Shown in pieces: positions 1-64,000 of a DNA stretch of 64,000 bases. The notes under the pieces were generated by a model. That model saw only the letters and a program-made list of their open reading frames with translations, made no database searches and was not told where the DNA came from. The translations under genes were made by a program, and so were the position numbers. The stretch lies in NCBI GenBank assembly GCA_014904985.1, contig MU128918.1:339509-403508 (forward strand), given 5' to 3'. The number at the start of each line of letters is the position of its first letter. Within the stretch, counting starts at the first letter, position 1. The stretch comes from Hydnum rufescens UP504 (taxonomy: Eukaryota > Basidiomycota > Agaricomycetes > Cantharellales > Hydnaceae).

Positions 1-745
1 AAGGAGTTTCATCTTTCGCGATTCACAGGGAGGCTATCAAAAACGGATGGTACCCAAGGTAACATACTCATACGCCCTACGAGAATCATTGAGAGTTGAA
101 GTTTGGGGTTTGCTGCAGATACCGATCCTTCTCGATGGCCGTCGTTTCTCTCTCACTATATCGGAGAGGAAACCGTGTGGCATGCCGACGCGAATATGAA
201 AAGCATGCCCTGTCTCTTGATCCTCCCGAAGTTGGCTCCGAATCTTTGAAGGACGCCCCAACCGTTAAACTTAGTTCCATGGCTCGGGGACGTTCCGAGG
301 TCTCTTTTTCCAATGAGCCACCCTTCATGAGGAGTGCTTGGCACGAGGATCCCGACGACAGATCCATAGTAAGCAATCCGTTTGGCTGGATGGCGTATTG
401 ACATATGTTCCAGGGCGAGGCCAGGCCACGAGAAGGGAAGCGGGCCGTTCATTCGGTGTGGAAGCAACGTGCGTGGCCAACGATGTTTCCCATATGTTAA
501 TGTATTTAGCATATGGAAAGATGCCCCAACGCCCTTCTTTCGGCATTTTCAGGCATGCTTGATCCTGTGTATGTTTGGTCTGAGGCTATTCTCATCAGTG
601 TTCATCTGCAGGTCCCAACAGGGGGTCTTCAGTTTCTTAATTATCCCCTTGATCACTTATGTCACATATCCTGTTGATTTCTTTGCTTTGGTGAGTTGAA
701 TCTTGCTCAGTGGGTGGCCCATCTATGACCAATATCCTTGCCCTA
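1..745. other. Unidentified CpG-containing segment, possible exon fragment
   Basis: No family recognised. The first ~560 bases keep many CpG dinucleotides, unlike the CpG-poor TE remnants further on, so the stretch is either young or not silenced. On the plus strand two intron-like intervals can be drawn: 59-118 (GTAACA donor, CTGCAG acceptor) and 369-413 (GTAAGC donor, ATTGACAT branch-like site, TTCCAG acceptor). More than one reading frame stays open between them on both strands, so neither strand nor frame can be fixed. It could be a host gene fragment or the edge of an element lying mostly outside the window. Bases 600-745 are T-rich and show nothing. Confidence 0.25.
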
Positions 746-754
746 GTGGATAAC

Positions 755-1144
755 TGTTGGAATAAAAAAATAAAGGGTTGATTATGTAATCAACCCAAAA
801 AGTCAATACCCCCTATTTGGCTTAATGGTGGACCAAGTGTGACTCCCCTACCACCCTCTTATGGTAATAATATACTTAAGAGAATATTCTATACCTTTCT
901 GGTTGGTGCCATTAGTACAGCACCTGAACATTCTACTGCACTCTTGTAATTTCTTGAATATCTTGTTGTTATGAGTCATACTTGTAACCTCTTACATAAC
1001 CCCATCACATGACCTCACCAATCACCTTTGGGCTTATTCATCCCCCTTGCCTTATTGTACCTCCTCCCTTATTGTTCTGGATCTCTATATAAGTACCTCC
1101 AGTAATCTAGCTCCTTAGAAAGATTGAGAATATATGTCTGTACC
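755..1144 (+). repeat. LTR fragment, composite of families A and B
   Basis: Begins TGTTGGAATAAA, the same start as the LTR at 18369 (copia-2) and the copy at 10445. From about 966 the sequence switches to the family that starts TGTTATGAG, also seen at 10673 and, inverted, ending at 11464. The copies at 755 and 10445 share this switch point and also the ten bases upstream (AGTGGATAAC). A TATA-like CTATATAAGTA lies near 1086. The copy is cut at 1144/1145 by an inverted fragment of another LTR. No internal coding region belongs to it. Confidence 0.6.
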
Positions 1145-1376
1145 TGTTAATTCAGTAGTATCTGAATTAAGGAGTGGGGAGGAACCAGAGTATGGAGGGG
1201 GTTCCAGATCCAATGGATTAGTCCAGGCTGTGGGACTAAGACCATTCTGCCTAACCTGACAGGCTAGTAGTTCTTGGAGGGTTAGGGTTTCTATGCCCAC
1301 TAGGGCAAAGTAAGAGGGTTTAGTCATAAAGCTGGGAGTTGCACTCGGGTGTTCTGCATGCAAAAGGCTGTGAAGA
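1145..1376 (-). repeat. Truncated LTR, family 2
   Basis: On the minus strand this matches the 3' part of the LTRs at 41171-41643 and 52526-53003, including the same terminus ATTAACA. The minus strand keeps a short open frame through it, as the other copies do, but this is LTR sequence and not a gene. Its right edge runs into the 3' end of the hAT transposase, so it either inserted there or was joined by deletion. Confidence 0.6.
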
Positions 1377-1472
1377 GCATCACCAGCCCAGTATCCCCCC
1401 GATTATCCATCAATTCCTCAAGCTGAGTCTGGAGACCTTCCGTAAAATTCAGCTGCCTCTTTTTGAGCATGA

Positions 1473-1477
1473 ACTTA
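1473..1477. repeat. Target-site duplication of copia-1, left
   Basis: ACTTA here is repeated at 6292-6296, immediately outside the two LTRs. Five bases is the usual duplication for Ty1/copia integrases. Confidence 0.9.
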
Positions 1478-1746
1478 TATCGAGAGACTAGATAATAGAC
1501 TCAGTCTCGTTATAGAGGACTGATTTATATTGGGATGAAAATACCTAGATAATAGACTGGGAGAAAGGAATGTAATGAATGAGTGGGGAAAGGTTGTGTA
1601 GACTAAACTAGTCTCGGCTCACCTCAGTCTCGTTATAGAGGACTGAGGAGAGCCGGCTCTATCCGGAGAACTGTATAATGGGCGAGTGGGATAAAAAAGG
1701 AAATGTTTACATAATAGATATTGTCCGTATGTCTTGATTACCGACA
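1478..1746 (-). repeat. 3' LTR of copia-1
   Basis: 269 bp, identical to the copy at 6023-6291 except one base. On the minus strand it runs TGTCGG ... CGATA. It contains two near copies of an internal ~20-bp motif (CTCGTTATAGAGGACTGA). A short polypurine tract, GAGTGGGCG on the minus strand (1747-1755), lies directly upstream. Confidence 0.95.
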
Positions 1747-1772
1747 CGCCCACTCAAGACTAGCGGATCCCG

Positions 1773-3620
1773 TTAAGGCCCATCATATCGGTGAAGGAGT
1801 GAAATTTGTCCGCAGCAAGAGGTTTTGTGAGAATATCCAGCGGGTTGGTGCTCCGTCGGAATATATTCAAGTGCAATAATCCCATCTTCGAGCTTTTCAC
1901 GGACAAAATGGTGGCCGACTTCGAAATGTTTCGTTCGCTCCGAAAATTTCTCATTCTGCGCAATGGCAATGGCCGATTGATTATCAATGTAGATTGTCGT
2001 CGGGTTGTTCATTGGGTGGCCCAAATCGTTGAGGAGGCTCCGGAACCAAATTGCATCGCGTGTTCCATGAGTCGCGGCGATATATTCTGCTTCGGTACTC
2101 GAGATAACGACGCTTGACTGCTTCCGGGAGCTCCAGCCAACAGGTGCCCCACAGAGGACCCACAAAGATCCGGTAATTGAACGACGGTCTGTCGGGTCCC
2201 CGGCCCAGTCTGAATCAGTGAATCCACGCAAGACGCTGGATTTTGCGCCGTCAAAGGTCAGGCTCGCTCCGGCAGTCTTGACAAGGTAACGGTAGACCCG
2301 CTTTAGGGCAGTCAGGTGCTCTGGTCCCGGGGTGGCTGCATGTCGGCTGAGGTAGCCAACAGAGAATGCTAGATCAGGACGGGAGCCGATCATCGCATAC
2401 ATAACCGAGCCTAGCATTGACTGGTAGTGCTGGATATCGGTCCTAGGTGAGTCCAGCTTTTCGAGTTTCAGCTTGGTGGCCATTGGTGTGGCACTAGGCC
2501 GTGCATCCGCCATCTTGAAACGCTCGAGAACATCGCGGGTGTATGAATCCTGCGAAATAGTGATAGTGCGCTGGCTTCGATTGCGCAAGATTTTGATTCC
2601 TGTGTACCAATGGAGATCGCCCATGTACCGCATATCGAAGGTCTTTAGGAGGTTGTCCTTGCGTGCTTGGAGCGAAGGTTTCGGAATTGCGAGCATAATG
2701 TCGTCGACATGGGATCCGAGAATTGCGAGTCCGTTTTTGTCATGTTGAGTAAAGACCGCATAGTCAGCGTCGGTTCTCTTCCATCCAATCTTTCCAAACT
2801 CTGTTTTCATTTGCAGGTACCATTCTCGTGCAGCTTGCTTAAGGCCGTAGAGGCTCCGAAGCAATAGCCAGACCATGCCAGGTTTTGGCGGAGTAAAGCC
2901 AAGGGGGGCTTCCATGTAAATCCGTTCTTTGAGTAGGGGATTAAGGAATGCTGACTTAACATCGAAATGGACAAGTTCAAGGTCGAATTTGGCGGCGAGA
3001 GCAAGGATCACAAGAAAAGATTGTTTTCGGATCGTCGGGGCATAGGTCTCGAAAAAGTCCACACCGGGGACTTCAGTGTATCCCTTTGCCACAACCCGGG
3101 CTCTATAGCCAGAAATTTCGCCACTTGAGTCGCGCTTTATTTTGAATACCCAGCGGCTTCCGACAATCTGTCGATCCATTGGTCTTTCTACCCACTCAAA
3201 GGTCTCGTTCCTGTTCAGGGCTTCGATCTCGTAGATACATGCTTCCATCCAATGGTCAGCTTCGGGCATGGCCATTGCCTCTCTGTAACTAGAGGGTTCA
3301 TGAGGTATGGCGAGTTTGGCGTGTTCATCGCCCACTGAGTTCATGTCTGTGGGTGTAGAGATCTTTGGTGTGGGGTTTGAGTGACTGGAGTATGACGTGA
3401 GGGTAAGTTTCGGGTTTTCGTCGTCATCGTAGGGGTCTGACAATAGTACGCCCTGATCGACGGAGTGTCGGTTCTCCACTTGGAGATGGTTGGGTCGGCG
3501 GTTGAGATGTTGAAGTAGCAGGCAAGGGTACAGCGGGAGCTGGTGAGTCAGAGACCTTCTCTTTCTCGTCTCGATCTCCTCGCTGATTCTCTGCATGTAC
3601 GCTGTTCTCCCCCCCTTCAA
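1773..3620 (-). CDS. copia-1 Pol, reverse transcriptase and RNase H part
   Basis: Copies the element RNA into DNA inside the virus-like particle. The 615-residue frame carries the copia RT core: WVFK near 157-160, first catalytic Asp in HFDVKSAF (D220), LYGLKQA near 257, and the second Asp pair as HVDD (305-307) in place of the commoner YVDD. RNase H follows with D469 (FTDSDWAGD), E510 (STEAEY) and D546 (YIDNQ). The first ~63 residues overlap the upstream ORF in another frame and do not look like the true start; this part is probably reached by a +1 shift from the upstream frame near 3427. The last ~28 residues are also off-register: the family ending DILTKPL is found one base further on and runs to a stop at 1760. 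Otherwise intact. Confidence 0.9.
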   Translation of the reverse strand: MKGGRTAYMQRISEEIETRKRRSLTHQLPLYPCLLLQHLNRRPNHLQVENRHSVDQGVLLSDPYDDDENPKLTLTSYSSHSNPTPKISTPTDMNSVGDEHAKLAIPHEPSSYREAMAMPEADHWMEACIYEIEALNRNETFEWVERPMDRQIVGSRWVFKIKRDSSGEISGYRARVVAKGYTEVPGVDFFETYAPTIRKQSFLVILALAAKFDLELVHFDVKSAFLNPLLKERIYMEAPLGFTPPKPGMVWLLLRSLYGLKQAAREWYLQMKTEFGKIGWKRTDADYAVFTQHDKNGLAILGSHVDDIMLAIPKPSLQARKDNLLKTFDMRYMGDLHWYTGIKILRNRSQRTITISQDSYTRDVLERFKMADARPSATPMATKLKLEKLDSPRTDIQHYQSMLGSVMYAMIGSRPDLAFSVGYLSRHAATPGPEHLTALKRVYRYLVKTAGASLTFDGAKSSVLRGFTDSDWAGDPTDRRSITGSLWVLCGAPVGWSSRKQSSVVISSTEAEYIAATHGTRDAIWFRSLLNDLGHPMNNPTTIYIDNQSAIAIAQNEKFSERTKHFEVGHHFVREKLEDGIIALEYIPTEHQPAGYSHKTSCCGQISLLHRYDGP

Positions 3621-6018
3621 TCGATGATCCGACTTCGATTTCTACGTGTTCCGTTGCACCTGTCCCTTCGTCAAATATCACATCGCGGGACTCGAAAAAG
3701 CGTTTTGATTGGCGGTGATAGACTCGGTAAGCCTTCTTGGATTCCGAATACCCCAAGTAGATACACTCCATGCTCCGCGCATGTAATTTGTCATGATGTT
3801 TTGCAGGGATTTGAACGTGGGCTTTGCACCCAAATACACGAAGAAGAGATAGGTTTGGTTTCTGACCAAAATAGGCCTCGTGAGGGGTAATGCTCTCAGG
3901 CAGTGCGCGTGATGGCGTTACATTGTGAATGTGAACCGCGTGTTGGACCGCATGCCCCCAGAAAGCCTTTGGGAGTCCCGAATCCTGAAGTAAGGACCGG
4001 GCATGTCCTACGATGTAACCGTTTGCACGTTCAGCAACACCATTTTCAGGAGGGGTGTCTGGGTTCGTGAGTTCGTGCTTTTGTCCCTTTTCTTTAAGGT
4101 AAGATTTAAACTCTTTTGAACCATATTCTCCGCCACCATCTGACCGTAGGGTTAAGACTCGTTGGCCGGTTTCATTTTCAGCACGTGCGACGAACGATTT
4201 ATACTCGGCGAAAGTGTCGCTTTTGTGCTTAATGAGTGAGATGTTGATACGGCGGGATTTATCGTCAACAAACAGGGTATAATAGCGCTCATTTGAAGGT
4301 GTAGCCACAGGGGCTGGACCCCAAACATCCGAGAACACACGTCCGAGTACCACATCGGCCCGTGTTGATGTTTCTTTTGGGATAGGGGTACGAGCATGCT
4401 TTCCTTCGACACAGGGGGTGCAGACTGATGGGGGTGCCTTTGAGTCAGGTGAAATCTCCATTCCTCTGACTAAGTTCTTGTTGGCCATGTGCCGAATAGA
4501 GTCGTAGTTGATATGCCCAAGTCGACGGTGCCAAATCTCGATAGACGCCCGGGAAGAGAATGAGCCGATGGCAAGACCATGTTCCTCCGATGTATTGACG
4601 GTACTAATATATGCCTTCTCCTCAGCACAGACCGAGACTTGCAGTGTATACAGGTTTCCGTTAACCGGGGCAAGTCCGACGATCTCATTCTTGGCATTTC
4701 GGATAGTGCACTCGTTTGCTGTAAATTGTGTGGAACAGCCTGAGCGGCCAAGTTGTCGCACCGAGATCAGATTTCCATTTAGATCGGGGACATGTAGGAC
4801 GGATTGGAAAGCTCCAGGGATGGACTTTCCGCTGCCAACGGCCATTTCAACCATGATACGGCCTTCGCCCACTGCCTCTATGTACCGGTGATCACCAAGC
4901 CAGACACGACGTGGTGGATGGATCTTTTGGTATGTTGTAAACCAATTTCGGTGTGCCGACATGTGTGCTGATGCCCCAGAATCAACAATCCATCCTTCGC
5001 GGTGCTTTGGCATTACGAGTCGGTTAGCAACATGTGCTTCTACATGCTCATCGTCGCCTTCGTCGTCATCTATGCTGGCCATGAAGAGTGCGATTGGCTT
5101 TGAGTCGGTTGTATTTGATTGGGCAGAGGTTTCGGCAACTTTTCCTTTTTCGTCCCGTTTCTCATCTCGTCTTGGAGGCCCTTGTCCCTCCATTCCACCA
5201 CCCTTTGAGTAACACTTCTCCACAGTATGTCCAAGACGTTTGCAGTTTGTGCACTTCTTGTACTTTTTACCGTCCTTCGCGTCCTTTCCATTATTCGACT
5301 TAGCTGCACGAGCTCTGAATGCGGCCTCGCCGGTCTCGCGCCTCCGTTGCTGTTCTGCAAGAATCAGGGTCGTGACTTTATGCGAGTCGAGCTTTTCATC
5401 AGCGGTAACCCCAATAGAGGTCTGGAGATTGGCGTATGAGGGTGGAAGGGAAAGGAGAATAGCGATAGCGAGAATGTTGTCAGGGAGTGTGAATCCAAGG
5501 TTTTTGAGTTTAAGGGCACTTGCACGCAGTTCATTTATCTGCGTTTGCAAGTCCGAGCTATCATTAAATTGCTCGCGCCAAATTTTACTCATTAAATATG
5601 AGATGGCTTGGACACCGGTTCCTTCATAGCGTGTACAAAGGGCATCCCAGATAGCCGCAGCATTGTCTAGGTGCATAACGCCAAGGAGTGGGTCATCCTC
5701 GAGTGTAAGCGTAATCTGCTGTCGTGCTTCGCGGTTCTTGTTAATCCAGTCACCACGGTTCACATCGCCAATGCTGGGTTCAGTTTGTATATTGTCGCCA
5801 GTGACATAATCAAGTAGGCGACGCGCTTCGAGAATCTCTCTTACGCGATACTTCCACAGCATAAAATTCCCACCGTCATTAGCAAGCTTCGGAATTGATG
5901 CGAATAAGCGTCCAGTTGGATCCGCAGAAATTGCCATGGTAGTAGATGGAATAGGAAGGGCAGATGAGGGAACAGCAGTAGGCACGGCAGTACTAGAAGA
6001 TGGAGTCGATGGGCCCAT
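3424..6018 (-). CDS. copia-1 Gag-protease-integrase polyprotein
   Basis: 864 residues. Residues 30-230 match the copia Gag type; a CX2CX4HX4C zinc knuckle (C256, C259, H264, C269) binds RNA; the aspartic protease has DSG at 346-348; a GAG-pre-integrase/HHCC region has H497, H502, C533, C536; the integrase triad is D564, D627, E663 (D-35-E spacing), followed by the GVAERANG motif. The C-terminal tail is acidic, Ser/Pro-rich and ends with the LRRSGR linker that usually leads straight into RT, but here it stops at TGA 3426-3424. The ATG (6018-6016) lies inside the primer-binding site, seven bases after the LTR. No other in-frame defects. Confidence 0.92.
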   Translation of the reverse strand: MGPSTPSSSTAVPTAVPSSALPIPSTTMAISADPTGRLFASIPKLANDGGNFMLWKYRVREILEARRLLDYVTGDNIQTEPSIGDVNRGDWINKNREARQQITLTLEDDPLLGVMHLDNAAAIWDALCTRYEGTGVQAISYLMSKIWREQFNDSSDLQTQINELRASALKLKNLGFTLPDNILAIAILLSLPPSYANLQTSIGVTADEKLDSHKVTTLILAEQQRRRETGEAAFRARAAKSNNGKDAKDGKKYKKCTNCKRLGHTVEKCYSKGGGMEGQGPPRRDEKRDEKGKVAETSAQSNTTDSKPIALFMASIDDDEGDDEHVEAHVANRLVMPKHREGWIVDSGASAHMSAHRNWFTTYQKIHPPRRVWLGDHRYIEAVGEGRIMVEMAVGSGKSIPGAFQSVLHVPDLNGNLISVRQLGRSGCSTQFTANECTIRNAKNEIVGLAPVNGNLYTLQVSVCAEEKAYISTVNTSEEHGLAIGSFSSRASIEIWHRRLGHINYDSIRHMANKNLVRGMEISPDSKAPPSVCTPCVEGKHARTPIPKETSTRADVVLGRVFSDVWGPAPVATPSNERYYTLFVDDKSRRINISLIKHKSDTFAEYKSFVARAENETGQRVLTLRSDGGGEYGSKEFKSYLKEKGQKHELTNPDTPPENGVAERANGYIVGHARSLLQDSGLPKAFWGHAVQHAVHIHNVTPSRALPESITPHEAYFGQKPNLSLLRVFGCKAHVQIPAKHHDKLHARSMECIYLGYSESKKAYRVYHRQSKRFFESRDVIFDEGTGATEHVEIEVGSSIEGGENSVHAENQRGDRDEKEKVSDSPAPAVPLPATSTSQPPTQPSPSGEPTLRRSGRTIVRPLR

Positions 6019-6022
6019 AACC
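6010..6022 (-). promoter_or_regulatory. Primer-binding site of copia-1 (half initiator tRNA)
   Basis: Minus strand GGTTATGGGCCCA begins at the first base after the LTR. It is complementary to the anticodon arm of eukaryotic initiator tRNA-Met, not to a tRNA 3' end. Drosophila copia is known to use such a cleaved tRNA-Met half. The same 13 bases follow the copia-2 LTR at 18748-18760. Confidence 0.85.
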
Positions 6023-6291
6023 TATCGAGAGACTAGATAATAGACTCAGTCTTGTTATAGAGGACTGATTTATATTGGGATGAAAATACCTAGATAATAG
6101 ACTGGGAGAAAGGAATGTAATGAATGAGTGGGGAAAGGTTGTGTAGACTAAACTAGTCTCGGCTCACCTCAGTCTCGTTATAGAGGACTGAGGAGAGCCG
6201 GCTCTATCCGGAGAACTGTATAATGGGCGAGTGGGATAAAAAAGGAAATGTTTACATAATAGATATTGTCCGTATGTCTTGATTACCGACA
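6023..6291 (-). repeat. 5' LTR of copia-1
   Basis: 269 bp, the promoter-bearing LTR for the minus-strand element. It differs from the 3' LTR only at 6053 (T for C in a CpG). The right flank repeats the target sequence ACTTA at 6292-6296. Confidence 0.95.
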
Positions 6292-9229
6292 ACTTAAGCA
6301 TTTGGAGGGCTTCCATTAATTCCGGTTTCATATGATTCTGGCACTTTGTTGCAGTTTCGGAGCTAGAAGAAAATATGTGCTCACAAGGCACAGAGGATGC
6401 CTGAATTGGCAGATAATCCATAGCGAGTCGGAACCATGTGGGTAGGATATGCTCTTGCTCCTACAGGAGCAATAAGATAGAGCCACAGGTGATCCACTGC
6501 ATTACATACCTGCCAGAAACGCAGTAGTGGTTTGTTGAGAGGAGTATGCTTTGCTGTTATGTAAGCCGTAAATTCGTCATCTACACTTGTTTCCATTTCG
6601 TCTTCATCATCGTTGTTAACAAGACTGAGCTTGATGCAAGCAGTTTCGGAAAGGCTGGTTGAGGTTGCTAGACCCGACAAAGGTATAGCCATTGAGCATA
6701 GAGCTCTGTACTTTTTGAGCTAATCTGGTGTGAGGAATACCAAAAAACCACAACAGTAGTGCCACTCACCTCATCTTTCACCCACCTGACTGCAATTTCT
6801 TGCTCTATAACAGACCAGTTTTTATTGATGAAGCTAAATTTGATTGCCGGATTGAGAACTAGACAAATAGAGTGTGTCAGGCATGATTTGGGGGCTGCTA
6901 TATCTATAGGTAGTGCACCCATAGCAATTACATAGGTGGGACTCCTCCCAGCTTTCTTGTGGTATTTGTTTAACCACTCCATTCCCTCATACACATAGCA
7001 GCTAATATCACGATGCATGGCAGCATGGGATTCCCAGCAATTTTGAAGCCTCTGGAATGCAGGCAACACCCCACTGAGGACAGGGGTGGCCTCGCCTGAC
7101 ATTAACTGTTGGACAGAGTGAGGGAACTGTAAGAAAATACAAGGACTGAAATGAGAGCTTGCTTCAAGACTTCAGGTGCCACATACTGATAGTATTTCAT
7201 GGATTTTCTCCACCATGGCCCATTGGGCATCATTTAGGTCCTTATTTTGGATTTCATGAAATTTTCACTTTGCACCCATCACCTTGATTGCCTGTGAACA
7301 GCTTTAGCAAGAAATCCACAGACTGATATCTTTGGACTCACAGGCTGTGCAGGTATTGCTCTATCTAGCATCCCATATGCTGAATCCCAGCAAGTTTCGA
7401 CATCCTGTAGCAATTCTTTCTCAGGGATTCGTGGCTTGAACTCATCTGAAGTGTTCCCCTCTTGGATAATTTCCATGAATGCTATATGGTGGTCACCTGT
7501 AGATCAGACAGCATGAATGAGTCTGCGCACTTGTGCCATGATATCCCTGTCTGCTGCAGTCTTTAAAAGGGTGAGAATATGCTGAACAGATATATTTATA
7601 ACATGAGGGAAACATCTAGAGACACACAATGTTTAGTCATCATCTAGATGCAACTAATGACACAGATCATGCTTACCGGACTCTATTTCCCTCTGCTGAG
7701 AATTGAACACCTCTGGCTTTCAAGACTTGCTCCAACTCAACGATAAAGGTGGCATTGTTTGAGGCATTGTTGAGTGTCCACCAACCAACCTATTTTTGAA
7801 CTTGTTATTATCAGATTCACACAAGTGAGCCAAACATACCTTATCTACGGGGATGCTGGCACATTCAAGTAAGTGCCAAATGGCAGAGCATATAGACTTT
7901 CCATCATGAGATCCGGGGAGATAATGGAAGGTGATTAGATCAGCATGAAGGGAAAGGGTCCCATCTTGACATCACTGTATCCAATGGGTGGTAACTGCTA
8001 AGTATGGCAGCAATACTCCATCAGTCCAGATATCAGCTGTGAATGAGACCTTCCCCAGGGAAGACTAGAGATATTGTATTTTGTCACATGAGGGAATGGA
8101 ATTTGGCTATGAGATTCTTACTGCAACCTCCCACTTCAAATTTTTGAACTCCACATACCACATTTGAATAATCATTTTCTGCACCAAAGTTCAGCCAGGG
8201 AGTTCTTTGATGGTTATGGAATCACACAAATAAACTAGAAGTGCCTTGAACTCCGGACACTCAACCACATTTATGGCCCGTGAATGAGATTTCAGTGCTC
8301 ATCCTGGACCCCATGTATGCACTGTAAGACCTACCTGATCATCTGCGGCAATCCAATTCACAAGGTGTCAAAGCAGACCTTCCACTGTAACCTCCTCCCT
8401 TGCCGTCTTGCTTGCCTCAACACTACATTGCTGGATTTGATGACTCTTATGCAGGGACTCAATTGCAATTGGCCACCCATGCATAGTGCATGCTTCAAGA
8501 TACTCATCCGGGTGGTATGTTTCTAGATGCTTGTGGAGTGTAGTTGTACTCGAGTTGCCATATACCCAAGTGTGGCTATCATCCGGGAGCTTGTTCTCGT
8601 CACAGAGTGACCTAGGATTACATAGACATTTAGTCATATTATGAATGTCAGGCATGAGACTAATGCGGAAATAATAATACCTGCATCACTTACACTCAGC
8701 ATGTGGCCTATGAGATGCCTCTATATATCTTGCAAAGAAATGATCAACATCTTTTGTCTTTGAGGTACCCTTTTTTAGCATTTTCTTAGAATTACAGTGT
8801 GACAGTGATTTTCCTGGATTCGGTGAGTACATTTTGGCAGGTTGAACATGCTTATATTGTCCCAGAATAGGTGTCCTTGGTGGCATGGGTGTCCCTGGCA
8901 GTGTGGGGGCAGACTGTTTGTCAGACTCTTCTGTAGGAACTGTCATATTTGTGAGGGTGGCACTGGGTGTGAGTGAAAGTGAACTAGCTATTGATGGTGT
9001 GAGCAGCTGGGGGTCTATTGCTTCCACCTGTGGGTGCTTTTGGCCTTCAGACACAGACTCAGCTCAAGGGCGCTTCAAGTTCGGTGGCATGACAGAAGTA
9101 CAATGAGAGTGAGCCTCAGCGAGGAATCATATGGTCACATGACCTCCCAGCCATTACCCCACTTATATATTTTCTGTACACAGATGGCTACCACTTGATT
9201 TTTATTTTAGCTATCTAGTCTACTGAATT

Positions 9230-9382
9230 TTGGCTTGAGCTGACTTCAAGTCAAGTCAAGTTGGTTGAAGTCGAAGCCAAGTCAAAAGATTTGTAAGCAA
9301 TGACTTGGCTTGACTTGACTTCAAATGGCTTGACTCGTGACTCAAGTTGACTCCAAGCCTGAGTCATGGCAACACTAGTGTG
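9230..9382 (-). repeat. hAT subterminal repeats and terminus
   Basis: Multiple direct and inverted copies of TCAAGTCAAG/CTTGACTTGA-like motifs are crowded between the transposase start and the terminus TAGTGTTGCC (minus strand). Clustered short motifs next to the end are a general hAT feature and are thought to bind transposase. Confidence 0.55.
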
Positions 9383-9539
9383 AGGGAGCGGCTTTCAGCT
9401 GTCCCTTTTGTATGGCTTCAATATTTTCACTGATTGTTTCAGGCTTTTTCATTCTAGGGACTCTCTACACCCTGAGGCACCCCCCACTATGAAATATTAC
9501 AATGTGTGACATATGATCACGGAATCAGAAAGATGAATA
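9383..9539. other. Short spacer, nothing recognised
   Basis: Between the hAT terminus and the solitary hairpin unit. No repeat, frame or RNA motif stands out. Confidence 0.3.
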
Positions 9540-9563
9540 CGACCACAAGTCCGATGAGCACTA

Positions 9564-9697
9564 CACCACACCTCAGCACTGCTGGAGTGTGGTGATGAAG
9601 TATGTCTTCGAGCCCCCAGTCTTCTCCTATGCAGTGGGTGGCTTTAAGCCACCCTTTTTGCGGTGTTACTAACAACATTTATTATTCTTGCTTATAG
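9564..9697 (+). repeat. Solitary hairpin-intron unit
   Basis: Same plan as the units of the 46-49 kb array. An exonic hairpin with 8-bp arms CACCACAC (9564-9571) and GTGTGGTG (9587-9594) has a near-paired interior. A GTATGT donor follows six bases later at 9600. Inside the intron is a perfect hairpin (9-bp arms GGGTGGCTT / AAGCCACCC, 9635-9653) running into TTTTTGCG. A TACTAAC branch site lies near 9666, and the acceptor TTATAG ends at 9697. The intron would be 98 nt. No protein was recognised on either side. Confidence 0.6.
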
Positions 9698-10444
9698 GGA
9701 CTGTTCCCCATGTGTGTCCCCACCTCGAACGATGATGATGATGGTCCCATGATGATGGGATCATTGTTGTTGGCAATTTCAAATCCCTCTTCCAGTCAAG
9801 TTCTACACTGAATACTCTGGGGGTCGCAGATGCCGATGACAACCCCAACAAGGTGTTTCCCATGCTGCATTCCTATGTGCCAGTGCCACCTCAGGTTGAG
9901 CAAGTCCATGACTCGCTCCCCCATTTCTTGTTGAAAAACCCCCAGGTCACAGTTTGCCCTTGGCTGTATAGACTTGCAGTCAAACCCTGTGTTTTATCCT
10001 ATCTAACCTTGCTAATCACACCTGGGAAATTTTATTCCCTCAAAGGGGTGACACCCCTTGGGCTCCCCATTTTCCTGTCCCCCATTTATGTACTTCCCCA
10101 TATCATATTAACTATGGTCATAGGGTGGACCATCCAGCTTTCCTTTTTTGAGCTTCCCTCCATCACCTGCCCTAGTTTTTCTTTACTTTGCCTGTATTTT
10201 CTGGCTTCTTTGATTCCTCCCCTCAGTGTTGTGGTTCAGTTCCAAATTCAATTTTTCTTGTGTTAGGGGAAGAGTTCATCTTGCTGCAGTCCTTGTGCCC
10301 TTCCTACTGGCCAATTAGTTTTCCTTTAATTTGTATGGCTGAAAAGTTCTCTATTGCTGTGCTAATGAAATACACTTTGGTTCTTGCTGAAAATCACATG
10401 GTTCAGCTTTTTTGGAGGTCTTATTGGGTCAACCAGTGGATAAC
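9698..10444. other. Unassigned stretch with no recognised gene
   Basis: Plus-strand open frames of up to 137 residues exist (9853-10266), but they are T-rich and hydrophobic-looking without any family motif. They do not continue the transposase or LTR families on either side. Treated as non-coding TE debris. Confidence 0.3.
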
Positions 10445-10996
10445 TGTTGGAATAAAAAATAAAGGGTTGATTATGTAATCAACCCAAAAAGTCAATACCC
10501 CTATTTGGCTCAATGGCAGACCAAGTGCAACTCCCCTACCACCCTCTTGGTAATAATATACTTAAGAGAATATTCTATACCTTTCTGGTTGGTGCCACTA
10601 GTACACCTGAACATTCTACAGCACTCTTGTAATTTCTTTAATATCTTGTACATAGTGCAAAACTGTTATGAGTTGTACTCATAACCTCTTACATAACCTC
10701 ATCACATGACCTTGCCATGTAGGCACCACATACTCTCCTTAGTAACTTCCCTTAGTAACTACCCTTAGTAATCCCTTCTTGATCTTCTATATAAGTAGAT
10801 ACACTTGTACTCTTGCTCCTTAGAAAGATTGAGAATATATGTCTTTAGTTGACACTCTCTTCCTCACCTTCCTTCCATTGTATTAAGTCTCTCTGGGAAT
10901 CAGGCTCTGTTGCTCTGCTCCTCCACATACTCATCTTCCATGGCATTATGTAATCCTCACATCACAAACCTCCTTGTCAATTATATTAAGGGGCTA
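10445..10996 (+). repeat. LTR copy, composite of families A and B
   Basis: Starts TGTTGGAATAAA like 755 and 18369. It switches at about 10673 to the TGTTATGAGTTG family and ends near ATTAAGGGGCTATCC. It meets an inverted copy of family B whose tail (GGATAGCCCTTAAT on the plus strand) begins near 11076, so the two copies lie tail to tail with ~65-80 bp between. Confidence 0.55.
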
Positions 10997-11061
10997 TCCC
11001 CATGCTGAATGTTAAGGGTTGTGCAAAGGATGAGGGGATGATTAGGTAATTGGGTTGAGTG

Positions 11062-11464
11062 TGCAGGATAGCCCTTAATGTGATTGATGAGAGGATCATG
11101 AAGTGAAGATTATGTAAGGTTGCATGAGATGAGTACATACAAGGGGTGAGACTAGGAGGACTGGCTTCTCAAGGACTTAATATGAGCTTGATGAGGATGA
11201 GTGATAAATGAGAGTGTGAGTGTAGGATTCAATTGGGTTACAATATATTCTCAATCTTCTAAGGAGCAAGTACCTACTTATATCTCTAGAGATCAAAAAG
11301 GGTTTCTGAATAATGGGGTAGGTTTGAATAATGAAGGGAATGTGTATAATAGGAAATGCTAAGAAAGGAAGGCACAATGGTGGTAAAGGGGAAGGTCATG
11401 TGATGGTGCAATGGACTTGGTTATTCTGTGTATGTAATTGAGGTTATGAGTACAACTTGTAACA
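11062..11464 (-). repeat. 3' LTR of family B
   Basis: On the minus strand it begins TGTTACAAGTTGTACTC and is preceded by the polypurine tract AAAGGGGGGGTAC (plus 11465-11477), which identifies it as a 3' LTR with its internal region to the right. A TATA-like ATATAAGTAGG lies near 11270-11285. Confidence 0.6.
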
Positions 11465-11596
11465 GTACCCCCCCTTTGAGCACAGAGCCCTCAAAGCATG
11501 TGGTTTGAGGTGTACAAGGTTGGGAGGTTTGGTGGTTTCAGCAGTTGCCATGATGGTTTCTATAAAGGATGGATTTGTTGCAGGTGCTTCTGATTC
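11465..11596 (-). pseudogene. C-terminal stub of an LTR-element polyprotein
   Basis: About 120 bp of internal sequence remain between the polypurine tract and a foldback-family insertion. The minus strand is open and runs into the purine tract (HLKPHALRALCSKGG), as Pol C-termini of fungal LTR elements often do. The rest of the element is lost, so the superfamily cannot be told. Confidence 0.35.
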
Positions 11597-11893
11597 TGTA
11601 GACTTATTGCATCAGATACAGTAACTTACTGTGAGTTTTTTGCATCAATTACAGTAGGTTACCATTACCACATTTTTGATGCAACAGGGCAGCTGTTGCA
11701 TCAGCTGTGATAACCCCAGGCATTTTAATATCAGCCAATGGCTCAGTTGGGTTCTTAATGGATTTGCATCCAATTATTTCCTATTTAGGATAATTTCCAT
11801 ACTGGGTTTGGGGTGACTAAAAATATTATATAATGATTCCCAAATGGTATCCAGTTACATAATACACTGATTCCTATTGAAAAAAAGCCTAAA
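11597..11893 (+). repeat. Foldback family FB, outer-end fragment (FB3)
   Basis: Nearly identical to 29529-29826, the outer end of the giant palindrome FB1, starting with the same TGTAGACTTATTGCATCAG. It stops at GAAAAAAAGCCTAAAT, where FB1 goes into its long arm. A third, truncated member of the family. Confidence 0.75.
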
Positions 11894-13046
11894 TCTTAGT
11901 TTCAGGCCAAAGGCATGATGCCCAAAAACAGTGGCTAGAGTATGAGTGGCACTGAGTCAATTGGCAACTACTGCAAGTTGCCTCCTGACTCCTTCCAGTC
12001 TGAGATTGATGTGACACTTGTTGAAGAATCAGTGCAGAGCCACTTAGATTCACACAACACAAAGAAAGATAGAGCATTTGATCAGAGCTCAAGAAAATGC
12101 TTGAGGGAACTTTGGTACATCCCAAGAAAGTATACTAAGCAATATGCTGACTAAGCAATGAGCACTAGAGCTTGCACTTCTCAGTTCCAACAACACCCAG
12201 TGACATACACTTCTTTCACCTGTTTACTTCATTGGAATAACTACCCCAACAGAACCTTCCAAGAAAGCTGTAACAGGCCAGTCAGCACAGGGAATAGCAG
12301 TCCCTGGCATCAAGAATGTCATCCCAGGCAGGGTTGCCCAGCTGTCTAGTGGATCTGGCCAGAGTCCATCAATTCAAACAGCATCTCTGACTTCTATGCA
12401 CTCCCCTCATGGGTCTGCTACTGTGCACCCAGAAGGCCCCACACTTGACTTAGCTCAGCTTGCAGAAGTCAAGGCCCTCCATTCTGAGAACACCCACCTC
12501 CAAAACCTCTTGGTGAAGCACACAGATGAGATTTGCTCATTGAAGCACCAGCAGCATGATTCTACAACTGACAGTGAAGGAGTAAATCTTCCTGCAGGCA
12601 TGCTTCATGACTTACTCACCCAGGTGGCATCCATCATTTCTGCCTCAACTGGTCAGCCCTCCCCATCTAAGATTTCATGATTCATGGCCAATGACATCTC
12701 CTGGTCCTGATCAGTTCCTACATCCACAATATCATCAAACTGTCTATTTGCAAAGGAAAATTCATAGCCCTGGAAGACATCACTCTGTGCATGTGCCAGG
12801 ATGCACTAGACAAGCCCAGTCTGTATAAGAGGCTTCCCCCCATGGTTGTATCAGGTGAGGTGGACCTAGTCAGTTTTATTGACTCTGGTGATGCCAGTGT
12901 CCACAATTCAGCTTTGTTGAAGGATGACTGGAGAGATGCTTGGTTGAATCTCATTTTTGTTGTTTGCACATCAAAGGTCTATGATGAATACCTCCAAATC
13001 TAAGTACTTTGTACTCCAGTTTCCAATTGTAGCCTGCACTTGTTAC
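11894..13046 (+). other. Unidentified decayed element interior
   Basis: Short plus-strand frames lie in different phases: 11942-12154, 12396-12680 (a Leu/His/Glu-rich, possibly coiled-coil stretch around LAQLAEVKALHSENTHLQNL) and 12791-13003. None shows a catalytic or zinc-binding motif I recognise. The arrangement suggests a multi-kb TE coding region broken by indels, perhaps the 5' part of the element that continues after the solo LTR at 13623. Confidence 0.25.
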
Positions 13047-13052
13047 AAAGCC

Positions 13053-13622
13053 TGTAATATAGCATTAAATTATCTACTGTCCATACTTCATGTATATTAC
13101 ATAAGAGTGTGGCTGCAAGGATTCTAAGTCCCAGTGGCAGTGGAATCAAATTACCATTTTGCCTGGACCTTGTAGCTCATGCTTGAACTGTGAAACCAAT
13201 GCAGCCACACTGCGGCCCTGTGACCAAGTCATGTAATGACTCTACTGCATCAAGACACATGATCCATCACCATGGAGCATGGGGCAGAGATGGATAAGGG
13301 AGAGTTGCATATGAGCATGACTCTACTGAGTAAGTGCCCACTTCCAGGGTGCTAACTAACCCACTACTTCACCCTTAGATAGTAACTGAGCCCTTTGGTT
13401 AGTTACTACCACTTCTCCTTCCCTAATCCCCTCCTCCCTTCTCATTTCTCCCACACCCAAAACAAAGCCAGTGCCTAGCTTCATTTGTGGCCCTCCCATT
13501 TGAAGCCAGTGCTTAGAATGGTTGGGTTACCCTTTCTCTTCTGTCTACAGATCCATCGAATCTACCTTGTCTAACAATGACAAATACTGCAGCTACTTGA
13601 AGTCAAGAGCCACATTATTACA
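13053..13622 (+). repeat. Solo LTR, family 1, with target duplication
   Basis: Starts TGTAATATAG and ends ATTATTACA, so the ends form the inverted repeat TGTAATA/TATTACA. It is flanked by AAAGCC on both sides (13047-13052 and 13623-13628), which is what LTR-LTR recombination leaves. Related copies are at 14863, 24275 and 54222. The 3' part carries two 'CCAGTGCTTAG' motifs. Confidence 0.8.
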
Positions 13623-13678
13623 AAGCCTGCTGGCACTGGTTCTCTGCCTTCTATGATCTTGAGAGTCCTGAGTCCTTA

Positions 13679-14787
13679 GTGATGATTGAAAGCCTATTTG
13701 CGGAGGCAGCAGTGGAGATTAATCAAGAGGCAGTGATAGCAGCATCCATGCTGGCAATCCATTCAGTGCACCAGCTGCACTCAACTCTTCATCCTCCTCA
13801 ATATTCACAGTCAACTGGCCATGCATATGGACACAAGCTGCCAAGGCAGCTCCTGGCCATCAGAGGTCCTCATCCAGGTTATTTTGAGGGGGCAATGGGG
13901 TGAGGGTGTCCAATTCCCATTGCCTTATATGTGGAGATGTGCATGTGGCCTCACTGCACTGGGAAGCCCCCCAATGGGCATTCCATCAGTGTCATCCATG
14001 AAGGCCAGAACTGTGTCATCTGCAAGCACAACAACTAACCATTTTGCTTCAATTTCAACATCCACAGCAGTTGTACCACCCAAGGCTGTAGCACCTTGCA
14101 CAAGTGCACCCTCTGTGGCAGTGTGCAGCATGGAACTTCTGCAGGAAGCTGCTGAGGCATGCAACCTCATGGTCACTGTATATAAACATTCTGCCTTCCA
14201 CAACAAATTAGTCCAGCACAATCTCCTCAATTGCTTTCCTCTTCTTGATACATTACATAGAATTTGGCTTTCTGATGTCCATAAAGAATTCTCTTTCCCC
14301 TCACCTCATGACTTTTGCCCCCTGCCATCATCCTGGAGCTTTCCTTCACATGGGCTTTGTACTGATTACCTGCAGGATGAGGAGAGGCATGGTCATGTGT
14401 CCAAACCCTTCCCATGACACATTGTTGAACAAGCCCTTGGTCTGTTCTATGCATCACCTTTGAATGTGACTGAGAAGGCACAAGATCCTACCTTCCCAGA
14501 TGTTCCTAGATGGCAGCTCATCACAAATTGCTCTGCTAAGGATGCTGGTGTCTCTCAATGATCAGCTGGATGCTGATTACTACCCTACCACATGGGATGG
14601 TGCTGAGAGGATGACCACAATAGTAAGTACTAGATCCCCCCCTTCCTCCTTGTATGACCTTGCCTTGGCAAGTAGCTGTGCATGGCACTATATCCCAGAC
14701 ATCCTGCTTTGGGCAGCCTATGGACTGGCACTGCAATGGCAGCTGAGCCAGTCCATACAGCAGTCATCTCTTCAGATGCACTTGTGA
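13679..14787 (+). pseudogene. Decayed TE ORF with a Cys/His cluster
   Basis: Overlapping short frames in several phases. In one phase, around 14007-14125, a cluster reads CVICKHNN, then CFNFN, then LHKCTLCGSVQHG. This CxxC ... HxCxxCG...HG pattern resembles a zinc-finger cassette I associate with tyrosine-recombinase (DIRS/Crypton-like) elements of mushrooms, but no recombinase or RT core is legible here. The assignment is inference only. Confidence 0.3.
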
Positions 14788-14862
14788 TGCACATGTATTC
14801 TGCAACATCACACTGTGATTGTTATCACTACTTTCAGATGAGCTGTGTAGCTCATCTCTACC

Positions 14863-15420
14863 TGTAATAATGTGTATTACATAATTAAGTTAGGACTCAA
14901 AAGTCATGTATATACAGCAGATTCCACAGAATCAATAGTTAACCTTTGCCCAGATCTTCATCACCTAGTGAGAAACCATGAAACCTGCTTCTGTCTCTGT
15001 CCTGCCTATCTGGCTGTTTGGTTGGCTTGCTAGTAGCCATTAATCACTAGCTGGGTCTTTCCTCTGGCCCCTGCAGTTGTCTGTCCCTGGATAACCTGCA
15101 CAACAGTAAGTAGAGCATCTTCTCTACTTGCTGACCCTTCCTTCTCCTTAGGTAGTGACTGTGCCACTTGGCCAGTCACTACATTATACCTCTTTCATCA
15201 TTATCTCCCTTCCCTCACAACCTTTTCCCCTGGGCTCAGAGCAAAGCCAGTGCTTAGTTCTGTGTCCAGCTCCCCTGCCCAAAGCTAGTGCTGAAGGTAG
15301 TGTGATTACTTCTTCATCTTGTCCCCTTATTCCCTCCCATCTGGCTCCCAGCCTGTCGACTCTGCTTTGTCCAAGTATGACAACAGGTGCCCTCCTGAAT
15401 CCGGGAGGCACTTTGTTACA
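14863..15420 (+). repeat. Diverged solo LTR, family 1
   Basis: Starts TGTAATAA and ends TTGTTACA. It follows the same order of landmarks as 13053-13622 and 24275-24851 (TTACATAAT near the start, 'GCAAAGCCAGTGCTTAG' in the middle). Flanks CTACC / CTAAC are an imperfect five-base duplication. Confidence 0.55.
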
Positions 15421-15976
15421 CTAACCCTAATAGGTTCAACTCAGTCAGCCACAAATGTAGGTCTAGTTGGATATTATGAGCCTTGCATCTATATAGTCTA
15501 ACTAGAGGTTTTGATGCTGGGGCCAGCTGGGGTGATTTCTGTGGTTCAGGAAGGGGCCCCCAGGGGCCCCTGTGTGGGACTTCACATATCAAACCAAGCT
15601 CCAACTTATAGATCTCAACCAGGACTCTCTCCCATACACCTCAGTCACCCCATCCTGAGGACCTCATGAGGGGTTTTTGAATAGGTAGTATGGTGGTGTT
15701 CCACTTCTTATTCTGTGTAGCTACATTGTGGGTCTGGGGGCAAGGCCCCCAGGGGCTCTAGGGTAGTGTTGCTACATTTGTATAGCCCAATATTGCGAGG
15801 ATCTACCACACTAGCCCACTATTGTAGTGTAGCAACAGTGGATCTTGCTACATACATATGTAGCTACATGGACTTCTAATGTATCTAGTGTAGCTCCACT
15901 AGTCTATCTGGTGTAGCTCCACTGGTCCATCTATTGTGGCTACACCACTTATTTTCATTAATTCTCACTAAGTTTA
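15421..15976. other. Non-coding spacer with short repeated motif
   Basis: Nothing recognised as a gene. Around 15880-15950 the motif GTGTAGCTCCACT recurs two to three times, and GTAGCTACA-type palindromes are scattered through 15715-15880. It may be the 5' remnant of the LINE that follows or an unclassified repeat. Confidence 0.25.
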
Positions 15977-18368
15977 GTGGACAGTGCTGACATCCCACCT
16001 GTGAACATGGACCCTCACCCAGGGGACATGCAGCATCACAAGGTGAAGCAGGGTGAGGTAAGGGACGCACTCTTCACTGCAGCCCCAGCGAATGCCCCAG
16101 GTATTAGTGGACTCACAGGGAAAGCCTACCACCTAGCTTGGGCAGTAGCTGAGGACAAAATATACTGGGTAATATCCATGGCAGCAGAGATTGGCTACCA
16201 CCCTGAGAAGTGGTGGACTGCAATAGCTGTTGCACTCTGCAAACTGAATAAGCCTGACTACTCACAACCCCGTGTTTATAGACTCATTCAACTGCTAGAG
16301 GTAATCAGGAAAGTCCTTGAGTGCATCCAAGCAAGGAGACTTTCCTATATAGCACTAGCAGCTGGCCTCATTCTGACAACCCAATTTGGTGGCCTCTCAG
16401 GTAGGTCTGCTGAGGATGCAGTCCTGATGGCAGTGAATGACATTGAGGTGGCATGGAACCACAAGCTGATGGCATCCATGCTACCCTTTGACATTGTTGG
16501 GTATTTTGACTTCATTCCCCATGACTCCCTCTTAGCCATGATGAGGGAGAAGAGGCTACCCCTTGCCCTAGTGAAGTGGATGAAGTCCTTCCTATCAAAT
16601 AGGAAAGCAGTGCTCTCACTAGACAGCAAACAAGACATACAGTACTACAGGATGTAGCTACCAGGATTCCCCAGGGGTCCTGCACCTCTCCAGTCCTGGC
16701 CACCTACTTCTCAGCCCCCCTTGTCAAACACATTAATGCAGCAATTGGAGAAAAGCTTGAAAATGATGCTGAGTTTGCAGATGAACTCAGGGAAGCCTGA
16801 GCTACTAACCACACAACAGTCATCTATGTAGATGATGGCAGAATCACAGTATCCTCAAACTCCCTGGATATGAATGTGAAGTTCTTGGCAGTCACATACA
16901 TGGCAGCAGACAAGTGGCTTAAGGCTTGTGGACTATCCATTGACCCAATTAAAAGGAGCTGATTCACCACACAAGGAGCACAAAGGTTATTAACACAGCA
17001 ATGCCAGACATAACCCTCCCAACTCAGACAGTGGGGATCTTACAGATGGTGACACAGACACCCATGCTCAAGTGGCTTGGTGTCATCTTTGACTGAAAGC
17101 TCAAGTTTAGGAAACATGTTGAAATGGTAACAGAATGAGCAGGAAAGGCTGCTGATGCTCTAGGAATGTTAGGGAACTCAGTCAAAGGGATGAACCAATT
17201 CCACCTGAGAAACCTGTACCAAGGAGTGATCATGCCAATGATGACTTACACAAGTGACACCTGGAATGATGGTAGGAAAGCTCTCACCAAACCACTAAGT
17301 ATTGTCCAGAACAAGGCCTCATGCCATGTTATGGGAGCATTCAGGACATCCCCTGTATATGCAATGGAGCTGGAGGCAAGTATGCTACCAATAGAACTAA
17401 TCCTTGCCCACAAAAAGGAAAGGTCTGCCCTATGGCTCACCCAACTGGATGACCACAACCCGCTGGTGGCTCGCATACTGCTTGAAAACCTGCCACTGGA
17501 GGCTCATCCCCCCTCCCTGCCTTCAAGAATGTCTGAAACTTCAGCAACCTTGTGCTGAGGGAAAGGGCACTCAGCAAATGCAAGAGAGATCAGAAGACTC
17601 AGATAACTCAGATGGCAGCCCTTATGTTCAAAGATATGGAGCAGATCAATCCCCTAGCAGAACCCCCATGGCAAAGGACCCAGTTTGATGATGACTTGAA
17701 AAAGAGGATAACAATTCATGTCCCCCCAAACAAACCAGGGGAATTGTTCAAAATGGAATGGGCAGCTACTCACTGTAACTTCGTCCGGTCCATAGAACAG
17801 AGCACAGACCATCTCCTGATATACACAGATGGCTCACTGACTGTAGAGCATGGTGTACGACATGTGGGATTCAGTGTAATCACATACTATCAAGACCAGA
17901 TAGTACATGAGACCTTTGGGGCCCTTGGACAGAAGGTTGAAGTGTATGATGCCAAAATGGAGGCCTTAGCTGTTGCTGTGGAGCACCTGCATCTTTCAAT
18001 ACCCAACAATGCAAGATATAAAGAAGCTAAGCAAATAAACTTTTATGTTGACAACATGGGAGCAATCTATAGAATCTTTGACAGCAGCCCAGGGAAAGCA
18101 CAAGGTTGCTCCTGCTGCTTCCACTCCAGCATGCTAGAGCTCCTTGACTGGAACCTGGAGCTCAAGATCCTCATCAAATGGGCACCTGGCCACCATGACA
18201 TCATTGGAAATGAACATGCTGACTGCCGAGCTAAAGATGGAGCACACCAAGTTCCCACCAACCCAGACTACATCTTGCTGTCACATGCTGGAAGCATATG
18301 CAGAAAGCAGCTGTTGGAATGTTGGAGAATCACTTGGGCAACCAGGGAAAACCACCACAGCCTCTTCA
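15977..18368 (+). pseudogene. 5'-truncated LINE: reverse transcriptase and RNase H
   Basis: A non-LTR retrotransposon ORF2 remnant. RT motif A is FDIVGYFDF around 16490-16515. After a frameshift near 16650 come motif B RIPQGSCTSPVLA and YVDD at 16825-16836. The LINE C-terminal region (LRNLYQGVIMPMMTY, near 17210-17250) is followed by RNase H in the frame 17552-18379, with Asp in YTDGS near 17825, Glu in MEAL near 17960, Asp in YVDN near 18050 and HHDIIGNEHAD near 18195. RNase H plus this RT resembles Tad1-like or other fungal LINEs. No endonuclease domain is present, so the 5' end is missing. Several stops and frameshifts disable it. The coding sequence is cut at 18368 by the copia-2 LTR. Confidence 0.8.
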
Positions 18369-18747
18369 TGTTGGAATAAAATAAAGAGTTAATTATATAA
18401 TCAGCCCAAAGTGGCAATACCCCTATTTGGACTTAATGCTGTATCAAGCACGACTCCCCTACCACCCTCTTATGGTAATAATATACCTAAGAGAACATTC
18501 TGTATCCTTCTTGTTGGTGCCAGTAGTATAGTACCCAAACATTCCACTGTTCTCTTGTAGTTTCTTTAATGTCTTGTACATAGTATAAAAGGGTGAGCTT
18601 GAGCTCGCCTACAGATCTAAGGACTCTAATAATAATATCCTTCCTGCTAATTCACCCAAGCAACTAGGGCTCTCCGGTCTACCAAATTCACTCACGTCCA
18701 CTTAGTCATCCAGGGGAAATACCATTCTCATCTGTAGCCTCACACAA
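18369..18747 (+). repeat. 5' LTR of copia-2 (family A)
   Basis: Starts TGTTGGAATAAA. The end is set by the primer site that follows. A TATA-like GTATAAAAGG lies at about 18584, so transcription would start near 18610. Confidence 0.75.
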
Positions 18748-18760
18748 GGTTATGGGCCCA
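18748..18760 (+). promoter_or_regulatory. Primer-binding site of copia-2 (half initiator tRNA)
   Basis: GGTTATGGGCCCA, the same 13 bases as in copia-1, complementary to the anticodon arm of initiator tRNA-Met. Here the Gag start codon is 70 bp further on (18831), not inside the site. Confidence 0.8.
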
Positions 18761-18830
18761 TTGCCACTCCTATAATAAAAAAAAACATTTACCCCTATAT
18801 CTTTGACACAACCCGTAACACCTTACAGCT

Positions 18831-21800
18831 ATGAGTGATGAATTCAAGATCAGGATAATGAAATTAGCAGCAGATGGGGCCAATTGGGTCATGTACTGTG
18901 ACTGAATTATGTGGGCTCTGGACACCAAGGGGCTACTTGAGCACCTTTCGAATGACATGATTATGTCAGATTATTCTGGGGCTGGTATGGTTGATGGGCT
19001 TATGCTGGAAGCAAGATGGAGAAGGGATGAAGCCATGGTAAAGCAACTAGTGGCAGGCTCAGTCCCAGATACGGTGTTTGGCCAGATTAAGGCCAGATTG
19101 AAGGCAAAGGAGGTGTGGGAACAGCTCCGGGCCTTGTGCAAAGGGCAATCTAAATTAATTTTGGTCAACTTACATAAACAATTACAAAATACACGCTGTG
19201 GTGCAGACAATGATGTCTGGGCACATTTCAATAAACTTGTGGATTTAAAGGAGCAATTGGCAGCCATGGGGGCCACAATTACAGATGAAGAATACGGAAA
19301 TACACTGATGGGATCACTCCCAGATTCATACGATAATACAATAAATTCAATTATGGCCACAGCAGATCTTAGTGGCAAGTCCATTACCCCTGCCCTAGTA
19401 ATTCGACTCATGACAGACGAGTATGACTGACGATCCCTAAAGAAAGGAAAAGGGAAATCTAATAATAGTGAAGAGGCCTTTTACTCTAATGGCCAGAGAA
19501 GGAAGGCCGGGAAGAATGTGGAGTGCTTTAATTGCCACAGGAAAGGGCATTATAAAGTGGACTGTTGGGTGAAAGGGGGAGGAAAGGAGGGACAGGGGCC
19601 ACAGTGGTCCACAAATCCCAGGGCGAAGGAAAGCACAGCCATGGCCACAGAGCATGCTGACATTGAGGCATGGGCTGTAATTGAGGCCACAAGGCCAGAG
19701 ACGAATACTGTGGCCATGATGAATACACAAATAAATTCCCCTATTTACACCAAATTATATGACTCAGGGGCAACAAGGCATATGTCGCCATACAAAGAGC
19801 AATTCATTAATTATCACTCTATTGACCCTTGCCCAATTACCACAGCCAACAAATGAATATTTTATGCTATTGGCACTGGTGATTTAAAAATACAAGTGCC
19901 AAATGGCAGGAAATTCGCCCCAGTTGTATTATGTGACACCCTACATGCTCCAGAAATGGGACTCACCATTGTCTCAATTAATTGGATTACGAAAGCAGGT
20001 CACAGGGTCTTATTTGACAGAACCTCATGCAAAATAAAGAATCCCAAGGGTGTGATTATTGGGGAAATCCCAGTAGGCAATAATGGCCTATACAAAGTTG
20101 AGCATGCCAATGTGGCTGCTAGTACTGTGGACAAAACAATTAAGCTCTTGGAGCTTCATTGGAGGTTGGGCCATATCTCAATTGACTCAATTTGTTCCCT
20201 CATCAAAAATAATGTTATCCAGGGTATTAAACTCATGGATGACATTACAGAATTTTCCTGTGATTCATGCAAGTATGGAAAGGCCACAAGGAAAATAATA
20301 AAAAAGGAAAGAACAGCACCCCTTGCATCTTCCTTTGGGGAAGAAATACATATGGACATCTGGGGACCATCCCCCCTCAATTTGCTAGGTGGGCGATCAT
20401 ATTACATAACATTTATGGATGATGCAACATGATATACAAAAATTCAGGTCATACAGACAAAAGACGAGGCCTTTAATGCCTACAAAGACTTTGTAGCATG
20501 GGCTAAAACCCAACATGGAGTTCAAATTAAAAGACTTTGGTCTGACCGTGGGGGCGAATATACAAGTACTGCATTTGGCACATTCTTATGTAATCAGGGG
20601 ACAGAACGATGATTAACTACACATGATACTCCACAACATAATGGAGTTGCTGAGTCCCTAAATAGATGAATCCTTGAGTGAACCTGTGCTATGTTGCATC
20701 AATCTGGATTACCCAAAAATCTGTGGGGGGAAGCAGTGAATTGGGCCATATGGCTCAAGAACTGTACTTCCACATGAGTTTTAGGGAATATAACCCCACT
20801 TGAATGACTCACAAAAGAAAAACCAAATTTAGGAAATGTTCCTGAATGGGGCCAATGAGTCTGGGTCCATAATGACTCAGGATCCAAATTGGACAAACAG
20901 GCAAATGAGGCATTTTGGGTGGGCTATGATAATGACAGCCCCCATGCCCATAGAATTTATTGGAAGGGACAGAATAAGATTTCTGTTGAATGAAATGTCA
21001 AGTTTGTGATGCCGACAATCGAAATTCCATTTGATATGCCTGGCTCAAGCTCAAGGCAAAATGCCACATTCTCCACCTCCTATATAAATCCAGATCAGGA
21101 AACTGCCTATACTGATCCTAATGGCTCAGATGATGAAAAAAGCATTAAATCTGGACCATCTACCCCCATTCACCCCTATATTCCATTGGAAACACCTCCC
21201 GCGCCGAAAAAGACCCAGCCCACTGAACCCAAGCAATGTTCAGCATGTGTCCCAAAACCCTCACAGTATGTACAACACCTCGAACAGGGCGAAGGTACTG
21301 TACATGGGTATATGAATTCCAAGCCAGATGATAAAATACCCAGCATCAGGGGGAGCACTGCCACCCCTGAAGTTAATTTTGAAAATGATGCTGTGTATCA
21401 TATGGAATTCGATGATGCTGTCTATAGGGCAATACAAGACATTGATGGTGATCCCAAGTCCTTGGAAGAGGTGAAATTAAGAATGGATTGGCCAAAATGG
21501 AAAGAGGCCATTGACATAGAACTCAAAACTGTTAAAGATGCCAGAACCTGGGAGGAAGTGCTGCAGCCACAGGGCAAAAATATCGTCGACTGCAAACTTG
21601 TATTCAAAATAAAATGAAAAGCTGATGGTACTATCCAAAAATACAAGGCACGGCTTGTGGCCCGTGGATTTACTCAAATATATGGTGTTGATTACTATGA
21701 AACCTATTCCCTGGTGGCATGACTTGCCAGTTTCCACATGATTATTGCAATGGCCATGGAGAAAGACTGGGAAATCGATTCATTCGACTTTAATGGTGCT

Positions 21801-22383
21801 TACCTAAATGGTGAATTAGATGCAGACGAAGAAATATACATGCAATTGCCCCCTGAATATAAACCTCAGGGGAAGAACATTATTTTGTGACTACGAAAGA
21901 CACTCTATGGTCTTAAATAAGCCAGAAGATGATGGTATGACTTGCTTTCATGGGTGCTTAATGATCTTGGATTCAGTGTGAGCCATGCTGACCCCAGTGT
22001 TTTCCATATACAAACAAATGGAGAAAAATTAATATTGGCAATTCACATTGACGATTGTACATTCACCAGCACATCAAGAAAATTACTTGATGAATGCAAA
22101 AGAAAAATCAATGAAAAATACACCATTATGGACCTAGGGCCACTACATTGGCTATTAGGAATTAAAGTTGAATAAGACCGCAATTTATGGACGATCCAAT
22201 TATCCCAAACATCATATATTAATTCAATAATTACCTGATTCTCCCTCGGCAATGCAAAATCCGTTAACACTCCAATGGAACCAGGGGCCACATATGCCCA
22301 AATGGATAATGAGAATAATCCCACAGATATTGAATGGATGAGGCATACCCCTTATTGCAAAGCTATAGGAAGCCTTATGTATG
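18831..22383 (+). pseudogene. copia-2 Gag-Pol, single frame closed by C-to-T type stops
   Basis: From the ATG at 18831 the same phase holds all the way to 22383. Gag is followed by a zinc knuckle CFNCHRKGHYKVDC (19531-19572), protease DSGA near 19762, pre-integrase LHWRLGH near 20155, integrase MDIWGP near 20353, SDRGGEY near 20540 and NGVAES near 20641, then RT DFNGAYLNG near 21788 and IDDCTF (the YVDD position) near 22049. I count about 16 TGA and two TAA in frame and no frameshift. Where family conservation lets one judge, TGA sits at Arg positions (CGA to TGA), and one TAA sits at the Gln of GLKQ (CAA to TAA). This is the mark of cytosine deamination, mainly at CpG, without indels. RNase H is missing. 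Confidence 0.85.
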
Positions 22384-23757
22384 TGTTATAGAAGAAGGGT
22401 TGGGAGCTCCGATGACTGTTAAATCAAAATCTGGTTCAGCCAGTGTGTAGATAGGAGACTGTTTCTGTTTATTCAAATGGGTTGGTTTGCTTCAATGGTT
22501 GATCACTCTCTGCAAGATATGTATGTGTTTATAGGAGAATGGAATGTGATATGGACTAGCAATAGTCAATGATATATTGTAGATGCTTATAGGAAGGCTT
22601 ATATGTGGGGATGCTTATGGAAAGGCTTATACATCTGGGATGCTTATAGAAAGGCTTATATGTGTTCATGTTGTGTTTGTTCATTTACTGATATTTGTGT
22701 GTCCTTGTTTATGTCCTCCTAGTCAAAATGCGGATATCTGTGGGCTATAGAATGGTCAGTGCTTGGTTAGTTTTGTTAGTATGCTTCAATCTTCTTTCCT
22801 GACTCGTATTTCGTTATGCTTACTTTTTCCTTGGATGTCCAGCAACTCTAACCTTAGGTTCTGCAACTATCCTTGGCTTCAGTATTTCATGTAGATGGCT
22901 TCCAGTAGCTTGGTCTCAACACCCTTGAGGATGACTTAGCTCCAGATGGCTTTAGATAGACAGTTCTTTAGATTATAAGCAGAATGGTAGACAGTAGTTG
23001 ACAGTGGTTGATTTCCAGAGTGAGGAGATGGGGGGGAACAAGAAAATCTGCTAGCTTATATACCTATCTGAAGGTGGCTGTGCATGGAGCAAGAACAAAA
23101 GAGTAATAAAGCTATGAGATCATAGTGATGTCATGGGGGAGTCATAGTGGAGTAGAACAAAAGAGCAATAAAGAAATGATGTCATAATGTGGTCATAGCT
23201 GAGTCATCCATAGAGTGTGATGTCATAGTGATGTCATTCATAAAGAGAACAAAAGGATTCATAAAGGAAATGATGTCACTAGTTTGCTGAGCTTGTGGAG
23301 TAGTTGGAGCATGATGTCACTGATCTTGTGATGTGTTTTGGAGCTCATGGGAAGTGAATTTAAGGGACATCTTCGGGTTCTGGAGATTAATCTGAGCATA
23401 GTCCAGTGGTTAAGGTGTTTTTGTTACTGGTTAATAAAAGGAACAAGTGCATGGTGTGGGATTTGATGCAGAGACAGCAGTTTGCATCCGTAATAGGCGT
23501 GCTTGGTGCTATTCAATGCGGATTTTTAACAGCTTTCTGGGCGCAGTGGTTCCGAGCAGATCGGATGTGAACTGACAGAGAAATTCATTTTTTACTGATG
23601 GGTGTTGATTCTGATAGTAATATCATTCTGTAGAGTTCAATTTTGATCTGTTCTTCACGTGCTCAGTACCGTTGGATGCGGATTTTTTATATCTTTCTAG
23701 GAGCGGTCGTTTCGAGAGGATTGAATGCGAACTGACGGAGATATTCATAACTGAAAG
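22384..23757 (+). repeat. 1.4-kb LTR-like repeat, copy 1 (family 3)
   Basis: Starts TGTTATAGAAGAAGG and is paired with 34969-36235. Shared landmarks are GGGAGCTCCGATGACTGT, CTTATACAT-type repeats and a tail of ~170-bp tandem sub-repeats around GATGCGGATTTTT ... AACTGACGGAG. The two copies stop matching after ACTGAAA (23757). No coding region follows, so it is a solo LTR or another non-coding repeat. It interrupts copia-2 at its left end. Confidence 0.6.
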
Positions 23758-24274
23758 AGCAACAACAAGAAGTTGTAGATAGTTGTAGGACCCTCAGTGT
23801 AGGTGTTGCTAGACATCTAAGCCCTGAATCATATGATAATAGGTTCAAGCCCATAAAAGTTTTAAAATCAGAAATAGCTTCTAAGTTTCAATTCAACAAT
23901 CATGATACAAGTAGTCCAGCTAGAGTCAGAAACATTACATCATATCAGAGTCATCCATATCATTTCCATACCTAGTAAGCCAATCAACTCATTGAGACTA
24001 ACCTGAGCCCCTCCCATACCCATTCATTCCCAATCCCTATACCTTAGCCAACATCTGGTGGTGTTAGTAATTTCTGCAGAGCTATAAAGCATCTTCTACA
24101 GTGGACAAGGTTTCCCCTCAGCAGGTCCAGGGGAAGGGGGGAGGAGAAGATGGGTGGTAGTGAAGTGGAAGATTGTCAGATGGACACACAAATAGGTTAG
24201 AAAGAAAGAGGGGATTGATACGCATTGAACAAGCCAAAAACACCACAAATGGCCAGGATTTACCCATACAAGGC
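23758..24274. other. Spacer, nothing firm
   Basis: No frame or repeat recognised. GGTTCAAGCCC near 23842 resembles a pol III B box, but no credible tRNA fold surrounds it. The minus strand is open across 24118-24486 without known motifs. Confidence 0.25.
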
Positions 24275-24851
24275 TGTAATATAGAGCCCCAATTCTTTAA
24301 GTATATACTGGTCATGTCCCATTTGTATCTTACATAATAGTGTGGCCCGAGGATTCTAAGTCCCAGTGGCGCCAGAATCAAAGGTACTCTTTTGCCCAGA
24401 CTTTGTAGCCTCCGCTCGAACTGTGAAACCAATGTAGCCATGCAACAACTACACGACCAAGTTGCACAATGAAGCAACCACATCAAGACCCATGATCCGT
24501 CACCACAGAGTATGGGGCAGAGATGGATAAGGGAGTTGCATACAAGTGCAACTCAGTTAGGTAAGTACACTACTCTAGTGTACTTGCTAACTACCCTTCC
24601 CCCCATAGATGGTAGCTGAGCCCTTTGGCCAGCTACTACCATCTCCCCATTCCCATTCCCTCCTCTCCTCTCACTTCTCCCCCATCTGAAGCAAAGCCAG
24701 TGCTTAGCTTTGTTCGTGGCCCTCCCGCTTGAAGCCAGTGCTTAGAGTGGTTGGACTACTTTCCTCCTTCTGTTCACAGGTCCCTCAAATCCACCTTGTC
24801 TAATGACAACAAATACCATGGTCCCTTGAAGTTGAGGACCACGTTATTACA
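24275..24851 (+). repeat. 5' LTR of G1 (family 1)
   Basis: 577 bp, TGTAATATAG ... GTTATTACA, the same family as 13053, 14863 and 54222. It is followed one base later by TGGTTCCCTC at 24853, a plausible primer site for a tRNA ending GAGGGAACCA, and by a Gag frame at 24946, so it acts as a 5' LTR. Confidence 0.65.
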
Positions 24852-24945
24852 TTGGTTCCCTCTAGCTGACAAGGTGGTCGAACCAACCAACCCCCTGCCA
24901 TTGCCAGACTCCCTGTCCCACTCGCTCCAATCCACGCCATGCAAT

Positions 24946-27880
24946 ATGAGTAAACGGGGTCGACCTTCGAAACCCAGCGCTAATGATGCGATCCCGCATC
25001 ATGTCCCATTGTCTCAACATGATGATGTTCTGTATCACCCCACAACGCATGAATGCATCGCCATTCCCCCTTGTCTCCATTCTCTGGAATGCTATCTTGA
25101 AATCACGTGTAGATTAGATGAGCTGGTAGGTGACTATACGGACCCTTTCTCTGCAGCCCCCATCACCACATACCAATTCTTGACAGTATGGATGAAATTC
25201 GCTCCAGCGCAGTACCACACTGACAGCCCTTGAGAGGCTGCAGCACATCATTATGGATGTCATAGGGATAGTGGGGGAGGAGCCACATCACTTTGTAATA
25301 GATCGTGACTCCAAATTAACAGAGCAATTGTGGATGTCTGATCAGCTCAAGGAGCTCATGATGGCTGATAGGTTGTTAAAATTGTGAGTTGACTTAACAT
25401 TTGAGAGACTCGCCAAGCTCAGAAAGCTGCACCAGGGGGAAACTCTATCAACTCCTATGGCCACAGAGGACTCCCTTCCCCCTATGCCTGAATTGAAGGA
25501 CCACCTGCATAAAGTGTGGCTTGATCCATGCCTCCCTACCAAGAACGTGGCTTGTCAGGCCCTCACTGTGGGATGGGAAGTGATTGAAGCCGATCTCAAT
25601 GGCACTTGCCCTATCAACCAGGCCACGAGGTATCCCTTCTCAGGCAGTCAAGCCCTGAAGTACATGTACTATGACGTTAAGCTGGAAGATGCCCTCGGAG
25701 TCCAACCCTCCCCTGCATAAACACAGATCCCCATGGCTTGGGGCTATTTCTCCCCCCGGACAAATTCCAGGAGCCCAGTGGAGACGCGAATTGTGACTTC
25801 TCATGAAGTCCAAGAGCAGGCGCTGGCTCAATAATAGATTTGCCCACCTGGCCCGGACAGTCATCCAGACAGGGCTTGCAAGGAAGCTCCTCCATGCTCC
25901 AGGCTTTGTCTATCAATTTGGAAGCGTCGCCAGCCATTTGGCAAGACGTCCCTCTTGAGGATCAACAACCCAAGAGAGCGTCCCTGTCACCCCAAATCCC
26001 AATAATCACTTCGAGGTCCTTTCCCAGCAAATATCCACTCTAGGGGAAGGGTTAAAGAATACCCTCTGGACCCTGTCAAAGCTGCAACCTCTGGGATCGA
26101 GTAGGGAGCCCACAGGAGCATGGGAAATGGGAACGGTATTAGGCCAGACAGTCCAAAAATCGTCAAGCCAGATCGCCCCAGCCTTAGGACTGACCCAACA
26201 AGTGCAGGGTTGTTTGCCACATGCCAGCTACCTCATAGCACGATCGAATGTGGTGGAGAACGCAAGGCCACCTCCTGGCCAGGTGTGGAACCTTGTCACT
26301 GACACACCTGCCCTACCTGCCCCCGGAGCCACCAGAGCCCATGACTATTATTTGGGCCTAATCAAAGTGGCCCTGATGCCTCAGCTCAGCTCGCTCTTCA
26401 CAAGTAACCCAACACAAGCCCTCTATCCAAACTAGGGCAAGCCCCCATAATTTCCCAAGCGTCGAATGGGAATATGCCTCCCCCAGGTCCTTCAAGGTGC
26501 ATGAGCCCCAAATCTCTCACGGGAGACCTACAAGTCAAGGATCCACCGCCCTCTCAACCCCACAGTTTGAAGGGCAGTGGGGGTGGTCAGCTGGAAGGGG
26601 GAAATGGTGAAGGCCCTAGTGGAGGTGGAGGTGGAGGTCCAAGCAGTGGAAACGGAGGCCTGGGTGGCGGAGGAGGCCCAGGACGAGGAAGCCAAGGGCC
26701 AGGATCCCCTCCTAGTGGAGGTCCCTCAGGCCCCCCCATTCCCACAGGCCCTCCTGGCCCACCAGGCCACCAGGCCCACCAGGCCCACCAGCCCACCAGG
26801 TCCTCCTGGGCCTGAAGGACCACCCTCCAACGCCCCGCCCTCTGGCATTGTGTGGGACAATAAACTTAAATGGTCCACCATACTGGAATGGGATGGAGCT
26901 CACGAGACAGCAATCGACTGGCTGTACGAATGTAACGACCTCACCAGTCTAGGCCCTACGTTGGAGGGCCAGTTGCCCATGTTAGTGACACGCCGTTTTA
27001 AAGGAGCAGTAGCAACTGCTTGGCAGGCGCATTCTGTGCCCATCAAACACTCAATTCTCCAGTCATGGGACAACCTGCACGAGTGGGTCTTACATCGCTA
27101 TCTAGGAGAGGTCTGGTACATGGCGCAGTGCCTCAAATACAATGAAGAGGTCTTCCATAGTGCCAAGTACCCTGACAAATCACCTGTGGAGTACATACAA
27201 CAGCAAATCCTCCTCTCATGCATTTTCTTGCAATTCACCCCCAATAGTCCTGAAGAAACGGCTTTGGTCATGAACAATGCGCCAACCGAGTGGGATGTCA
27301 TCCTGTGCTGGAGTGACTGACCCCTGATAGAATCAGTCCTGATGTCAGCCAAACAATTTGAGGCTGCATTGATCACCCAGTGGAGATCTTCGCAGTACTA
27401 CCAATGTTGTTTAGGAGCAAAGAGCTCCAAGAGAGCCAATTTAGCCACACAGGGGATCAACAAAGAAAGGGATGAGGAGGATTCCTTGCACTCCCCCTTC
27501 AAGGACGATTCCGAGGGAGCCTTCTACTACTCCAGTGAGGAAGCAGAAGGAAATAGGGCCTCCTCAACAGTGTTTAATGTGGGGAAGCACCTGGTGGGCC
27601 AATCCTATTGCCCTCAGCGTCACATACCCCCCTCAAACAAGATGGCAGATAATGTCGAAAAGACGTACCCATATCCCTGAGATGACACTGTGGTCAGCCA
27701 TAACAAGCCCGGCCAGAAGTGCTTCACCTGTGGGAGCGAGAAGCATTGGGTCCGGGAATGTAAACACTATGGAGCATATTCCAACCATCACAAGAGGAGA
27801 ATGCTCAAAAAGGAACACTGGCGTTATGAGACGCCTAATTACAAAGCAGCATATTCAGCTGCCATAGATTCCAGCCAGGA
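24946..27880 (+). pseudogene. G1 Gag, broken into several frames
   Basis: Structural protein of a Ty3/gypsy element. A first frame starts at ATG 24946 (basic start MSKRGRPSK) and ends at 25233. Frameshifts then separate 25457-25720, 26127-26435, 26474-26815 (Gly/Pro-rich, collagen-like GPP repeats), 26577-27320 (the recognisable Gag core: WDNKLKWSTILEW, AIDWLYECND, YIQQQIL) and 27342-27680. The zinc knuckle CFTCGSEKHWVREC is at 27720-27761. The Gly/Pro stretch is encoded by a GC-rich minisatellite (26745-26820, CCACCAGGC-like units), a likely source of the frameshift there. Confidence 0.7.
26745..26820 (+). repeat. Short CCACCAGGC-type minisatellite in G1 Gag
   Basis: Roughly nine-base units (CCACCAGGC, CCACCAGGT and similar) repeat about seven times. 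Two overlapping frames through it read as Gly-Pro-Pro or His-Gln-Ala repeats, and the change of unit length coincides with the switch between them. Confidence 0.6.
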
Positions 27881-27898
27881 TTTTTAATTACAGGATGG

Positions 27899-29528
27899 AT
27901 GAACACAGCTTCGCCATCTAGTTCCCCTGTAACTTATTGGAAGCCCACATATATAGAGACTCAAGAACACCTGTTGCATAATGTAAACATAGCAACAAGT
28001 AATATACAGCCTCCTCCTCCCGTGAAATCCTTCTTGAGTCTGTCAAGAAAACCTTCTGAGAAGCAACACTCCTACGATTCAGGAGAAACAAGTCAGCAGC
28101 TCATAGCAGTGGCCGTGTCATCGAAGCCAGTTGAGAACAGGCCCCTGGAATTACCAAAGGCCCTGAATGACCTTTCAGTGAAGGTCATTTGTTGCCTCAA
28201 GGCTAGAACTACACCCCCCGGGAAATCAGCCCTTGGCATTATGGCGCTCAGCATGTATGGTGGCCACTTGGGGTCACTCTCGAGCCCAGAGGTACAGCTG
28301 CAACTAGATTCAGGCATGGATATTACTCTGATATCAGAGGAATGCTATAATGCATTGGAACGGTGTCTGAGACTACAAAAAGGAATGAAGCTTAGCCTTT
28401 TTGAACTCACCAATCAAGCAAAAATACTAGGCTACATAAATCTTCAAGTCTTTATGCCTACGATGGATGGCTGAATGTTAGAATTTGTCAAGGAGGCATA
28501 TGTGATACCCGGAATGAATGTCCCAGTGTTGCTAGGAGAGGATTTCCAGGTCAATTATGAGGTCTCTGTACTAAGATTGGCACAAGGGACGCGCCTGTCA
28601 ATCAACCAGCCAGGGGAACGATTCAATGTCCCAGCCCACTTGATGCCCCCTTTGATCAGAGATTTCCAGGTCCAGCCTCACCATCCTCCAGAGATAAAGA
28701 ATCGTGCTGTGTACCTAGCTGCTTCCAGGAACCCTAACAACGACCAAGAACACTGGCACATGCCCCACTTGCTGAAAGCTGCAAAGGACATGAGGATCCA
28801 TCCTGGTTGGGTCACCAGGGTTCCTGTGGAAGGTCCAGCTAAGGGGTGCGAGGAGTGGTTCATGGAGAGGGTTACACTTCCCATGAGTAACAGGTACTTC
28901 CTAGCAGCCCCATCAGCACTGCTTAAGTCTAAAGAGCTCATAGTGCCAGTAGCCAATACATCCCCCTCTGTGGAGTGGATTCGCAAGGGCAATGTACTAG
29001 GTGTTCTGCATGACCCGGAGCAGTATTTTGATAGGGCTGGGGATGATGAATGAACACAGTGCTTGAGAGCCTATGCCCAGGTGGTGCAGAAGATTGCCCA
29101 AGGATCGCTAGGGGACAAGGATCTATCAGATCAAGCGTTAGTGAAGTCGTGAGCACTAGAGATTCCCCCAGGACCCAACAATCCCAACAAGCTGTGGGGC
29201 CCTAAAATGACAGAGCTGGCGGACCCAACTACATATGACTCAAAGAAACTGGAGGAGCTCATAGATATTGCTCCAGATGCCCCTCCAGACATAAAAGTGA
29301 AGACCCTGGCCTTGATCAGAAAGCACATCCAGGTGTTCGGGTTCGACGATCACCTGGGGACCTTGGAGATGATTGCCAGGATCCGCACAAAGGAGGAGGT
29401 GCACCCTGTATCCATGCCCATGTACAGGGCCTCGCCAGTGAAAAGACAAGTGATCAATGAGCAGATGGACAAGTGGATCTGCCAGGAAGTGGTGGAACCT
29501 TCGAAAAGTCCCTGGGCCCACCTGATGC
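27899..29528 (+). pseudogene. G1 Pol, protease and start of reverse transcriptase
   Basis: Aspartic protease: LDSGMDITLIS at 28300-28335 in the frame 27899-28474, continuing after a TGA in 28475-29053. The RT N-terminus lies in 29207-29533: RIRTKEEVHPVSMPMY, then QMDKWICQEVVEPSKSPWAH, which is the conserved entry into the gypsy RT fingers. The frame ends at 29528 where FB1 begins. The palm with its YVDD-type catalytic motif is not found on the far side, so it has been deleted. Confidence 0.75.
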
Positions 29529-32500
29529 TGTAGACTTATTGCATCAGATATGGTAACTTACCACAAGTTTTTTTGCAAAAATTGCAGTAAGTTACCATTA
29601 CTGCGTTTTTGATGCATCAGGTTAGCTGTTGCATCAGCTGGGGTAACCCCTGGGCATTTTAATATCAGCCAATGGCTCAGTTGGGTTCTTAATGGATTTG
29701 CATCCAATCATTTCCTATTTAGGATAATATCCATACTGGGGTTGGGGGGGCTAAAAATATTATATAATGATTCCTAAATGGTATCCAGTTACATAATACA
29801 CTGATTCCTATTGAAAAAAAGCCTAAATGCGGAAATTAAATGAACTACATCCAAGAAAAATTTCCCCATCCAGCCCAATGGGGGCCCAGGACCAGGGGGT
29901 GGTGCCTGGGATGGATGGATGGACCCCTAGGGACCCTGATACAGTGAAAAAACCAGGCCCAGGGCCACTGGTTAGTGCCTGAAACAATGAGAACAGTAAA
30001 AACAGCACCGGAACCACCGGAAATTGCCGCAAAATAAGTGCCAGGTGGATGAGTCTGAAATTTGGCACATGATTAGAGACTGTTAGGATGCAAATCATAT
30101 CAAAATTTCAGCCCAATCCATGCATTACTTATGGAGATATGGGTTAAACAAGTTTGGACATTAGAAATTGATTTCCTCCCCCTATAAAATAGCTAGGGAC
30201 TTGAAAATTCACACAGAGCATGAGGTCATTATGAAGCAACTATGTGCCAAAAATCAGCCCAATCCATGCACTTAAAGAGGGGGAACTGGGCAGGGAGGTC
30301 CAGAACCACCAGAAGTTTCCGCAAATTAACTGCTGGGCGGACATGTCTGAAATTTGGCACCTGTTAGGGGGCCATTGGTACGCAAATCATATCAAAATTT
30401 CACCCCAATCCATGCATTACTTATGGAGATATGGACCAAACAGGTTCAGACATTAAAAATTGATTTCCTCCCCCTATAAAATAGCTAGGGACTTGACAAT
30501 TCACACAGAGTATGATGCCATTATGAAGTAACCATGTGCCAAGAATCAGCCCAATCCATGAACCTAAAGAGGGAGAACTGGGCAGGGGGAACCGGGACCA
30601 CCGGAAGTTGCCGCAAAATAACCGCTGGGCAGACGTGTCTGAAATTTGGCACATGATTAGAGACCATTAGGACGCAAATCATATCAAAATTTCAGCCCAA
30701 TCCATGCATTACTTATGGAGATATGGGCCAAACATGTTTGGACATTAAAAATTGATTTCCTCCCCCTATAAAATAGCTGGGGACTTGAAAATTTACACAG
30801 AGTATGAAGTCATTATAAAGTAATCATGTGCCAAAAATCAGCCCAATCCATGCACTTAAAGAGGAGGAACTGGGCAGGGAGGACCAGAACCACCAGAAGT
30901 TGCCGGAAAATAAGCGCTGGGCAGACATGTCTGAAATTTGGCACCTGTTAGGAGGCCATTGGTACACAAATTATATCAAAATTCCAGCCCAATCCATGCA
31001 TTACTTATGGAGATATGGGCCAAACAGGTTTGGACATTGAAAATTGATTTACTCCCCCTACAGTCAAGATATGAACTTGAAATTTTACACAGAGTATAGT
31101 CATATAATGGACTAAATGTATGCCAAAAATCAGCCAGATCAGTTGAGTTTGAGACATTCAACTCCTTTGGCAGGCAGAAAAGAGGAACAACCCCACCATA
31201 AATGTGAATCACCCCACACTGGGCCCAAAATAGGTGGAATTGACCTGTAATATTATGATACAGACTATATCCAAAAATGGAATGAATTGGATGTGTGGAA
31301 GTGGCTGAAATTGAGGGGGAGGGGAAGGATAATCAAAAGTGAATTACACAAGATGTAGAGCAGGCATGGATCTGATATCAGGCCACTAGTGTAATATGTA
31401 TATGGGGAGCTCATATACCAAATATCAGCCTAACCAGACTCCGTTTAGGCATTGCTCCACATCATCCCCCCCTAACTCACAATTTCCTCCCCAGGGCCTT
31501 CCATCCATACCATTACCCTGAAAATTCACAGTTGGCTCATCCAAACACATTCATAACATCCCTCAAAATTTCAGATTTCTTACTGCAATGTGAGACCTTG
31601 CAGAATATTTTCAAGTTTCACTGTAATACACCCTCCAGTGGGGGCACTTCCAGAGCTCCAATGACTCTGATTTTTTGTAGGCCACACCTGGTCACCATTT
31701 GAGGCTCAGGTGCAAAATTTCAGGCCATTCTAAGCACTTCTAGCATTGGTCACATGACCCAGATCTTCCCCTCCCCCTGCTTCACTCAGTGATCCAATTT
31801 GCATGGACCCCATGGCCATCTGTAGTAGTAGCAGGTGACACCCCATGATTCCAATTTGAAGACATTCCATGGAATATTCATTAAGTTATTCAAGAAACAT
31901 TCCAGATCAATTCAATTTGAGGTCAGAACCATGGTATTTCCACTAAATACCATGGTTCTGACCTCAAATTGAATTGATCTGGAATGTTTCTTGAATAACT
32001 TAATGAATATTCCATGGAATGTCTTCAAATTGGAATCATGGGGTGTCACCTGCTACTACTACAGATGGCCATGGGTCCATGCAAATTGGATCACTGAGTG
32101 AAGCAGGGGGAGGGGAAGATCTGGGTCATGTGACCAATGCCAGAAGTGCTTAGAATGGCCTGAAATTTTGCACCTGAGCCTCAAATGGTGACCAGGTGTG
32201 GCCTACAAAAAATCAGAGTCATTGGAGCTCTGGAAGTGCCCCCACTGGAGGGTGTATTACAGTGAAACTTGAAAATATTCTGCAAGGTCTCACATTGCAG
32301 TAAGAAATCTGAAACTTTGAGGGATGTTATGAATGTGTTTGGATGAGCCAACTGTGAATTTTCAGGGTAATGGTATGGATGGAAGGCCCTGGGGAGGAAA
32401 TTGTGAGTTAGGGGGGGATGATGTGGAGCAATGCCTAAACGGAGTCTGGTTAGGCTGATATTTGGTATATGAGCTCCCCATATACATATTACACTAGTGG

Positions 32501-33753
32501 CCTGATATCAGATCCATGCCTGCTCTACATCTTGTGTAATTCACTTTTGATTATCCTTCCCCTCCCCCTCAATTTCAGCCACTTCCACACATCCAATTCA
32601 TTCCATTTTTGGATATAGTCTGTATCATAATATTACAGGTCAATTCCACCTATTTTGGGCCCAGTGTGGGGTGATTCACATTTATGGTGGGGTTGTTCCT
32701 CTTTTCTGCCTGCCAAAGGAGTTGAATGTCTCAAACTCAACTGATCTGGCTGATTTTTGGCATACATTTAGTCCATTATATGACTATACTCTGTGTAAAA
32801 TTTCAAGTTCATATCTTGACTGTAGGGGGAGTAAATCAATTTTCAATGTCCAAACCTGTTTGGCCATATCTCCATAAGTAATGCATGGATTGGGCTGGAA
32901 TTTTGATATGATTTGTGTACCAATGGCCTCCTAACAGGTGCCAAATTTCAGACACGTCTGCCCAGCGCTTATTTTCCGGCAACTTCCGGTGGTTCTGGTC
33001 CTCCCTGCCCAGTTCCCCCTCTTTAAGTGCATGGATTGGGCTGATTTTTGGCACATGATTACTTTATAATGACTTCATACTCTGTGTAAATTTTCAAGTC
33101 CCCAGCTATTTTATAGGGGGAGGAAATCAATTTTTAATGTCCAAACATGTTTGGCCCATATCTCCATAAGTAATGCATGGATTGGGCTGAAATTTGATAT
33201 GATTTGCATCCTAATGGTCTCTAATCATGTGCCAAATTTCAGACATGTCTGCCCAGCGGTTATTTTCTGGCAATTTCCGGTGGTTCTGGTGCTGTTTTTA
33301 CTGTTCTCATTGTTTCAGGCACTAACCAGTGGCCCTGGGCCTGGTTTTTTCACTGTATCAGGGTCCCTAGGGGTCCATCCATCCATCCCAGGCACCACCC
33401 CCTGGTCCTGGGCCCCCATTGGGCTGGATGGGGAAATTTTTCTTGGATGTAGTTCATTTAATTTCCGCATTTAGGCTTTTTTTCAATAGGAATCAGTGTA
33501 TTATGTAACTGGATATTATCCAAGGTTATTATGGGATATTATCTAATGCACCCTTCCTTATTGGGCTATCTAATTACCACATTTAGGGATATTAATATTA
33601 TAAAATATATATTATTTAACTGGAATAATAATAATAGCCTGGATGCAGAAGGTTTAATGAAATGGGGTTACTGTAGCTTGTTGCAACAAAGTTACCGGGT
33701 ATTGATGCAACCCTTCCAAGGTAAGTTACCGTGTTTGTTGCAAAATATTTACA
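29529..33753. mobile_element. Giant palindromic foldback element FB1
   Basis: A 4.2-kb inverted repeat. The termini are related: TGTAGACTTATTGCATCA at the left and, inverted, TGTAAATATTTTGCAACA at the right, each followed by GGTAACTTACC a little further in. Near-identical arms converge on a 9-nt spacer (31938-31946). From the outer shared block (29814 and 33483) the left arm is ~2,129 bp and the right ~1,541 bp; the ~588-bp excess equals two extra copies of a ~293-bp tandem unit on the left (30183-31058). No protein-coding frame of note. FB2 (42730-46020) has the same centre. The target duplication is unclear because the two flanks come from different sequences. Confidence 0.8.
30183..31058 (+). 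repeat. Tandem ~293-bp units in the left arm of FB1
   Basis: The landmark 'CCCCCTATAAAATAGCT' recurs at about 30176, 30469 and 30765, and a diverged form (CTCCCCCTACAGTCAAG) sits at about 31052. Each unit contains CAGCCCAATCCATGCA twice. The right arm has two units fewer. Confidence 0.75.
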
Positions 33754-33924
33754 GCATGGGCTGACATCCGCAATAACTCTTATTATATCTCAGAACGAGT
33801 GGGATGGCATCCATGTCCAGCCCACTGCACCGTGGCTCAATGGCACCCGACATGGCGAGAAAGTGGGCCTCCTCCCTTGTGCAGGCTCAAATCCTTCCGC
33901 CACAAAGACTTCTGCATCCCTAGG
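33754..33924 (+). other. Junction segment between FB1 and the MCM10-like fragment
   Basis: CpG-rich, open in the same phase as the exon that follows (NEWDGIHVQPTAPWL...). HVQ could be the remnant of the zinc-binding CDYHVQ block of Mcm10, but the Cys is missing. It may be coding or an intron. Confidence 0.3.
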
Positions 33925-34583
33925 TGGAAGTACAACATACGTCCTGCCCAGTCAAGTCATCTCCTTTTCTTCCTCAATTTCTAGCGGTCCGGAGTACGTC
34001 GGCGAGGCTATGGGCCGCGAAAAGCATGAGAGAAAGAAGAGGAAAAGGGAAGCTGAGGTGCAGGAACTCGAGCTTCAGAAACTGCTGGAGAAGGATGGAG
34101 GGAACAGTGAGGGAGCCAAAACACTCGCCAAGGCCAGGGAGGCTATCCTCGGAAAACCCATCAGGCCTGGTCCGAAGGATAGGGACAATGACGTCACAAG
34201 TAGTGAAGATTCCCAGCCTCGAAAAAGGGTATTCTCTGCGACGGATATCCAGCGCATTGGATTTGATCCTACGGCAAAGCAGGGAAAGAGACTTCGAGAT
34301 GATGAAAAGACTGTGAGTCTCGATACTTTTAACTCTTTAAGTAAATAATAACTTGATCCTCTATTCAGGTCCAGGTATTGAATGAACTTCAGTCGTATAA
34401 GCCCAAAGTCAAACTTGGGCCCCGGCCTGGGCCCAAGATTTGGTCCGGGTAAGCATCCCCGCCACCCCCCCAAGTGCGTCGCCGGTGAAACAACCAAATG
34501 CAATTGGAGCCGAATCCTCAGCTACTACTCTTTCCTCGCGCTCTTTGCATGGACATGATGATGATGAGTTAGAAATTGTCTAA
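33925..34583 (+). pseudogene. Host gene fragment resembling MCM10 C-terminal part
   Basis: Mcm10 is a DNA-binding replication initiation factor. In-frame landmarks that I recall from fungal Mcm10 proteins occur in the right order: STTYVLPSQVIS, PEYVGEAMGRE, a basic KRKREAEVQELELQKLL stretch, FSATDIQRIGFDP, then LGPRPG near the end. An intron fits at 34313-34368 (GTGAGT donor, TATTCAG acceptor, phase 0). A one-base loss at about 34449 gives an early TAA; one base over, the frame continues to a Ser/Pro tail and DDDELEIV with TAA at 34581-34583. CpG content is high. It lies between FB1 and an LTR-like repeat, far from any 5' exons, so it is a captured or rearranged fragment. Keeping the intron argues for a DNA-level event. 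Identification is from memory. Confidence 0.55.
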
Positions 34584-34968
34584 TTTTGGGGATTGTGGGT
34601 CCCAGTAATTTATTGATAACAATGAATATGCTACACTATGGAGTGATGTATTCGACAGAGATCCACCATCTTATAGCCATCAAGTGGCTGTTGATACCAC
34701 TTGGCCAGGTTAGCCAAGTGCTGCACAATGTCCTTCGAATCCTCTATAAGAGAATGTGCACCAGCACCAGAGACAAAACTACAAGGTTGACAGGCAAATA
34801 ATTGAGAGGCTTGAGGAAAGGTTCATCTTATCTTACTTCTCGCATCTATTGCTCGAGATTCATAGTGTTTGTATGGGCAGATTGGATCCGATCCAGCGCA
34901 CTCTGGACTATTTATCGCACGTCGAAGCAAACCCTTTGCCAAACGACTGGCGCCAAGTACCTGATGGC
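34584..34968 (+). other. Spacer with possible LTR end and primer site
   Basis: CCTCTATAAGAG near 34739 is TATA-like, and TGGCGCCAAGTACC at 34948 has the form of a tRNA-3'-end primer site, so the stretch could be a small LTR plus PBS. No second copy is seen in the window. An open frame (34756-35109) crosses into the next repeat without a recognised domain. Confidence 0.25.
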
Positions 34969-36235
34969 TGTTATAGAAGAAGGATTGGGAGCTCCGATGA
35001 CTGTCAAATCAAACTCTGGTTCAGCCAGTGTGTAGATGGGAGACTGTATTTCTGTTTTTATTCAATGGGCTGGTTCGCTCTGATGGTTGATCACTCTCTA
35101 ACAAGTTAGGTATGGTATTCAGTGGAGGATAAGATTGTGGTATGGACTAGCTATAGTCAATGATATATCATGGGATGCTTGTGAAAGGCTTATACATGTT
35201 GTGTTGAACTGTTTACTGCTATCTGTGGGTACCTGTTTGTGTCCTCCTGGTCAAAATGCGGATTCTAAAGAGGGTTCTGGACTAGTTTAAGCTTGATTTA
35301 GTGTGTCAATGTATTTCTTTCTTCTTCTGACTTGACTTTTTTATTACTCACCTTTCCTTGGATGTCCAGCAACTCTAACCTTAGGTCCTGCAACTATCCT
35401 TGGCTCAGTATTTCGCGTAGAAGGCTTCCAGTGACTTAGTCTTAACAACCTTATATATGACTTAGCTCCAGATGGCTTTAGATCAGTACTCTCTTAAGAT
35501 GCAAGCAGATTTGTAGACAGTAGTATATTCCAGTAGTGAGAAGATGATGGGGGGATACAGGAAAATCTACCAGCTTTTATACCTTTCTGAAGGTGGCTGT
35601 GTTTAAAGAATATGACTCACTCCTAGGTGAGTCATATGTGAGAACAATAGGGTTGTCAAGGAGGGTGAGTCATTCATAAAGTGGTTGCAAGATAGGTGAG
35701 TCATTCATAAAGTGGTTGCAAGGAGGGCGAGTCATTCATAAACAGAACAAAAGGGTAGTCAAGGGAGTGTTATCTTTCTTATCAGTGAGGTTCTAGAAGT
35801 TATTTGTGGCAATGGGAGATGAAATCAAAGGATATTTCCGAGTTCTTGGAGATTAATTTGTTTGTAGTCCAGTGGTTAAGATGTTTTTGTTGCTGGTTGA
35901 TAATGGGGACAAGTGCATGGGATGGGATTTGATGCAGAAACAACAGTTTCCATCTGTAATAGATGTTCTTGGTATCATTCGATGCGGATTTTTAACAGCT
36001 TTCTGGGCGCGGTGGTTCCGAGCAGATCCGGTGTAAACTGACAGAGAAATTCGTTTTTTACTGATGGGTGTTGATTCTGATAGTAATATTGTTCTGTAGA
36101 GTTCAGTTTTGATTTGTTCTTCGCGTGCTCAGTACCGTTGGATGCGGATTTTGTATATCTTTCCAGGCGCAGTTGTTCCGAGAGGATTGGATGCGAACTG
36201 ACGGAGAAATTCGTTTTTTACTGAAAATCCCGGAT
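34969..36235 (+). repeat. 1.4-kb LTR-like repeat, copy 2 (family 3)
   Basis: Same start TGTTATAGAAGAAGG and same interior as 22384-23757. It ends with the tandem sub-repeats GATGCGGATTTTT ... CTGACGGAG. This copy keeps more CpG than copy 1, and related sub-repeats continue to about 36400 (CTGACGGAGTTATAGAACG). Confidence 0.6.
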
Positions 36236-36440
36236 TTTGACAGTAATATTGGTCTGGAGAGTGCATTTCTGGTCCGTTCGACTTGTGTTTGGTACCATTC
36301 GAAAGGTATGAATTGTGGCTTTCCGAGAGTTATATGGGCGTACCTCTCCGATCAAAACTGACGGAGTTATAGAACGAATTTGATTTCTGCGCATAGCTGT
36401 AATTGATTTCGTAATAGGTCACATGATCATTCCAATGGCT
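36236..36440 (+). repeat. Extra diverged sub-repeats after family 3 copy 2
   Basis: Two further degenerate forms of the GGTACCATTCGA ... AACTGACGGAG unit, absent from copy 1. The join to G1 Pol follows at roughly 36440-36490. Confidence 0.4.
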
Positions 36441-36479
36441 GGGATCAATGGATATTCGCATTTTCTGATACTGGATGTT

Positions 36480-39246
36480 TTTATCTTCCACACCGCCACC
36501 GAACAGGAAGCCCTAGCTGCCAAAGACAGCCTGATCTGGTTCCTACCCTTCATCGAAGGAGAACATATATTACTAGTAACCAATCACACAGTGCTACAAT
36601 GGGCAAAAACTTACAAGAACGCGAATCAACGCCTTAGCGCATGGGGGGCAGTATTTGCAGCCTTTCCAGGTATGGCGATTGTACACTGTCCAGGCCAAGT
36701 GCACTCCAACATGGACCCCCTGTCAAGATTGGAATTGACCCCTGAGGTGGTGTCCCCCATGGACCAAAACATTCCAGAACTCATAGCCAATGAGGATAGT
36801 CAAGCCAAGAGCTGGAACTGTTACATGCACTCCCCCAGCCTTGGGAAAGCCGTATTTGTCCAAATGAGAGCCCAAGCAAAGGCCCAACCTGGTGCCACGG
36901 TGCCAACAACCCCTGTCCCAAGTAATGTGGGGGAAGTCATGCAAGAGGATACAGAACCGCAACACCTTCCAAGAAGAGCACCAGGGTTAAACCTAGCAGT
37001 CTCACCAGAGATTATATGTCAATTTCAGGAAGGTTACAAGCATGATCCTGAGTTTAAGGCTATGTGGGCCCAAACAAATCCCATGACAGGGGAAGAAAAC
37101 GTTCTAGATCCGAACATCGAAACCAAGCAATTCCAACCTTTTACACAAGGACATAATGGACTGATACTTTTTAAAGATGCCAATAACCAGTTCAGGCTCT
37201 GCATACCACGGAACAAACAATTGGACCTGGTCAAAGAGGTGCATGACTCCCCCCATGAAGCAGTGCACAGGTGGTGGGGAAAAACTCTGGAAGTGCTGTG
37301 ACAAGGTTACTACTGGAAGTCCATGCAAAAGGATGTTATAGGGTATTGTGACACCTGTGACGTATGTCAAAAAACCAAACATGATAGGTCAGGGCCTAAA
37401 GGTTACCTGGCCCCGATCGAAGTCCCTAGCCTGCCATTCAAAGTGATCAGCATGGACTTTGTGACAGGACTGCCTGAATCAAAGGGACACAACACTATAC
37501 TCATAGTAGTGGACAAACTTACCAAGTATGGAACATTCATACCAATGACCACATGGGTCACGGCTGACTGAGTAGTGACTTTGCTATACTGAGAAGTATA
37601 CAAACATTTCAGGTTGCCCAAATGGATAGTGAGCGATCGCAACCCTCGGTTCATAAGTAACTTTTGGCGGGCTCTGGCCAACTATTTTGACACCCAACTG
37701 GCTATGTCCACATTGCACCATCCTCAAACAGATGGCCAGATGGAGGTATGGTTGCCACGGTCAGGTTTTGGTCAGGTTTTGCCCAATTTGGGCAAAACCT
37801 AAACCTGACCAGGTTCCAAAATCACCCATGAGGGCAAAACCTGAACCTGACCTGAGGTTCAGTTCCATTCAGGTCAGGTTCAGGTTTAAACCTGGTTTAA
37901 ACCTCAAACCTGAGGTATGAGGGAAGCCAACATTTTCAGGGGGTACTACAGAATATCTACACCCTCTGCTCAAGTCTCTGCCTCTGCCACTCCCTTTACA
38001 TCCTGCTTTAGATCCACATCTCCTTCCTAGCCCCCTTTCACTTCAATTTATTGCTTACACATCTTCTGGAGATGGTATTTTGTCACTACATTCTGTCATG
38101 TGACTTGTGACCTGCACCAATTACCTCATTTGATGGCCAAGTCATGTGACTTCTGACTCCAGAACTATAGTCACATGTGTAAATTGGCAGATTTGGTGCC
38201 AGAATAATGGTCAATTTACATGGAATGGAACCTACACCCTATCTTTCAGGTTCAGGTTTAAACCTGGTTTCAGACCGGTTTTTGGATTCAGGGCAAGGGC
38301 AAAACCTGAACCTGACCTGAAGAAAATAAAATGAAACCTGACCCCAATGGAACCTGACCTGGGTCAGGTTCAGGTTTAAACTCAGGTTCCACAGGTTTAA
38401 ACCTGAACCGCAGCATCCATAGATGGAGGTCATGAACCAGCATCTGGAGACCATGATTCAGTGTTATGTGAGTACTGATCATATGGACTGGGTTGACTGG
38501 CTAGACATGTTGGCCTCCACCTACAACCGGGCAGTACACTCATCCACCCAAACCACCCCTGCAGAACTATTATTAGGGTACATTCCCCAGACTCCTCTAT
38601 GACTATTACAGGAGGAAGCCGAACCCCTGCAAACGGCCAGCCCCCTGGCCGACAGTAGAATAAATGCTCTAAGAGTACAATGAGATCTAGCCAGAGACGC
38701 TACAGTGAGGTTGGCTGATACTCAAGCCTACCAGTATGACAAAAAATGTCAAGCCATACTATACAAAATAGGTGACGAAGTACTAATAAACCCCATACCC
38801 TAGAACTAGTGGATGTTAAGGGTACAGGTCGCAAGTTCATGCAACATCACATAGGGCCTTTTGAGATCACGGAAGTGGTTAGCCCCACGGCTTACCAGTT
38901 AAGGCTGCTGGATTCCATGCCAATGCATAATGTGGTCAATCTAGAGCACCTGACACTGTATAGATGGTCAGAAGACAAGGACTGCCCCCGGCTCACAAAC
39001 CCATGGGATGGATTACGGTCTTCAGAAGAGTATGAGGTGGATGAAATTATTGGCCACCAACACAATAAACAAAAATGTTCGATTGAATATCTAGTCCATT
39101 GGTTAGGCTATGGCCCAGAACATGACTCCTGGCAATCCAGCCGCAACCTAAGAAACACCCCGGAGGCCCTACAGGAATACCATAGGAAAAAAGCACCCCC
39201 TATACCTAAGGCCACCACTCCCATCGAGATCTACTTCATGGGTTAA
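36480..39246 (+). pseudogene. G1 Pol, RNase H end, integrase and chromodomain
   Basis: RNase H tail: ATEQEALAAKDSL near 36498, then VTNHTVLQWAK and HSNMDPLSRL near 36705. Integrase: HHCC zinc region with CDTCDVCQKTK near 37350, catalytic Asp in MDFVTGLP near 37455, Asp in VSDRNPRF near 37630, Glu in HPQTDGQMEV near 37740. Just after the Glu codon a MITE (37747-38421) is inserted. Integrase resumes MNQHLETMIQCYV at 38433 and AELLLGYIP near 38562. The C-terminal frame 38809-39246 holds a chromodomain (EVDEIIGH ... YLVHWLGYGPEHDSW), which in chromoviruses steers integration to particular chromatin. Several TGA stops. Without the RT palm the element cannot act on its own. Confidence 0.8.
37747..38421. 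mobile_element. hAT-type MITE, 675 bp, 8-bp target duplication
   Basis: Inserted in G1 integrase with GATGGAGG on both sides (37739-37746 and 38422-38429). Ends TATGGTTGCC ... GCATCCATA form short imperfect inverted repeats. An 8-bp duplication is the hAT signature. The interior has no coding frame but is full of AGGTTCAGGTTT-like motifs and perfect palindromes CAGGTTTAAACCTG at 37881, 38253 and 38392, probably transposase-binding sites. A right-end fragment recurs at 41645-41861. Confidence 0.85.
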
Positions 39247-39290
39247 CCGAACTGCACACTTCAAACACACACTAACCATACTGCCACATC

Positions 39291-40567
39291 ATGATCCCCC
39301 GTACCAACTTCAACGATCCACAACCAGCCCGTTATGTGGGTAGCCAACATTACAGCTACATGTTCTGGGACATGACAGCTGGAGTCTTCATGCCACCAAT
39401 GCTGCAGCTTACACGAATGGGACACATGGGCATACATGACTTCCTGGGCCATAGGCCTTCATACAAGCTAATCTCTGCCTCTCCCCCCAGTAGTCTACTT
39501 TTGGCCTTTGTCCCCACCTTCCTCCAACCCATATGCGATGTGCAATATGAGAACAAACAATTCTTCATATGCAAAGGATGCCTAGACACCCTATGGGCTT
39601 CCTGGGAGTACGCTTGGACCCAGGCAGACAAAAACAAGCACGAGTCAAAGTTCCTGATCCCCAGTCTGGCCAGGGACCTGCGTTATCACATCAACACACC
39701 TAACTGTCCCAGATTCGAGAACTTGTTCAAACCATGGTACTTCAGCAATGCTCTCCATGCTCAATACCTGCAAATCACTCGAGTAATCGCAATCCTCTTA
39801 GCCTACTCCAGCTACACCAAGGCCCACTGCCAGTTCGTCGACCCCCACCCCCCCTACAACAAACTCAAAGACATTCCCCTGATCTCATGGTACCTAAGTG
39901 CTCCAGCAGGATTCGTCTGGGACAAACTGACAGACGAAATTAAGGAAACCCTGCTGTGGAAACAACTTCACACCTATCACCTGCATGCCTACGTAGATTC
40001 CGCCTGTAGCATTGACTCGATACAGGTGGAGCCTGAGACCAGAATGATGCTGCTATGAGACAGATACTTCGCCACTGATGAGGCTCGCCAAAAAGAACCC
40101 CTCCTACTCAGCAACCACTATGAAGGGGAGGTCCCCGCCTTCCCAGGCATTGAGGATCGTGAATCATACACATGGCAGGATACATTCCCAGGCCCCCTGC
40201 CCTGCCCCAACAACTTCGATGTACTGGACAATGTAATGAAGTTGCTATATTCAGCACATTATTACCGACCAGATGGCACATTCATGACCGCTGCAGAACA
40301 AAAAGCAACTACGACTACTCCTCAGGTTATGGAAGACACCAACGTCCCAACCCAAAGTACATTGAGCCCTACAGAAAATACTACAGGCTCCACCAGTTCC
40401 CCATTCAACGTGGATATGGACTCACCCACCTGGGGAGATGCTCCCCAAGGAGCAAACATGCTGTCCATGTCACAAGAAAGTCAGCCAGATGCCAACATTT
40501 GGTGGGAAGGATTGCCCAATCCGGCAACCCAAGCCACTGTCACCTACAGAGCAGAACCCAGGCCATG
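39291..40567 (+). pseudogene. G1 third ORF after the chromodomain, function unknown
   Basis: Begins ATG 39291, 45 bp after the Pol stop, and runs 255 codons to a TGA at 40056; the same phase (39291 and 40236 agree) continues to 40568, so the original product was about 425 residues, closed by one TGA. It has no signal peptide or clear membrane segment. Visible features: aromatic-rich start (YVGSQHYSYMFWDMTAG), CDVQYENKQFFICKGCLDTLW (a possible C...CxxC metal site, near 39535-39600) and an acidic, Ser/Thr/Pro-rich tail. It sits where an env-like or accessory ORF would be in an LTR element, but nothing ties it to a membrane protein. I do not recognise the family. Confidence 0.5.
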
Positions 40568-40568
40568 A

Positions 40569-41170
40569 CCTGGCCAGGGCTTCAGACCTGCCCCCTGAGG
40601 GCGGTCTCACAACCCATGCTCGGGCCCCAACCATATTCCCGGACCCCTAGAAGAGGATAGACACTGGAGGCCACAGAATCACCAGTCTTCCCACTCCAGG
40701 CCACCATGACGATCCTCACCAGACCCTCAAGTGCACTCCAGAGACTTAGTGTCTGACAACACCAGCAGAAGAAGATGCTCCCCTCCCCAGACCCTTGAGC
40801 GCTATCACCCCCCAGCCCCTAGGGAACTTCCTGATACGTACACTCCAAATCAGTCCTTAGCTTCAGTGCAACCTTGAATAGTGGGCCAAGTGCCATACAT
40901 CAATGCCACCAATGGGACATGGCTCAAAGCTCCCATCATCCACCTGGCACCGACTCATCCTGGGCCAGATCAACTCGATCAACACTCGCACATGGAACTA
41001 GAGCTAGCCCGCACAGGGTCCAGTGGGTCACAATGCCGAACCATACACTCTGAAACCCAGCGTGATCAATACTACAGAACTGATGATAGCAACGAGGATC
41101 CTGACCCATGATGCCACAGAGAGTATTCCTCATGGCACTAGATACTCATGCCTGTAGGAATGGGGGGCAT
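40569..41170 (+). other. G1 3' non-coding region with polypurine tract
   Basis: Pro-rich debris in several phases and no convincing frame. It ends with the purine tract GGAATGGGGGGCAT (41157-41170) directly before an LTR. Confidence 0.5.
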
Positions 41171-41643
41171 TGTTAGTAGCATGAAATTCTCATGATGGCA
41201 GGGCCATCCATCATCATATCTATCCCACCAGTTCTGTACTCTTTGATCATTGAACCCCTCTCTTCCCTTTTCTTTTTCTTCTTTTTCCCTTCCTCCACCA
41301 AAACCAGTGGAAAGCTTCTCCCACAGGGAGTTTGGTGCTGCCCTGGGTTTAGCTAGATTCCTTGCTTACATAATAGCATAGATTTGCTGTACTAGCTTAC
41401 CTGGCAAGCCCCGAGAATGCATCTTTTTACTTTCCTGTAACTCGTGCCTTTGCATGGTGCTGGAACAACACACTGTGCAACAGGCCAAGTTCTTCCATAA
41501 TGAGACCTATGGACTCTCTAGAAATTCTGTCTAAGGTGAGTACTATGCCCTCATATGTGCTTATGAGTCCCCAACTGGGACCTGAACCCCCGCCTGGGAG
41601 TTCCCTACTGTCAACCCTTAATTCGGATATGACCAAATTAACA
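41171..41643 (+). repeat. 3' LTR, family 2
   Basis: 473 bp, TGTTAGTAGC ... AATTAACA, with the purine tract upstream. It matches 52526-53003 and the fragment at 1145-1376. This family differs from the LTR at 24275, so the G1 interval is a composite or has lost its true partner LTR. Confidence 0.75.
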
Positions 41644-41644
41644 A

Positions 41645-41861
41645 TAGTGGTCAATTTACATGGAATGGAACCTACACCCTACCTTTCAGGTTCAGGTTTA
41701 AACCTGGTTTCAGACTGGTTTTTGGATTCAGGGCAAGGGCAAAACCTGAACCTGACCTGAAGAAAATGAAATGAAACCTGACCCCAATGGAACCTGACCT
41801 GGGTCAGGTTCAGGTTTAAACTCAGGTTCCACAGGTTTAAACCTGAACTGCAGCATCCATA
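41645..41861. repeat. Right-end fragment of the hAT-type MITE
   Basis: Almost identical to 38208-38421, including the terminal GCATCCATA and two CAGGTTTAAACCTG-type palindromes. It abuts the LTR directly, so its left part is lost. Confidence 0.8.
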
Positions 41862-42060
41862 ATAGCAAGTGCTGGTGGGTCCATAGCATATGCTGGTGGA
41901 TCTGTAGCAGGTGCTGGGACACCTGTAGCAGGTGCTTGAACACCCATAGCAAGTGCTAGGACACTGATAGCAAGTGCTGGGAGGTCCATAGCAGGTGTTT
42001 TTTTGGGCCTAGCACATGCTACAATGTCTGCATAGTAGGTGGTAGCAGGTGCTGGCCTGC
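41862..42060 (+). repeat. Minisatellite of ~24-bp units
   Basis: About eight imperfect copies of a unit like ATAGCAGGTGCTGGGACACC. It starts at the MITE terminus. Confidence 0.7.
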
Positions 42061-42555
42061 TATCAGGAAACCCTTCAAGGGTATGTTTGAAAACCTTAAA
42101 AAAGGGCCTTCAAGGGTCAATGTAGTTTCCCTGTAGTGAAAAAGTGATCAAAAGAGTATTTGATAGCAAAAGAGTCAGGCTTTAAGCTCAAGTTGAGATC
42201 AATTTTGGAACTTGTAGAATTCTGCACTGGCCGACCTGTCAATTACCTAATATCCTAAATAGGAAATTATGTAATCCACCCAAAAAAGCAGTGACATAAT
42301 CATACATAACAATAATAGTATTATGTAATATTAAATTACATAATTAGTTGATGATATAATTAAATATATTATATAATACATATTACTTAATATACATGAT
42401 TACCTAATTAACTATTATCTAATTAATTACAGAATCCAGGTTGCATGACCACACCAGCAAGAGGGGGCACCCCTGCCCAGACCAACTAGAGGGGTGGGGG
42501 AGGGGCTAGAGGGGCCACCAGAGGGGAAGGGGGGCCCAGGGTGTGCACTTAGGGG
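42061..42555. other. AT-rich spacer, no gene
   Basis: 42290-42430 is almost pure A/T with repeated ATTACATAAT and TAATTAAT motifs. 42470-42555 is G-rich (GGGGTGGGGGAGGGGC). Both may belong to the outer part of FB2 or to the adjacent hairpin-intron relic. Confidence 0.3.
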
Positions 42556-42559
42556 GATC

Positions 42560-42670
42560 CTATAATGGGGGAACAGTGGGTTAGTTGAAAAAATCAATAG
42601 TAGTGTAAAAAGGGCAGCCAGAGGCAGCCCTTTTTGCACTAGAGTAGCTAAATTGAACCTGGGACTCAAT
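42560..42670 (-). repeat. Hairpin-intron relic
   Basis: On the minus strand a hairpin with arms AAAAAGGGCTGCC / GGCAGCCCTTTTT-type pairing (42605-42637) is followed by TTCAACTAACCC and an acceptor CATTATAG ending at 42560. This is the order seen in the 46-49 kb units. The donor side is not clear. Confidence 0.4.
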
Positions 42671-43201
42671 GCCAGCAGTTGCCCAGTTTCAAAGGCAAGC
42701 CACCTGCTGCTATGAAAAAGCCTAAATGTGGTAACTAGTAGACCAATATAAAAGGGTAGATTGGATAATACTCCATAGATCATATCCCATTACATAATAC
42801 AGTGATTCCTATTCAAAAAAGCCTAAATGTGGAAATTGGATGAGGCACATCCAACTAAATGTGGAGCAGATCATTCTGAAATTTGGTACATGATTAGATA
42901 TTACTTCTAAGCAGATCATATCAAACTTTCAGCCAAATTAGTGCAGTGGTTATGGAGATATCAGGCAAACAAGTCTGAACATTGAAAATTCATTTCCTCC
43001 CCTTGCAGAATAGTTAGAGACTTGAAATTTTGCAAAAAGCCATATGATATAATGTACAAATCATGTGCCAAAAATCAGCCCAATCCATGCCTTTAAGGGA
43101 ATGAACTGGACAATAGGTACCAGAAGCACTGGAAATTGCTGAAATGTAAGGAGTGCAAGGATCATTCTGAAATTTGGCACATGATTATATACTGTTTAGG
43201 T

Positions 43202-44217
43202 ATGAGCGTATTCTTTGAAAAGAAATAACGGTCAGTTCCAACTTCTGCTGACCAATCTTTCTCATTCGCAATCTCGTTTTGAACTGGTATGAGCCGGTTT
43301 CACTTGTGGATTTCAAGTTTGCAATCCTTGAATCTCCAATTAGTGATTGGAGCAAGCTATAACAGGGCCCCTTCAAGCCCATATCCGGGGGTCCCTGAGG
43401 CCGAATGCAGCAACCCAGAATTTTTACTACCATAAAAGGTAATATCCCATGGACTGGAACTAGCTGTGAGGAACACCGGATTGGGGTGGCATTATATACA
43501 TGAGAAATTAACTCTAATTGTATTTGTTGCCATGGTGTGGCGGTAATGTGCAAAAAGCAGTATGTGGTTTTTTTGCATTGCCCCGGTTCGAAACCTGCGT
43601 AAGTCAAGAGTTCAAATTAAGTGCCTAGCCTGCTACTCTGGCGTGAAGCATGTGAGGGCATTCAGGAAGCCTCCTATTAGGGTATTATAGGCGTTATATC
43701 AACTCCCCATTCATCCCCATACAAACCACCCTTGTGTGCGCAAGAAGTCAGAAATTTCCTTTTTTGGAAATTCCCATTATCTTCTTCAAATTCACCCGGG
43801 ACCTCTCAATTAGCTTTAAATTATAACTAGTCTACTTCTGTCCATGTTATGGACCTGAACTCCGTATTTACAGACTTACACACACCCTTCCAGATGTTGC
43901 TCAACTTGGAGGGGACCCGCGGCCACACCCGGTCACACGTCACAAGGGTCTGTGGCTTATGTAATCATTATGTGTGAGATGTTAAGGTCACAACACTAGC
44001 CAGCTTGCTTAGTTTCACCTGAAAATCTTGTGGCTTTGGCCCCATCTTCTCACAGTCCTGACACCTAGGTCATGCCTGTTTGTCACTGGATGCCAGTTCA
44101 ATATGAAGTGAAATCAAAATTGGAAACGGAAGAAATAAAATGAGTAAGATTGGTAAGCAGAATGCAAATTAGGTAATTCGACCTGGATATTATTACTTTT
44201 CAACCGATGTGCTCATA
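43202..44217. mobile_element. 1-kb CpG-rich insertion in FB2 with 7-bp duplication
   Basis: Interrupts the FB2 left arm and is flanked by TTTAGGT on both sides (43195-43201 and 44218-44224). It keeps CpGs lost elsewhere, so it is recent. No inverted termini, LTRs or protein frame. It contains a tRNA-like pol III promoter (43533-43595). A composite SINE or other non-autonomous retroposon is possible. Confidence 0.5.
43526..43606 (+). ncRNA. tRNA-like head of a possible SINE
   Basis: Box A-like TGGTGTGGCGG at 43533 and an exact box B GGTTCGAAACC at 43585, 52 bp apart, the distance found in tRNA genes. The acceptor stem does not pair, so it is not a functional tRNA. It lies inside the 1-kb insertion. 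Confidence 0.4.
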
Positions 44218-46020
44218 TTTAGGTGAAGAACATATCAAAATTTCAGCCAGATCCACACAGTAATCACAGAGATATAAGGGAAACAAGTTTAAACATTGAA
44301 AATCAATTTACTCTCCCCACAGACAACGTATGGACTTGAAATTTGACATGGAGTATAATCATATAATTAAATGAACATGTGCCAAAAATCAGCTTATTCT
44401 GTTTACTTCTAGATATTCAACTCCCTTTTCAGGTAAAAAGAGAACAAGCTACCATGAATGTTGAACACTTTAAATTACACTCAAACTAGGTGGAATGGGT
44501 CTATAATATTATAGCCCTGACTATATCCAAAAATGGAATGAATTGGATGTGTGGAAGTGGCAGAAATTGAGGGGGAGGGGGAGAAAGATCAAAAGTGCAT
44601 TACATAAGATGTAGAGCAGGGGTGGCCCTGATATTACACCACTAAGTTAGTACATATATGGGGAGTGCACATGCCAAATATCAGCCCAACTGGGCTCCAT
44701 TTAGGCAGTGCTCCACAGGCCTCCCCCCTAAACAACAATTTCCTCCCCAGAGCTTTCCATCCATGCAATTGCCTTGAAAATGCACACTTAGGTCATCCAA
44801 ATACATCTATAGCATCCCTAAAAATTTCAAATTCATGACTCCAGTGCCAGAGTCTCCATAATATTTTCAAGTTTCACTGAAATACCCCCTGCAGTTGGGA
44901 CATTTCCAGAGCCCCAATCACTCTGATTTTTTGTAGGCCACACCTTCTCACTATTTGAGGCTCAGCCCCAAAATTTCAGCCCATTCTGAGGACTTTTGAC
45001 ATCTGTCACATGACCAAGATCTTCCCCTCCCCCTGCTTCACTCAGTCCTCTAGTTCATATGGACTTTGTTGCCATCTGTGGTAGTAGTATGTGAGAGTGT
45101 ATGATTCAAATTTCAAGTTATTCCATGATATATTCATGGAGTCATTCAAGAAACATTCTAGATCAATTCAATTTGGGGGTCAGAACAGCAGTATTTAGTG
45201 GAAATACCGAGCCCCAAATTGAATGATCTAGAATGTTTCTTGAATAACTCCATGAATATTGCATGGAATATCTTGAAATTTGAATCATACACTGTCACAT
45301 ACTACTACTACAGATGGCAACAAAATCCATACAAACTAGAGGACTGAGTGAAGCAGGGGGAGGGGAAGATCTTGGTCATGTGACAGATGTCAAAAGTCCT
45401 CAGTATGGGCTGAAATTTTGGGGCTGAGCCTCAAATAGTGAGTAGGTGTAACTAACAAAAAATCAGAGTGATTGGAGCTCTGGAAATGTCCCAACTGGAG
45501 GGTGCATTTCAGTGAAACTTGAAAATATTATGGAGACTCTGACACTGGAGTCATAAATTTGAAATTTTGAGGGATGTTATAGATGTATTTGGATGATCCA
45601 AGTGTGCATTTTCAGGGAAATTACATGGATGGAAGGCTCTGGGGAGGAAATTGTTGTTTAGGGGGGAGGCCTGTGGAGCACTGCCTAAATGGAGTCCAGT
45701 TTGGCTGATATCTTGCATGTGCAATCCCCATATATGTATTAACTCAGTGGTGCAATATCAGAGCCACCTCTGGTCTACATTTTATGTAATTCACTTTTGA
45801 TCTTCCTCCCCCTCCCCCACAATTCCAGCCACTCCCACACATCCAATTCATTCCATTTTCAGATATAGTCAGGGTTATAATATTAAAAGCCTATTCCACC
45901 TATTTCAGGTCTATTTTGAACTGTTTAACATTCATGATAGCTTTTGTTCTCTTTTTACCTGAAAAGGGAGTTGAATACCTAGAAGTAAACAGAATAAGCT
46001 GATTCTTGGCACATGTTTAG

Positions 46021-46314
46021 CACCTTGGTCAGTCACCTAAGCCTACCTAATTAGGTACCATTTCCAGGCCAGATAATGGACCTAACTAGGTCCCTTCATT
46101 ATTACAGCCGAAATCAGCCTTTTTATGATTTTCACTTCAGTCAACCTGCTCGCCCAGAGTTGGCCGAAACTGGGACTTAAAAGATCTTAGACTTGCAGCA
46201 GACTATCTGGGCTTATCAGGGATGACCACAATTATTTATTATTATCATACCAGTGGTGGTTCTGTTCTTATTTACTTGTATATATATATATTTATTTAAA
46301 AATTCAATAAAAAA
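46021..46314. other. Spacer ending in an A-rich run
   Basis: No frame. 46262-46315 holds TATATATATA followed by ATTCAATAAAAAAAAAC, which looks like a polyadenylation signal and tail of a retroposed transcript on the plus strand, but the body is not recognised. Confidence 0.3.
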
Positions 46315-46421
46315 AAACACACCACACACCCACTAGGGCAGGTGTGTGGTACTGTCCAGTGTTCAGAGGTGGGTTCAGGGAGGGGGCATGGGGTGTCGGG
46401 CAGTATCTGTTGTATGAGAAT

Positions 46422-47805
46422 CTGGAATAAGTTATAATATATAAGTTAGAAATTCAAAGCAGCATGAGAAGAGCAGCTATTGCTGCTCTTTTTGCACTGC
46501 TTGCATATACAAGTCCAAAAAAAAATACTTAGTAGCACCACACACCCATCCTAATGGGTGTGTGATGCCTTGCATTGTTTCATTGGGGGTTTGGCCAGCT
46601 TGTTGATCACCACTGAGGGGGGCATGGCTTGGCAGTTCACTGTTGGATGGGTTGCAGGTTATCATTTGGGTGGGTTGTCATTTCGGTTTGGATTTAAAAA
46701 AAATTTTGAAGTGATGCAAAAGGAGCAGTGCAAGCTGCTCCTTTTGTGTTGCTGTACATATAGAAATTTTTTTTAAAAACCTTGGAGTACACCCACTTCA
46801 GTGGGTGTGTGGTACTCATTTTGTACCCTGGTCACATAGGTTGTATTCAGGTTTGTGTATGGGGCCTGGTCGTCATTTATGCATGTGGTTTGTTTGGCAT
46901 GTGGGTTGCTGGTCGCATGTGTTTGTTTGGTGGGGGCATGGGTCTTGATTGGGCATTGGTTGGGGTTCAGATGAAAATCTAGGATCATAAATAATATGTT
47001 AGTAAAAAGGGGAGGGGAAAGAAAGCCATGCAAAAGGAGCTGCATATGCTGCTCCTTTGTGCAATCATACTTAGCTTAAAATTACCACACCCGCTGAAGC
47101 AGGTGTAGTTCATCTGTCATTGTTGGTGGGTTTCATTTGGTGTTTATTGGTTTGGTGGGTTGCATTTGTGGCTTTTGTTTTGTTTGGTGGGTACATCGTT
47201 ATTTTCAGGGGGAGGGGGTGGGGCAGGGGGCTTTCTTTGGTGGGTCTTCATTTTGCTGTTAGTCAATAAGATGTGTTAGTTCAGTAAATTAAAACCAGTG
47301 CAAAAAGAGCAGCATTTGCTCTTTTTGTGCTGATGGGGGTGCACTTACCTTATATTGAACCACACACCCACTGCAGCAGGTGTGTGGTTCATGTGGCCAC
47401 TCGGGTGGCACATGGCCACCTCTCATGCTTTCTGTTGGCATTGTTTCATTGGGCATTGTCTCATTGGGGATGGTGTCACTGGGTGTGTGCTGTCGTTGGG
47501 TTTGGCATGGTGGGGTTTGGCTGGGTGTCGTTTGGCTGGGTTTTGTTAGTTGGGTTTCATTTGGCATGGTTCCATTTGGTGTGGTTTCATTGGGTGTGCC
47601 TTTGTTTGGTGTGTTCGGGGTTCGCATGTTGTCACTGGGGTCCTGACTGATTGGGCCTCATCATCAGTGGGTTCTCATTTGATGCCATACTATGACCTAG
47701 AATAAAAGTTAGTCAGTAAAGAATTCAAAGTAGTGCAAAAAGAGCAGCTTTCACTGCTCTTTTTGCACCATTGTATCTACTAGCATAAAAATAAATAACA
47801 CTCAC
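46422..47805 (-). other. Left-arm intron-like intervals (minus strand)
   Basis: Intervals that look like introns on the minus strand: 47697-47805 (GTGAGT ... ATTCTAG), 47256-47348 (GTAAGT ... AACTAACA ... AACAG), 46979-47074 (donor changed to CTAAGT; ACTAACA; CCTAG) and 46422-46528 (GTATTT; TCTAACTT; TTCCAG). A fifth hairpin at 46715-46752 has a donor-like GTTTTT at 46780 but no clear acceptor. Each holds one long hairpin; spacers between hairpins vary in length. Confidence 0.55.
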
Positions 47806-47887
47806 CTTTTGACCACACAACCCACAGCAGTGGGTGTGTGGTTGTTGGTGTCTGCCTTTCTAGGTGGCTGCCTCTTCAGTTCGGTGG

Positions 47888-48356
47888 GTGTATGCAGTCA
47901 AGGGAGAGTGCAACTCAACACCAGCAATTACTGGAATTCAAAAGGCACCCAAGTGCTGGCATGGCAAGCAGGATATGGATGAATAATAAGGAGACAAATG
48001 AGTGATAGATGTTAGATAATAAATATTTTGTGCCAAAAATGATAGAGAACAACAATAATAAGGCAGACTTCCATGAGGCACTATATGCCAACATCGCAAA
48101 GTGGGTTGGATCAATTCTGGCCCACAGAAATGATCCAACCCACTTTGCAATGTTGGCATATAGTGCCTCATGGAAGTCTGCCTTATTATTATTGTTCTCT
48201 ATCATTTTTGGCACAAAATACTCATTATCTAACATCTATCACTCATTTTTCTCCTTATTATTCATCCATATCCTGCTTGCTGTGCCAGCACTTGGGCACC
48301 TTTTGAATTCTGGCAATTGCCAGTGTTGAGTTGTGCTCTCCCTTGACTGCATACAC
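47888..48356. repeat. Central palindrome of the array
   Basis: Arms of about 226 bp (47888-48113 and 48131-48356) flank a 17-nt spacer and are nearly identical; open frames on the two strands therefore give almost the same peptide and are not separate genes. The first intron-like interval on each side starts about 315 bp from the centre, so symmetry continues beyond the arms. Confidence 0.8.
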
Positions 48357-48437
48357 CCACCAAACCGAAGAGACAACTGCCTAGAAAGGCAGACACTAAT
48401 GACACACACCCACCACTGCAGGTTGTGTAGTCAAAAG

Positions 48438-49398
48438 GTGAGTTTTCTTTTTATTTTTATGCTAGTAGATACAACAGTGCAAAAAGAGCAGCAAAAGCTG
48501 CTCTTTTTGCACAGGTTTTAAATTTTTTATTAATACTTTTATTTACTATTCTAGGTCAAGCTGTCCCACCCACGAATGATGACCACATGAATGGAAACAT
48601 GTGAACAAATGAACAAATGAGTGAGCAAATGAATGAACAATGACAACACCCACAGGAAGCCATGATGAAGAGCAGGAAAACAGAGAGCCACACACCCACT
48701 GAGGCAGGTGTGTGGCCATATAAGGTATGTATTATGTTTTACTGGTTTCAGATGTGCAAAAAGAGCAGCAGCTGCTGCTCTTTTTGCATGACCTTTGATT
48801 TCAACTAACATATACTATTCTAGGTCAACATATCCCACCCCAACATGCGAAATCATGCAGCCACAAACCTAAACCCATGGGCCTGCCAAGACCCCATGAA
48901 ACCCTGCACCCCATTATGCATGAATGCACCAACAAATGAAGGACAATGCACACCCGAAGCCACAGGGGAAATGAGGGAGCCACACACCTGCTGTGGTGGG
49001 TGTGTGGCCACATAAAGTATGTATTTTTTCAGTAGCTACAAATGTGCAAAAAGAGCAGCAGTTGCTGCTCTTTTTGTGCGAGTTTTTTAAACTAACTTAT
49101 CTTTTATTTTAGGCCAAGACGCCCCACCCCAATGCACAAACCACACAACCACAAGCCCAAACCCTGTGTATGAACACATACTGCCATGAGAATGAAAATG
49201 GGTGAAGGACTGAGGACACACACATGAAGCTGCAGAGGAAATAAAGAGCCACACACCCACTACTGTGGGTGTGGTAATCTTTAAAGTAAGTATATATTTA
49301 CATGTCCAACCATGCAAAAGGAGCAGCATAGGCTGCTCCTTTTGCATTGGTTTTCTTTTATTTTTATTTTTACTAAGGTAGTACTTTATTTAATGTAG
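48438..49398 (+). other. Right-arm intron-like intervals (plus strand)
   Basis: 48438-48554 (GTGAGT ... CTATTCTAG), 48725-48823 (GTATGT; CAACTAAC; CTATTCTAG), 49017-49112 (GTATGT; AAACTAAC; ATTTTAG) and 49286-49398 (GTAAGT; TACTAAGG; AATGTAG). Hairpins inside: 48477-48512 (16-bp arms, 4-nt loop), 48755-48788 (perfect 34-bp palindrome), ~49043-49078 and ~49313-49346. Upstream exonic hairpins include 48687-48716 and 48979-49008 (10-bp arms GCCACACACC / GGTGTGTGGC). Confidence 0.6.
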
Positions 49399-49535
49399 GT
49401 GCCCACTACCTGTGCCATCCCCAAAACATGTGACCCCAAACAAAGCAACCCATGACCCCAAATGAAGCAACCTGCAGCCCCAAACGAAGCAACCTATGAC
49501 CCCGCCAACTGAACACCTGCAAGAACAGGGTGTGT

Positions 49536-49900
49536 GGCCCCCAGATGAAATGTGTGGGTAAAACAAAGTGTGGCCACCAGGTGGGGTGTGGCCCTGCTGG
49601 GTGCAACCCCCCCCCTTGTGGGCAGGGGGATAATATGTATATAATACTAATAATTAGTGATGAGAATAAACAATACAGTAATAAGTAAATAATTGTACCT
49701 GCCAATAAGCCCATATGGCCCATTGACCCACTTGGGGGCATTCCCAGGCTTACTGGGACCTATCCTGATACCCCCAGCCAAATATGAGTTTGATATCAAA
49801 ATGCCTATGGGTAGACTTACGGATTGACCTAAGGTCACCCTCTTGAAATTATTTGATATCAAAGGATTTTGATGCCTCTTAGGCTTTTGATTTGATGCAG
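49536..49900. other. Spacer, nothing recognised
   Basis: G/C-homopolymer-rich to 49625 (run of nine C at 49607-49615), then A/T-rich to 49700. No gene, repeat partner or RNA motif seen. Confidence 0.3.
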
Positions 49901-52525
49901 TTTGACATACCTATTACAGCCCCTCTAAGTGGCTGACCAAGGTGGAATTGAGACTCGAGAAGCTACAATACAGTAGCATTGAGACCACAAGATTACCAGC
50001 CGCAGACTGGGGCTTCTGATGATCAAGCCATTGAACTCAAGTCACCTGTAAATCCCACCCAAGTTGAGTGTTCCATCAAAGCCAAATGGAAGTACAATAC
50101 ACACAGCATAGAGTCTGTGGACCAAGACCCTGAGACTGTGAATACCCCAGCCTTGAAACTGGGATTCTATATAAGGATAAGGCCCTACATAACCCTTGTC
50201 AAGAATGGCCAAGACTCCTTGTGGCTTGAGTATCCTGTTACAATTGATGACACAGCACTGTCACCTCCACAAATGGACCTGCCCCAAGGGAGCATGTTTT
50301 GAATGTCCAATCATGCAAGTACTCAGTATACAATTGTGCAAGGTAACTCCAATGCTGGTGGAGTTGAACCTAAACAAAGGACCAATCTCAAGTCCAGCAC
50401 AAAGCCCACCACTTGATATTCCATATCAATGGTGTCATGAAAAACTAGGGCCCCCCATGTTCAAATTGGTTCAAGGCTTGGGACTGGGGCTTGCTGTGGA
50501 GGGAATGATGTCTGCAGGACAAACTACATCTAAAGGAATAAGCCACATACCTGCTCTTGGTGGAAATGCAAGTTGGGAAGAACATGGGATATGAGCCTTA
50601 TGGGACACTGTACTTTTCGTCATCAATCTATCACCTGACCCATACAGTGGCACAACAAAATGTCCTTATTGGAACAGATACACTCTCATGTACTGTGTTT
50701 CTGACCCTGAACTCATTGGTACAGGCCACAGGAGTTTGTAGGACCCATTCCAAGTCCACTCAAAGAGTCCCAAACACCTGAGTACAGGAACATGTGTAAC
50801 AATGGCCCTTATAGGAGCAAATATGTTCCCAGGGCAGGGGACAGACAAAAGAATCTCACTGTTATCCAGTCAGGTGTTCCAGTTGAAATGGGGGGACATC
50901 ACCATAGCACAATACAGGACACACTGTGGAAATTTCTGTTCAACTCCAAGCTCAGAATTGTAGCTGCCAGGTACAACAACTGCTTACTGTGTAGCAACTG
51001 CCAACAAGTGGAATGGAGTAATAATATGGCAGAGCCACCTCCACAAGGAGATTTGATCCAATGAATCAGATGTCTTGGGTTGGTTACCTTCCCTTGATGA
51101 TTCAAGGATGCCTGCCTTGTGGTCAGTTTCTACAAGAGGATCCTGTTGAGAATGATTATACTTGCCAACCCTGAGAGTATCAATACAAACCTCTTTCATG
51201 ACAGGACCAGGATTTTGGGGGATGTCACTGCAAATCTCATCTTTGAAACATCCACCAGCACTAATGACTGTTTGGGTAGAAGAGTTACTGCCAATACCTG
51301 CCATGGGGGTGTCACAAATGTTCACCATCAGAAATCTTGATAAATCTTCCAGAAATATGCCAGAACTGATGCTTGATAGCCTCCGGCTGTTGGTACTCAA
51401 TTGGATCCATCACAGTCAGGGAGGGCAAGTACACATTATGACTAAATAAGTGGCCTGGTCAGTTGGCTACAAAGGAACTTGACCCAATGGGGGACTCCAC
51501 ACAAGTCTACAAGCCTACCATGACCATTGGCACCACCGGGAAAGGAAACTTCCTTTATGAGGCCTCTAGTCAATGAGCATTACATCCTATCATAAATTCA
51601 TCCACAAGTTATCAACTAATGTGGAGTGACATCATGCAGTTGCATCCACAAATGGGCCTGTCTCCATGGCATGGACTCCCACATCTGAAGCCTTGGGGTA
51701 GTCAAGACACATCAAATAGAGCTCCAAGGGACACTGTCCTGAGCCACTGGGACCACACGACTGCCAATAGTGGACACGAAGCCTTGCCAATTGAAGCAAG
51801 ACATTCCTACGACAACAATCCAAGACTCATATGGGTTAACCACCAAATTGGGATTGGAATCAAAGATGACATTGGGGAGAAGGCTTCTGTGTACATCAAC
51901 CCATTGGAGGGGCTAACTTCTGAGACCATTTCTGGAGACACCATAATCTCTAACTACAAGTATCTTCACAAGTCCCAGCCTTCCAGGGTTGCTGGAAACC
52001 TTCTGGAAGGATCTGACAGGACTGTGATCCTCAGCTCATCAGACTACAAGATGAGACTGTTAAGCAGCCTAAGACCTGATACCAGTGACATTAGGCTCCC
52101 ACAGTACTGCAGGTCAAGTATCATTACAATGGAAGAGAACAAAACTTGAAGGGCCTTACTACTGGACCCTCTAAATGATGGAACAAGGCACAATGTATGC
52201 CCAAGAATGGAGTCCCTGCCTATTGCCATAAAATCCCATGTCAGATGAAAGAATCAGACCCTCACTAGGGACCTTGATAACTCTCCTATGAAATTACAAG
52301 GATGGATCCTGTGCCAAGGTGACCCCATTGTGATCAAGCAATCATCACAGGGCCATCTCTTGGGAGTTTCAGGATGTATTATGCACTCACATCTACAAGG
52401 GGTTGAGGGGTCTGATAATGACATGGGTCACACCTTCTGTGCATCTGACTGGCCCTCCTATTCCCTCTATGAAGGTCCATAACAGAAGATATAACCCCTT
52501 CATGACCAAAGGGACTGGGGGGCTG
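49901..52525 (+). pseudogene. Unidentified internal region of an LTR element
   Basis: Followed directly by a polypurine tract (AAAGGGACTGGGGGGCTG, 52508-52525) and a family 2 LTR, so it is the 3' internal part of a plus-strand element. Plus-strand frames lie in different phases: 49979-50302 (YIRIRPYITLVKNGQDSLW), 50792-51064 (NNCLLCSNCQQVEW, a possible zinc site), 51619-52149 (LIWVNHQIGIGIKDDIGEK) and 52288-52482. No protease, RT, integrase or chromodomain motif is visible. By position it may hold the same kind of post-Pol ORF as G1 39291-40567, but I see no convincing sequence match. Confidence 0.35.
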
Positions 52526-53003
52526 TGTTAGTGGTATTATGAGTCCCTTAGGCCATGTGGCTACTTCATCCTTTAGATTGCCTTTACTATAACTTCTAAG
52601 CCTAAACTGGTGGAAAGCTTCTCCTCACAGAGGAGTTTGGTGCTGCCCCGGGACTTGCCCCTTCTTACTTAAGCCTTCCTTAGTTACACTACACAACTTG
52701 TATGGAAAGAGCTGTGGTAATGCCTGGGGGAATCTATCTCTTCTACCACTACCATCTGTCTGTCTCTCAGAGTCATGGACTTACAGATTATGCACTGCAC
52801 ACTGTGCAACCCCAGTCCTAATGACTAAGTCCACCTACTTTGCCCTTGTGGGCATAGAGACTCTTTCCCTCCAAGAACTACTGACTTGTCAGGCCATACA
52901 AAATAGCCTTAGTCCTACAGACTGGACTAACCCATTAGAACCAGAACCTCCTCCATCTTCTGGTTCCTCCCCATTCCTTAATTCAGATACTACCAAATTA
53001 ACA
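52526..53003 (+). repeat. 3' LTR, family 2
   Basis: 478 bp, TGTTAGTGGT ... AATTAACA, preceded by a polypurine tract. It shares with 41171-41643 the blocks GTGGAAAGCTTCTC and GAGTTTGGTGCTGCCC, and with 1145-1376 its last ~230 bp. Confidence 0.8.
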
Positions 53004-54221
53004 CTCCCCATGCCACAGCTCTGGTACAAGCTGGCAGCATGACTGGTTGATCCAGCTCTACAGTCCCATGGCACCCCTCCTACTCTACTCACCTGCATGG
53101 AAGACTATGATCCTTATGTCACTGCAGCCATGGGATCCTTGTGATGGCCCTTCCCTGAATCACCACCAGAGAAACACATCAGACCACATGCAAATGTAGT
53201 TGAATATCCTGAAGAACTTACACCCTACAAGGACAATGAGCAGCCCCCTACCTCCAATTTCACTCTACCTGAGGACACCAGCCCTCCAACCCACAATACC
53301 CTGGAGACAGCAGCCGGACCAACTGAAAAGGTAGACCCTGACAATGTCTGGGGACCACTGGACACAGACAGACCAATTCCCAGTGGAATTCTACTTGTTT
53401 GTGTATCTAAAATCAGAGGAACACCTGGAGGAGGAGCTACTCAAGTGATACAGATCAGGGGTTAAGCAATGGCTCTACAAAGAGCCCTGCCTCACTCTCA
53501 TCTTCATGGAAAGGGACCATGCACATAGGGCCTTGGAAAGCCAGAAATTAGCTGCTAAATTTCACCCTTCCAAGCCCTCTTCCCACACTTGGCAATATGA
53601 TGAAAGCCTTTACTGCCCATGGAGCCCCAGAGTTTCAGAGAGGGTGCTCAAGGTAATATCCTCATGAATCCACCAAAGGCTGGAGCTCTGCCCACTCACT
53701 CCCACAGCCTATCTTGGTGAAGGGCAGCCCCCTCACAGCCCCCCAGCATGAACTCCAAATCCACTGACTTGAGCAAGCTCTTCCACCCTGATGGTCCTCC
53801 ACAAGTTCAAGGGCTTTCTCAAAGTCTCATGTCCCAATATCTCCTTACTTCACAGGAGATCTTAATGCTCCTCACCAAACAAATCAAGTATCTGTGTTTG
53901 CTCATGGTGTTTAATGCTAAAGAATTGCTTGAAGCCACACAAAAATTGGATTCCTTAATGTGGAAGCACCTATCCTATCAGGATCCCATCAAGTTTAATG
54001 TCCAAATACCTTTTGTGGGCCCTCACTGAACCATGCTTGAGTGGCTCACCCAAGCTACCCCTGGAGTCAATCCCACCTCCCTCACCACTTGTGGCACATA
54101 TGCAGGCAAGCAATTTCACTGGAATGGATGGTATGAATGTTATGAAAGCATGTTTGATGACTTAGACCTTGAGGATATGGGTATTCTCCCATTAGAATCC
54201 TGATGCCATGCTGGGGGGCAA
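53004..54221 (+). pseudogene. Unidentified internal region before a family 1 LTR
   Basis: Ends in a purine tract CTGGGGGGCAA (54211-54221) next to a family 1 LTR, so it is the 3' interior of another plus-strand LTR element. Readable fragments: EDYDPYVTAAMG near 53100, a Pro/Thr/Glu-rich stretch to 53350, the frame 53748-54029 (Leu-rich, LEATQKLDSLMWKHLSYQD) and WNGWYECYESMFDDLDLEDM near 54120-54180. No enzymatic motif seen. Confidence 0.35.
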
Positions 54222-54794
54222 TGGAATATAGAGCCATATTTCTTAAGGTATATACTTGTCCCATTTGTACCTTACATAATAGCATGGCTGTGAGGACTCT
54301 AAGTCCCAGTGGTGCCAGAATCAAACTATTCTTTTTGCCCAGACTTTTTAGCTCATGCACAAACCATGAAACCAATGCAGCTATGCCATAGCCACATCAA
54401 TGGGACCACACCATGACCCTGACACCTCAAGACACGTGAACCATCACCATAGAGCACAGGGCAGACACAGACACAGAGAGTCACATATGAGCACAACTCT
54501 ACTAAGTACACTTCTTTAGTGTACTATCTAACCATCCCTTCACCCCCATAGATAGTAGCTGAGCCCTTTGGCCAGCTACTACCATGATCCCCTGCCCATT
54601 CCTCCCTCCCCTCTTGCTTCTCCCACATCTGAAGCAAAGCCAGTGCTTAGCTTCATTTGTGGCCCTCCTGCTTGAAGCCAGTGCTTAGAGCAGTTGGATT
54701 ACTTTCCCACTTCTATTCACAGGTCTCTCAAATCTGCCTCATCTAATGACAACAAATACTGCAGCCCCTTGAAGTCAAGGACCATGTTATTACA
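54222..54794 (+). repeat. 3' LTR, family 1
   Basis: 573 bp, TGGAATATAG ... GTTATTACA, with a purine tract directly upstream. It is the closest family 1 copy to the G1 LTR at 24275 (shared GTATATACT and TCCCATTTGTA landmarks). The 5' partner is not in the window. Confidence 0.7.
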
Positions 54795-55094
54795 CCTATG
54801 CTACAGGGGAGTGATCACTTAACAAGAGATGGTTACAGGGGGGCAGGCACAGAAAGGGGATGTGGGCAGGAAACAGGAACAGGAAATCAGACAGGGAACA
54901 GGGATGGGAAGGCTGAGAGGAACAGGAGCAGGGGCAGGAACAAGCATGAGGAAACTGGAAGCAAAGGAAATGAAACAAAAGCAGGAATGAACTGGAACAA
55001 AGTCAGAAACCAATTGGAACTACCCAAAGAAGCAGATGAACTCTGACAGCTGTGCTGACACAGAAATTGGTAATTCCTTATAGATAATTACCCT
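54795..55094 (+). repeat. Purine-rich simple-sequence stretch
   Basis: 54850-55010 is nearly all A and G in GGAACAGG/GGAAAC-like units on the plus strand; the long frames through it are low-complexity. The rest is plain spacer. It ends at the target duplication GGTGC (55095-55099) of G2. Confidence 0.5.
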
Positions 55095-55099
55095 GGTGC

Positions 55100-55873
55100 T
55101 GTCAGGGAAACACTGCCATCGAAGCCACAAACAGAAAGAGGAAAGAGATTAATTAACCACACACTATTGCAGTGGGAATCCTGAGTATACACCACACAAG
55201 CAAGGGACACACAAGTCTCACACCTATCACAGTGGGAATCCTGAGAGATCGAAACTGGTGATCCCCCAACTGTGAAGGGCTATAAGTACTACTTCCTGCA
55301 CACAGCCACCACAGCCTCCACACCCACCATCACTAAGCCTCACTAAGCTGACACAGCTGTGTTACAAATCCTGTGTGCACCTCCACATGGCTATGCCCTA
55401 ACTTCCATATGCATCCCCCTTAGCATATATACTTCCATGGCAGTGTATGCCTGGGTACTCCAAAGGTGTCAAAGGAGTTGAAGGACCATAGTGATGCCAA
55501 GGGAGTAAGGATTGGGATGGGTGGTGCAGGTTCAGGGACTGGGGGTGGAGTAGGAGGGGGAGGAGGAGTCTGGATTGGCAACTGCATGGACTCATGCGGG
55601 GAGTGAGGGAATGACAGGTGCCGACAAGGGTGCCAATGCTGCCACTGGTTGACTACCCAGCCCATAGCTTGCCAGTCGAGACCCAAGAGAATGAGGGCAA
55701 TAATAATAAGAGAAATGCCAATAATGGCAAGGATGACAATAACCCCCTGACTGAATGGAGGGAGTGAGACAAGAGCATTTGAAGAAGTAGGCACCATATG
55801 ATAGAGTCAACAAGGAATGATACTCTGACAGGTAAGTCCACAAGCAGAAGCAAATGTCAATTTGATCCTGACA
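55100..55873 (-). repeat. 3' LTR of G2
   Basis: 774 bp, TGTCAGGGAAAC ... GATCCTGACA (plus strand), with inverted ends TGTCAGG/CCTGACA. Compared with the 5' LTR it has an extra ~60-bp segment near 55185-55245 and lacks a ~50-bp segment near 61384. The minus-strand purine tract AAAAGGGGGGTGA (55874-55886) lies just upstream, and the Pol stop codon (55857-55859) lies inside the LTR. Confidence 0.92.
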
Positions 55874-58800
55874 TCACCCCCCTTTTAGGACTTGGTGTCA
55901 TGATGAGTTTTCTTTGAGTCCAGTCAAATAAAGCATGTTGAGGGACCTCAGTAAAATTTTTGAAGCATGTGAAAGGCAGGGTATCCCAGATAGCAGTTGC
56001 AATACAACATGGGGAGTTGGGATGGAGGTGGTGGAAGTCATCAAGCAGCCATTGAGAGTTGGCAAGGTTCAATTCTGGTTCCCAACTGTTTTCCTCAGGG
56101 CCATAGCCCTTCCATTTAATGAGGTATTTCAGTTTTGTATGATACAGACAACTGTCCAAGATTGTCTCAACCTCATATTTGGTGTCACCTTTGGCCATAA
56201 TGACTGGTTTGGGTACTGGGGGTTGGTGTCACTCAGGAATACAATCAGGTAAGAATGGGTGGAGTTTGCTGACATGGAAAACTGGGTGGACCTGTTGGAA
56301 GTTCCAGGTGAGCTTTAGCCGATAGGCTGAAGGTGAGATGATTTTGTCAATGGGAAAGGGACCAAACCACTTGTCATCAAACTTCTTGGTAGGGTGTGTT
56401 GTTGTAATGTTTTTGGCATCAAGCCAAACTTTATCTCCTTTTTCATAACTGGGTGCAGTTTGTTGGTGAGCATCATAGATGTGTGCCATGTCATTTGCTG
56501 CCTGGTGAAGGGCAGATTTGGCTTCTTCTGTGGCCTGCTTCATGCACTTCACAAACTCATCAACAGCCTCCAGGCAGGTTTCCCAAGTAGGCTCTGTGCC
56601 CAGGTGTGGGTGTTGGCCAGTATCAAGTTCAAAAGGAGAGTGTCAGGTGGCAGAGTGAATGCAATTATTGTAGGTGAACTCTGCTAATGCCATCCAATCA
56701 AACCAATCATCCTGCCTCTCATTGACAAAGAGGCATAGATATTGTTTGATTTCCTGGTTAACTTGCTCTGTCTGACCATCAGTTTGAGGGTGATATGCTG
56801 TAGACAGGGAAGTGTGAATGCCAAGGAGATGATTGAGTTCCTTCATAAAGGAGGATGCAAACTGGGGTCCCTGATCACTGATAATCTCTTCAGATAAGCC
56901 ATGATGCTTCCAAATGTGGTCACGATAGAGTCGAGCCAGTCCCACAGAGTCAACTTCATCTGTAGTGGGGATTGCATGCATTCATTTTGATAGGTGATCA
57001 ACCACTACCCAAATTGCATTATAGCCCTGACTGGGTGGGAGGCCTGTGATGACATCTGTGGTGACAACTTGCCATCAATGGTCTGGAACCCAGTTAGGTT
57101 GGAGTTTTCCCAAAGGCATGGTGGGGAATGTCTTAGTGCGATTGCATCTGTCACACCCCCATACATAGTCAGCAATGTATCGTGTGATCCCTGGCCACCA
57201 GTAATTGTGAGTGACGAGTTCAACTGTCCTCCATTGACCAGGGTGTCCTGCAACAGGAGTGTCATGATGAGCCTTGACAATATCATGATGCAACTTTGAA
57301 TTGCATGGGACATAGACTTTTCCCTGGAGGATAAGCCCATCAGATTCAACCCAATCATCCTCCTTAGATCCATCCAGATCCCTTAGTGCCTTGGCCACTG
57401 ACTCATCTAGATCTTTTGAGTCATAGATCCTCCTCTAGAAATCAGCCCCAAGGCCGTGTATGGGCAAGCTTTCTGTTGCTTTAATATGGAAGAGCTTGGG
57501 TGGGAGGAGGGTCTGATTCTGGTTGTCTCCCTCTCCATGATGATGATCAGCTTGGTGAGATAAGGCATTGGGTTTAGTAGAACTTTTCCCAGGGTGGTGG
57601 GTGATGTGGAACTCAAAACAGGATAAGAACAAGGACCAGTGTGCCTGTCACCAATTGAGAGATTGGGCCATCATGAAATAGACAAGATTGCAGTGATCAG
57701 TCAATATTTCTACCAGATGTGCAGCTCCCTCAAGGAGGTGTCAAAATTCTTGTAAGCCATGGATGATTGCCAACAGCTCTTTGTCATGAATTTTGTAATT
57801 GCATTCCAGATCATTGAGGCTTTTAGAAATAAACCCCACTGGGTGCCACTTGTCATCATCCCTCAGCTGGGAGAGGACAACTCCTGTAGCAAAATCAGAG
57901 CTGTCTGCTTCCAGGCAGTATGGTCAATCAGCATCAGGATGCACCAGAATGGGCATTGAGGTGATGGCTGTCTTTAGCTGATCAAAAGCCCTCTGTTGAT
58001 CCTCTGCCCACTTCCATGGTGCATCTTTCCAAGTGAGTTGGTGAAGGGGATGGGCAATATGTGAGAAATTTTCAATGAAGCATCAGTAAAAGTTAACAAA
58101 GCCAAGGAATGATTGAACCTCTTTGACTGTTGTAGGAGAGGGCCACTCCTGAACTCCAGCAACTTTAACCAGATCCATTCCAACTTGTCCTGGGGATAGG
58201 ATGAGTCCAAGATACTCCACAGTTGCAGCTCCAAAGGTGCACTTCTCACCCTTGAGGAACAGATGATTTTCTCACAGGATTTGGAGGACCTTTTGGACTA
58301 CCTCATAGTGTTGTGCAAGTGTTTCAGTAAAAACCAGAATATCATCCATATACACAGCTACCACTCCTTCTGCAACAAGATCTTTGAAGAGGTGATTCAT
58401 CATGGTTTGAAAAGTGGCAGGGCTATTAGTCAGCCCAAAGAACATGACAAGTGGTTCAAAGAGTCCTCAGTTGGTGCGGAATGCTGCCTTCCATTCATCT
58501 CCTTCACACATCCAAATATTGTTGTAGCCCCATCACACATCCAACTTGGTGAAGAACTTGGCCCAAGTAACTCGATTTAAGATGTCTGTCACCAAGGGGA
58601 GAGGATAAGCATATTTCAATGTAGCAGCATTGAGATTCTGATAATCCTCGACAAAGCATAGGCCTCCATCCTTCTTCTTAACAAAGAAGACAGGGGCAGC
58701 TATGGGTGACTTGGATGGGCAGATTCATCCCATCTCCAGGTGCTCTTTCGAGAAGGCATCCATCTCTTGCTGCTCATTGGGGGATAATGGGTATAATTTC

Positions 58801-59976
58801 ACCCCAGTGTGCTTGATGTCCTCTTTTAGCTCAATAGTGTGGTCCCAGGGACAACATGGGGGAAGGTGATCAAAGGATTCCTTTGCAAAGACATCATGGA
58901 AGTCATGGTATTGTTTAGGCACCATTTCTTCAAAGGGACACTTCTTAAAGGTCTTCTTATGCTGCTCAATGGCAAGGCAGGTAGATATAGATTCAGTTGC
59001 AGAGATACTCTCTTCAGGGTGGATGAAGACTACAAAGACACAATCTTCCCTGCATACATCTTCCTGATCATCACCATGTGGGCTCTCACCTGTTTTTGTT
59101 GATAGAACAGCCAGACTTAGCTTTTCTATTGAAGAGGGAGATGAGAGTGTAGCCTGGTCAGGTGAAGACAATGGGGAAGAGTGATGGGGTGGAAATTTTC
59201 TATCACCCTTGTGATCCCCCTCAGACCTTAACTGTTGGTGTACACCCTGGAGATGCCCATCTCCCGCTTTTGCCTGGAGGGACTGACTGGGAAAAGATAG
59301 GATAGGGTCTCCTTGGCAACTGCATGACAAGAGAGGATCAGGTGGGGATACAGATTCAGAGAGGTCAAGGCTTTGTTCAGAGTGTTCCTTTGCTAAGACA
59401 ATGTGGACACATTGCAACCCACATCCGTCAGGACACCTTGTCATGGCTACCTTACCCATTGACCAGTTGATCTCAGGGTTATGATGAACAAGCCAGGTGT
59501 GCCCTATGATAAGGGGAACCTGTCCAGGCTAGTCACAGCAAATGTACTTTTCTCTGAATGGTCGCCAAAGCACATCAGGAGGTCAACTTCTTCTCAAACA
59601 GAGCCAGCATTGTTAAGGGTGCTATGAATGTTGTAAAGCGGAATCAGCCATGGAAGTTGCCAAGTGGTAAGATTTTTGGCCTTGACAAACTCCTGATTGA
59701 TGAACATCCCTGTCACTCCAGAATCAAGCAGGGCATCAACTGCCATAGGTTGGCCACTGTCTAGAGTCTGTAGATGGACCTTTAGCTCAGTAGCTCAGTG
59801 AAGGTGTGTGGAATAGATATAAAGTGGTGGGCTTGTGGATAATGACACGTCTTCTCTTTCATGTAGGCCATCAATGTCAATGTGATCCAACATATCCATT
59901 GTGGGTCCTACTGTACAAGTTTAAAGAAGAGAAAATCAGTTTGTTGAACAGGGTGTGTCTTTCACTGTTGACATCT
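55857..59976 (-). pseudogene. G2 Pol: protease, RT, RNase H, integrase, chromodomain
   Basis: Reads from about 59970 downward. Protease LLDSGVTGM near 59725; RT entry KEHLEMG near 58730; RT catalytic YMDD at 58352-58341; RNase H around DHCNLVYF (57700) with HHPGKSSTKPNALS near 57600; integrase zinc region HHDTPVAGHPGQW and CDRCNRTK (57150-57260), DVITGLP near 57050, SDQGPQF near 56880, HPQTDGQTEQVNQ near 56790; chromodomain EVETILDS ... YLIKWKGYGPEENSW near 56080-56170. The gene is cut by several in-frame stops (for example 56641, 56982, 57074) and frameshifts; most stops read TGA. The chromodomain segment itself (55857-56198) is open. The C-terminus overlaps the 3' LTR by 17 bp. Confidence 0.88.
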
Positions 59977-61158
59977 TTAAAAATCCTTGGCCACACCCTC
60001 ATTTCCATCCTCAGCAGGTTTGGGTGCCAGAGTAGCACAGACTTTCTCTATTGCTTCCTCCATCTGCTCAGATGACAGAGCACCTTGAACTGAACAAGAG
60101 TGTGGGGGTTCAGGACAGTCTCTGGCAATGTGACTGGGTTTGTTACAATTCCAGCACAGACCAGCAACTCGGCAAGGGTTATTCTGATGATGATTGGAGT
60201 CTATGTCCATAGGTTCATGAGTGAAGGAGGAAGGTGCAGCAGCAGCAGGACAGAAAGGGGTTGGAGTAGTTTGAGAAGCAGTGGTGGGAGGGAGGAATGG
60301 TTGAATTGTTCCTGGATGATTGTCCTGGCGAGGGTTGATTGGAGAGAAGGAGTGCTGTTCATTAAAGCAATGCCACAACTTATCAATGTGAGTGGCCTTG
60401 TCCTTCCATTCTCAAAGGGACATAGGGAGGGTGTCAAGGTGTATCTTCTCGACCAGGCTATGGAGCAGTCCATGCTCATAAGCATCCATCAAGGCTCCAA
60501 CATTAAAGCCTGTCTTCCTGGAGATGGCCTCAAAGGCCATTGTATACTCCTCAGCTGTCATCCCTCGAGTCATCTTCAAGGTATGAAGTCGCTGACAGGC
60601 ATGAGCCTCTCAGTCTGCATCACCAAAGGCTGCCTCAAAGCAGGTGCAAAAGGTTTCCCAATCAGGGAAGGGAGAATTGCCATCAAGGATAGCACATGTG
60701 TAGTTGGAAGCCCAGTCACCAGCACTGCCTCCTTGCATGTAGGAGAGGGTGTAGAGGATCTTTTTCTGATCATTAGGAAAGGAGTTGGGTTGAATAGTGA
60801 TGTTAAGTTTCAGAGTGCAGAGGAAGGGATCAGCCTTCTTTTGATCACCACCAAAGACCTCTGGATCAGCTGCCTTTGGGGGACATGCAGAGATGGAAGG
60901 AGTAGTGGCAGGAGCAGGAGGAACTTCAACAACAGGAGCAGGGAGGTTCTCAACAACAGCCTTGGTGATCACCTTGACTTCAGCCATCAGGGCTTCATGA
61001 GAAGAGGCATCAGTCTGAAGGTGAGTCACTAGGTTCTGGAGTATAGTGTTCTGTTGCTCCAGCTGCTCATACTGTTGTTGTTGTGCCTCCATCATTTGAT
61101 GAAGGCCTACTCCAGCAGCACCAAAGATGGAGAAGGCATCAGCAGGGATTTTGTCCAT
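59977..61158 (-). pseudogene. G2 Gag, two stops
   Basis: Start chosen at ATG 61158-61156 (MDKIPADAF), the first ATG in the frame after the LTR. An N-terminal Gln-rich coiled-coil-like stretch (MMEAQQQQYEQLEQQN) precedes a Pro-rich linker and the Gag core DPEVFGGDQKKADPFL ... ILYTLSYMQGGSAGDW near 60850-60700. A CCHC zinc knuckle CWNCNKPSHIARDC lies at 60152-60111. The reading continues through a TGA near 60610 and another stop near 60410; otherwise it is nearly intact. The last residues run to 59977, and protease follows on the same strand. Confidence 0.82.
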
Positions 61159-61207
61159 GAGGAGAGGTAGAAGGGATAAGGAAGATGTTTGTGGGGTCAA
61201 GGAGATG

Positions 61208-61218
61208 AGTTTCAATCT
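61208..61218 (-). promoter_or_regulatory. Self-primer binding site of G2
   Basis: Two bases inside the 5' LTR the minus strand reads AGATTGAAACT. It is complementary over 11 bases to AGTTTCAATCT, which starts at 61317 on the same strand inside the LTR. No TGG-type tRNA site is present here. This is the Tf1/sushi layout. Confidence 0.65.
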
Positions 61219-61220
61219 TC

Positions 61221-61992
61221 TGTCAGGGAAACACTGCCATCAAAGCCACAAACAGAAAGAGGAAAGAGATTAATTAACCACACACTATTGCAGTGGGAAT
61301 CCTGAGAGATTGAAACTGGTCATCCCCCAACTGTGAAGGGCTATAAGTACTACTTCCTGCACACAGCCACCACAGCCTCCACAGCCCATCAAGATGATAC
61401 ATCCCCATCACAGACACAGCCCATCAATCAGCCTCCACACCCACCATCACTAAGCCTCACTAAGCTGACACAGCCATGTTACAAATCCTGTGCACACCTC
61501 CACATGGCTATGCCCTAACTTCCATATGCATCCCCTTAGCATATATACTTCCATGGCAGTGTATGCCTGGGTACTCCAAAAAAGTCAAAGGAGTCAAAGG
61601 ACTGTAGTGATGCCAAGGGAGTAGGGATTGGGATAGGTGGTGCAGGTTCAGGGACTGGGGGTGGAGTAGGAGGGGGATGAGGAGTCTGGATTGGCAACTG
61701 CATGGACTCACATAGGGAGTGAGGGAACAACAGGTGCTGACAAGGGTGCCAATGCTGCCACTGGTTGACTACCCAGCCCATAACTCACTGGTTGAGGCCC
61801 GAGAGAACAAGGGCAATAATAATAAGAGAAATGCCAATAATGGCAAGGATGACAATAACCCCCTGACTGAATGGAGGGAGAGAGGAGACAAGAGCATTTC
61901 AAGAAGTAGGTGCCATATGATAGAGTTGATGAGGAATGATACTCTGACAGGTAAGTCCACAAGCAGAAGCAAATGTCAATTTGATCCTGACA
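61221..61992 (-). repeat. 5' LTR of G2 with TATA box and start site
   Basis: 772 bp. On the minus strand TATAG (61345-61341) lies 28 nt upstream of A61317, where the 11-base sequence complementary to the primer site begins, so transcription starting there would give an RNA whose 5' end can pair with the site next to the LTR. The right flank is GGTGC (61993-61997). Confidence 0.85.
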
Positions 61993-61997
61993 GGTGC

Positions 61998-63204
61998 CTT
62001 CATCTCACAAATCCACTCAGCCACACTATCACCAAAATATTCCCATTCATCTAATCAGGTTGCTGCCTCCACCTCAATATAAAGTAAGCTGCCAACATTT
62101 AAACCAAGTGGGTGGGTAAATTTCACTGTTGCTTGGACCCCACAGATTTGTCATAGCACCCAGTATGGCTTCATGGCTATCTCCAATATTTCAACTTTGA
62201 CATATTACATGCAATGTTGTTACAGCCCATCACCTATGCCTCCAGCTTCTGGTCTCCACTTAAGGGGAAAATCCTGGCAGAGATAAGGATTGATCCCAAT
62301 GTCATGGGAGGACATCACTTTGATACATGTATGTACATGATGGCTATAATGGTGTATATTCATCAATGATCCCTGCAAGTCTGCTTGCAATATTGGATAC
62401 ACCATGTCCTTGCAAATCACCATCATCCCTGATTTGAGCCTGGATAGAGCTAGCAGTATACTCTGTGTCATGTGCATTAGGTGGATCTGCACTCCTCCCA
62501 CCTCAAATCCAAATGATGACCACTAGTTTAACAAGCCAAGATAAGCAATCTCCTGTGCACTTAGAATCAATCTCAACACTGACAACAAAGAAACACCAGA
62601 TATTGAATGTTGGGCTTGGGGATAGACAGGTTATGCTGGAATGAATGCTTAGATTTCATGAAGCCAGGAAATTAAGGAAAACATAAACTGACCAACACTT
62701 TGAGGAGGGGCACACTGGCCTTGATCCCCTGCAGGTTTGAGCACCTAATGAAACCTAGGTGAGATAGGGGTAAGGTTTGAAGTGTACAAGGACAATATTT
62801 ACCAGACAGAATTAAGGCAAGCAATGAATGAGATTGCAATTGTACAGAATCATGTGGCTTTGGCACATTAGATGTACTTACATCATCCTGTGGAAAATAC
62901 AATTGTCATGAGGGCAGTTGGGAAATAGAATATGATTCCATTGTGTAGATCTAGGAACTCACAAGCTACATTCCAAATGGCAGCAAAATGTTTATGAGCC
63001 AGGGACCATAAAATGAGGAGTAAGAGGTGTGGACTCACATCCTATGGGGTAGTACATACCACCAAGGAAGAGATCAGGGAGAGAGAAATAATAAAAGGGT
63101 GGGAGGTGTGCACTAACCATCTATGGGGACAAAACCCCCAAGAGGGACATCAGCAAACAATTATGTATTGAAGTCTAAGACATCTGGACTCACAGACTGG
63201 ATTG
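61998..63204. other. Unassigned flank of G2
   Basis: No coding frame with known motifs. Minus-strand frames at 62220-62501 and 62672-62902 lack recognisable domains. From about 62996 degenerate relatives of the 76-bp satellite unit appear (GACTCACATCCTATGGGG, CCACCAAG). Otherwise featureless. Confidence 0.3.
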
Positions 63205-63935
63205 TCAATGCCACCACAAGAGGAATGAGCAAGGCATGATGCATTAAATTTCAAGACATCTGGACCTACTTCCTACATTGTCAATGCCATCAAAAGATGG
63301 ATCAGTGAGGATGGCAGATCAAAACTCTATGAGATTTCAACTTACAACCTATAGTGTGAATGCCACCAAAAGATGAATCAGCAAGGCACAATGCATTGAA
63401 TTCTAAAACATCCAGACTTACACCCTATGTTGTCAATGCCACCAAAAGATGAATCAGCAAGGGGCAATGCATTGAATTCTAAGACATCCAGACTTACAGC
63501 CTATGTTGTGAATGCCACCAAAAGATGACTCAGCAAGGCACAATCCATTGAATTGTGAGACATGCAGACTGACAGCCTATGTTGTGAATGCCACCAAAAG
63601 ATGCATCAGCAAGGCACAATACATTGAATTCTAAGATATCCAGACTTACAAACTATGTTGTGAATGCCACCAAAAGATGAATCAGCAAGGCACAATGTAT
63701 TGAATTCTAAGATATCCAGACTTACAGGCTATGTTGTGAATGCCACCAAAAGATGAATCAGCAAGGCACAATCCATTGAATTCAAAGACATCCAGATGTA
63801 CAAACTATGTTGTGAATGCCACCAAAAGATGAATCAGCAAGGCACAATGCATTGAGTTCAAAGACATCCAGACTTACAAGCTAGTTGAATGCACCAAAAA
63901 TGAATCAGCAAGGCACAATGCATTGGAATGCAGGC
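63205..63935 (+). repeat. Satellite with 76-bp period
   Basis: The landmark T(C/G)AATGCCACC starts at 63205, 63281, 63357, 63433, 63509, 63585, 63661, 63737 and 63813, an exact 76-bp step each time, then at 63886 (73). Units read ATGCCACCAAAAGATGAATC, AGCAAGGCACAATGCATTGA and CATCCAGACTTACA in turn. Divergence is higher at the left end, as expected at the edge of an array. No spacers, so not CRISPR. Confidence 0.9.
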
Positions 63936-64000
63936 AGTGTCAGTCATATTGACACTTGCTTTTTCTAGGAGCTGATACGATGGTGGCGAGACTTAACATA

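Follow-up and report, generated by a model that had tools for sequence, protein, structure and literature searches.

Intron definition, hairpins and a mirrored array in Hydnum rufescens

We asked what kind of genetic element the mirrored array of hairpin-bearing, intron-like units represents that lies within a 64,000-nucleotide stretch of Hydnum rufescens UP504 contig MU128918.1 (hereafter the window, in whose coordinates all positions are given). A covariance model was built from 44 units of other loci, drawn from 71 representatives that had all been picked for having both splice signals, and was applied to the window, six array loci and four viral contigs. In the window it recovered nine full units scoring above 60 bits, of which the minus strand carries five (46419-47843) and the plus strand four (48400-49384). 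Each of the nine points away from the central palindrome, in agreement with a preliminary description of nine units around a palindrome with their signals on the outward strand. The same description gave the order of elements as identical in eight of the nine units, which is true for the order of the hairpins and for the acceptors (YAG in 8/9) and not fully for the donors, since GTRWGT was found in six units, GTATTT in a seventh and no donor in the other two. A strict CTAAY branch followed by YAG was present in 6/9 units, and for the six intact ones the reported range of intron-like lengths, 93-117 nt, was confirmed. The four plus-strand introns fold with z-scores of −4.3 to −6.3 and three exonic hairpins with −3.2 to −4.3; two exon bodies gave +1.5 and −0.1. 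The features are listed in Table 1, in which both transposon ends and the weak outlying unit are additions to the preliminary description. A unit resembling the outlying one, with donor and acceptor, is present in locus L010.

Table 1. Features of the window element and its surroundings; scores are those of the covariance model
Feature	Position	Strand	Intron-like interval	Score (bits)	Remarks
Transposon-like element, whole	46021..49944	.			3,924 bp; 5'-CACCTTGGTCAGTCACC ... GTGGCTGACCAAGGTG-3'; CASSYYGGTCAGYCA ends
Left terminus	46021..46041	+			Identical start in L010, L013, L014, L015, L019, L021
Right terminus	49924..49944	-			Inverted copy of terminal motif
Central palindrome	47845..48399	.			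Arms 47845-48119 / 48125-48399, 91% complementary
R1	48400..48557	+	48438-48554 (117 nt)	103.7	Exonic hairpin A, donor GTGAGT, hairpin B 48477-48512, acceptor TTCTAG
R2	48686..48826	+	48725-48823 (99 nt)	130.8	Hairpin B 48755-48788
R3	48978..49115	+	49017-49112 (96 nt)	139.8	Hairpin B core 49047-49076
R4, outermost	49247..49398	+	49286-49398 (113 nt)	105.3	AAAAGGAG-type hairpin B 49312-49347; model match 49247-49384
L1, mirror of R1	47694..47843	-	47697-47805 (109 nt)	114.6	Donor GTGAGT
L2	47256..47389	-	47256-47348 (93 nt)	93.6	Donor GTAAGT, acceptor ACAG
L3	46976..47110	-		62.8	Donor lost (CTAAGT); branch CTAAC and acceptor CCTAG present
L4, decayed	46685..46814	-		62.6	Both hairpins; without donor and acceptor
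L5	46419..46567	-		85.9	Donor GTATTT, branch CTAAC, acceptor CCAG
Tenth-unit remnant	46272..46351	-		41.9	Hairpin A at 46319-46349; no hairpin-B core match
Weak outlying unit	42557..42733	-		38.7	Family member, past the neighbouring palindrome

Hairpin modules and splice signals across the genome

The 63-Mb genome was searched for both hairpins. Exact-class matches to the exonic hairpin (hairpin A) numbered 3,802 and those to the intronic hairpin (hairpin B) 2,781, with no match to either reversed-pattern control, which shows the proposed family to be genome-wide. The loci studied further were a non-random choice, namely those most similar to the window, to which five arrays and four small loci obtained with the initial pattern matches were added; L032 was left out as a duplicate of L034. 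In these loci hairpin A was found on one side of 205 of the 265 hairpin-B sites, and the 205 pairs served as the unit sample, the 60 sites without a partner being left out. GTRWGT was present between the hairpins in 75% of the 205 units, while the reverse strand gave 2.4% and shuffled sequences 4.2%. Together with the folding scores of the window introns, these frequencies uphold the earlier judgement that the signals are not due to chance. The pattern CTAAY..YAG likewise occurred in 75% of the units (1% on the reverse strand, 14% in shuffled sequences). The strict donor was absent from a quarter of the units, as was the strict branch-acceptor pattern. Donor and branch were both present in 115 distinct units, and in 110 of these (96%; 50% after shuffling) the first AG past the branch was YAG. 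Single linkage at 70% placed the 205 units in 14 clusters, one of which held 155; nine clusters had a majority donor, twelve a majority acceptor and eight both (reverse strand, 0 and 0). Unit types whose remaining sequence differs still have donor, branch and acceptor in order and on a single strand.

The units also keep an arrangement relative to each other. Neighbouring oriented hairpin-B sites less than 1.8 kb apart formed 81 '--', 91 '++', 28 '-+' and 8 '+-' pairs, GTGTGT inside hairpin A being counted as well in the orientation calls. In 33 mirrored arms, for which only two-hairpin units were evaluated and donors were taken solely from sequence past hairpin A, the AAAAG|GT type was the first unit in 17 arms and was found in none of 78 later units (19 of them without a strict donor). 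The AAAAGGAG-type hairpin B was last in 18 of the 33 arms and occurred in 3/78 units elsewhere. Hairpin A spans −20 to −26 from the donor in all 153 units measured (1.00 after rounding).

Rates of change and the stems

Rates of change were determined within unit families, after 60 of 67 clusters (fewer than six members) had been left out and two of the remaining seven had proved unresolved, leaving five. Donor, branch and acceptor had played no part in finding the units. The donor GT was changed in 6/186 cases (3.2%), the rest of the donor in 15/315, the branch in 21/430 and the acceptor AG in 3/184 (1.6%), versus 528/4159 (12.7%) for other intron sequence; the exon past the acceptor changed fastest (1003/5524). 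Donor GT, branch and acceptor AG therefore change 2.6-8 times more slowly than the remaining intron. Fisher's test against the rest of the intron gave p = 2e-5 for the donor GT and p = 1e-7 for the acceptor AG, values that overstate the significance, since the cells come from related copies and are not independent. The preliminary description had predicted that donor and acceptor sites would not vary freely in copies that retain the hairpins, and the rates agree with this. In order, strand, spacing and constraint, donor, branch and acceptor have the properties of spliceosomal introns, as had been proposed for these intervals. The best reading would be that the non-coding transcripts of the arrays are, or formerly were, selected for being spliced.

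Hairpin B has a stem of about 16 bp and a variable loop. Along with the acceptor AG it changed least of all parts (1.6%), although the conservation figures for both hairpins are biased, because the units were found by their hairpin cores. Such a rate and shape are compatible with the idea that the same transposon gains from released intron RNA, with hairpin-B introns acting as small structured RNAs, e.g., small-RNA precursors. We regard this idea as very unlikely, as it leaves hairpin A unexplained, a Dicer substrate would be expected to have a stem longer than 16 bp, and no Rfam family matched in the window at gathering scores. A known RNA family was rejected on the same Rfam result.

The stems of both hairpins are near-perfect palindromes with compensated changes. 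Their mismatches included 18 G.U versus 18 A.C pairs in hairpin B and 15 versus 14 in hairpin A. Since G.U is not preferred over A.C, upkeep of the stems on the RNA level is unsupported, and DNA-level palindrome correction could serve instead. The same properties would suit hairpins that are DNA-level sites, i.e., palindromes bound by transposase or during replication and amplified in satellite fashion inside a transposon, with the intron signals as inherited bystanders; internal repeats are common in transposons. This explanation is nevertheless unlikely, as the slowly changing donor, branch and acceptor lie outside both hairpins and are found in the same order and on the same strand in otherwise differing units.

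Element ends and target-site duplications

The array is enclosed by termini with 5'-CA..TG-3' ends and a common motif at both. The right end is near-identical in nine copies (the window and eight others) whose right flanks are unrelated, so that copies at different sites have defined ends in common. The terminal motif was found at 1,389 sites genome-wide (reversed-pattern control, 3). Complete copies follow one plan, consisting of the left terminus, left-pointing units, the central palindrome, right-pointing units and the right terminus, with about 9-11 introns per element according to the covariance model (six loci and the window). L023 and L028 are fragments with one arm each, and L009 and L024 each hold several interrupted arrays.

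Perfect target-site duplications of a fixed size, 8 bp, flank L026, L027 and L034, each of which has arrays in the two orientations as well as a central palindrome equivalent to that of the window, with arms of 239-325 nt. These were the only exact 8-bp duplications among the 46 left/right end pairs tested; one further pair, belonging to a related array-less element in L012, had an exact 7-bp duplication. Ten shifted controls of the 46 pairs yielded no 8-bp and one 7-bp duplication. The other 42 pairs, some of which combine ends from different elements, had no duplication. A duplication was also looked for around the window copy and none was found, its right flank having no duplicate within 20 kb leftward. 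The left flank of this copy is a 1.8-kb palindrome that also occurs in L010 and L013 and, joined differently, in other copies, so that it may be part of a composite.

The duplications bound whole elements of about 5-6 kb (5.1-5.8 kb) and not single introns. With 8-bp duplications around array-bearing copies, the moving unit is, as judged from sequence, the whole element. The earlier term 'mobile intron' is therefore not retained, since each module also includes an exonic hairpin. True introner-like elements, i.e., single hairpin introns that jump alone and have piled up inside a transposon, would account for the conserved splice signals, and such elements in fungi are characterised by symmetrical canonical introns that occur repeatedly (PMC8469720, in excerpt). 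The 50 hairpin-B sites listed (of 2,781; contigs 1-3) form 11 groups, three of which hold one exact-class site, as solitary insertions might. We consider this explanation quite unlikely. A transposon end lies inside or less than 2.5 kb from 10 of the 11 groups, hairpin A belongs to the module and the order of modules is kept in both arms, and the duplications lie at the element ends, not at or near the splice sites where an introner-type unit would end. Hairpin A was found within about 1 kb in six of the seven groups covered by the listed hairpin-A sites, the group at C2:7606 having none. For the loci and hairpin-B groups covered, a single mobile intron as the moving unit was rejected on the whole-element duplications, the module order and the grouping near transposon ends.

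Coding content and transposase

No open frame extends across the spliced exons. When the plus arm of the window copy is read as spliced, every one of the three frames contains stops, and of the 47 arrays only seven had a sense ORF longer than the antisense ORF. Lengths of homologous exons vary by 1-2 nt and are not kept modulo 3, also in CpG-rich copies such as L018; L034 is a further copy with high CpG. Among 47 of the ORFs, many of them from arrays, Pfam matches were restricted to two pentapeptide-repeat models (one member each) and CesT_Tir_1 (one member, E 3e-4). The exon-intron-like layout and several proline/threonine-rich spliced readings would fit the decayed remains of a protein-coding gene whose exons had been duplicated in tandem and which, in inverted form, came to be carried in a transposon. 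Given the above results and exons that change faster than introns, such an origin is extremely unlikely; a coding array was rejected on the stops, ORF strand counts, exon lengths and Pfam results.

No Pfam match to a transposase was obtained inside the array elements (81 ORFs of at least 150 codons, L009-L037), which agrees with the lack of coding signal in the 47 arrays and with elements that have no transposase of their own. Outside the array elements, KDZ matches were found in L019 (9354-9824) and L021, and a weak DDE_3 match in L013 (3-1100). KDZ transposase domains are abundant in the genome, with at least 154 matches when 150 of 584 candidates were scored; of the nine KDZ matches listed on contigs 1-9, two have a terminal motif no more than 3 kb away. 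The hAT dimer domain gave 90 matches genome-wide. The duplication size of hAT elements is usually 8 bp (PMC12730594, in excerpt), which fits the array elements. We assume that a transposase of KDZ or hAT type would act in trans.

Comparison with known systems

Such mirrored module arrays were not described in the literature searched, most subscription papers being outside its scope, which is in keeping with the earlier suggestion of an undescribed form. Foldback transposons have large inverted repeats and modular internal repeats, and both are present here. Unlike in foldback transposons, the long inverted repeat is central, the mirrored modules face outward and the termini are short.

The following comparisons refer to excerpts of the cited papers. 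The modules resemble fungal introner-like elements (van der Burgt 2012 and Collemare 2013, as cited in PMC8469720) and sister stwintrons (PMC8469720) in being repeated symmetrical canonical introns with many copies and one-strand signals. Fungal introner-like elements integrate at new gene positions (PMC8469720), whereas here mirrored arrays lie in an apparently non-coding transposon, the module contains exonic hairpins and the duplication surrounds the whole element. Transposon-derived introners (PMC9860276) are likewise non-autonomous, with splice sites linked to the ends and duplications of DNA transposons, but there one element equals one intron, while the present element holds about 9-11 modules and is itself no intron. 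The 5'-CA..TG-3' ends are shared with Kyakuja (PMC12730594). Duplications measure 7 bp in Kyakuja and 8 bp in Zisupton (PMC12730594), compared to 8 bp here and 7 bp in the array-less relative. Terminal inverted repeats are absent from the Kyakuja families described (PMC12730594), whereas the terminal motif here is inverted at both ends; in contrast to Kyakuja and Zisupton (KDZ), no transposase was found inside the array elements. Non-autonomous DNA transposons are a known kind of element, and what appears new is the unusual content of mirrored exon-intron hairpin modules.

Proposed explanation

Taken together, the element at 46021-49944 probably belongs, as a decayed copy, to a family of non-autonomous cut-and-paste DNA transposons whose two divergent non-coding transcripts would be, or would once have been, selected for splicing. 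Two non-coding transcription units would run outward from the central palindrome, which is supposed to be a bidirectional start region or promoter, with about 4-7 modules each. In each module the exon closes with hairpin A, and a 5' splice donor follows about 8 nt further on; the intron, about 83-123 nt long, has hairpin B placed between this donor and a CTAAY branch, after which comes a YAG acceptor. We infer that the units are transcribed outward and spliced, and that splicing with both hairpins benefits the element. Hairpin B would fold the middle of the intron away and leave donor, branch and acceptor outside the stem. Hairpin A lies about −16 to −30 nt from the donor, which we take to be the usual site of exon junction complex deposition, and, as judged by its position, may block the complex. 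The likeliest benefit would be that an intron-rich, structured transcript evades host silencing or RNA decay, a suggestion that we regard as doubtful. It is possible, and offered tentatively, that these elements form a class of selfish DNA in which splicing itself is the product under selection, and in which tandem exon- and intron-hairpin modules, read outward from a central bidirectional core and with hairpins A over the exon-junction-complex site, mimic well-spliced host transcripts and so evade silencing and RNA decay.

If that reading is true, thousands of hairpin introns in one genome would reside inside non-coding transposons. Purifying selection on splice signals with none on exons is the opposite of what an ordinary gene shows. 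Provided that the transcripts are spliced, the family would constitute a natural experiment on a parasite's use for introns and on introns as an anti-silencing shield, and would show how intron modules multiply without jumping into genes. It would also supply natural variants of related introns by the thousand, with which intron definition and the roles of intronic and exonic hairpins could be dissected.

Four viral contigs each hold the 28-nt hairpin-B pattern once. The covariance model matches those 28 positions only, at 29 bits, and a relation to viruses was rejected on this limited match, the contigs being taken as unrelated; the viral patterns are perhaps terminators.

Predicted splice signals of the hairpin units

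A full unit comprised an exonic hairpin A, a putative splice donor, an intron-like interval holding hairpin B, a CTAAY branch and a YAG acceptor. Genome-wide, 2,781 exact-class sites were detected for hairpin B and 3,802 for hairpin A, and the reversed controls yielded none. In the retrieved loci, which were those most like the window together with some arrays and small loci, hairpin A lay on one side of 205 of the 265 hairpin-B sites. A GTRWGT donor was located between the two hairpins in 75% of these 205 units (reverse strand 2.4%, shuffled 4.2%), and CTAAY followed by YAG was present after hairpin B in 75% (1% and 13.6%, respectively); the corresponding values for a looser branch-acceptor pattern were 91%, 27% and 39%. 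The donor and the looser pattern occurred together in 138 units, with an intron-like length of 83-123 nt (median 103). Donor and branch were both present in 115 distinct units; in 110 of them the AG nearest downstream of the branch, at a median distance of 19 nt, belonged to a YAG, in comparison to 50% in shuffled sequence.

With CpG-type sites left out except at GT and AG, the change per site in five resolved unit families was 3.2% for donor GT, 4.8% for the rest of the donor, 4.9% for the branch and 1.6% for acceptor AG, in comparison to 12.7% for other intron positions (p from 2e-5 to 1e-7); the exon after the acceptor changed by 18.2%. The preliminary description had regarded free variation of donors and acceptors beside conserved hairpins as evidence against introns. 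Such drift was looked for in the five families and was not seen, since GT and AG changed more slowly than the remaining intron. Judged from sequence, the array is a real and abundant structure, and its predicted splice signals are under constraint.

Hairpins and exons

The four plus-strand introns of the window had folding z-scores of -4.3 to -6.3, and their donor, branch and acceptor were located outside the hairpin-B stem. Hairpin A reached -3.2 to -4.3 (three units) and spanned positions -20 to -26 from the donor in 153 of 153 measured units, as a rounded proportion. Two-sided changes were observed at 9 of 25 covariance-model pairs; pair 10 of hairpin B (n = 173) was A-T in 138 cases and G-C in 29, being Watson-Crick in 97% versus 69% expected. 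The stems thus vary with compensation. Among stem mismatches, G.U equalled A.C (18/18 in hairpin B and 15/14 in hairpin A), so this comparison gave no sign that the stems are maintained at the RNA level. A 28-nt hairpin-B pattern was also found once in each of four viral contigs (L038-L041), without the rest of the unit.

The exons evolved faster than the introns (p = 2e-13), and two window exons had no folding signal (z +1.5 and -0.1). Joining the predicted exons of the plus arm in the window copy left stops in all three frames, and the sense ORF exceeded the antisense one in 7 of 47 arrays. Homologous exons measured, e.g., 261, 262, 263 and 247 nt. Among 81 ORFs of at least 150 codons, Pfam gave no transposase or other persuasive match for array ORFs. 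As far as tested, the array exons are non-coding. Their observed/expected CpG ratio varied strongly among the arrays of the window and loci L009-L037 (0.00 to 1.29), with TG/CA replacing CG; this age- or methylation-linked decay could date the copies.

Mirrored arrangement of the units

The covariance model recovered the nine hairpin units described previously, five minus and four plus, about a central palindrome with 275-nt arms. Their reported splice signals held only in part: the YAG acceptor was present in eight units and the GTRWGT donor in six, and one unit had lost both. An orientation was assigned to 245 of the 254 hairpin-B sites in 26 sequences, and neighbours within 1.8 kb were arranged as '--' (81), '++' (91), '-+' (28) or '+-' (8). 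Complete copies (e.g., L014, L018, L019 and L034) ran from the left end through minus units, centre and plus units to the right end; some loci had one arm only or interrupted arrays.

The order of unit types was similar in both arms. An AAAAG|GT unit was first in 17 of 33 mirrored arms, and none of the 78 later units was of this type (19/78 without the strict donor; p = 3e-11), and the AAAAGGAG-type hairpin B was last in 18 of 33 arms, versus 3 of 78 elsewhere (p = 4e-9), although both p-values are overstated, as the copies are related. This shared order suggests that the array arose long ago when an ordered string was duplicated in inverted form, and not as a random satellite.

A transposon-like element carrying the arrays

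Nine copies shared a nearly identical right end of the element, each followed by different DNA. An inverted terminal motif, CASSYYGGTCAGYCA, was present at both ends, with 1,389 sites genome-wide (reversed control, 3). Among 46 left/right end pairs, exact 8-bp duplications were found in three (L026, AGTTTGGT; L027, GTTATTGA; L034, GGTTACCA). A fourth pair, from L012, had an exact 7-bp duplication (GGCATGG, written in the orientation of the array). In ten shifted control sets of 46 pairs each, an 8-bp match never occurred and a 7-bp match occurred once. The three copies with 8-bp duplications were 5.1-5.8 kb long, with units in both orientations about central palindromes (arms 239-325 nt, 93-97%). 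No target-site duplication was found at the window copy. The 7-bp duplication of L012 flanked a 2,584-bp insertion (6033-8616) with the same kind of ends; its interior was mirrored (arms ~950 bp, 94%) and lacked hairpin units. It is the same transposon kind with different cargo. The array element is best read as a non-autonomous DNA transposon.

According to PMC12730594, Kyakuja has 5'-CA..TG-3' ends and 7-bp duplications without inverted repeats, and Zisupton an 8-bp duplication; compared by duplication size and ends alone, the array elements loosely fit KDZ. Introner-like elements resemble the arrays in being repeated symmetrical introns (PMC8469720) and in their link to non-autonomous DNA transposons (PMC9860276). 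They are, however, single introns in genes, unlike mirrored arrays inside an element. No description of mirrored intron-module arrays was found in the literature searched, and the array interior, matching nothing found there, appears to be new content for such a transposon.

Proposed working

The most parsimonious chain would begin with divergent transcription from the central palindrome; approximately 4-7 short introns per arm would be spliced out, leaving a non-coding RNA composed of a string of A hairpins, and a transposase would move the element in trans. Selection would maintain the ability to be spliced and the two hairpins. In Cryptococcus, stalled spliceosomes set off silencing, and exon junction complexes have their own place of deposition on exons; drawing on both, our best guess is that the element may gain protection from silencing or decay. 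This guess also draws on intronic barriers to nuclear RNAi, named for C. elegans in the title of PMC5554785.

Surroundings of the window copy

Features of the window
Feature	Position	Strand	Remarks
Copia-type element	1478-6291	minus	RVT_2, gag and integrase-type domains
Second copy of 1.8-kb palindrome	30973-32910		79%
21-bp minisatellite, GCAAGTGCTGG-like	41862-42138		Also in L012 (reverse-complement 1-1116) and L026; recurs beside some array elements
1.8-kb palindrome, nearly perfect	44218-46020		Adjoins left end of element
Element holding the units	46021-49944
Tandem repeat, ~76 bp	63135-63925		Right edge; self-matches at multiples of ~76

The Copia-type element, with 269-bp direct repeats on both sides (99.6% identical), is a young insertion. 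The 1.8-kb palindrome looks like another foldback-type repeat. Further copies of it (90-94%) were found beside other array elements, so the window copy may belong to a composite. The surrounding genome (63.2 Mb, 539 contigs) was very rich in KDZ transposase domains, with 154 matches among 150 scored of 584 candidates, many in open frames. These domains, the Copia-type domains of the window and the short introns are traits by which the host is likely to be a basidiomycete-like fungus. One KDZ transposase fragment was observed at 9354-9824 of L019, approximately 2 kb right of its array element. An array at C1:911675-918189 (L033) lay about 1-7 kb from the end of this contig, where there may be a subtelomere or where repeats may have broken the assembly.
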